Shown: positions 1 to 33,540 of the stretch, piece by piece
How positions within the stretch are numbered: position 1 is the stretch's first letter
Layout of the letters: each line of letters begins with the position of its first letter
Assembly: GCA_009937575.1 (NCBI GenBank)
Contig: JAACFI010000011.1
Location: 1-33,540 of the forward strand
DNA: 33,540 nucleotides
Direction: 5' to 3'
DNA from: Haliea sp.
Lineage (GTDB): Bacteria > Pseudomonadota > Gammaproteobacteria > Pseudomonadales > Halieaceae
Translations under genes and position numbers: made by a program
The notes under the pieces: model-generated
Told to the model about the DNA's origin: nothing
The model's database searches: none
What the model saw: only the letters and a program-made list of their open reading frames with translations

Positions 1-98
1 CCCAGCGGGCCTTCTATCGACTTCCTGTGTGACTCAGTTCAAGGTTCGGGCCAATGATTGTAGCAGCGGCTCCGGGATCAATTACAATGGAGTCAACC

Positions 99-128
99 TT
101 GCCACCTGATGGCAAATAGCTGAATAAA
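99..128 (+). promoter_or_regulatory. Possible promoter with overlapping inverted repeat upstream of the TolC-OmpA gene
   Basis: A -35-like TTGCCA (99-104) is followed after 18 bases by AATAAA (123-128), a fair -10. The -35 also forms the left arm of an inverted repeat, TTGCCA-N5-TGGCAA (99-115), so a repressor could bind here. The -10 match is only 4 of 6, so this is tentative. The rest of 1-185 shows no convincing gene. Confidence 0.3.
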
Positions 129-185
129 CTCAAAGACTTGTGGCGGTGCCGGGAGGCGATGCCGGGCGCCGCATGGGGCCTCATT

Positions 186-1934
186 ATGCGCAGAAAACTC
201 GCCTTGTTTTTCACCCTGGTCGCGGCGTTCAACAGTTCAGTGACTGTCGCGGTCACCGCGCCGGTCAGCGACTTCAAGGAGGCAGTGACCCAGGCGGTGC
301 TCAGTAACCCCCAGGTCAATGCCAGCTGGTATAACTTCGAGGCGGTGCGCGAGGCAGAGCGCGCTGCCAGGGGCGGCTTCCTGCCCAGCGTGGACGTGAC
401 CTCCGAAATTGGCCGCGAAGACCGGGAGACCCCGCTGGTGGACTTCGGTACCTACAGCCGTGATGCCAGCCGCCTGAGCATCACCCAGATGCTGTTCGAC
501 GGTTTTGCCACCAGGGAAGAGGTGCGGCGCCTGGGTTACTCCAAGCTGTCACAGTACTACGAGTTGCAGCGGGCCTCCCAGGAGATCGCGCTGGAGGCGG
601 CACGAGCCTACCTGGACACCGTGCGTTACCAGCAACTGGTGAAGTACGCTGAAGACAACTACGTGGTGCATCGCCAGGTTTACGACAAGATAGCCGAGCG
701 CACGGGGAGTGGGATCAGCCAGGGCGTGGACCTGGAACAGGCCGCCGCGCGTATCGCCCTGGCCGAGTCCAATCTGCTGACGGAGATGACCAATCTCCAC
801 GACGTACGTACCCGGTTCCAGCGGGTCGTCGGTACCCTGCCGGCGGATAAGCTGTCGATGCCGGCTGTACCCTCCAGCATGATTCCGGACCTGCGCAGTG
901 CCGCCCTGAACCTGGCCTATGAGCAGAGCCCGGAACTCGACGCGGCCATCGAGAATCTGCGCGCCAGTCAGGCCGCACTGAATGCGACCAATGCGCCGAT
1001 GATGCCACGGGTGGACCTGCGCTACCGCAATGAGATCGAACACGATACCGACGGCTTCGACGGCAAGTTCGAAGAAGAGGCGGTGGAAGTGGTGCTCAGT
1101 TACAACCTGTTTCGCGGTGGTGCCGACAGTGCCCGCAAGCGAGAATTCTACAATCTATACAACGCGGCGATGGAGGAGCGCAAGCAGGCCTGCCTGAACG
1201 TGCGCCAGAACACCATGATCGCTTTCAACGACATCAAGGCCCTGGAGCAGCAGGTACTGTTCCTGGACCGCAACCGTATCTCACAGGACCGGACCCGGCG
1301 AGCTTACCTGGACCAGTTTGATATCGGCCAGCGCACCCTGCTCGACCTGCTCGACAGCCAGAACGAATATTTCGATACCCAGCGGGCCTATACCTCGGCG
1401 GAGGTAGACCTGAGGATCGCCCAGGCGGCCACACTTTCCAATATGGGTCTGTTACTGGCGGCCATGAGCGTGGACGGTCTCAACGCTGACCAGATTGAGG
1501 CGCTTCAGCTCGACCTGGCGCGCGGAGAAGACGCGAACGGCCAGCCCCTGTGCCCGCCGGAACCCCCCGAGCCGGTAAGTATCGATCGGGAAGCCCTGTT
1601 TGCAGGACTCGCCGCCAGCAGTAACCGCTATCGCAAGGTGGGCGAGAACGCGCTGGCGATCGAATTGATGGTGACTTTCGCTCTCAATTCCTCGACGATC
1701 ACCAGTGACTTCGATGCCGAGATAGGTAATGCCGCCACCTTTTTACATGACAACCCCGGCGTCACAGCCACTGTGGAGGGGCACGCCGACAGCTCGGGTA
1801 GCGAGGAGTACAACCGATGGCTGTCACAACAACGGGCTGACGCCGTGCGCCAGATGATGATAGACAAGCACGGCGTCGATCCCGACCGTATCGACGCAAT
1901 CGCAACGCCAACCGGCGGGTCGAACTGGTGCTGA
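186..1934 (+). CDS. TolC-family outer-membrane efflux protein fused to an OmpA peptidoglycan-binding domain, C-terminus disrupted
   Basis: Outer-membrane channel of the TolC family, of the kind that works with type I secretion or efflux pumps. The ATG at 186 is chosen because it begins a clear signal peptide (MRRKLALFF..., cleaved near residue 25); an in-frame TTG at 138 would add 16 unlikely residues. Residues about 30-440 carry the paired TolC repeats, with helical segments rich in Ala, Gln and Arg and the typical LLDLLDSQNEYFDTQRAY stretch. Residues about 490-572 are an OmpA-like domain with the peptidoglycan-binding pattern VEGHADSSGSEEYN...LSQQRAD. Such fusions presumably anchor the channel to the cell wall. 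The frame ends abruptly (IATPTGGSNWC); the expected OmpA ending NRRVELVLKG is present in another frame at 1901-1951. No pump or adhesin partner is visible; the gene lies near the left edge. Family call is firm, substrate unknown. Confidence 0.85.
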   Translation: MRRKLALFFTLVAAFNSSVTVAVTAPVSDFKEAVTQAVLSNPQVNASWYNFEAVREAERAARGGFLPSVDVTSEIGREDRETPLVDFGTYSRDASRLSITQMLFDGFATREEVRRLGYSKLSQYYELQRASQEIALEAARAYLDTVRYQQLVKYAEDNYVVHRQVYDKIAERTGSGISQGVDLEQAAARIALAESNLLTEMTNLHDVRTRFQRVVGTLPADKLSMPAVPSSMIPDLRSAALNLAYEQSPELDAAIENLRASQAALNATNAPMMPRVDLRYRNEIEHDTDGFDGKFEEEAVEVVLSYNLFRGGADSARKREFYNLYNAAMEERKQACLNVRQNTMIAFNDIKALEQQVLFLDRNRISQDRTRRAYLDQFDIGQRTLLDLLDSQNEYFDTQRAYTSAEVDLRIAQAATLSNMGLLLAAMSVDGLNADQIEALQLDLARGEDANGQPLCPPEPPEPVSIDREALFAGLAASSNRYRKVGENALAIELMVTFALNSSTITSDFDAEIGNAATFLHDNPGVTATVEGHADSSGSEEYNRWLSQQRADAVRQMMIDKHGVDPDRIDAIATPTGGSNWC

Positions 1935-1951
1935 AGGGCAGCGGCGCCTGA
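1901..1951 (+). other. Out-of-frame remnant of the OmpA C-terminal end
   Basis: Read two bases out of phase with the TolC-OmpA gene, these bases encode RNANRRVELVLKGSGA and a stop. This is the standard end of OmpA-like domains. The residues that normally link DAI to RNxRRVEL (a GYGExxP...EGRA type segment of about 17) are absent. A deletion that also shifted the frame is the simplest explanation; an assembly error is possible. Confidence 0.7.
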
Positions 1952-1961
1952 TTCCGCCTGC

Positions 1962-2636
1962 TCAGTCAGGTACTGAAAAGGCCGAGATACGACTGAGGTG
2001 ACTGTAGGGTAGTCCCGATTCCTGGTGCCATGCGTTGAAAGCCTGCTGCATCAGGGCGTACTCCCGTTTGCTGGTCGGATTGTCAGTGATGTCCAGCCCG
2101 GCGCGTCGCAGGCACTTGACCACGTCGCCGGTGACCACGAAGGTATCCTTGCCCATGTTGCGCAACACCCGTTGCCCGGTCATGCCGCCGAGACGCGCGC
2201 CGCGCTTTTTCAGCAGGTCGAACAGGCCGACCAGGTCCTGCTGTGGCCAGCGGCCGACAAATTTGCCGAAACTGCCGTGTTCCCTGCCCACGTCGAGAAT
2301 GAACTGGGCGTTGTGCTGCACGGTGAGCACCTTCTGCCGGTTGCGGATGATCTTCGGGTTCTGCGCGAAGCGGTCCAGCTGTTCCGGACTCAGCATGACG
2401 ATTTTCTCCGGCGGGAAGCCGAAAAATACCTCCTCGAAATCGTCCCACTTCAGGTTGACCACCCGCCACACGAACCCGGCCTGGAATACGCAGCGGGTCA
2501 TTTCCGCCAACCAGCGATGGTCTTTGGTGGCGGCCAGGGCCCTGGGGCTGCGCACTTTGGGCAGCATTTTATTCAGTTCAGCCTCACCCCCCTTGCGCTC
2601 GCTGGCGCGCTGGAAGATGGCCTCAAAGCGCTCCAC
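1962..2636 (-). CDS. DNA-3-methyladenine glycosylase I (Tag)-like protein
   Basis: Probable base-excision DNA repair glycosylase of the Tag-like family, 224 residues. The region FQAGFVWRVVNLKWDDFEEVF followed by KIIRNRQKV and HNAQFIL parallels E. coli Tag (QAGLSW...IIRHRGKI...NARAYL). LLKKRGARLGGMTG and the following VLRNMGKD...DVVKCL resemble the helix-hairpin-helix glycosylase core. It differs from E. coli Tag in key places: the residue aligned with Glu38 is Cys, the N-terminal Cys4/His17 zinc ligands are absent, and of the C-terminal pair only a His remains (PYSHL). It therefore belongs to the longer, zinc-less Tag-like group whose activity I cannot vouch for. The start is GTG, directly after the TAA stop of the CDGSH gene, so the two are probably translationally coupled. 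It converges on the TolC-OmpA gene with only 10-27 bp between them. Confidence 0.75.
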   Translation of the reverse strand: MERFEAIFQRASERKGGEAELNKMLPKVRSPRALAATKDHRWLAEMTRCVFQAGFVWRVVNLKWDDFEEVFFGFPPEKIVMLSPEQLDRFAQNPKIIRNRQKVLTVQHNAQFILDVGREHGSFGKFVGRWPQQDLVGLFDLLKKRGARLGGMTGQRVLRNMGKDTFVVTGDVVKCLRRAGLDITDNPTSKREYALMQQAFNAWHQESGLPYSHLSRISAFSVPD

Positions 2637-2870
2637 TTATTTGTGGCTGCCGTCACACAGGGGTTGGTTGGCGGTGGCCTTGCAGCCGCAGAAAAATACC
2701 TTGCCCGATTCTTCCGCCTCGTAGCGCACCGGGGTGAAACCGGTATCCTTGTGTGAGCCGTCGCAGAAGGGCTGGTTCTCGCTCAGGCCGCAGGCGCACC
2801 AGAAATAGGCCTTACCAGCCTCGACTTCGATTCCATAGGGTGTGTCTGCCGCGCGTTTCGCTTCGTCCAT
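2637..2870 (-). CDS. Small protein with two CDGSH iron-sulfur domains
   Basis: A 77-residue cytosolic protein with two CDGSH motifs, each a 2Fe-2S site bound by three Cys and one His: CACGLSENQPFCDGSH and CGCKATANQPLCDGSH. Proteins of this family carry redox-active or transferable clusters; the partner here is unknown. An upstream in-frame start at 2900 exists, but the ATG at 2870 has a good ribosome-binding site (GGGAGA, about 6 bases upstream), so it is preferred. The second motif ends the protein only two residues later (HK), which is normal for compact double-CDGSH proteins. It is the first gene of a two-gene unit with the Tag-like glycosylase, whose GTG start abuts this stop, and it is divergent from the MscS gene. 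Confidence 0.85.
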   Translation of the reverse strand: MDEAKRAADTPYGIEVEAGKAYFWCACGLSENQPFCDGSHKDTGFTPVRYEAEESGKVFFCGCKATANQPLCDGSHK

Positions 2871-2919
2871 TGCTATCTCCCGATCAGGTTGTGAGACCAT
2901 CAGTGTAATCCCGTACCAG

Positions 2920-2925
2920 TTTATA
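2920..2925 (-). promoter_or_regulatory. Possible -10 for the CDGSH/Tag-like pair
   Basis: On the minus strand TATAAA lies about 50 bases before the CDGSH start codon. A weak -35 (CTGTAA) lies 16 bases further upstream. Only the -10 is persuasive. Confidence 0.3.
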
Positions 2926-2991
2926 GCGCCTGCGGTATCGTTTACAGCTGCACCACAAAAAAATGATTGGCCTGCCGGTCCGTCGAGTCCC

Positions 2992-3000
2992 TGCTATGCT
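2992..3000 (+). promoter_or_regulatory. Possible extended -10 promoter for the MscS gene
   Basis: TGCTATGCT fits an extended -10 (TGn followed by TATGCT), about 33 bases before the ATG at 3033. No -35 is recognisable, which extended -10 promoters can tolerate. Confidence 0.35.
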
Positions 3001-3032
3001 ATGAAAAAAGCTGGAGGCGAGGAACTACGCAG

Positions 3033-4436
3033 ATGGCAGAAGGTGATACCCCCGTTCAACCCGGGCCCGCCGAGAATCCCGCAGAGGTCACTGCAGAGGC
3101 CCCCGGGGAGGCCCCTATAGAACTCCCCGTGGAGAGCGATGCGGTCGCGGCGCTGGCTGAGACCGTAGCCGAGCTTCCTGTCGGGCAGGATACCCTGGTG
3201 ATACTGCAGTTGTTTGAGCAGATGGATGCGGCCTCGCCACTGGTGAGGCTGGTGACCGCGGCCACTATCGTCGGCGTCTCATTACTGTTGATGTTGCTCG
3301 CAAACCTCATTACCCGCCGCAGGATCAAGCGCCTGGAAGCGGCCCCGGAGGGGCAGGTAAAGCCCTTGCGCTGGCAGGCGCAGGACCTTGTGTCTTCTGA
3401 GGATATGACAAAAATCTGGCTGAATTTCTGGCGCAGCCTGGGCTGGTTGTTATCAGCCATATTTTTCCTCGCTGCCGTCACCGGTCTGCTGATGGCCTCG
3501 GGCTGGACACTGAGGCTGGCGGCGAGGCTGATCACCCTGTTTATCAGTGCGCTGGATTACGTATGGACGGGTTTCGTGGGTTATCTACCCAACCTGATCA
3601 CCATTATTGTTATTGTCCTGGTTGCGCGCTACGTGATCCGTACCATCGGGCTGATATTCGAGGGCATCAAGACGCGCCGGATCTACCTGAAGAATTTCTA
3701 TCCCGAGTGGGCGGAAACCAGCTTCAGCCTTATCAAGCTGATGATCTACGCACTCACCGCGGTCATTGTCTTCCCCTACCTTCCAGGATCCAGTTCGCCA
3801 GCCTTCCAGGGGATCTCCATTTTTGTGGGTGTGCTGGTATCGCTGGGTTCCACCACGGCGGTGGCCAATGTTATCGCCGGCATCGTCCTCACCTATACCC
3901 GGGCCTTCTCCGTGGGTGACCAGGTCGAGGTGGGCGGAACCCGGGGCAGGGTGCTGGAGCGCAGTACTTTCGTCACCCGCATACAGACCCTCAAGAACGT
4001 CATCGTCTCCATTCCCAATTCCATGGTGTTGAGTAATAACATCATCAATTACAGCAAGAATATGGGGCAGAGCGGGCTGCTGGTTCACACCACCATCACC
4101 ATCGGCTACGACGTGCCCTGGCAGACCGTCAACGCCCTGCTGATCGCCGCGGCCCGAAAGACCGAGAACATTGTCGGCCGGCCGGAACCTTTTGTGCTGC
4201 AGACCTCGCTGGATGACAATTATGTCAGCTACGAGGTCAATGGCTGGACGCGCTCTCCGGAGGAACTGCCGCGCATCTACTCCAACCTGCACGCCAATAT
4301 CCTCGATGAATTCCACGGCCACAACGTGGAAATCACCTCGCCTGCCTTCCGCGCCAATCGCGATGCCAATGCCTCGACCATTCCCGAAGTGATTCCGCGG
4401 GAGGAGCCGGCGCCCGATACCTCTTCGTCCGCCTGA
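3033..4436 (+). CDS. MscS-family mechanosensitive ion channel
   Basis: Inner-membrane small-conductance mechanosensitive channel, 467 residues, expected to release solutes on osmotic downshock. The ATG at 3033 follows GAGG/GGAGGCGAGG sequences and is preferred to an in-frame ATG at 2967. Residues 1-65 are a hydrophilic segment rich in Ala, Glu and Pro with no Lys or Arg. Membrane segments follow at about 71-94, 135-157, 165-205 (two) and 235-290. The last contains the pore-helix and beta-domain signature of MscS: GVLVSLGSTTAVANVIAG, then TRAFSVGDQVEVGGTRGRV at 290-307. The soluble C-terminal vestibule runs to about residue 440 (SIPNS, then the TTITIGYDVPW region). It is longer than E. coli MscS (286), with two additional N-terminal membrane segments, as in many multi-pass MscS paralogues. 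It stands alone, with a stem-loop just downstream. Confidence 0.88.
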   Translation: MAEGDTPVQPGPAENPAEVTAEAPGEAPIELPVESDAVAALAETVAELPVGQDTLVILQLFEQMDAASPLVRLVTAATIVGVSLLLMLLANLITRRRIKRLEAAPEGQVKPLRWQAQDLVSSEDMTKIWLNFWRSLGWLLSAIFFLAAVTGLLMASGWTLRLAARLITLFISALDYVWTGFVGYLPNLITIIVIVLVARYVIRTIGLIFEGIKTRRIYLKNFYPEWAETSFSLIKLMIYALTAVIVFPYLPGSSSPAFQGISIFVGVLVSLGSTTAVANVIAGIVLTYTRAFSVGDQVEVGGTRGRVLERSTFVTRIQTLKNVIVSIPNSMVLSNNIINYSKNMGQSGLLVHTTITIGYDVPWQTVNALLIAAARKTENIVGRPEPFVLQTSLDDNYVSYEVNGWTRSPEELPRIYSNLHANILDEFHGHNVEITSPAFRANRDANASTIPEVIPREEPAPDTSSSA

Positions 4437-4457
4437 CGGCCCGTTAGGTGCTTGCCC

Positions 4458-4479
4458 CGGGGCCGCCTTACCGGCCCCG
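4458..4479 (+). terminator. GC-rich stem-loop after the MscS gene
   Basis: CGGGGCCG (4458-4465) pairs perfectly with CGGCCCCG (4472-4479) across a six-base loop, 22 bases after the MscS stop codon. There is no T-run, so it is an imperfect intrinsic terminator or an mRNA 3' stabiliser. Confidence 0.45.
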
Positions 4480-4589
4480 CTTGCTGCCCCGCGCATCTCA
4501 TTCTGTTGGTCTCCGTCAAAAACGCCTAGCCGGGATAGGGGTATGGTTGGCCGTAATAAGACAAGCAACCCACGATCAGGAGACATGCT

Positions 4590-4847
4590 ATGAACAGGAT
4601 ACAAGGCGCGGTGACAGCCCTCGCCCTGGTGGCGTCTGTCGGTTTTTCCGCATCCACAATGGCCGAAACCGCGGCTGAGGAGGGACAGCGCCTGTTTCGG
4701 GAGCACTGCCGCAACTGCCACCGGCTGGAGCGCATGGATTTTGAAGCCCAGTCCCGCGCCGTGCGCCGCTACCACCGGGGAATGAAATCCCGGGGCAAGA
4801 CCTGCATCGACTGCCACGAGGGAATCGCCCACCCTGAATCCGGTTGA
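4590..4847 (+). CDS. Small periplasmic diheme c-type cytochrome resembling the C-terminal half of NapC/NirT
   Basis: An 85-residue exported protein with two haem-binding CxxCH motifs, CRNCH and CIDCH. The signal peptide (residues 1-25, ending STMAE) replaces the membrane anchor of NapC. From CRNCH onward it reads like haems 3 and 4 of NapC/NirT quinol dehydrogenases: CRNCH-x5-MDF-x2-QSRA, then MKSRGKTCIDCHEGIAHP. Full NapC proteins are about 200 residues with four haems and a transmembrane helix, so this is a half-size derivative. It probably acts as a soluble periplasmic electron carrier. The start is well supported by AGGAGA six bases before the ATG. It has no obvious operon partner: MscS lies upstream and an AraC-type regulator downstream. 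It could feed the quinoprotein cluster on the other strand, but that is only proximity. Confidence 0.8.
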   Translation: MNRIQGAVTALALVASVGFSASTMAETAAEEGQRLFREHCRNCHRLERMDFEAQSRAVRRYHRGMKSRGKTCIDCHEGIAHPESG

Positions 4848-4924
4848 TTATCCCGCTTTTGTCGGGGCGATCTATACGCTGATACACTTGCCGGCAATCA
4901 GAGTAACCGTGTCGGGCCTTTGCC

Positions 4925-5944
4925 TTGCCTATCGATAACCAATTGGAAGTGAGTGTCGGCCTGACCCGGGCGATCCTGGACGCCCTGCGTACCGTGAACG
5001 TCGATGCCCCCGAAACCCTGTTACAGGCGACGGGTATCGATCCGGACCAGCTGGATAAACCCGAAAATCGCATTCCACTGAAACAGCAGCAGGCCCTGTG
5101 GCAGCTCGCTGTAGAGTGCAGCCAAACCGGTGATTTCGGCCTGCATTTTGCGCGCTGTATCCAACCCACAAGCTTTGGCCTGCTGGGTTACATGGCCATG
5201 AACTGCCGTACCATCGATGAGAGCCTCGAGGCGGTGGTGAAGTACCAGTTCCTCGCGGGGCAGGGTGGAGAGTTCACCCTGGAGCGCGAAGGGAAGCAGG
5301 TCAAGCTGTGCTATACCCCTGTCAATCCCGGTCACCCGGCGACTGCCCAGCGGGTGCTGGCGATGCTGGCTTCCAGCGTCAGTTTTGGACGCTGGCTGGT
5401 CGGCGAAGCCTTCAGGCCCCGGCGGGTCGAATTGTGCCAGGAGGTGGCAGAGAACCCGCTGGCCTACGAGGAATTTTTCAACTGCCCGGTGAGTTTCGGT
5501 GCCCCGCGCAACCTGCTGACCTATGATTCTTCAGTGACACAGCTCGCCGTTCCAAATGCCAGTGAGGACCTGTTGCAGCTTCTGAGTGAGCGGGCCAACC
5601 GCCTGCTGGACAGCGTTTCCCGTCGCTCCGGTATCGCCGCGCGCATTGCCAGCCTGCTGGCCACCCAGCTGACCAATACAGTGCCGGACAAGACCGTTAT
5701 CGCGGCGCAGTTGGGAATGAGCGAACGCACCCTGCAGCGCAGGTTGCAGGAAGAGGGGACCAGTTTCCAGGAGATCCTCGATGACACCCGGCACTACCTG
5801 GCCCGGGAGCTATTGCGCAATACCGCCCTGGCCCTCGGCGATGTGGCGTCACAACTGGGGTTTGCCGAGCCCAGTGCATTTTTCCGCGCCTTCAAGAAGT
5901 GGGAGGGTTGCACTCCGGGGCAGTACCGGGCTGGTTCGTCCTAG
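4925..5944 (+). CDS. AraC-family transcriptional regulator (arabinose-binding-like N-domain)
   Basis: A DNA-binding regulator of 339 residues. The N-terminal two thirds match the domain found in OruR/ArgR-type AraC regulators (LLQATGIDPDQL, then FGLLGYMAMNCRTIDESLEAVVKYQ). The C-terminal 90 residues hold the double helix-turn-helix: VIAAQLGMSERTLQRRLQEEG and LGDVASQLGFAEPSAFFRAFKKWEGCTPGQYR. It probably binds a small ligand and activates nearby genes. It converges on the P450/PQQ cluster, ending 85 bases from it, so control of that cluster is plausible but not shown by the sequence. The start is uncertain: TTG at 4925 gives the full family length, while GTG at 4949 has a slightly better upstream purine run. 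No strong ribosome-binding site precedes either. Confidence 0.85.
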   Translation: MPIDNQLEVSVGLTRAILDALRTVNVDAPETLLQATGIDPDQLDKPENRIPLKQQQALWQLAVECSQTGDFGLHFARCIQPTSFGLLGYMAMNCRTIDESLEAVVKYQFLAGQGGEFTLEREGKQVKLCYTPVNPGHPATAQRVLAMLASSVSFGRWLVGEAFRPRRVELCQEVAENPLAYEEFFNCPVSFGAPRNLLTYDSSVTQLAVPNASEDLLQLLSERANRLLDSVSRRSGIAARIASLLATQLTNTVPDKTVIAAQLGMSERTLQRRLQEEGTSFQEILDDTRHYLARELLRNTALALGDVASQLGFAEPSAFFRAFKKWEGCTPGQYRAGSS

Positions 5945-5973
5945 CTGGCACACCATCCTGGATGGGTGCATTT

Positions 5974-5996
5974 ATGGTGCGCAGTGCGCACCCTAC
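5974..5996. repeat. Palindromic REP-like repeat, copy 1
   Basis: GGTGCGC and GCGCACC arms flank a 3-base centre (AGT), preceded by AT and followed by CTAC. The same core recurs at 9921-9986 and 11905-11925. This copy lies between the convergent ends of the AraC regulator and the PQQ-haem dehydrogenase, where such repeats often sit. Confidence 0.7.
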
Positions 5997-6028
5997 CGGT
6001 GCTGCGGCAACGTAAATGTGCAATCAGC

Positions 6029-8005
6029 CTATTTCACGCGGTAGGCCAGCAGGACATTACCAGGCAGTTGCCCGAACATGGAGTAGCCGGACTGCACGTA
6101 GAGCCAGCCGCCGGCGAGAACCTGGCCGCTCACGTCGATAGCGCCACCGTGGCCCTTTACTCCATTGGTGGTATCGAAGGGTCTGGCGGTTTCGGTCTGC
6201 CACAGGATTTCCCCGCTCTGCAGGTCGAAGGCCCGCACTTTGCCGTCCAGGCCGGCGCTGAAGGCCAGCTCGGCTGTGGCGGTGATGGCGGAGGACAGGC
6301 CGTAATAGAACGAGCAGCGGTACTGTTCCTGCAGGTCTATTTTCTTTCCCATGCTCATATTCTTCAGGCCTACCATCGGTTTATTGGCCTCCTCGATAAG
6401 ACAGCCGCGCTCGACGATCTGCTGCCAGTGGACTTCGCCGTCATTCAGGTTCAAAGCGTGTATTCCCGGCTTGGGCACATATCCCGGACGATCCCGCTCA
6501 GGGTCTGAAGCGGCCACCAGCAGTTTTTCACCGGACAGGGCCATGCCCCAATGGATACCGCCATTGGTGGTGGTTTTCTCCAGGTCCGGGCCGATGGCAG
6601 CATTACTCACCCTCCGGTTCCACAGTACTTTGCCATCCCGTCCCACTGGGTCCGGGTCGAGGGCGAAGACATCACCGGATTTCTGTCCCGCCAGCAGTAT
6701 GTCGCCGCCATCGGGTCGCGGGGCCAAAATGACGGACGCTCCGAAGTCGAAATCCCCGCCAGCATTATCGGGACAGTTGGCACCCTCGGTAAGGCAGGCC
6801 GCGTTCCACACATCATCGGGAATAGCCTGGAAGCGCCACACCAGCTCACCGCTGTCCATGTCCAAAGCGACGATAGCGTCAGAGGTGTCGGTGGCGGGAT
6901 GGGAAAGGTTTTCCCCGGTGCCGATATAGATGCGGTTGCGTTTGGTGTCGATGGTCGGCGTGGACCAGACGCTGGCGCCGGAGGGCCCATAGATATCGAC
7001 ACCATCCCGGTTCTTCCCCTGCAGGGTTGCATCCGGGGTGGCATGCCACTCCCAGATTCTGGCGCCACTGCTGGCATCCAGGGCGATGACGCCGCCGTGG
7101 GATTTGCAACAGATGTGGCTGGGGCTGCCGGTTACCGCCACCTCGTAGGAGGACACCGGCACGAACAGCCTGTTGTCATGGTAGCTGATGGAACCGGTGA
7201 TCACCGAAGTTTCATAGACCCTGGCGGCTTCCTGCCAGACCACCTCCAGGCTCAGGGGATCCATTGCGTAGATGGACGCCATGGAGTCGGCAAAGACCAG
7301 TAATTGCCTGCCGTCGTTGAGCGTTGCCACGGTGATCGCCGAGCGAATCCCGCTGAGTACCTCGGTGTGACGGCGGATGCAGCCAGTGTGACGGTCTATG
7401 GCATAGAGCTTGCCGGTCTTATCACCGAAGTAGAGCGTATCGCCGATGATCGCCGGTTGGGAGCGCATGTCGGTGACCCGGGGAAAGGCCAGGCTCCAGG
7501 CCAACTGGAGACTATCCACGTTGTCCCGGGTAATACCCGACATCTCCGCGGAAACGTAGCGGCGGTTGTGGGTACCCAGACCCCAGTTGGCCACATATTC
7601 GGTGGTATCGACCCCGGCTTCCCCGGTGCAGCGGTGGTCCTCCAGCCAGGTATCCGGGGGTGCCGTGCCTGCCAGGTAGACTGCAATCAGGCCCCGTTCC
7701 TGCTTGCTCAGGTGGGCTGCCATGGGCTGCATCTTGCCGAACTCCATGGCGACGATCACGGTTTCCTTGGCAAAGCCAGACAGGGCCTCCCGGGTCGGGG
7801 CGTGCGTGGCAGGATTGTCGTGGCAGGAGGCGCAGTGCTGGTTGAACAACCTTTCCCCGAGGTATTCCAGCGGCAGCTTGTCCGCGTGACGAATAGCCAG
7901 TGACTCGAGTTTTTTCATCGGATCGTCACTGAGCAGCAGCCCCCCCGCGACAAGGATGACCGCAGCCAGCAAGGTGATGGAGACAATGGCAAAAAGTTTC
8001 TTCAC
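6029..8005 (-). CDS. Haem-containing PQQ-dependent dehydrogenase (polyvinyl-alcohol-dehydrogenase-like)
   Basis: A periplasmic quinohaemoprotein of 658 residues that should oxidise an alcohol with PQQ and pass electrons through its own haem. Residues 1-26 are a hydrophobic signal or membrane anchor without a clear cleavage site. Residues 47-115 are a cytochrome c domain with CASCH at 58-62 and a likely axial Met in GKMQPM (92 or 95). Residues about 135-655 form the PQQ beta-propeller with repeated VVALD...SGELVW-type blades. Cys299-Cys300 match the adjacent-cysteine disulfide near PQQ in quinoprotein alcohol dehydrogenases. DVWNAAC, the NCP...GGDFDFGAS segment and GGIHWGMA are typical of the polyvinyl-alcohol-dehydrogenase group. 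The substrate need not be that polymer. GTG start, six bases after the upstream dehydrogenase gene; last gene of the cluster. Confidence 0.85.
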   Translation of the reverse strand: MKKLFAIVSITLLAAVILVAGGLLLSDDPMKKLESLAIRHADKLPLEYLGERLFNQHCASCHDNPATHAPTREALSGFAKETVIVAMEFGKMQPMAAHLSKQERGLIAVYLAGTAPPDTWLEDHRCTGEAGVDTTEYVANWGLGTHNRRYVSAEMSGITRDNVDSLQLAWSLAFPRVTDMRSQPAIIGDTLYFGDKTGKLYAIDRHTGCIRRHTEVLSGIRSAITVATLNDGRQLLVFADSMASIYAMDPLSLEVVWQEAARVYETSVITGSISYHDNRLFVPVSSYEVAVTGSPSHICCKSHGGVIALDASSGARIWEWHATPDATLQGKNRDGVDIYGPSGASVWSTPTIDTKRNRIYIGTGENLSHPATDTSDAIVALDMDSGELVWRFQAIPDDVWNAACLTEGANCPDNAGGDFDFGASVILAPRPDGGDILLAGQKSGDVFALDPDPVGRDGKVLWNRRVSNAAIGPDLEKTTTNGGIHWGMALSGEKLLVAASDPERDRPGYVPKPGIHALNLNDGEVHWQQIVERGCLIEEANKPMVGLKNMSMGKKIDLQEQYRCSFYYGLSSAITATAELAFSAGLDGKVRAFDLQSGEILWQTETARPFDTTNGVKGHGGAIDVSGQVLAGGWLYVQSGYSMFGQLPGNVLLAYRVK

Positions 8006-8011
8006 GCCGGC

Positions 8012-10027
8012 TTATCCTTCCTCCGGCAGGGCGAAGGCATAGACATAGTCTCCCTGACCCCGACTGAACATATGGTGACCGCCGGCATTGATGACCAGGT
8101 ACTGGCGTCCGCGATAGCGGTAGGTCATCGGTGTGGCAGTGGCATCCACCGGCAGGGTGTACTGCCACAGGGTATCGCCCGAATCCACGTCGAAGGCCCG
8201 AATCCGACGGTCCATGGTGGCGCCGATAAAAAACAGGCCGCCTGCGGTGGCAATGCCGCCTCCCAGGTTGGGGGTGCCCCACTCGATATCGAAGGGCGCG
8301 GTCACCGGTCCCATCTCGTGTACTGAGCCCAGGGCGCGCTCCCACAGGATGATTCCCCCCTGCAGGTCCACTGCCACCAGCTTGCCCCAGGGGGGCGGGT
8401 TGCAGGGAATACCCAGGGGTGACTGCAGGCTGCCGATCTCGATGTCGTAGGGGGTGCCGTCCATGGTGATCCGCATGCGATGCCCAGCAGCGGGATGATC
8501 AAACTTACTGCTCCCGGATTCGATTTCCGCAGGGGTGGGAATGAGTTGGCCGGAGAAGGCCACGTTATTGACGTTCACCAGCAGTACACCGCTATCGCCT
8601 GCCAGTGCGCCGCCACCCCAGTTGGCGCCACCCAGGCTGCCCGGGTACATGAGGGTCAGCGTTTCACTGGTGGGGGTGAACAGCCCGAGATTGTGCATTG
8701 AAGCCAGCTGCTTGCGGCAATTGCCGCGGTCCCAGGGGGTCAGTCCCCAGGCGTCTTCCGGCATGAGAAACGGGTCCAGTAGCTGGGGTGGGGCGATTGG
8801 CTTGGGTTGTGTTGGCGCCGTGTACTCACCGGGAATCTGCGACGGCGGCACCGGTTGCTCGGTGATCTCCCACAGGGGTTTTCCGGTGAGGCGGTTGAAC
8901 ACGAAAATGAAGCCCTGCTTGGTCAACTGGGCCAGGGCCGGCACGCTGTCGCCACCTCTTCGCCACTGGAACAATATGGGCTGCGCCGGCGTGTCGTAGT
9001 CCCACAGGTCATGGCGCACGTGCTGGAAGTACCAGCGCACCTCACCATTGAACAGGTCCAGGGCGACCACGCTGTTGGCATAGAGGCCGTCATCGGGGCG
9101 GTCCACACCGTAGTAATCCGGCGACGCGGCGCTGGTGGGCAGGAACAGCAATCCGTTTGCCTCGTCCACGGACATGGGTGCCCACACGTTGGCGCTGCCA
9201 CTGTCGGGGTGACCCAGCAGGGGATCGAACTGCCACAGGGGTGCGCCGGTGCTGGCATTAAAGGCCTTTACCGTGCCGCGTGGCGTTTTGCTGCGGGCAA
9301 AATCGATAACCGTGGAACCGACCACGATCACGCCTTTGGCCACCACCGGGGCCGAAGAGTTACTCACATCTCCGGGTACGTGGCCTTCCTCGCCGTAGAG
9401 TCTCACCCTGCCATTGTCACCGAATTGCTTGCAGGGCGTGCCGTTGATGGCATCCACTGCCCACAGACTGCGATCGTGGGTACCCAGGAACAACCGGTGC
9501 CTGCAGGCCTGGCCCCGGGCAATCGATGTGTCCTCCGCGTAACTGACCCCGCGGCAGCGAAAGGGCCGGTCGCCACGGCGATCAATCTGCGGGTCGAATT
9601 CCCAGCGCTGCTCCCCGCTGCCGGGGTCCAGGGCGATTACCCGATTGAAGGGGGTGCAGTAAACCAGCGATTCCCCGGCGGCCGGTGGCAGCAGGATCGG
9701 CGTGCTCTGGGTGGAGGTTTTTTCCATCTCATCGCCGTAGCGTTGCATGTCGCCGCTGCGGTGGATCCAGGCGACCTCCAGGTCCACCACGTTGTCGCGG
9801 TTGATCTGGTCAGCGGATGAGTAGTGCCGGCCGCCCTGGTCGCCGCCGTAATACAGCCAGTCGGGTTGCTCGGCGGTGGCCCACGGCGTCACGCATATCA
9901 ATGCAGGCAGGAGGATCAGGTAATGGCGCGCAGTGCGCACCCTACGGCGTATTGCAATCCCGTAGGGTGCGCACTGCGCACCATTAACTCGAAACCGGCA
10001 CATTGTCCTGATACGAATCACCCTCAC
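8012..10027 (-). CDS. PQQ-dependent dehydrogenase (glucose-dehydrogenase-like fold, no haem)
   Basis: A periplasmic quinoprotein of up to 671 residues. The propeller begins YYGGDQGGRHYSSADQI and contains the family's active-site patterns RHDLWDYDTPAQP and TKQGFIFVFNRLTGKPLW (catalytic Lys region), then GTPNLGGG and the closing YRYRGRQYLVI. No CxxCH motif is present, so electrons must leave through a partner, perhaps the haem domains encoded on either side. The GTG at 10027 overlaps the upstream stop (GTGA), suggesting coupling. The N-terminus is odd: a palindromic repeat (9921-9986) supplies about codons 14-36, just before the hydrophobic signal core YLILLPALICV and an Ala-Thr-Ala cleavage site (50-52). 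ATG at codon 9 or GTG at codon 30 are alternative starts; the latter gives a tidy 23-residue signal peptide but lacks a ribosome-binding site. Confidence 0.85.
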   Translation of the reverse strand: MRVIRIRTMCRFRVNGAQCAPYGIAIRRRVRTARHYLILLPALICVTPWATAEQPDWLYYGGDQGGRHYSSADQINRDNVVDLEVAWIHRSGDMQRYGDEMEKTSTQSTPILLPPAAGESLVYCTPFNRVIALDPGSGEQRWEFDPQIDRRGDRPFRCRGVSYAEDTSIARGQACRHRLFLGTHDRSLWAVDAINGTPCKQFGDNGRVRLYGEEGHVPGDVSNSSAPVVAKGVIVVGSTVIDFARSKTPRGTVKAFNASTGAPLWQFDPLLGHPDSGSANVWAPMSVDEANGLLFLPTSAASPDYYGVDRPDDGLYANSVVALDLFNGEVRWYFQHVRHDLWDYDTPAQPILFQWRRGGDSVPALAQLTKQGFIFVFNRLTGKPLWEITEQPVPPSQIPGEYTAPTQPKPIAPPQLLDPFLMPEDAWGLTPWDRGNCRKQLASMHNLGLFTPTSETLTLMYPGSLGGANWGGGALAGDSGVLLVNVNNVAFSGQLIPTPAEIESGSSKFDHPAAGHRMRITMDGTPYDIEIGSLQSPLGIPCNPPPWGKLVAVDLQGGIILWERALGSVHEMGPVTAPFDIEWGTPNLGGGIATAGGLFFIGATMDRRIRAFDVDSGDTLWQYTLPVDATATPMTYRYRGRQYLVINAGGHHMFSRGQGDYVYAFALPEEG
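9921..9986. repeat. Palindromic REP-like repeat, copy 2 (inverted pair)
   Basis: Two 26-base arms (9921-9946 and 9961-9986) are inverted copies with one mismatch, separated by 14 bases. Each arm contains the GTGCGCACTGCGCACC-type core seen at 5974 and 11905, plus the TAGGGTGCGC extension. The pair would form a long hairpin. It lies inside the 5' coding region of the PQQ dehydrogenase gene and is in frame. Confidence 0.85.
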
Positions 10028-11775
10028 CCCCCTAACGGCGTAATCCGCAACAAGGTCGGCACCCCACCCTCGGATTGCCAGGTCGGGAAATGGGAATTGG
10101 TGGTATAAATCGCCCCATCCTCCTCGGAGATCTCGATATCCCGGGTGAAAAACCGCTGCCGGGGCATCGGGTAGACCTTCCAGCTCTCACTGTCGATATC
10201 AAAGCCCAGGATAGTGTCCGACTGGTTGCCATTGACCCACACCACCCCACGCTGGCGATCGACGTTCAGGGCATAGGGCAGTTCGTTGACTACCGGCAAC
10301 TCGTAATGGGTGAACGCTTCGGTCGCGGGGTCATACTTCACCAGCAGGGAATCCTGGAAGGCGACGATCCAGATATTGCCGTCGGCGTCCACCCTCAGGC
10401 GCCGCGGCCCGTTATAGGGGAAGTCGATCATGGTGATCTCGTCGGTTTCGGGGTCGATGCGGGCAATGTCGTTGGCGTACAGGCGGGCCGCCCACACCGT
10501 GCCGTCAGGGGCGACGTCGATGCCGTAGGGCATGGGCAGCCCGGTGGACTCCCGGTCGGGTGAGGGTGTCGGCCGTTTTTCCGCGTCGATGCTGAACAAA
10601 ACCGGCAGGGACTTCAGGGTCAGCCATTCCATGAACCCGCGGGCCGGGAGGTCGTAGGTTTTGAATTTACCGGTTTCCCTGTTGAACATGGCGACCTGGG
10701 AAGACAGGGCCAGGGTAAACCAGACCCGGTCCTGGTCATCGGTGCGGATGGTATGCGGGTAAAAGCCCTCCGGCATGTCGTGAACGATGAATTTCTTGGT
10801 CTCCACGTCAAATTCCAGCAGGGCCTGCTGCATGGAAGGCGTAATGAAGATGTTACCGTCCTTCTTCGAGTAGGCGAAGGAGTGCACTCCCATGTAGTTG
10901 TACATTTTGGGGAACACCTTGAAACGGTTGCCCATGATGCCGCCCAGGCTCATGTCGGGGTCGTGGGGCACCTTGTACACCGTGTATCTGCCGGTGTCGG
11001 GATCCAGTTCATAGATGCGGTCGAACAGGTTGTCGCCGATGTAGATATAGCCATTGGGGTGTAACAGGAAATCGTGCATCTGGGAAAAGCCGTCGCCGAT
11101 GGGCCACTCGGTCATCTCTATCCCCGACAGGTGATCCTCCCAGCTGCGTGGAAGCGGTACCCTGTCGGGATTTTCCCGCAGTTCCCGGTATTCTTCCTGC
11201 ATCAGGCGGGCCACGGGTGCGTGATCATCTTCCGGGAGGCGGGCACCGTAGGTATTCATCCGCTCTATCACGCTGATCCACTGCTCTTCGGTGCGCTCGT
11301 TGCGCATAAACGGCGAGGCCTGCTGGTGGCAGAAGGCGCAGTTGAGCTGGAAGGTTTTCTTCAGTTCCTCGTCGCCGCCGAAACTGAGTTGTGACAGCCA
11401 GACATTGGAGGGGTAACTGGCGATATGCTGCTCGGGGCTCATTGGCTGCATTACCAGAGTCTCGGGAAGCTGGTCGAAATAGGCGTCTACGTAGCCCTGG
11501 GCCCGGACGCGGTAGCGATGGTCCTGGCCTGAGGCGTCGAAGCTGACCTTGCCCGCGGCGTCGCTGAAGCGGGTGACCACCGTTGGACTGGTGTTGGTCA
11601 TGCCGTGTGGTGTGTAACCGTCGTCGCTTAGATCCGCCGCGGGTACCTCAAGGGGGGTGCGGGTGACCATCACCTGGGCCAGGGGTTGGCCCTGCTGATT
11701 GCTGATCGTCAGGGTGTCACCCAGGCTGGTCTGGGCCACCAGCAGCAGGCCGAGCCAGAAGCTGTGTATGCGCAT
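10024..11775 (-). CDS. Exported Vgb-like beta-propeller protein with a haem-binding domain
   Basis: A periplasmic protein of 583 residues with three parts. After a signal peptide (1-19), residues 20-110 look like a carboxypeptidase-regulatory or other Ig-like fold (TISNQQGQPLAQVMV, then GKVSFDA...YRVRAQGY). Residues 125-200 contain one haem motif, NCAFCH (CAFCH at 146-150), in a cytochrome-like helical region. Residues about 205-583 are a streptogramin-lyase (Vgb)/SMP-30-like propeller with repeats such as GIDVAPDGTVWAARLYAND and RLRVDADGNIWIVAF. A real antibiotic lyase is unlikely given export, the haem and the neighbours. A role as redox partner or substrate-handling protein for the adjacent PQQ enzymes is more plausible. 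The start has GGAGAG upstream. It overlaps the next gene by 4 bases and lies 153 bases after the P450 gene. Confidence 0.78.
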   Translation of the reverse strand: MRIHSFWLGLLLVAQTSLGDTLTISNQQGQPLAQVMVTRTPLEVPAADLSDDGYTPHGMTNTSPTVVTRFSDAAGKVSFDASGQDHRYRVRAQGYVDAYFDQLPETLVMQPMSPEQHIASYPSNVWLSQLSFGGDEELKKTFQLNCAFCHQQASPFMRNERTEEQWISVIERMNTYGARLPEDDHAPVARLMQEEYRELRENPDRVPLPRSWEDHLSGIEMTEWPIGDGFSQMHDFLLHPNGYIYIGDNLFDRIYELDPDTGRYTVYKVPHDPDMSLGGIMGNRFKVFPKMYNYMGVHSFAYSKKDGNIFITPSMQQALLEFDVETKKFIVHDMPEGFYPHTIRTDDQDRVWFTLALSSQVAMFNRETGKFKTYDLPARGFMEWLTLKSLPVLFSIDAEKRPTPSPDRESTGLPMPYGIDVAPDGTVWAARLYANDIARIDPETDEITMIDFPYNGPRRLRVDADGNIWIVAFQDSLLVKYDPATEAFTHYELPVVNELPYALNVDRQRGVVWVNGNQSDTILGFDIDSESWKVYPMPRQRFFTRDIEISEEDGAIYTTNSHFPTWQSEGGVPTLLRITPLGG

Positions 11776-11789
11776 GTTGCTCTCCGCGG

Positions 11790-11810
11790 GACAATATGGG
11801 GAGTATTGTC
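11790..11810. promoter_or_regulatory. Inverted repeat just upstream of the Vgb-like gene
   Basis: GACAATA and TATTGTC (7-base perfect arms) flank a 7-base spacer. The site ends 15 bases before the Vgb-like start codon, close to its ribosome-binding site. It could be an operator or an mRNA hairpin that affects translation. No good -35/-10 pair accompanies it. Confidence 0.4.
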
Positions 11811-11904
11811 ACAGTTTGGGAGCCTCAGGTCATTGCCCGGGGGTGGCCAGGGTTATGGCATATCGCGCCATGTGGTGGTCGTTCGGGTGGGAAATCGCAT
11901 GATG

Positions 11905-11925
11905 ATGGTGCGCGGAGCGCACCAT
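11905..11925. repeat. Palindromic REP-like repeat, copy 3
   Basis: ATGGTGCGC and GCGCACCAT are perfect 9-base arms around GGA. The repeat starts three bases beyond the P450 stop codon, in the gap before the Vgb-like gene. It may cap or stabilise the P450 transcript. Confidence 0.7.
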
Positions 11926-11928
11926 GAA

Positions 11929-13173
11929 TTACGCGACGTTCGTCTTCAACACCAACCGCTTGAACACAATCGCATTGTGGTCGCTGTCGTCCCGCTCCGG
12001 TTCTCCGTCCAGTTCCACGTCCGGGAAGCGCTTGAACAGTTCGGTAATTGTCAGGTACAGCTGGCGCTTGGCCAGAGCCGCGCCGATGCAGTAACGGGGG
12101 CCGTAGCCGAACATCACGTCCGGGTCGAATACCCGCTCCACGTCGAAGGTCTCCGGGTTGTCGTAATAGTTAGGGTCGTAATCCTTCAGGTGCGGCATCA
12201 TCAGCACCATGACGCCCTTGCGCAGTTGCTCTCCCATGAACTCCATGTCCCGGGGCGCATAGCGGGCGAAGCCCATCTTGGAAGAGACCCCCCAGCGGTT
12301 GATCTCGCTGAAGGCGTTGGAGAAGGCATCGGGGGAGGACAGCGCCTTCTCCACCTGGTCCCGGTGCTTCAGCAGCGCGTAAACCGACCACTGCTGGGCC
12401 ACCAGGGTGGTGTCGGCACCGGCGCCGATCAGGGCCAGGATCAGGGTGACGATGTCCCCCTCCTCGAAGCCCTCGTTTTCCGCCTCGATATTCAGCAGGG
12501 TGCTGAGAAAGTCATCCTGTTCGGGCGCGTTGCGGCGCTCGGCAATCACCTCCCTGATGATGTCGATGGCGCGGTTGCTGTCCTGGCGTGCGCTCTCGCG
12601 TTGCTCGTCGGAAATGGTCGGGTTCCAGGTCTCGGTAAAAGTCATGATCACCTGCTTGATATCCGGCCAGTATTTCTCCGGGATGCCCACCATGCGGGTG
12701 ATGGAGATGAAGGGGATGTGGTTGGCGATTTTCTCGATGTAATCGAAGCGCTCCGGCTGTCCCAGTTCGTCGAACAGTCGTTTTACGTCGGGTTCGATCT
12801 TGCGCTGGATGGCGTCCACCACGTTGCGGGAGAAGGCGGGGGCGGTGACCCTTCGCACCAGCCGGTGGTGGTCGTGGTCCGCCAGCAGGCTGTGGCCGAT
12901 CATGGCCCGTTCGAAATTACTCCACTGGTCCTCCGGCGGGCGCGGTGGCGCAAATTCCCAGTCGTAGAAATCCGAGGAAAGCGGTTCCTCCTTCCAGCAG
13001 GCCATGATGTCCGGCATGCGGGTCATGATCCATGCCTGCCAGGGCTCGTACCACACCAGAGGACCCCGCTCGGCCAGTGCCAGGCACTGGGGCACCGGGT
13101 CCTCCATATACGCCCGGGAGTGGGGGTCAAATATTTCCTGTACCGGGGGAAGTTTTTCGGCGGCTTCTGCCAT
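11929..13173 (-). CDS. Cytochrome P450 monooxygenase
   Basis: A soluble bacterial P450 of 414 residues that would hydroxylate a hydrophobic substrate using O2 and electrons from a ferredoxin system. All hallmarks are present: I-helix oxygen-activation motif AGADTT (251-256), K-helix ExxR (E290-R293), and the haem-thiolate loop FGYGPRYCIGAALA with Cys362. There is no signal peptide or membrane anchor, so it is cytosolic. The ATG at 13173 is chosen over an in-frame start at 13206 because AGGAG lies six bases upstream. It is the first gene of the minus-strand cluster, preceded by a promoter with an overlapping palindrome. No ferredoxin or reductase gene is in the window, so partners must come from elsewhere. 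The CYP family and substrate cannot be named from motifs alone. Confidence 0.93.
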   Translation of the reverse strand: MAEAAEKLPPVQEIFDPHSRAYMEDPVPQCLALAERGPLVWYEPWQAWIMTRMPDIMACWKEEPLSSDFYDWEFAPPRPPEDQWSNFERAMIGHSLLADHDHHRLVRRVTAPAFSRNVVDAIQRKIEPDVKRLFDELGQPERFDYIEKIANHIPFISITRMVGIPEKYWPDIKQVIMTFTETWNPTISDEQRESARQDSNRAIDIIREVIAERRNAPEQDDFLSTLLNIEAENEGFEEGDIVTLILALIGAGADTTLVAQQWSVYALLKHRDQVEKALSSPDAFSNAFSEINRWGVSSKMGFARYAPRDMEFMGEQLRKGVMVLMMPHLKDYDPNYYDNPETFDVERVFDPDVMFGYGPRYCIGAALAKRQLYLTITELFKRFPDVELDGEPERDDSDHNAIVFKRLVLKTNVA

Positions 13174-13236
13174 GCGAATCTCCTTGTCGGGTTGTGCTGA
13201 GTGCACTTTCCACTACTGTCAATCGGATCTCCAGGC

Positions 13237-13267
13237 AAAAGTATACATCTGTATACTTTTATCTCAA
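13237..13267 (-). promoter_or_regulatory. Promoter of the P450 cluster with a 24-bp palindromic operator
   Basis: Minus strand: -35 TTGAGA (13267-13262), a 16-base spacer, and -10 TATACT (13245-13240), each 5 of 6 to consensus. A palindrome covers the -10 and spacer: arms AAAAGTATACA (13237-13247) and TGTATACTTTT (13250-13260), perfect over 11 bases with a 2-base centre. A dimeric repressor, for example of the TetR type, bound here would block RNA polymerase. The transcript would start near 13232, giving a leader of about 60 bases before the P450 start. The site occurs once in the window. Confidence 0.65.
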
Positions 13268-13279
13268 GTTACAAATTGT

Positions 13280-14809
13280 TCAGGAAGGTTCAACCAGGGA
13301 AACCGGGGGGGTGACATTCTCCCCCGGTGGCAATCGGTCGTAGTAGGTCAGCAACGCGTGTATCCGCGGGCCCAGGTCATCCGGCACCTGTTCCCAGTTG
13401 AAGCGCCAATGCCAGTTGCCCTCGGTGGTGCCAGGGGTATTCATCCGGTGCCTGCCGTCCAGGCCGAGGAAATCCTGCCAGGGCACGATCGCCGTTTTGG
13501 CGGGGGAAGCCATGGCCTGGGCAATGAGCATCCAGGGCATACCTTCGTCGGGGTGGTTGAAGTAACGGTAGACCCTGCCCTTGATATCATCGTCCAGGTT
13601 CTTGAACCAGCCCAGGGTGGTATCGTTGTCGTGGGTGCCGGTATAGACGATATCCCCCTGATTGTGGCGGTGGCTGAGGTAGGGGTTTTCCGGGTTGCCG
13701 TCGAAGGCGAACTGCAGGATCACCATACCGGGCAGCTCGAACTCTGCCCGCAGGGCTTCGACTTCGGGGCTGATGGTGCCCAGGTTCTCCGCCACCAGGC
13801 GCAGGTCCGGGTAGGTATTGCGCACCAGTTGCAGCAACTCCCGCCCGGGCGCCGGGACCCATTTCCCCTGCTTTGCCGAACTGGCATCCGCGGGTATCTC
13901 CCAGTAGGCCTCCAGCGCGCGGAAATGATCGATGCGGGCAATATCGAACTGGCGTGCGGCGGTGTCGAAGCGCTGCAGCCACCACTGGAAGCCGTCCGCC
14001 TGCATGCGCTGCCAGTTGTACTGGGGATTGCCCCACAGCTGGCCCTCCTCAGAGAAGTAGTCGGGTGGCACACCGGTGACGGTGATCGGCTGCCCTTCAT
14101 CGTCCAGGTCGAACAGATCCTGGTGGGCCCACACGTCCGCGCTCTCCTGGTGAACATAGATCGGCATGTCGCCAAACAGCAGCACCCCCCGCTCGTTGGC
14201 GTAGCGCCGCAGTGCGTGCCACTGGCAGTCGAATACGAACTGGCGGAAGCGCAGGGTGCTGATCTGGGAAGCCAGCTCGCCTGCTCGCTGTTCACAGGCG
14301 CCCGGCTCGCAGTGGCGCAGGCCGGTCGGCCAGCTGGCCCAGGGCCGCCGCTGCTCGGCGTCGCGAAAGGCCTGGAAGCGCACGTAGTCCTCCAGCCAGA
14401 ATTCAGCTTCCTGCAAAAACAGCTGATACAGGGCGATCATCGGTGAATGCTGTGCCGTTTCCACCTGGTGGAAGAAGGCCCGCCCGGCCTGGTCCAGGGC
14501 CTCGCGTTTGGCCCGCGGGGTGCACAAAGCAGCCGCTGCCTGGCTTTCCTCGAGCCAGCCCTGGTCCACCAGCCAGTGGAGGTCAATCAGGTCCGGGTTG
14601 CCCGCGTGCACCGAAAAACTCTGGTAGGGGCAGCCGTCGTCGTGGGTAGGACCCAGGGGCAGAACCTGCCATATCTGCACACCGGCGTCGGCGATCAGGT
14701 CGATGAAGCGCCGGGCTTCAGCGCCGAAGTCCCCGCCGTAGCCTGGACCGGGCAGGCTGCTGGGGTGCAGCAGCACCCCGGCGCGACGCCGGTCGGTCAG
14801 CTTAGACAT
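13280..14809 (-). CDS. malQ: 4-alpha-glucanotransferase (amylomaltase, GH77)
   Basis: Disproportionates maltodextrins in the cytosol by transferring glucan segments, releasing glucose. The 509-residue length fits the short plant/Thermus-type enzyme rather than E. coli MalQ (about 690). The N-terminus RRAGVLLHPSSLPGPGYGGDFG and WQVLPLGPTHDDGCPY are classic. Catalytic residues are visible as Asp294 (RIDHFRALE), Glu341 (VAENLG) and Asp394 (YTGTHDNDT). The ATG at 14809 shares its A with the TGA stop of the GH57 gene (TGATG), so it is coupled to that gene; an upstream extension of the frame runs through GH57 coding sequence and is not used. Last gene of the glgC-GH57-malQ arm. Confidence 0.93.
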   Translation of the reverse strand: MSKLTDRRRAGVLLHPSSLPGPGYGGDFGAEARRFIDLIADAGVQIWQVLPLGPTHDDGCPYQSFSVHAGNPDLIDLHWLVDQGWLEESQAAAALCTPRAKREALDQAGRAFFHQVETAQHSPMIALYQLFLQEAEFWLEDYVRFQAFRDAEQRRPWASWPTGLRHCEPGACEQRAGELASQISTLRFRQFVFDCQWHALRRYANERGVLLFGDMPIYVHQESADVWAHQDLFDLDDEGQPITVTGVPPDYFSEEGQLWGNPQYNWQRMQADGFQWWLQRFDTAARQFDIARIDHFRALEAYWEIPADASSAKQGKWVPAPGRELLQLVRNTYPDLRLVAENLGTISPEVEALRAEFELPGMVILQFAFDGNPENPYLSHRHNQGDIVYTGTHDNDTTLGWFKNLDDDIKGRVYRYFNHPDEGMPWMLIAQAMASPAKTAIVPWQDFLGLDGRHRMNTPGTTEGNWHWRFNWEQVPDDLGPRIHALLTYYDRLPPGENVTPPVSLVEPS

Positions 14810-16503
14810 CAACCGTTCTCGCTGCCGTGGCGCATCACGCCGCCCCGGGAGGGCCGGCCACCACCCCGGGAAATGACATCGCCCAGGTGAGGGGGTGCTT
14901 CCACGTTGATCAGCTGGTACAGATTGGCCAGGTGCATGCGATACAACTGGTCGAACTGACTGACGGTCGCCGAGGGATTGTAATCCCCGAACCACCAGAA
15001 CCAGTCGGACCCCTCGCAAATAGCGAGTTGTACCTCGGCGGCGGCGAGCTCGTCGGCGGTCAGGGCGCCACTGCTCACCTGTTCGTCGAAGCGGCGTTTA
15101 GCCTCCACCAGCAGCTCCCAGCCCCGGTTTTTCTCGGGGTCGCCTATCCAGGTGGAGAAGGTGCCATAGACCCAGCTGCCCGCCACCAGTTTGTCCTCAC
15201 GTGAGGGCTGGTGTGCGCTGTCCCCAATGAAGGACTCGAAAGTGGTCAGCTCTAAGCCCGGGTGCTGGTCCAGTGTCTGGTAGAGGTGATGCAGGAAGTA
15301 ATAGCCGTTTTCCGGGTAGTACTCCCAGGCATTCTCCCCGTCCAGGATGATGGTGATCAGGCAGTCCTCCCGGTCAGGGCACAGCTCGGCGATATTTTCC
15401 ATGTGGACGACCAGGTTGGCCACCGCGTCCTCCGCATGCCAGTCGGAGTAGGTGAAACCGATCAGGTCCGACAGGCCGTCGTCGCGGAATATGCAATCGA
15501 TGGCGGCATCACCGAAGCGGTAAACCCGGTGGCTGCAGGATTTGCTATGGGCGTCGTGGCTGTTGTCGAGTACGCTGCCGCCACTGGCCGCCCAGCCAAA
15601 GCCGCTATCCGCGAACAGTTCCAGCGCCGCCTGGCTCATCCCGCCCTCGGAGGGCCAGATGCCTACCGGTTCGCGGCCGAATACTCGCTGGAAGGTCTCC
15701 CGGCCCTGCTGCAGGTGCCAGCGGGCGCGTTCCTCCCCGCCGGGGTACTCGGTGTTGACCGGCAGGGGGACGTCGGGCATGGCCTCCCGGGCGGAGTTCA
15801 TATCCAGCAACAGGGGGATGATGGGGTGAGCGTAAGGGCTCATGCACAGCTCCACCTGGCCACTTTCAGCCAGTGCCCGGTAGCGGGGCAGGATGGAACG
15901 CAATTCCTCCAGGATGATCTGCAGCAGCTCCCGCCGGTCGTGCACGCTGTAGTTGCAGGCCTTGTCCTCCAGCTGGCGTACCCGATCATCCTGACGCCGG
16001 GTTGATTCTGCCAGCCAGCTCAGGTGGTACCACACCAGCAGGTCCGCCAGGAACTGGTTGGAGGCGTAGATCAGGCTCTCCGGGTGCTGCTCGTACCACT
16101 CCGCCATGGTCGCCAGGCGCCGGTAGGGCTCAAAGCGCTCAATCATGCGCTCCCGGTTGGCGCGCAGGCAGTCCTGCATCAGGCGCAGGCGCGCACGCTC
16201 GTCCCCGGGCAGGGCTGGTTCCGCCAGTTCCGCCAGAATAGGGTCGCGAATCGCCCCGTGACCCTCCAGGTAGGCAGAAACCTGTTCTACGTAATCCTCG
16301 ATCTGCTCCAGCAGAATGGGAGCAAAGTTCACGACTGTCCGGGCGCCGGGGACGGCCTCCAGGTGCGCCGCCATGTCCACGTAATCCTTGATGGCGTGCA
16401 GGTAGGTCCACGGCAGGTGGATGGTGCCGGTGCGCATATCGCGGTACTCGGGCTGGTGCATATGCCAGCACAGCACCACGCTCATAGGCTTGTCAGCGGG
16501 CAT
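14809..16503 (-). CDS. Glycoside hydrolase family 57 protein (alpha-amylase/glucanotransferase type)
   Basis: A cytosolic alpha-glucan-active enzyme of 564 residues. GH57 conserved regions appear in order: HMHQPEY (14-20), the SPYAHPIIPLL region (222-232), GIWPSEGGMS with the probable nucleophile Glu286, and DGENAW (388-393) with the probable acid/base Asp388. A further conserved stretch, SWVYGTFSTWIGDPEKNRGW, follows. No signal peptide is present, so it acts on internal glycogen or maltodextrin rather than external starch. Its start overlaps the glgC stop by 11 bases and its stop overlaps malQ by one base, a tight operon. GH57 enzymes include amylases, 4-alpha-glucanotransferases and branching enzymes; a separate GH13 branching enzyme in this locus makes a hydrolase or transferase more likely. 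The last 30 residues are a Gly/Arg-rich tail outside the usual domain. Confidence 0.85.
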   Translation of the reverse strand: MPADKPMSVVLCWHMHQPEYRDMRTGTIHLPWTYLHAIKDYVDMAAHLEAVPGARTVVNFAPILLEQIEDYVEQVSAYLEGHGAIRDPILAELAEPALPGDERARLRLMQDCLRANRERMIERFEPYRRLATMAEWYEQHPESLIYASNQFLADLLVWYHLSWLAESTRRQDDRVRQLEDKACNYSVHDRRELLQIILEELRSILPRYRALAESGQVELCMSPYAHPIIPLLLDMNSAREAMPDVPLPVNTEYPGGEERARWHLQQGRETFQRVFGREPVGIWPSEGGMSQAALELFADSGFGWAASGGSVLDNSHDAHSKSCSHRVYRFGDAAIDCIFRDDGLSDLIGFTYSDWHAEDAVANLVVHMENIAELCPDREDCLITIILDGENAWEYYPENGYYFLHHLYQTLDQHPGLELTTFESFIGDSAHQPSREDKLVAGSWVYGTFSTWIGDPEKNRGWELLVEAKRRFDEQVSSGALTADELAAAEVQLAICEGSDWFWWFGDYNPSATVSQFDQLYRMHLANLYQLINVEAPPHLGDVISRGGGRPSRGGVMRHGSENG

Positions 16504-17761
16504 AGTGGAGCCTCTGGCCCAGCATTTCCGGGCTTACCAGTACCACGCCCCCCGGGGAGACGTGAAAGCGGCTGGCGTCCTCCACCGGGTCGACGCCGAT
16601 CTGGGTGCCGGGTGGGATGATGCAGCCCTTGTCGATCACCGCCTTGCGGATCACGCTGCTCCTTCCGATCTGGACCTCGGGAAATATCACCGCGTCTTCG
16701 ACCTCACAAAATGAGTGTATGTGTACATTACTGAACAACAGCGAGTGGCGCACACTCGACCCGGAGACGATGCAGCCGCCGGCCACCATCGAATCCACGG
16801 ACATGCCCCGGCGCCCCTCATCGTCGAATACGAATTTGGCCGGCGGCACCTGGTCCTGGTAGGTCCAGATGGGCCAGTCCCTGTCGTACAGGTTGAGTTC
16901 CGGGCTGACACCGATCAACTCCAGGTTGCCCTCCCAGAACGCGTCGATCGTCCCCACATCACGCCAGTAGGCGCGGTGGCCGTCCGGCCCTTCACGGAAC
17001 GGAAATGCATTGACCTTCAGGCGCTGGATGACATCGGGGATGATATCGCCACCGAAATCGTGCTTGGAATAGGTGCTTTCGGCATCCGCCAGCAGTTCCT
17101 GGATCAGTATCTCGGTGCGAAATACGTAGATGCCCATCGACGCCAATGCCACACTGTCGTCACCGGGCATCGAGGCCGGGTTTTCCGCTTTCTCGGCGAA
17201 CTCCACGATGCGATTGTCTGCGTCCACCGCCATCACCCCGAAGGCATGTGCCTGTTCGATAGGTACTTCCATGCAGCCCACGGTGATATCTGCATCCGCC
17301 TCCACGTGGGCTGCCAGCATGTCGCCGTAATCCATCTTGTAGACGTGGTCCCCGGCCAGGATCAGCACGTATTCCGGTGCGTGGGTGCGGATGATGTCGA
17401 TATTCTGGTAGATGGCGTCCGCCGTGCCCGCGTACCAGGAGGTCTCCAGCCGCTGTTGGGCGGGCAGCAGCTCCACGAACTCCCCCAGTTCGCCGCGCAT
17501 GAACCCCCAGCCCCGCTGTACGTGCTGGATCAGGCTGTGGGCCTTGTACTGGGTGAGAATCCCCACTTTGCGGATACCGGAATTGACACAGTTTGACAGG
17601 GGAAAGTCGATAATGCGGAACTTGCCGCCAAAGGGTACCGCCGGCTTGGCGCGCCACATGGTGAGCTGCTTGAGTCGGGACCCGCGGCCGCCCGCGAGGA
17701 TCAGCGCAAGGGTACCCCTTGTCAGGCGGCTGACGTATCTGGCTGAATCCTGGTCAGTCAT
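16493..17761 (-). CDS. glgC: Glucose-1-phosphate adenylyltransferase (ADP-glucose pyrophosphorylase)
   Basis: Makes ADP-glucose from glucose-1-phosphate and ATP, the committed and usually allosterically controlled step of bacterial glycogen synthesis. The 422 residues match the family. The nucleotide-binding signature [11 protein letters not shown] (residues 20-30) is followed by [36 protein letters not shown], the [11 protein letters not shown] metal site and the FAEKAENP sugar-phosphate loop. The C-terminal third holds left-handed beta-helix hexapeptides ([36 protein letters not shown]). It is the first gene of the minus-strand arm and diverges from glgB across a 146-base control region. 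The ATG at 17761 has only a weak purine-rich ribosome-binding site (GAAAGTGAA). Confidence 0.96.
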
Positions 17762-17907
17762 TTCACTTTCATTGATCTGTAAACTGGTTAGAGTAGATTT
17801 AATTGATTACCATCAATTTACGTCAGCGGGGAATGCCTCACTCTATTGTGGACAATATATCGGGATTTTTCCTGCCTTTGTGGTTGATATAAATCAGTAG
17901 ATAATCA
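17762..17907. promoter_or_regulatory. Divergent AT-rich control region between glgC and glgB
   Basis: This 146-base gap is far more AT-rich than the genes beside it and must hold promoters for both glycogen arms. A perfect inverted repeat, AATTGAT-TACC-ATCAATT (17801-17818), lies near the middle of it and could bind a dimeric regulator. Candidate -10 elements such as TATAAA toward glgB are visible, but no strong -35 match is present, so promoters are not assigned. Confidence 0.5.
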
Positions 17908-20100
17908 ATGAATTCGGTTTCGACCAGACAAACACTGGATGAGGGGGTGCAACGCCTGTTGGCGGGGCATCATCACGACCCTTTCGAGATCCTGGGCTGC
18001 CACCGGGTGGGCCGGCACTGGCGACTGAGGGTGCTGTTGCCAGGGTGCGCCGAGGCACAGGTGTCGATCGACGGGGCGACACATCCCATGGTGCGCATGC
18101 CGGATACCGATTTTTTCACCTTCAGTGCCCGGGGCTCATCCGCGCCGGATTACCAGCTGCGCTGGCGCAGGGACGGCGGCGAGTGGCGCCAGATTGACGA
18201 CCCCTACCGCTTCGGGCCGGTGATCGGGGACCTGGACTTGCACCTGTTTGGTGAAGGCCGGCACGAGCACCTGTATCGCATCATGGGAGCCCACTGCGGT
18301 GAGCATCAGGGTGTTTCGGGGGTGCGCTTTGCCACCTGGGCGCCCAACGCCAGACGGGTCAGCGTGGTCGGTGACTTCAACGACTGGCACGGACTGGCGC
18401 ATCCCATGCGGGTGCGGGGCCAGAGTGGGGTGTGGGAGCTGTTCATCCCGGGACTTGAGGCAGGGGGAAAATACAAATTCGAGTTGTGTGATGCCAATGG
18501 CAAGTTGCAACTGAAGGCGGATCCCTACGGCAACCGCTTCGAGATGCGACCGGCCACCGCGGCTGTCATCTGCCCGCCCAGTGAATACCGGTGGTCGGAC
18601 CACCAGTGGCTGCAGCAGCGAGCCGCCTGGGACTGGCAGCAGTCACCGATCTCCATTTATGAATTCCACCCCGGTTCCTGGCGGCGAGGTGCGGATGGAG
18701 AGTTCCTCAATTTCCGGGAAATGGCCGAGCAACTGGCAGAGTACGTCTCACAGCTGGGTTTCACCCACGTGGAACTGCTGCCGGTGACAGAGCACCCCCT
18801 GGATGATTCCTGGGGTTACCAGACCACCGGCTATTTCGCCCCCACGCAGCGCTTCGGCAGCCCGGACGACTTCCGCTATTTCGTCGATTACCTGCACCAG
18901 CGAGGCATTGGCGTCATTCTGGACTGGGTGCCGGCCCATTTTCCCCGGGACACCCACGCCCTGGCACATTTCGACGGTACCGCCCTGTACGAGCACGAGG
19001 ATCCGCGGCGCGGCGAGCACACGGACTGGGGAACCCTGATCTTCAATTACGGGCGCAACGAGGTGAAGAACTTCCTGCTGGCCAGCGCCAACTACTGGCT
19101 GGAGGAATTCCACCTGGACGGCCTGCGGGTGGATGCCGTGGCCTCCATGCTGTATCTCGATTACTCCCGCGAGGAGGGAGAGTGGGAGCCCAACCGCTAC
19201 GGCGGTCGGGAAAACCTGGAGGCCATCGACTTCCTGCGCGAGCTGAATACCATGACCCACGGCCGCCACCCGGGCACCCTTACCATCGCCGAGGAATCCA
19301 CCGCCTGGCCCCAGGTTACCCGCCCCACCTGGGTGGGCGGCCTGGGCTTCTCCATGAAGTGGAACATGGGCTGGATGCACGACACCCTGCACTACATGTC
19401 CCAGGAACCCATCTACCGCAAGTACCACCAGGATGAGTTGACCTTCGGCCTGATGTACGCGTTCACCGAGAACTTCCTGCTGCCCTTTTCCCACGACGAG
19501 GTGGTGCATGGCAAGTCTTCCATGCTGGGGAAAATGCCGGGAGACCCGTGGCAGCGTTTTGCCAACCTGCGCCTTCTGTACACTTATATGTTTACCTATC
19601 CTGGCGCGAAACTGTTGTTCATGGGCGACGAATTCGGTGACCCGGTTGAGTGGCGGCACCAGGGCCAGTTGCCCTGGCAGCTGTTGGAAAATGCGCCGAA
19701 TGCGGGTCTGCAGCGGCTGGTAGGGGACCTCAATCGCCTGTACCGGAATGAGCCCAGTCTGCACCGCGGCCAGTTCACCGGTCCGAGTTTCGAGTGGATC
19801 GACTGCCATGACGCAACCCAGTCGGTACTCAGTTACCTGCGCTGGGACGGCGCCGATTTTCACGTGGTGGTGCTGAATTTCACCCCGGTGGTGCGCCGGA
19901 ACTACCGCATCGGCGTGCCGCGGTCCGGCAATTACCGGGAGGTTCTCAACTCCGATTCGCGCTTCTACGGCGGCACTGACGTGGGCAACCCCCCCGCGTT
20001 TGCCAGTGAAGCCAGGTCATGGATGGGCAAGGAGCATTCGCTGGTCCTGACGCTGCCGCCACTGGCTGCCGTGGTCCTTAAACTGTCCGGAGACCCGTGA
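17908..20100 (+). CDS. glgB: 1,4-alpha-glucan branching enzyme (GH13)
   Basis: Introduces alpha-1,6 branches into glycogen in the cytosol. The 730 residues equal the full E. coli type: an N-terminal carbohydrate-binding-like domain (about 1-115, [10 protein letters not shown]), a second beta-sandwich (about 135-225, [22 protein letters not shown]), the catalytic barrel, and an all-beta C-terminus. Catalytic residues are Asp409 ([10 protein letters not shown]), a Glu in IAEEST (462-463), and Asp528 ([11 protein letters not shown]). The ATG at 17908 has no clear ribosome-binding site. glgA follows immediately, its TTG start abutting this TGA stop. First gene of the plus-strand arm. Confidence 0.97.
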
Positions 20101-21543
20101 TTGAAGCTGCTATTCACCGCCAGTGAAGCCTATCCGCTGATAAAGACCGGTGGGCTGGCCGATGTCGCCGGCAGCCTCCCGGAGGTCTTGCGCCAGAGTG
20201 GTGTCGATGTGCGGCTGCTGTTGCCTGCCTACGCGGACCTGTTGGACAGTATCGACACTGTGCCGGCGACAGTGGTCGAGATGGACCTGGCCGGGCAGGA
20301 GGTGCGGATACTGGAGACCCGCCTGCCCGACACCCCCCTGGTAACCTGGTTGGTGGATCATCCGCTGCTCTCCGGGCGCCCGGGCAACCCCTACCACGAC
20401 GCGCAGGGCATCCCCTGGCCTGACAACGCAGAGCGCTTCATGCTGTTGTCCCGGGCTGCGGCACAGATCAGCTGTGGCCACAGCGACCTGGACTGGCGCC
20501 CCGACGTACTGCACTGCAATGACTGGCACACCGGGCCGGCGATTGCCCTGGCCAAAATGGATGAGCGCTGTCCGCTGACGGTATTCACCATCCACAACCT
20601 CGCGCATATGGGGCTGTTCGACCGGGACACTTTCAATCGCCTGCAGTTGCCGGAACAGCTGTGGAGTGACGACGCCCTGGAGTTCTACGACAATTGCAGC
20701 TTCCTGAAGGGTGGGCTGGTCTACGCGGACTACATCACCACGGTGAGCCCTGGCTATGCGGAGGAAATCTGCTATGCCCCCGGTGGCATGGGCCTGGAAG
20801 GCCTGTTGGGTGCCCGCCGCGACCGCCTGGTCGGCATTCTCAACGGTATCGACGCGGGTACCTGGAACCCCGCTACCGACGCCTACATTGAGCAGCATTA
20901 CGATGCGGCATCCCTGGACGCCAAGGCACTGAACAAGAGCGCCCTGCAGCAGTCCCTGGGGCTGGCGGAGCGCACTGACCAGCCTCTGCTGGGATTCGTC
21001 GGGCGACTGGCTGAGCAGAAGGGACTGGAACTGATGCTGCCGGTGTTGGAGCAGATCCTGGAATTACCGGCGCAGCTGGTATTCCTGGGGACCGGTGAAA
21101 CCGACTATGAGCAGGGGCTGCAGGTGCTGGCCGATACCCATCCCCGGGCCATCGCCGTGGTCCTGGCCTATAATGAATCCCTGGCACACCGGATCGAGGC
21201 GGGGGCCGACATTTTCCTGATGCCCTCCCTGTTCGAGCCCTGCGGCCTGAACCAGTTGTACAGCCTGCGCTACGGCACCCTGCCGCTGGTGCGAGCGGTC
21301 GGCGGACTGGCCGACACGGTGGTAGATGCGGATGCCGAGGCTGTCGCTAATGGCACTGCCACGGGCTTTGTGTTTCGCAAACCGGGCCCGGGTGATTTTC
21401 TGGCGGCGGTTCAGCGGGCCTGCCAACACTGGCGGGACCGGGATGGCTGGCGAGCTCTGCAGTTGACCGCCATGGCCCAGGACTTCTCCTGGCAGCAGAG
21501 CGCCGAACGTTATATCGAGCTGTACCGCTCGGCCGTTAATTGA
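20101..21543 (+). CDS. glgA: Glycogen synthase (ADP-glucose, GT5)
   Basis: Elongates alpha-1,4-glucan chains from ADP-glucose, 480 residues (E. coli 477). The N-terminal KTGGLADV motif (15-22) binds ADP-glucose. The C-terminal Rossmann domain shows FVGRLAEQKGLELML and the catalytic Glu region PSLFEPCGLNQLYSLRYGTLP, then VGGLADTV. The start is a TTG directly after the glgB stop; GGAG eight bases upstream supports it, and no ATG fits the conserved N-terminus. Translation is probably coupled to glgB. glgP begins 17 bases downstream. Confidence 0.97.
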   Translation: MKLLFTASEAYPLIKTGGLADVAGSLPEVLRQSGVDVRLLLPAYADLLDSIDTVPATVVEMDLAGQEVRILETRLPDTPLVTWLVDHPLLSGRPGNPYHDAQGIPWPDNAERFMLLSRAAAQISCGHSDLDWRPDVLHCNDWHTGPAIALAKMDERCPLTVFTIHNLAHMGLFDRDTFNRLQLPEQLWSDDALEFYDNCSFLKGGLVYADYITTVSPGYAEEICYAPGGMGLEGLLGARRDRLVGILNGIDAGTWNPATDAYIEQHYDAASLDAKALNKSALQQSLGLAERTDQPLLGFVGRLAEQKGLELMLPVLEQILELPAQLVFLGTGETDYEQGLQVLADTHPRAIAVVLAYNESLAHRIEAGADIFLMPSLFEPCGLNQLYSLRYGTLPLVRAVGGLADTVVDADAEAVANGTATGFVFRKPGPGDFLAAVQRACQHWRDRDGWRALQLTAMAQDFSWQQSAERYIELYRSAVN

Positions 21544-21560
21544 AGAGGTAGTGACAGAGC

Positions 21561-24107
21561 ATGCCTGGATCGACGTTTCCACTTGAAGTACAACCGCGCA
21601 TTCCCACAGAGCTGGATCGCCTGCAGGAGATGGCCAACGACCTGGTTTACAGCTGGGACCGTTCCATCCGCTCCCTGTTCCATAGGCTCGACCGCGACCT
21701 CTGGGAGGCCTGCGGTCACAACCCCAAGGCCTTCCTGAGGCGGGTCTCCCAGCATCGCCTGGATGAGGCGGTGGTCGACCGCTCCTACATGGAGGATTAC
21801 CGCCGGGTGACCTCCTCCTATGACGCCTACCGGGAACACCGGGGGCGACCGGAGCTGGCGGAACTTTTCGATCCCGGCAAAGACCTGATCGCCTATTTCT
21901 GCCTGGAGTTCGGCTTTCACGAGAGCTTTCCCATTTATTCGGGAGGCCTCGGCATACTGGCCGGCGATCACTGCAAGGCGGCCAGTGATATGGGCCTGCC
22001 CTTCGTGGCGATCGGCCTGCTCTACGACATGGGTTATTTCACCCAGATCATCGACGCCCACGGACACCAGCAGGTAACCCACAACCGCTCGCACCCCCAC
22101 GACCTGCCGGTGGTGCCCACGCTGACCGAGAATGGCCAGCACCTGACCCTGGACCTGGAGTTTCCAGGACGCGTCCTGAAAGTGCGGGTTTGGACCGCCC
22201 AGGCGGGGCATATCAAGCTGTACCTGCTGGACACCAATATTCCTGATAATTCTGATGCTGACCGGGCCATCACCCACCAGTTGTACGGCGGCGACAGAGA
22301 GATGCGATTACAGCAGGAACTGGTACTGGGGGTAGGGGGAGTGCGCGCCCTGAGGGCCCTGGGCCTGCGCCCAAGCGTGTGGCACATCAACGAGGGCCAC
22401 GCAGCCTTCCAGATTCTCGAGCGCTGTCGTTACCGCATGGGCGAGGGGCTGGATTTCCACAGCGCCCTGGAGCTGGTGGCGGGTGGCACCGTGTTCACCA
22501 CCCACACGCCGGTGCCCGCCGGGCACGATATCTTCGACCGGCACCTGTTCGAGAAATATTTCGCCGACATCCCCGAGGCGGTGGGCCTGTCCATGGAGCA
22601 GATCTACGGCCTGGGCCTGAACAGCGGCGAGGGTTTCAATATGACCAGCCTGGCCCTGCGTGGCTCCCGCTTTCACAATGGGGTCAGCGCCATTCACGGC
22701 CGGATCGCCTCGGAGATGGAAGCGGGCATCTGGCCGCAGATTCCCCACCAGGAAAACCCCATCACCCACGTGACCAACGGCGTGCACCTGCAGACCTTCC
22801 TGGCGCGGGAGTGGGTCAGCCTGTTCGACCTGCGCTTCGATGACTGGCGCAACGAACTGTTCAACCAGGAATACTGGGAGCGACTGGACGAGATTCCGGA
22901 CTATCACTACTGGAGTATCCACAAGGCACTCAAGCAACAGATGCTGCGCAGGGTGCACGAACTGGTGGTGAGGCAGCAGCGGCGCAACGGCACCAGCGAT
23001 GCCATCATCGAGCGCATAGTGCGCTTCGTAGACGGCGACGACAGCGATGTGCTGGTGATGGGTTTCGCCCGCCGGTTCGCCACTTACAAGCGGGCCGCGA
23101 TGCTGTTCGCCGACCCGGAGCGGCTGGCGCGTGTACTGAACGATCCCGAGCGCCCGGTGGTCATCGTGTTCGCCGGCAAGGCCCACCCCCACGACGAGCC
23201 GGGGCGGCACCTTATCAAGATTATTCACGATTATTCCATGCACCCGGACTTCATCGGCAAGATTATCCTGCTCGAAGGTTACGACATGGCACTGGCCCGG
23301 CACATGGTGACCGGAGTGGACGTGTGGTTGAACACCCCGGAGTACCCGCTGGAGGCCAGCGGTACCTCGGGCCAGAAGGCGGGGCTCAACGGCGCGGTCA
23401 ACCTCAGTGTGCTGGACGGCTGGTGGGCAGAGGGATACGAGGGCGACAACGGCTGGGGGATTACCCCGCGGGATTCGCGCTTTGAACACGACCACCGCAA
23501 CCGTGAAGAGGCCAACGACCTGCTGAATATCATCGAGCACGAGATGTTGCCCATTTACTATCGCCGGGACGGGGGCGGCTACTCCCCCGACTGGGTGAGG
23601 CTGTCCAAGGCCTCCATGAAGTCCACCATTCCCCGCTTCAACGCCCAACGCATGATGATGGACTACATCACCAAACTGTACTGGCCGGCGCAGCAGCAGC
23701 GGCGCCGGCTGGAGGCCAATGGCGGCGAGCTGGCGCGGGACATGTCGCACTGGAAACACCAGGTACGGGAGGCCTGGCCGGGTGTCACCGTGCAATTGAT
23801 GCTGCAGCCGCCGGCGCACCTGTACCACGACGAGGAGATCGTGCTGCGGGTGCGGGCCAAGCTCAATGGCCTGCAGGCGAAGGATGTCCGGCTGGAGTGC
23901 CTGCTGGGGCGGGAGGGGCCGGGGAGTGAACTCGAGGTGAAGCAGCTCGCCGAGATTCCCGCCACCGGATTCGATGGGGACTACACCGAGTTTGCCATCG
24001 AACTGCCGCCGGAGATTGCCGGGCTGCAGTACTACAAACTGCGCATGTATCCCTATAACGAGGCCCTGAGCCATCCGTTTGAGCTGGGCTGCATGATCTG
24101 GATCTAG
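21561..24107 (+). CDS. glgP: Alpha-glucan (glycogen) phosphorylase, GT35
   Basis: Releases glucose-1-phosphate from glycogen or maltodextrin by phosphorolysis, using PLP. The 848 residues belong to the alpha-glucan phosphorylase group with the extra N-terminal domain (LQEMANDLVYSWDRSIRSLF, about 1-100), not the E. coli GlgP/MalP type. The core begins IAYFCLEFGFHESFPIYSGGLG. The PLP Lys is Lys606 in EASGTSGQKAGLNG, followed by NLSVLDGWW. THTPVPAGHD and HVTNGVH are further hallmarks. The final 130 residues (VTVQLMLQPPAHLYHDEEIVLRV...) are a beta-rich C-terminal extension seen in this group. It sits 17 bases after glgA and is surely cotranscribed, pairing synthesis and breakdown in one operon. 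Confidence 0.93.
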   Translation: MPGSTFPLEVQPRIPTELDRLQEMANDLVYSWDRSIRSLFHRLDRDLWEACGHNPKAFLRRVSQHRLDEAVVDRSYMEDYRRVTSSYDAYREHRGRPELAELFDPGKDLIAYFCLEFGFHESFPIYSGGLGILAGDHCKAASDMGLPFVAIGLLYDMGYFTQIIDAHGHQQVTHNRSHPHDLPVVPTLTENGQHLTLDLEFPGRVLKVRVWTAQAGHIKLYLLDTNIPDNSDADRAITHQLYGGDREMRLQQELVLGVGGVRALRALGLRPSVWHINEGHAAFQILERCRYRMGEGLDFHSALELVAGGTVFTTHTPVPAGHDIFDRHLFEKYFADIPEAVGLSMEQIYGLGLNSGEGFNMTSLALRGSRFHNGVSAIHGRIASEMEAGIWPQIPHQENPITHVTNGVHLQTFLAREWVSLFDLRFDDWRNELFNQEYWERLDEIPDYHYWSIHKALKQQMLRRVHELVVRQQRRNGTSDAIIERIVRFVDGDDSDVLVMGFARRFATYKRAAMLFADPERLARVLNDPERPVVIVFAGKAHPHDEPGRHLIKIIHDYSMHPDFIGKIILLEGYDMALARHMVTGVDVWLNTPEYPLEASGTSGQKAGLNGAVNLSVLDGWWAEGYEGDNGWGITPRDSRFEHDHRNREEANDLLNIIEHEMLPIYYRRDGGGYSPDWVRLSKASMKSTIPRFNAQRMMMDYITKLYWPAQQQRRRLEANGGELARDMSHWKHQVREAWPGVTVQLMLQPPAHLYHDEEIVLRVRAKLNGLQAKDVRLECLLGREGPGSELEVKQLAEIPATGFDGDYTEFAIELPPEIAGLQYYKLRMYPYNEALSHPFELGCMIWI

Positions 24108-24122
24108 CGTGATCCGGGCAGA

Positions 24123-24136
24123 GGGTACGAATACCC
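24123..24136 (+). other. Small hairpin before the HAD phosphatase ribosome-binding site
   Basis: GGGTA-CGAA-TACCC forms a 5-bp stem with a CGAA loop, ending one base before the GGGGG that probably serves as the ribosome-binding site of the next gene. It might tune translation in the glg mRNA, but a stem this short can arise by chance. Confidence 0.25.
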
Positions 24137-24146
24137 GGGGGCAGTC

Positions 24147-24968
24147 GTGGAACTGATTGTCTTCGATCTCGACGGCACCCTGCTCAATCGCCGATCCGAG
24201 GTGTCCGCGCACACGCGGGAGACCCTGCAGCGGCTCGGGCAGCGCGGTATCGCCTACACGGTCGCCACCGGCCGCACCCTGCACGCCTCCCGCGACCTGC
24301 TGGCCGGTCACGGTTTCATATTGCCCCATATCTACAAGAACGGGGTGATGATCTGGCAGCCGGACAGCGGTCACTACAGCCACAGCAACCTGCTGACCAA
24401 TGGCGAGATCCGCCGGGTGTTCGAGGCCTTTATGGACCAGGGCGTTACGCCGTTTATCTTCACTGTGGAGCCGGGTAACCGCCACGCCGTGTATCACCCG
24501 CCCCTGCAGACCGATACGGAACGCGAGCTGGCCCGGGTGTTCGGTGAGGAACGGGGCCTGGAGCTGTTGCCGGTGGCATCGCTTCCCGCGGAGGCGGACA
24601 TTACCAACATCAGTGCACTGGGTGATCGCGACGCGATAGAGGCGGTGGAGCGCCTGGTACGCGAGGAGGAACACCTGGTGGCCTACGCCGGCGTGGCCAT
24701 CGAGGGCGAGCACCTGCACTGGGTGGATATTCATCACAGCGCAGCGAGCAAGGGCGGCGCCGTGGAGCAGTTGAAACTCGATCTGGGGGTGAGCCGCGTT
24801 ATCTGCTTCGGCGACAGCGACAACGACCTGAGCATGTTCGCCGGGGCGGACGAAAGTTACGCCCCGAGTAACGCGAAGGAAGAGGTCAAGGCGGCGGCCA
24901 CGGCAGTCATCGGTCACCATGACGAGGACGGTATTTCCGAGTTCCTGAGGCGTCGTTTCGATCTATAG
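24147..24968 (+). CDS. HAD-superfamily Cof-type sugar-phosphate phosphatase
   Basis: A cytosolic Mg-dependent phosphatase of 273 residues in the Cof/YbhA-like branch. The four HAD motifs are present: DLDGT with nucleophile Asp7 and Asp9, ATGRT (Thr41), Lys202 in SAASKGGA, and GDSDND (222-227). The C2-type cap lies between motifs II and III (about 80-190). Substrates in this group include sugar phosphates, FMN and PLP. Being 39 bases after glgP, a hexose-phosphate or even PLP (the phosphorylase cofactor) is a reasonable guess, but the sequence does not decide. The start is GTG with GGGGG upstream. Confidence 0.87.
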   Translation: MELIVFDLDGTLLNRRSEVSAHTRETLQRLGQRGIAYTVATGRTLHASRDLLAGHGFILPHIYKNGVMIWQPDSGHYSHSNLLTNGEIRRVFEAFMDQGVTPFIFTVEPGNRHAVYHPPLQTDTERELARVFGEERGLELLPVASLPAEADITNISALGDRDAIEAVERLVREEEHLVAYAGVAIEGEHLHWVDIHHSAASKGGAVEQLKLDLGVSRVICFGDSDNDLSMFAGADESYAPSNAKEEVKAAATAVIGHHDEDGISEFLRRRFDL

Positions 24969-25029
24969 TTAGCGTGATACCATAGACACGCGAATGCGCT
25001 GGTGCCAGACAAAAACAAAAGGACAGGCG

Positions 25030-26301
25030 GTGAGCAGACCCGTTAGACTCAAATGGCTGTTATTGGCGGCGCTGCTGCTGCCAGCGGCTGCCTGGGCCAG
25101 TGGCGCCAGCGAGACCTTTACCCGCACCACCCTTTTGCTGATTGTCATGATCACCCTTGCCGACCTCTGTGGTTTTATATTCGAGCGCCTGGGGATGGCG
25201 GAAATTCTGGGGGAAATCTACGCCGGTATCCTGCTGGGTAACCTGGCCCTGGTGGGCATCGACTGGAACGTGAGTGAACTGCTGCGTTCCAGTGAATTCA
25301 TGGAGTACTCCTCGGAGCTGGCCCTGGTACTGCTGCTGTTCCTGGTGGGGCTGGAATCGGATATGCGCGACCTGCTGCACGTGGGGAAAAATGCCGCCAT
25401 GGTCGCCATCGGTGGTGTGGTACTGCCCATCGTTCTGGGCCTTGGGGCCTGTGCTGCTTTGGGCTTCGCCGGTGGGCTGGAGGGCTGGTTCATTGGTGCC
25501 ATGCTGGCGGCCACCTCGGTGGGTATTACCGCCAAGCTGTTGGGGGAGAACGGGCTGGTCACAACGCCCTCCGCGGAGGTGATCCTGGGTGCGGCGGTGA
25601 TCGACGATGTGCTGGGCATCCTGCTGCTGGCGGTATTGGCCAGTGTGGTGGTAACCGGTGAGGTGGCCTTCGGTGAACTGCTGTGGATTATCGCCAAGGC
25701 ACTGCTGTTTTTCGTCGGCGCCCTGTTGATCGGCCAGCGCCTGATGCCGGGGGTGGTGCACGTGGTCTCTTTCACCAAGCACGCCAGTTTCTGGACGGGT
25801 TTCGCCCTGTGCCTGGCCCTGGCTTTCGCCCAGCTGGCGGCGCTCGCCGGGTTGGCTCCCCTGATTGGTGCCTTCGTAGCGGGCCTGTTGCTGGACGACA
25901 TGGATTTTCGCGTGGGGGAGGCCCTGGACAAGCACCGGTTGGAGGAACTGGTGCAACCGATCAGTGATATCATGATCACTATCTTTTTCGTCGGTATCGG
26001 TGCCCAGGTGCACCTGGAGGCCCTGGCGGATCCCCAGATGTTGCTGATAATCGTGGTGTTGACGGTGGTTGCGGTGATCTCCAAGGGCGCGGCGGGTTTC
26101 ATGGCACGGGGCAAGGACTATGACCAGCTGGGTATTGGTTTCGGTATGATTCCCAGGGGAGAGGTAGGACTGGTGTTCGCTGCATTCGCGGCGGCCAATG
26201 GTGTGTTTGCCGGTGAAACCTATTCGGCGTTAGTAATGGTGGTGCTGCTAACTACCCTCGTCGGCCCTATCCTGCTTAAGCCTCGGTTGAGGTATTTCTA
26301 G
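25030..26301 (+). CDS. CPA2-family cation/proton antiporter (Kef/NapA-like)
   Basis: An inner-membrane antiporter of 423 residues with about 12-13 membrane helices. The GTG at 25030 is preferred to an ATG at 24994 because AAAGGA precedes it by six bases. A hydrophobic leader (LLLAALLLPAAAWA) precedes the transport core. Conserved family segments include FLVGLESDMRDL, ATSVGITAKLLGE and AAVIDDVLGILLLA, with adjacent Asp192-Asp193. In the CPA2 family an Asp-Asp pair marks electrogenic Na+/H+ antiporters such as NapA, whereas KefB/C have Gln-Asp. The regulatory TrkA domain of Kef proteins is missing. It is therefore more likely a Na+(K+)/H+ antiporter than a glutathione-gated K+ channel. It follows the HAD gene by 61 bases and may have its own promoter. 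Confidence 0.88.
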   Translation: MSRPVRLKWLLLAALLLPAAAWASGASETFTRTTLLLIVMITLADLCGFIFERLGMAEILGEIYAGILLGNLALVGIDWNVSELLRSSEFMEYSSELALVLLLFLVGLESDMRDLLHVGKNAAMVAIGGVVLPIVLGLGACAALGFAGGLEGWFIGAMLAATSVGITAKLLGENGLVTTPSAEVILGAAVIDDVLGILLLAVLASVVVTGEVAFGELLWIIAKALLFFVGALLIGQRLMPGVVHVVSFTKHASFWTGFALCLALAFAQLAALAGLAPLIGAFVAGLLLDDMDFRVGEALDKHRLEELVQPISDIMITIFFVGIGAQVHLEALADPQMLLIIVVLTVVAVISKGAAGFMARGKDYDQLGIGFGMIPRGEVGLVFAAFAAANGVFAGETYSALVMVVLLTTLVGPILLKPRLRYF

Positions 26302-26388
26302 GTTCCACCACAGCCCTGCTCTCATGTACGCCGCCAGGCGCAGTCCAACCCAACCGATCCCCAACAAGCAATAACAGACCAAATAACG

Positions 26389-26394
26389 TATAAT
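26389..26394 (+). promoter_or_regulatory. Consensus -10 element directly before the small metal-rich protein
   Basis: A perfect TATAAT lies 8 bases before the ATG at 26403, which would place the transcript start at or next to the start codon. No ribosome-binding site is present, so the mRNA could be leaderless. No -35 is obvious; metal-responsive MerR-type promoters often lack one, but no MerR palindrome was seen. Confidence 0.4.
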
Positions 26395-26402
26395 TCCCAA
26401 CC

Positions 26403-26765
26403 ATGAGCCCAATAAAGCGGACATTGGCAGTGCTGTTACTACTGGCCTTCACCGGCCAGGCAGTGGTGTCTGTTGCAGCTCCCTGTTTCATGATGAATGC
26501 CCCCACGGGTGAGATGAATCATGACATGGCGGACATCGACCACGGCGGTCACGCCGGTCACGACATGTCGGCTGAGCAGGACAGCGCGAGTAGTTGCTGT
26601 GATGGTGGTCTCTGCTCCATGAGTCACTGCCAGATGGCCCCGGCGATGCCGATTCCCCTGTTCGACAATTCACCCGAGAAAGCTTTTACTTATTCCGCGA
26701 TCGATTCCGTCTCCGCGGTAATTTCCTCCCTGACGACCCTCTACCGTCCACCCATTATCGCCTGA
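26403..26765 (+). CDS. Small secreted His/Met/Cys-rich protein preceding the copper efflux genes
   Basis: A 120-residue exported protein with a clear signal peptide (residues 1-26, ending SVAA). The mature part is crowded with metal ligands: Met30, Met31, Met38, His40, Met42, His47, His50, His53, Met55, then SSCCDGGLCSMSHCQM with Cys65, 66, 71 and 76. The C-terminal 35 residues are ordinary. I do not recognise a named family; small proteins of this style are often found beside copper resistance genes. Given the cusCBA-like operon 136 bases downstream and the lack of a CusF gene, a periplasmic copper-binding or sensing role is the best guess. It has no ribosome-binding site and a TATAAT element just upstream. 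Confidence 0.75.
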   Translation: MSPIKRTLAVLLLLAFTGQAVVSVAAPCFMMNAPTGEMNHDMADIDHGGHAGHDMSAEQDSASSCCDGGLCSMSHCQMAPAMPIPLFDNSPEKAFTYSAIDSVSAVISSLTTLYRPPIIA

Positions 26766-26792
26766 CACAGGACAGGTGCGCCCACTGATCCC

Positions 26793-26823
26793 TTATTTGC
26801 GGGGTAGAGGCGCCCTCAAATAA
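26793..26823 (+). other. Stem-loop between the small metal-rich protein and cusC
   Basis: TTATTTG (26793-26799) pairs with CAAATAA (26817-26823), and GGG/CCC inside can extend the stem after a mismatch. It begins 27 bases after the preceding stop codon. There is no T-run; it could be a weak terminator, an RNA-processing site or a regulatory leader element. Confidence 0.35.
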
Positions 26824-26837
26824 TGGGTTGAAACAGT

Positions 26838-26853
26838 GCGGACCTCCGTCCGC
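26838..26853 (+). other. GC-rich hairpin in the cusC leader
   Basis: GCGGAC-CTCC-GTCCGC gives a 6-bp GC-rich stem with a 4-base loop, 48 bases before the cusC start. With the stem-loop at 26793 it makes a structured leader that could set relative expression of the small protein and the pump. Confidence 0.35.
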
Positions 26854-26901
26854 CGTTCTCCCAGCTTGTTGATCGATTGAAAATCGGGAGGACCGGCACT
26901 C

Positions 26902-28275
26902 ATGGCTGGCTCAAAAATTTTGTGGATGGTACGCGAACCGCATCGAGCGGCGCGGTGCCTGTTGCTGACGTTTACAGTGGGGCTTGTTCAGCCACTGCAG
27001 GCAGCCCTGACTCTGGAAGAGGCGGTGACCATCGCCCGCGACAACGACCCCTGGTTGAGGGGCAGTGAATTGCGCGAGTCCGCGCTGCTCGCCGAGAGCT
27101 CTGCGGCGGGAACACTGCCCGACCCGGTGGTCAGTGTCGGTGTCGCCAACCTGCCCACCGACAGCTGGGATTTCGACCAGGAGGCGATGACCCAGTTCAA
27201 GGTGGGGGTGATGCAGCGCTTTCCCCGGGGAGACAGCCGCGAACTGGAGCGCAGGCGCCTGGAGATACTGGGTTCCGGGCATCCGCACCAGCGTTCCGAT
27301 CGGCGCGCCCGACTGGCGGTGAATATCTCCCAGCTGTGGCTGGAGGCCTATCGCGCCCGGGAAACTATCCGCCTGATCGAGCACGACCGGGAATTGTTCG
27401 AGCACCTGGTGGACGTGGCCCAGTCCAGCTACGCGTCGGCCCTGGGTCGCACCCGGCAGCAGGACCTGGTGCGCGCCCAGCTGGAACTCACCCGGTTGGA
27501 GGATCGCCTGGCGATGTTGGGTGAGCGCTGGGAGATGTCCCGTTCCCGGCTCGGAGAATGGCTGCTGTCCACACCGGGCAATGTTTCCACTGCCTCGCCC
27601 CGGGGTGAGCTTGAGCTGGCTGCCACCCTGCCGCATATCGACCTCCTTCAGCCCCAGCTCTACCGAGGCGAAGAAGACGTACCGCCACAGGTGCTGGCAT
27701 CCCTGCTGAAAAGGCATCCCGCCATACTAAATATCGACAGTCGCATCGACGCCAGCCGGACCGGGATCGAACTGGCAGAGCAGAAGTACCGGCCACAGTG
27801 GAGCGTCAACGCCAGCTACGGCTACCGGGAGGATGATCCCATGGGCAATGACCGGGCAGATTTTTTCTCGGTCGGTGTGGCCTTCGATCTGCCGCTGTTT
27901 ACTTCCCGCAGGCAGGACCAGCAGGTGCAATCGGCGGTGGCCAGTTCCGAGGCCCTGCGCACCGAGAAATCCCTGGCACTGCGCAAGATGATGGCGAGCT
28001 TCGAGGCTCAGCGGGCGCGGCTCAGGCGCCTGGATGAGCGCCGGGTGCTGTATCGGGAGCGCCTGCTGGAGGAGATGCAGGAGCAGGCTGAGGCCTCCCT
28101 GACGGCCTATACCAGCGACGACGGGGACTTTTCCGAGGTGGTGCGGGCGCGTATCGCCGAACTGAACGCGCGGGTGGAGGCCCTTGATATCGATATCGAT
28201 CGCCTGCAGACCATCAGCCAGTTGAATTACTTTTTTGCCGGTGCCGAAAGGAACGCCGGGGGGGAATCGTCATGA
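26902..28275 (+). CDS. cusC: TolC-family outer-membrane channel of the copper efflux system (CusC-like)
   Basis: The outer-membrane exit duct of a heavy-metal RND pump, 457 residues. The signal peptide spans about residues 1-34 (cleavage after LQA). The two TolC repeats follow: LTLEEAVTIARDNDPWLRG and DPVVSVGVANLPTDSWDFDQEAMTQ in the first, HPAILNIDSRIDASRTGIELAEQKYRPQW in the second. Unlike E. coli CusC it has no lipobox cysteine, so it is not a lipoprotein. The long coiled-coil helices are rich in Arg and Glu. The ATG at 26902 has GGGAGG ten bases upstream. It overlaps cusB by four bases (ATGA). The gene symbol rests on operon position with a CusA-like pump. Confidence 0.85.
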   Translation: MAGSKILWMVREPHRAARCLLLTFTVGLVQPLQAALTLEEAVTIARDNDPWLRGSELRESALLAESSAAGTLPDPVVSVGVANLPTDSWDFDQEAMTQFKVGVMQRFPRGDSRELERRRLEILGSGHPHQRSDRRARLAVNISQLWLEAYRARETIRLIEHDRELFEHLVDVAQSSYASALGRTRQQDLVRAQLELTRLEDRLAMLGERWEMSRSRLGEWLLSTPGNVSTASPRGELELAATLPHIDLLQPQLYRGEEDVPPQVLASLLKRHPAILNIDSRIDASRTGIELAEQKYRPQWSVNASYGYREDDPMGNDRADFFSVGVAFDLPLFTSRRQDQQVQSAVASSEALRTEKSLALRKMMASFEAQRARLRRLDERRVLYRERLLEEMQEQAEASLTAYTSDDGDFSEVVRARIAELNARVEALDIDIDRLQTISQLNYFFAGAERNAGGESS

Positions 28276-29549
28276 AGCAAGGCCTGAAAATGACAGCGAC
28301 GCTGGCCGTGGGGGTAATGGTGGGGGCGCTGCTGGCGCAGACACTGCTGCAATCTCCCCAGCGAGGGAGCGGCAAGCCGGAAAAAGCTGCCGATGAACCA
28401 CTGTACTGGGTGGCCCCGATGGATCCCGACTATCGCCGTGACAGGCCAGGCAAGTCGCCCATGGGCATGGATCTGGTGCCGGTGTATGCGGAGGAAGAGC
28501 GCGCCGGCGGGGAGGGACCCGGGACCATCGAGATTTCACCGGAGGTGGTGAACAACCTTGGGGTGCGCACTGCAGCCGTTACCCGGGAAGCGCTGGAGAC
28601 CCGCATCCGCACCGTGGGCTATGTGAAGTACGACGAGGATCGCCTGATTCACATCCACCCGCGGGTGGAAGGCTGGATCGAGCGACTGTATGTGAAAGCC
28701 GCCGGGGACCCGGTGACGGAGGGGCAGCCCCTCTATGCCCTGTACTCACCGCAGTTGGTCAATGCCCAGGAAGAGCTGCTGCTGGCCCTCAAGCGCAGTA
28801 ATGAACGTCTGGTGAAGGCGGCGAGGGACCGCCTGCTTGCATTGCAGCTGACGCCGGAATTCATCACCGAGCTGGAACGCGAGCGCAAGGTGCGCCAGAC
28901 CATTACCTTTCGCTCTTCCCAGAGCGGGGTGATTGACAACCTGAATATCCGCGAGGGCTTTTACGTCATGCCGGGCACCACCCTGATGTCGGTGGGTGCA
29001 CTGGATGACGTGTGGGTGGAGGCGGAGGTCTTCGAGCGACAGGCGGCGCAGGTGCAGGTGGGCCAGCTGGTCAGCATGACCCTGGATTACCTCCCGGGTC
29101 GCCAGTGGCAGGGTAGGGTGGATTACATCTACCCCTCCCTTGAAGAAAAAACCCGCACCCTGCGGGTGCGCCTGCGTTTCTCCAATGAGAGCGGTGTACT
29201 CAAGCCCAACATGTACGCCCAGGTGCAGATACATACGGTCGGCGATGTCCAGGCGCTGGTGGTGCCGAGGGAGGCGGTGATCCGCACCGGCGACCAGGAC
29301 CGCGTCGTACTGGCCCTGGGTGAGGGGCGTTTCAAATCCATCGCTGTATCCCTGGGGCGCATGGACGAACAATCGGTGGAGGTACTGGAGGGTTTGCATG
29401 AGGGCGATGAGGTGGTGGTCTCCGCCCAGTTCCTGCTCGACTCCGAATCCAGCAAGTCCTCCGACTTCAGGCGCATGCACCGGGAGAGCGAAATGCCCGC
29501 CGGGGATGATGCTCACAGCCGCCATCACCACAGTGAGGGACAGTCATGA
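28272..29549 (+). CDS. cusB: Periplasmic adaptor of the copper efflux system (CusB-like)
   Basis: The membrane-fusion adaptor linking CusA and CusC, 425 residues. An N-terminal hydrophobic anchor (about 8-27) is followed by a heavy-metal-binding domain at 44-72, YWVAPMDPDYRRDRPG then KSPMGMDLVPVY, whose Met50, Met64 and Met66 probably bind Cu(I)/Ag(I). The barrel-sandwich domain has IHPRVEGWIERLYVKAAGDPV, and the beta-barrel LMSVGALDDVWVEAEVFE. A short helical hairpin lies between. The last 20 residues contain a His cluster (SRHHH), another possible metal site. Four-base overlaps with both neighbours indicate tight translational coupling. Confidence 0.9.
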   Translation: MKQGLKMTATLAVGVMVGALLAQTLLQSPQRGSGKPEKAADEPLYWVAPMDPDYRRDRPGKSPMGMDLVPVYAEEERAGGEGPGTIEISPEVVNNLGVRTAAVTREALETRIRTVGYVKYDEDRLIHIHPRVEGWIERLYVKAAGDPVTEGQPLYALYSPQLVNAQEELLLALKRSNERLVKAARDRLLALQLTPEFITELERERKVRQTITFRSSQSGVIDNLNIREGFYVMPGTTLMSVGALDDVWVEAEVFERQAAQVQVGQLVSMTLDYLPGRQWQGRVDYIYPSLEEKTRTLRVRLRFSNESGVLKPNMYAQVQIHTVGDVQALVVPREAVIRTGDQDRVVLALGEGRFKSIAVSLGRMDEQSVEVLEGLHEGDEVVVSAQFLLDSESSKSSDFRRMHRESEMPAGDDAHSRHHHSEGQS

Positions 29550-32500
29550 TCAGGTCTGTTATTCACTGGTCGGTTACCAATCGCTTTTTCGTACTGCTGG
29601 CCACCGCCATCCTGGTGGGGGCGGGTCTGTACGCGGTGAAAAATACCCCCGTCGACGCCATCCCGGACCTGTCGGACGTGCAGGTGATCATCAAGACCAG
29701 TTATCCCGGCCAGGCGCCACAGGTGGTGGAAGACCAGGTGACCTATCCCCTGACCACCGCCATGCTGTCGGTGCCAGGCGCGCAGACTGTGCGAGGGTTC
29801 TCTTTCTTCGGCGACTCCTACGTTTACGTGATCTTCGACGAGGGCACCGATCTGTACTGGGCGCGCACCCGGGTTCTGGAATACCTCAGCCAGGTGGCTC
29901 CCTCCCTTCCGACGGCAGCCCGGCCGCAACTGGGGCCGGATGCTACCGGAGTGGGCTGGGTGTATATCTACGCCCTGGTGGACCGCAGCGGGCGCCACGA
30001 CATCAGCCAGTTGCGCAGCCTGCAGGATTGGTTTCTAAAGTACGAGTTGCAGAGTGTGCCCGGCGTCTCCGAGGTGGCGGCAGTGGGCGGTATGGTCAGG
30101 CAGTACCAGGTGACCGTGAACCCGGACAAGCTGCGGGCCTTCGACATACCGCTCGCCCATATTCAGAATGCCATCCGCCGTGGCAACCAGGAGATCGGCG
30201 CCTCGGTGGTGGAGATGGCGGAGGCCGAATACATGGTGCGGGTCACGGGTTACCTGCGGGGGAGGGAAGACCTTGCCAATATTCCCCTGGGGGTCAATCG
30301 CAGCGGTGCGCCCCTGCGACTCAAGGACGTGGCGGAGGTTGGTCTCGGGCCACAGATGCGTCGGGGGATCGCAGACCTGGACGGGGAGGGCGAGACCGTG
30401 GGCGGCATCGTGGTGATGCGCTTTGGTGAAAACGCCCAGCACACCATCGACGGGGTGAAAGCGCGGTTGGCGCAGCTTGAGCAAAGCCTGCCCGAGGGGG
30501 TTGAGGTGGTGACCGTCTACGATCGCTCCGCATTGATAGAGCGAGCAGTCAGCAACCTGTGGCAGAAGCTGGGGGAGGAACTGCTACTGGTGGCCCTGGT
30601 GTGCATGGTGTTCCTGTTCCACGTGCGCTCTTCACTGGTGGCGGTAATCAGCCTGCCGGTGGGCATCCTGGTGGCGTTCCTGGTGATGTACTGGCAGGGG
30701 CTGAATGCCAACATCATGTCCCTGGGGGGTATCGCCATCGCCATTGGCGCCATGATAGACGGCGCCATCGTGCTGATCGAAAACATGCACAAGCACATGG
30801 AACGCACGTCCGTCACCAATGACAACCGCTGGGAACTGGTGGCGCGCTCCGCCAGTGAGGTTGGACCGGCCCTGTTTTTCAGCCTGCTGATCATTACCGT
30901 CAGTTTTATCCCGGTGTTCACCCTGGAGGCCCAGGAGGGACGGATGTTCTCACCCCTGGCCTTTACCAAGACCTACGCCATGGCGGCGTCAGCGGCCCTG
31001 GCGGTTACCCTGGTGCCGGTGCTCATGGGTTACTTTGTGCGCGGGAAAGTCCTGCCAGAGCAGCGCAACCCGGTGAATCGCCTGTTGACTTCCGCTTACC
31101 TCCCGGCCCTGGCGACGGTGTTACGCCACCCCCGGACCACCCTGCTGGTTGGCCTGCTGGTTCTGGCGAGTACCTGGTGGCCGCTGCAACGTATCGGTAG
31201 CGAGTTCATCCCGCCCCTGGATGAGGGGGACCTGATGTACATGCCCACCACCTATCCCGGCATCTCGGTGGGCAAGGCCAGGGAACTGTTGCAGCAGACT
31301 GACAAGTTGATCAGCTCGGTGCCGGAGGTGGTCACCGTGTTCGGCAAGGTCGGCCGTGCCGAGACCGCCACCGACCCGGCGCCCCTCAGCATGATCGAGA
31401 CCTTCATTCAGCTCAAGCCCCGGGACCAGTGGCGGTCGGGGGTGACTACCGACAGCCTCAAACAGGAGTTCGATCGCCTGGTGAAACTGCCGGGGCTTAC
31501 CAACGCCTGGGTGATGCCGATCAAGACCCGCATCGATATGCTGGCCACCGGTATCAAGACGCCGGTGGGCATCAAGGTGGCGGGACCGGAACTGGAGATC
31601 ATCCAGCAGATCGGCCAGCAACTGGAGTCGATCCTGTCAGAGGTGGAGGGTACCGCCTCGGTCTACTCCGAACGCGTTGCCGGCGGCCGCTATATCCGGG
31701 TGGATATCCAGCGCGAGCGCGCCGCTCGCTTCGGCCTGAATATTGCCGACGTGCAGCAGGTGGTGGCCACCGCTGTGGGGGGAATGAATATCACCCAGAC
31801 GGTGGAGGGGCTGGAGCGCTACCCGGTCAATATCCGCTATCCCCAGTCCTACCGCGACTCCCCGGAGCAACTGGCTTTGCTGCCGATCGTCACCCCCTCG
31901 GGGCAGCGTATCGCCCTGGGAGACGTGGCGGACGTGTCTATCGTGGACGGCCCCCCGGGGATCAAGAGCGAGAACGCCCGGATCAACGGCTGGACCTTCG
32001 TGGATATCGAGGGGGTGGACGTGGGCAGCTACGTGGAAAGCGCTCGCGAGAGGGTCGCCGGGGAGCTGCAGCTGCCGTCGGGCTACTCCATCGTGTGGTC
32101 CGGCCAGTACGAATATATGCAGCGCGCCAAAGACCGGCTGGCCTACGTGGTACCCCTGACACTGGCCATTATCGTCGTGTTGCTGTACATGAATTTTCGC
32201 AGCTTCTCCCACGTGGCGATATTGATGGGCGCACTGCCTCTCGCCCTGGTGGGTAGCGTGTGGCTGATGTACTGGATGGATTTCAATTTCTCTATCGCAG
32301 TGGGTGTGGGCTTTATCGCCCTCGCGGGGGTGGCGGTGGAAACCGGGGTGATCATGCTGGTGTACCTGGACCAGGCCTGGCACCGGTTGCTGGAAAATGA
32401 CGCCAGTCCCGACCGGGAGGCGCTGGACCGCGCCGTGCTCGAGGGCGCCGGCCTGCGGGTGCGACCGGTGCTGATGACCGCCACGGCGACCATCGTCGGC

Positions 32501-32662
32501 CTTCTGCCTATCCTGCTGGGGTCGGGTACTGGTTCCGAGGTGATGAGCCGGCTGGCGGCGCCCATGGTGGGGGGCATGATCAGCTCGGTGATCCTGACCC
32601 TGTTTGTAATTCCCGTGATCTACCTGTTGTGGCGCCGGCGCCGGTTGTCGCCGACGGGATGA
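29546..32662 (+). CDS. cusA: Copper/silver RND efflux transporter (CusA-like)
   Basis: The inner-membrane proton-driven pump of the tripartite system, 1038 residues with 12 membrane helices (E. coli CusA 1047). The family start RSVIHWSVTNRFFVLL and DAIPDLSDVQVIIKT are clear. The proton-relay Asp405 lies in AIAIGAMIDGAIVLIEN, at the same number as in E. coli CusA. The three cleft methionines of E. coli CusA (573, 623, 672) correspond to Met566 (DLMYMPT), Met616 (APLSMIET) and Met665 (RIDMLATG), with a constant offset of seven. This points to Cu(I)/Ag(I) rather than the divalent metals of CzcA. The start overlaps cusB (ATGA). No CusF or CusRS gene follows. Confidence 0.93.
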   Translation: MIRSVIHWSVTNRFFVLLATAILVGAGLYAVKNTPVDAIPDLSDVQVIIKTSYPGQAPQVVEDQVTYPLTTAMLSVPGAQTVRGFSFFGDSYVYVIFDEGTDLYWARTRVLEYLSQVAPSLPTAARPQLGPDATGVGWVYIYALVDRSGRHDISQLRSLQDWFLKYELQSVPGVSEVAAVGGMVRQYQVTVNPDKLRAFDIPLAHIQNAIRRGNQEIGASVVEMAEAEYMVRVTGYLRGREDLANIPLGVNRSGAPLRLKDVAEVGLGPQMRRGIADLDGEGETVGGIVVMRFGENAQHTIDGVKARLAQLEQSLPEGVEVVTVYDRSALIERAVSNLWQKLGEELLLVALVCMVFLFHVRSSLVAVISLPVGILVAFLVMYWQGLNANIMSLGGIAIAIGAMIDGAIVLIENMHKHMERTSVTNDNRWELVARSASEVGPALFFSLLIITVSFIPVFTLEAQEGRMFSPLAFTKTYAMAASAALAVTLVPVLMGYFVRGKVLPEQRNPVNRLLTSAYLPALATVLRHPRTTLLVGLLVLASTWWPLQRIGSEFIPPLDEGDLMYMPTTYPGISVGKARELLQQTDKLISSVPEVVTVFGKVGRAETATDPAPLSMIETFIQLKPRDQWRSGVTTDSLKQEFDRLVKLPGLTNAWVMPIKTRIDMLATGIKTPVGIKVAGPELEIIQQIGQQLESILSEVEGTASVYSERVAGGRYIRVDIQRERAARFGLNIADVQQVVATAVGGMNITQTVEGLERYPVNIRYPQSYRDSPEQLALLPIVTPSGQRIALGDVADVSIVDGPPGIKSENARINGWTFVDIEGVDVGSYVESARERVAGELQLPSGYSIVWSGQYEYMQRAKDRLAYVVPLTLAIIVVLLYMNFRSFSHVAILMGALPLALVGSVWLMYWMDFNFSIAVGVGFIALAGVAVETGVIMLVYLDQAWHRLLENDASPDREALDRAVLEGAGLRVRPVLMTATATIVGLLPILLGSGTGSEVMSRLAAPMVGGMISSVILTLFVIPVIYLLWRRRRLSPTG

Positions 32663-32773
32663 TGACCTGTGTCAAACGTGTGGAACCACCGCTGGGGTAT
32701 GATTCATGGGTGGATTAAGTCATATCCCTGTCATTTTTTAGCAACATAATGGCTGGATGAGTGCGAGGTACCA

Positions 32774-33540
32774 GTGAGCAACCCCCGGTTATATCTGTCC
32801 CTGATCCCCCAGGGACTCATTGCCTCCATGCTGGAGCCCGAGGAATTCGGCAGGTACTACGCCGTGGGCACGAAAGTGCATGCCCGGGGCGAGGCGATAT
32901 TCTTTGAGGTGGACCCCGCAGGGCTGCCAGCGGGGGAATTCCCTGTGCACCTTATTGAAGAACGCTGCGTACCGAAGGCCGACGGCAGCCCCAAGAAATC
33001 CGTTTACCTGGCCATCTACCGGGTATTGTCGCGCGTTCCCGTGTCGGCCCTGGGCAAGTTGTACCTGGTGACCAAGGACGGCCAGACCCTGGCGCTGGAG
33101 CGGACGGAATACGTCGCTGAACCCGACCGGCAGGCGCACCTCTACCAGGAGTTCTGTCCCATCGACCCGATGGTGGTCAGCTGCCTGGAGCCGTTGGAAT
33201 TCTGTCGCGCCATCACTGATACCACCCGACCGGTGCATGTGCCGCGTATTGTGTTTTCCCAGCTGTCCCTGCGGGAGCTGGCCCACGACCCGGTAGGCGG
33301 CTCCGCCAATGACCTGCCCTACCCGAATATGCAGCACCTGCGGGAGATACTTGCCGAGCTGCTGGCCGGTGGTGGCAAGAGCAGCAAGCTGTTCCTGAAG
33401 CAGGCCTACGAGGGCGTTTACTACCGCACCATACGGGGCGGGTTTTACGTGGGCGACCAGCAGGATTTTGCCTTTTACCGTTTTCCCTCGATCGAGGAGA
33501 TGGAGACGGCGCACTACGCCTGGTGGCGTTCGGCGCAGCG
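32774..33540 (+). CDS. Unrecognised protein, partial at the right edge
   Basis: An open frame of at least 255 codons that runs off the window. It starts at GTG with GAGG five bases upstream; an internal ATG at 32828 is a weaker alternative. It begins MSNPRLYLSLIPQGLIASML and continues EPEEFGRYYAVGTKVHARGEAIFFEVDP. There is no signal peptide or membrane segment, so it is probably cytosolic. The composition is ordinary and the codon use matches the neighbours, so it is a real gene. Aromatic-rich stretches such as YEGVYYRTIRGGFYVG and HYAWWRSAQ occur toward the edge. I do not recognise the family. It is separated from cusA by 111 bases and is probably not part of that operon. Confidence 0.75.
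   Translation, partial: MSNPRLYLSLIPQGLIASMLEPEEFGRYYAVGTKVHARGEAIFFEVDPAGLPAGEFPVHLIEERCVPKADGSPKKSVYLAIYRVLSRVPVSALGKLYLVTKDGQTLALERTEYVAEPDRQAHLYQEFCPIDPMVVSCLEPLEFCRAITDTTRPVHVPRIVFSQLSLRELAHDPVGGSANDLPYPNMQHLREILAELLAGGGKSSKLFLKQAYEGVYYRTIRGGFYVGDQQDFAFYRFPSIEEMETAHYAWWRSAQ

Follow-up and report, generated by a model that had tools for sequence, protein, structure and literature searches.

The stretch 6029–11775 of the DNA analyzed here (hereafter the window, 33,540 nucleotides of a Haliea sp. contig) probably encodes, with a probability that we put at roughly two in three, a single periplasmic oxidation module that works on scavenged PQQ under the control of an AraC-family protein, while the neighboring cytochrome P450 would be controlled separately. 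The three genes of this module (hereafter the trio) encode a Vgb-like protein with a c-type haem (haem-Vgb), a PQQ enzyme of the glucose/quinate dehydrogenase type (GDH-type), and a quinohaemoprotein of the PVADH type, and more than 35 related genomes hold them together; at least 15 Halieaceae genomes show the same order, as do, at 45–63% identity, Porticoccaceae, Cellvibrionaceae, and other genomes. Order and tight spacing hold at 45–86% protein identity, with 4-bp overlaps or few-base gaps recurring from genome to genome, a degree of conservation that, judged on these comparisons, is more than chance. Such a three-gene module, conserved over several marine gammaproteobacterial families, appears to be undescribed in the literature that we searched (titles and abstracts, with thin coverage of subscription papers), in which no description of the trio was found.

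Open reading frames and Pfam matches confirm the arrangement described by an earlier sequence-only reading, that is, four minus-strand genes in the order P450, Vgb-like, PQQ, PQQ (table 1). The CAFCH motif highlighted there corresponds to residues 146–150 of haem-Vgb and CASCH to residues 58–62 of the PVADH-type protein, CxxCH is indeed absent from the GDH-type protein, and the spacing is as claimed: a 4-bp overlap between the haem-Vgb and GDH-type genes, then a 6-bp gap before the PVADH-type gene. The P450-to-Vgb gap measures 153 bp. By its haem-Vgb protein, the host is closest, among named relatives, to Halioglobus, Haliea, Seongchinamella, and Pseudohalioglobus, which places it in the Halieaceae, and its 5.0-Mb draft genome, of metagenomic origin, holds 19 P450 matches and 8 KshA_C domain matches. 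A search of the window against Rfam returned no match, and a repeated GGTGCGC hairpin element was searched for and not found. Farther out in the window lie an outer membrane protein of the TolC family whose C-terminus carries a fused OmpA domain (138–1934) and, upstream of the P450, genes of glycogen/alpha-glucan metabolism (13280–24920), MalQ and its neighbor being assigned by family search and the others by position. Fetched loci, all chosen around P450 or Vgb genes, are labeled L below, and genomes G.

Table 1. Genes and putative regulatory elements around the trio (positions in the window).
Feature	Position	Strand	Remarks
AraC-family regulator gene	4925–5944	+	Arabinose_bd N-domain and HTH_18; convergent with the trio
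PVADH-type quinohaemoprotein gene	6029–8005	-	658 aa; Pfam PQQ 1.1e-29 and Cytochrome_CBB3 2.8e-6
GDH-type PQQ dehydrogenase gene	8012–10027	-	671 aa; Pfam PQQ 6.5e-210
Haem-Vgb (Vgb-like) gene	10024–11775	-	583 aa; Pfam Vgb_lyase 1.1e-17
Inverted repeat GTGACAATACTCCCCATATTGTCCC	11788–11812	.	12 bp before the Vgb start; elsewhere only in the closest relative, L061
Hairpin TCATGGTGCGCTCCGCGCACCATCA	11903–11927	-	Just past the P450 stop; without T-run
Cytochrome P450 gene	11929–13206	-	425 aa as listed from GTG; Pfam p450 E 1e-28
Perfect 24-bp palindrome AAAAGTATACATCTGTATACTTTT	13237–13260	.	Putative repressor operator over the -10 box of the P450 promoter
Sigma-70-like P450 promoter, TTGAGA-16-TATACT	13240–13267	-	Consensus match only

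The haem-Vgb protein combines a signal sequence, a beta-sandwich (about residues 20–110), a c-type haem domain (about 114–205), and a Vgb-type beta-propeller (219–580), and its structure, predicted with high confidence (mean pLDDT 89.5), displays a beta-sandwich, a helical haem domain, and a Vgb propeller. C146, C149, H150, and M173 are invariant in 40 relatives, M173 being the likely distal haem ligand, and the scores of the protein against the curated NCBIfam Vgb models (29 and 26 bits) fall below the cut-off of 600. As a side observation, in L107–L140, from Burkholderiales, Alteromonadales, and myxobacterial bins, members of the haem-Vgb family occur with no quinoprotein gene, and those of the quinoprotein-free loci that we looked at often contain AraC, epimerase/3beta-HSD-like, SDR, and MFS genes. 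In plasmid records, neither a full-length haem-Vgb nor a close relative of the P450 was found.

The next gene had been called a haem-less PQQ dehydrogenase, which is correct and can be made more exact, the protein being of the GDH family. It shares 36% identity with E. coli Gcd over the PQQ domain, the alignment starting at Gcd residue 167, and it lacks both the N-terminal membrane domain of the Gcd family and any strong hydrophobic segment; against TIGR03074 (membrane glucose/quinate dehydrogenase) it scores 628 bits for a cut-off of 833. R159, W282, D343, K370, N485, and H651 correspond to Gcd R266, W404, D466, K493, N607, and H775, and Gcd His262 has no counterpart, all of these being Gcd residues that we take to have roles in the PQQ site or in catalysis. 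The PQQ-site columns and the catalytic Asp are invariant in 16 sequences, E. coli Gcd included. The protein is best described, from its sequence, as a putative soluble exported PQQ enzyme of the glucose/quinate dehydrogenase type, with neither membrane domain nor haem.

The third protein begins with a hydrophobic segment, followed by a c-type haem domain and then by a PQQ propeller. Its haem ligands (C58, C61, H62, and M92) are invariant, as are the PQQ-site residues W347, D418, and K442 in 32 sequences, and the structure predicted for it by AlphaFold (mean pLDDT 82) resembles PQQ alcohol dehydrogenases (E about 1e-24). A suspected loss of the catalytic Asp (at the motif DVWNAAC) was rejected, the alignment putting D418 at that place. 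We assign the protein to the PVADH type because it is 31.7% identical, over 649 columns (92%), to a protein of Sphingopyxis sp. 113P3 that is encoded next to an authentic oxidized-PVA hydrolase (OPH; 632 bits to 3WLA) and that we assume to be active as a PVADH. When the window and all fetched loci were searched with OPH by tblastn, only the reference locus matched; since no OPH gene lies beside the PVADH-type gene, the latter would be PVADH-type by protein rather than part of a PVA-degradation system.

The composition of the trio varies at its margins. In Zhongshania, the order becomes PVADH-type, TonB receptor, Vgb, GDH-type, and some outer relatives carry an extra gene inside the trio (a Glyoxalase_4-type gene in L095, one of similar size in L098, and an unknown gene in L078). 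L075, L081, and L084 keep the Vgb and GDH-type pair and miss the PVADH-type gene at the locus, and in L053, L055, and L056 distant homologs of both partners once more form a pair. It is because this association between haem-Vgb and a quinoprotein lacking haem recurs across genomes that we propose the Vgb haem as the electron acceptor of the GDH-type enzyme. Haem-Vgb is not solely a GDH partner, since L105 combines Vgb with a PVADH-type gene and no GDH-type gene and many genomes have haem-Vgb alone. We also note that a DAPG-hydrolase (PhiG)-like gene stands directly before the Vgb–GDH pair at L075:7081–7857, L081:7045–7818, and L084:7121–7897 (L045 is the same contig as L084, the copy being scanned there as L045:10144–10920); by analogy, a PhiG-like carbon–carbon hydrolase beside an alcohol-oxidizing module recalls the combination of PVADH and OPH.

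A different role for haem-Vgb can be envisaged, in which it would be the key enzyme of the system, a lyase or lactonase acting on a product supplied by the quinoproteins, rather than an electron carrier. We consider this improbable: the propeller fold is closest to that of the Vgb lyase (2z2n, TMt 0.88), but identity to Vgb is about 16% and the sequence match is confined to part of the propeller; likewise, the wide distribution of haem-Vgb without quinoproteins in Burkholderiales and Alteromonadales, beside the genes listed above, would suit an enzyme, but the c-type haem motif, being invariant, suggests a redox function. Haem-Vgb as electron acceptor is the reading that we retain.

With regard to the cofactor, pqqC is missing from all 19 trio or Vgb–GDH genomes among the relatives and from all 17 that were checked by locus, which together make about 30 distinct genomes; 11 of the 98 relatives do have pqqC, none of them with the trio. 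In 13 trio genomes, pqqE did not exceed its cut-off, and in nine trio genomes the PqqU importer model (NF041535) reached at best 63 bits for a cut-off of 1200, that is, the scores of generic TonB receptors. PQQ for the trio would have to come by scavenging, and a distant PqqU with the Y99/R304/R365 signature may exist in these hosts. PQQ auxotrophy as such is ordinary, given that E. coli, which does not make PQQ either but has a working Gcd, uses scavenged PQQ through PqqU (PMC12124388). With pqqC absent, pqqE below cut-off, and PqqU unrecognized, formation of the holo-enzymes in trio hosts is not assured. TonB-dependent receptor genes are present beside the trio in Aestuariicella (L099:14060–16177) and Zhongshania (L100:5413–7905); as a PqqU-type PQQ importer, the latter was rejected, scoring 42 of 1200 bits against the PqqU model (NCBIfam).

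The same deficit, together with weak matches of both quinoproteins to an “acido-empty-quinoprotein” model, could mean that the quinoproteins work without PQQ, the fold being empty or differently loaded and serving as carrier or binding protein. This is very unlikely in our view, as the residues that contact PQQ or take part in catalysis do not vary in either family, where an empty fold would not be expected to keep them, and as the case of E. coli illustrates that an auxotroph can have a working PQQ enzyme. Under the reading based on scavenged PQQ, trio hosts, with intact PQQ enzymes and no PQQ synthesis genes, make dependence on a cofactor in the marine environment open to testing.

The P450 preserves the expected motifs (haem FGYGPRYCIG at residue 366, I-helix AGADTT at 262, and ExxR as EINR at 301), is devoid of any signal peptide-like segment, and finds its best solved-structure matches in EpoK, PksS, and a reconstructed CYP125. 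Translation more likely starts at ATG (residue 12, base 13173) than at the listed GTG, because relatives align from residues 8–12. As part of the best explanation of the locus, we propose that it acts as a monooxygenase in the cytosol and is expressed from a promoter of its own, under the control of a repressor. The promoter that the sequence-only reading placed before the P450 does have a sigma-70-like site to its credit, the one promoter-like site in a scan of 4800–13400, but the scan is weak by itself, shuffled sequences giving 2.2 sites on average. The palindrome over this site was matched once, versus never in 100 shuffles (up to three mismatches), and near-copies with at most two mismatches precede P450 orthologs in 17 Halieaceae genomes, whether the trio is adjacent or not. 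Across 2.59 Mb of fetched loci, which were chosen around P450 or Vgb genes, all 41 near-matches (at most three mismatches, duplicates included) lie directly upstream of P450 orthologs, and none precedes a separately placed trio. The palindrome is thus a putative private operator of the P450 and provides a direct handle on its regulator and inducer.

This conserved operator bears on independent regulation, which the sequence-only reading had named as grounds for giving up its proposal, and as cis-evidence it speaks against joint control of the P450 and the trio. Read-through from one into the other may nevertheless occur; the hairpin past the P450 stop is a possible partial terminator or processing site, the fold of the whole intergenic region (z = -1.4) not being compelling, and the inverted repeat before haem-Vgb is a possible trio operator. 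As for the AraC-family protein, its gene adjoins the trio also in genomes without the P450 (L074 and L089) and lies near it in L099, and for this reason it is assigned to the trio as its likely regulator, which likewise favors separate control of trio and P450.

The sequence-only reading had instead joined the four genes into a dedicated two-compartment pathway, with cytosolic hydroxylation followed by periplasmic oxidation of the product, which now appears rather unlikely. That a cytosolic P450 lies beside exported quinoproteins and two proteins with c-type haem stands, but the evidence does not support a single four-gene unit. Same-strand adjacency of P450 and trio does occur in several relatives, with P450–Vgb gaps of about 90–195 bp in the tightest cases, yet it is restricted to three Halieaceae genera; intervening genes include porins that could suit a common pathway (FadL-type in L032, DcaP-type in L063, and a porin also in L065) but also, in L036, an AraC gene. 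Within our sample of 61 Halieaceae genomes, the P450 accompanies the Vgb–GDH core in 17 of 17 cases and is found in 14 of the 44 genomes without it (Fisher p 7e-7 by genome and 0.0014 by genus, shared ancestry being not fully corrected), and both are absent from G003 and G034, single members of two genera. Those 14 P450 genomes nonetheless manage without the trio, and beyond this sample 13 trio genomes have no P450 ortholog; these include Pseudoteredinibacter isoporae and Aestuariicella hydrocarbonica, both isolates, as well as some metagenome bins whose completeness is not stated. Together with the private operator and with the placement of P450 orthologs in other gene clusters, this leads us to view the P450 as a looser companion of the trio, a connection that is suggestive in Halieaceae rather than the organizing principle of the locus.

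P450 orthologs (65–89% identity) occur in 31 of the 61 Halieaceae genomes. In genera other than the three above (L174, L177, L178, and L184), the ortholog is clustered with an SDR, a gene of the acetoacetate decarboxylase (ADC) family, and a KshA-like Rieske oxygenase whose C-terminal domain is of the KshA type; in the genome of the window, it lies apart from the host's Rieske and ADC homologs. Elsewhere (L176 and L185), its neighbors are a GcvT-like protein, a Rieske oxygenase of a second type, and two FAD enzymes resembling CrtO/phytoene desaturase. The steroid-type Rieske enzymes of the orthologous cluster provide a lead, and a lead only, toward an alicyclic (sterol- or terpenoid-like) alcohol as substrate of the trio. 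It is interesting to mention that Halieaceae contain cholesterol degraders (PMC5790920) and that the isolate “BC5_1,” which carries the Vgb gene, the GDH-type gene, and the P450, probably corresponds, from its name, to BC51, a cholesterol degrader in that study. These steroid leads do not tie the trio to steroids directly.

In the mechanism that we propose, the soluble GDH-type enzyme would oxidize an alcohol (or an aldehyde hydrate) and pass its electrons to the haem of the Vgb propeller, while the membrane-tethered PVADH-type quinohaemoprotein would oxidize that alcohol, or a related one, and deliver electrons through its own haem. Both routes would feed a periplasmic cytochrome c and then an oxidase, expression of the trio being controlled by the adjacent AraC protein. 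The P450, placed before the trio in three Halieaceae genera, may hypothetically supply a hydroxylated alicyclic substrate. In this scheme, a soluble GDH-type enzyme would have a haem-propeller for its electron partner. A bolder version seems quite unlikely to us, namely that the trio constitutes a new periplasmic oxidation system of bacteria that do not make PQQ, with the Vgb haem-propeller as dedicated acceptor of the soluble quinoprotein, with an unrecognized PQQ uptake or a different cofactor, and with the P450 joining in Halieaceae on sterol/terpenoid-type compounds.

Pairing hydroxylation by a P450 with subsequent oxidation by an alcohol dehydrogenase is the concept of CYP153/alkane or terpene systems, and P450 plus trio would share it; unlike in those systems, the P450 considered here has structural matches of the EpoK/PksS/CYP125 type, no adjacent ferredoxin gene, and a looser linkage to the dehydrogenases. 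The KshA-type Rieske/ADC/SDR cluster of Haliea and relatives holds an orthologous P450 (about 70–75% identity in the four loci named above) and, unlike the window locus, is without quinoprotein genes. As for haem-Vgb, it differs from the Vgb lyase in that its propeller shares a chain with a beta-sandwich and a c-type haem domain. Finally, the PVADH of Sphingopyxis sp. 113P3 presents the same succession of an N-terminal c-type haem domain and a PQQ propeller as its counterpart in the window, but where the former has an OPH as neighbor, the latter is accompanied by a GDH-type enzyme and a haem-Vgb.
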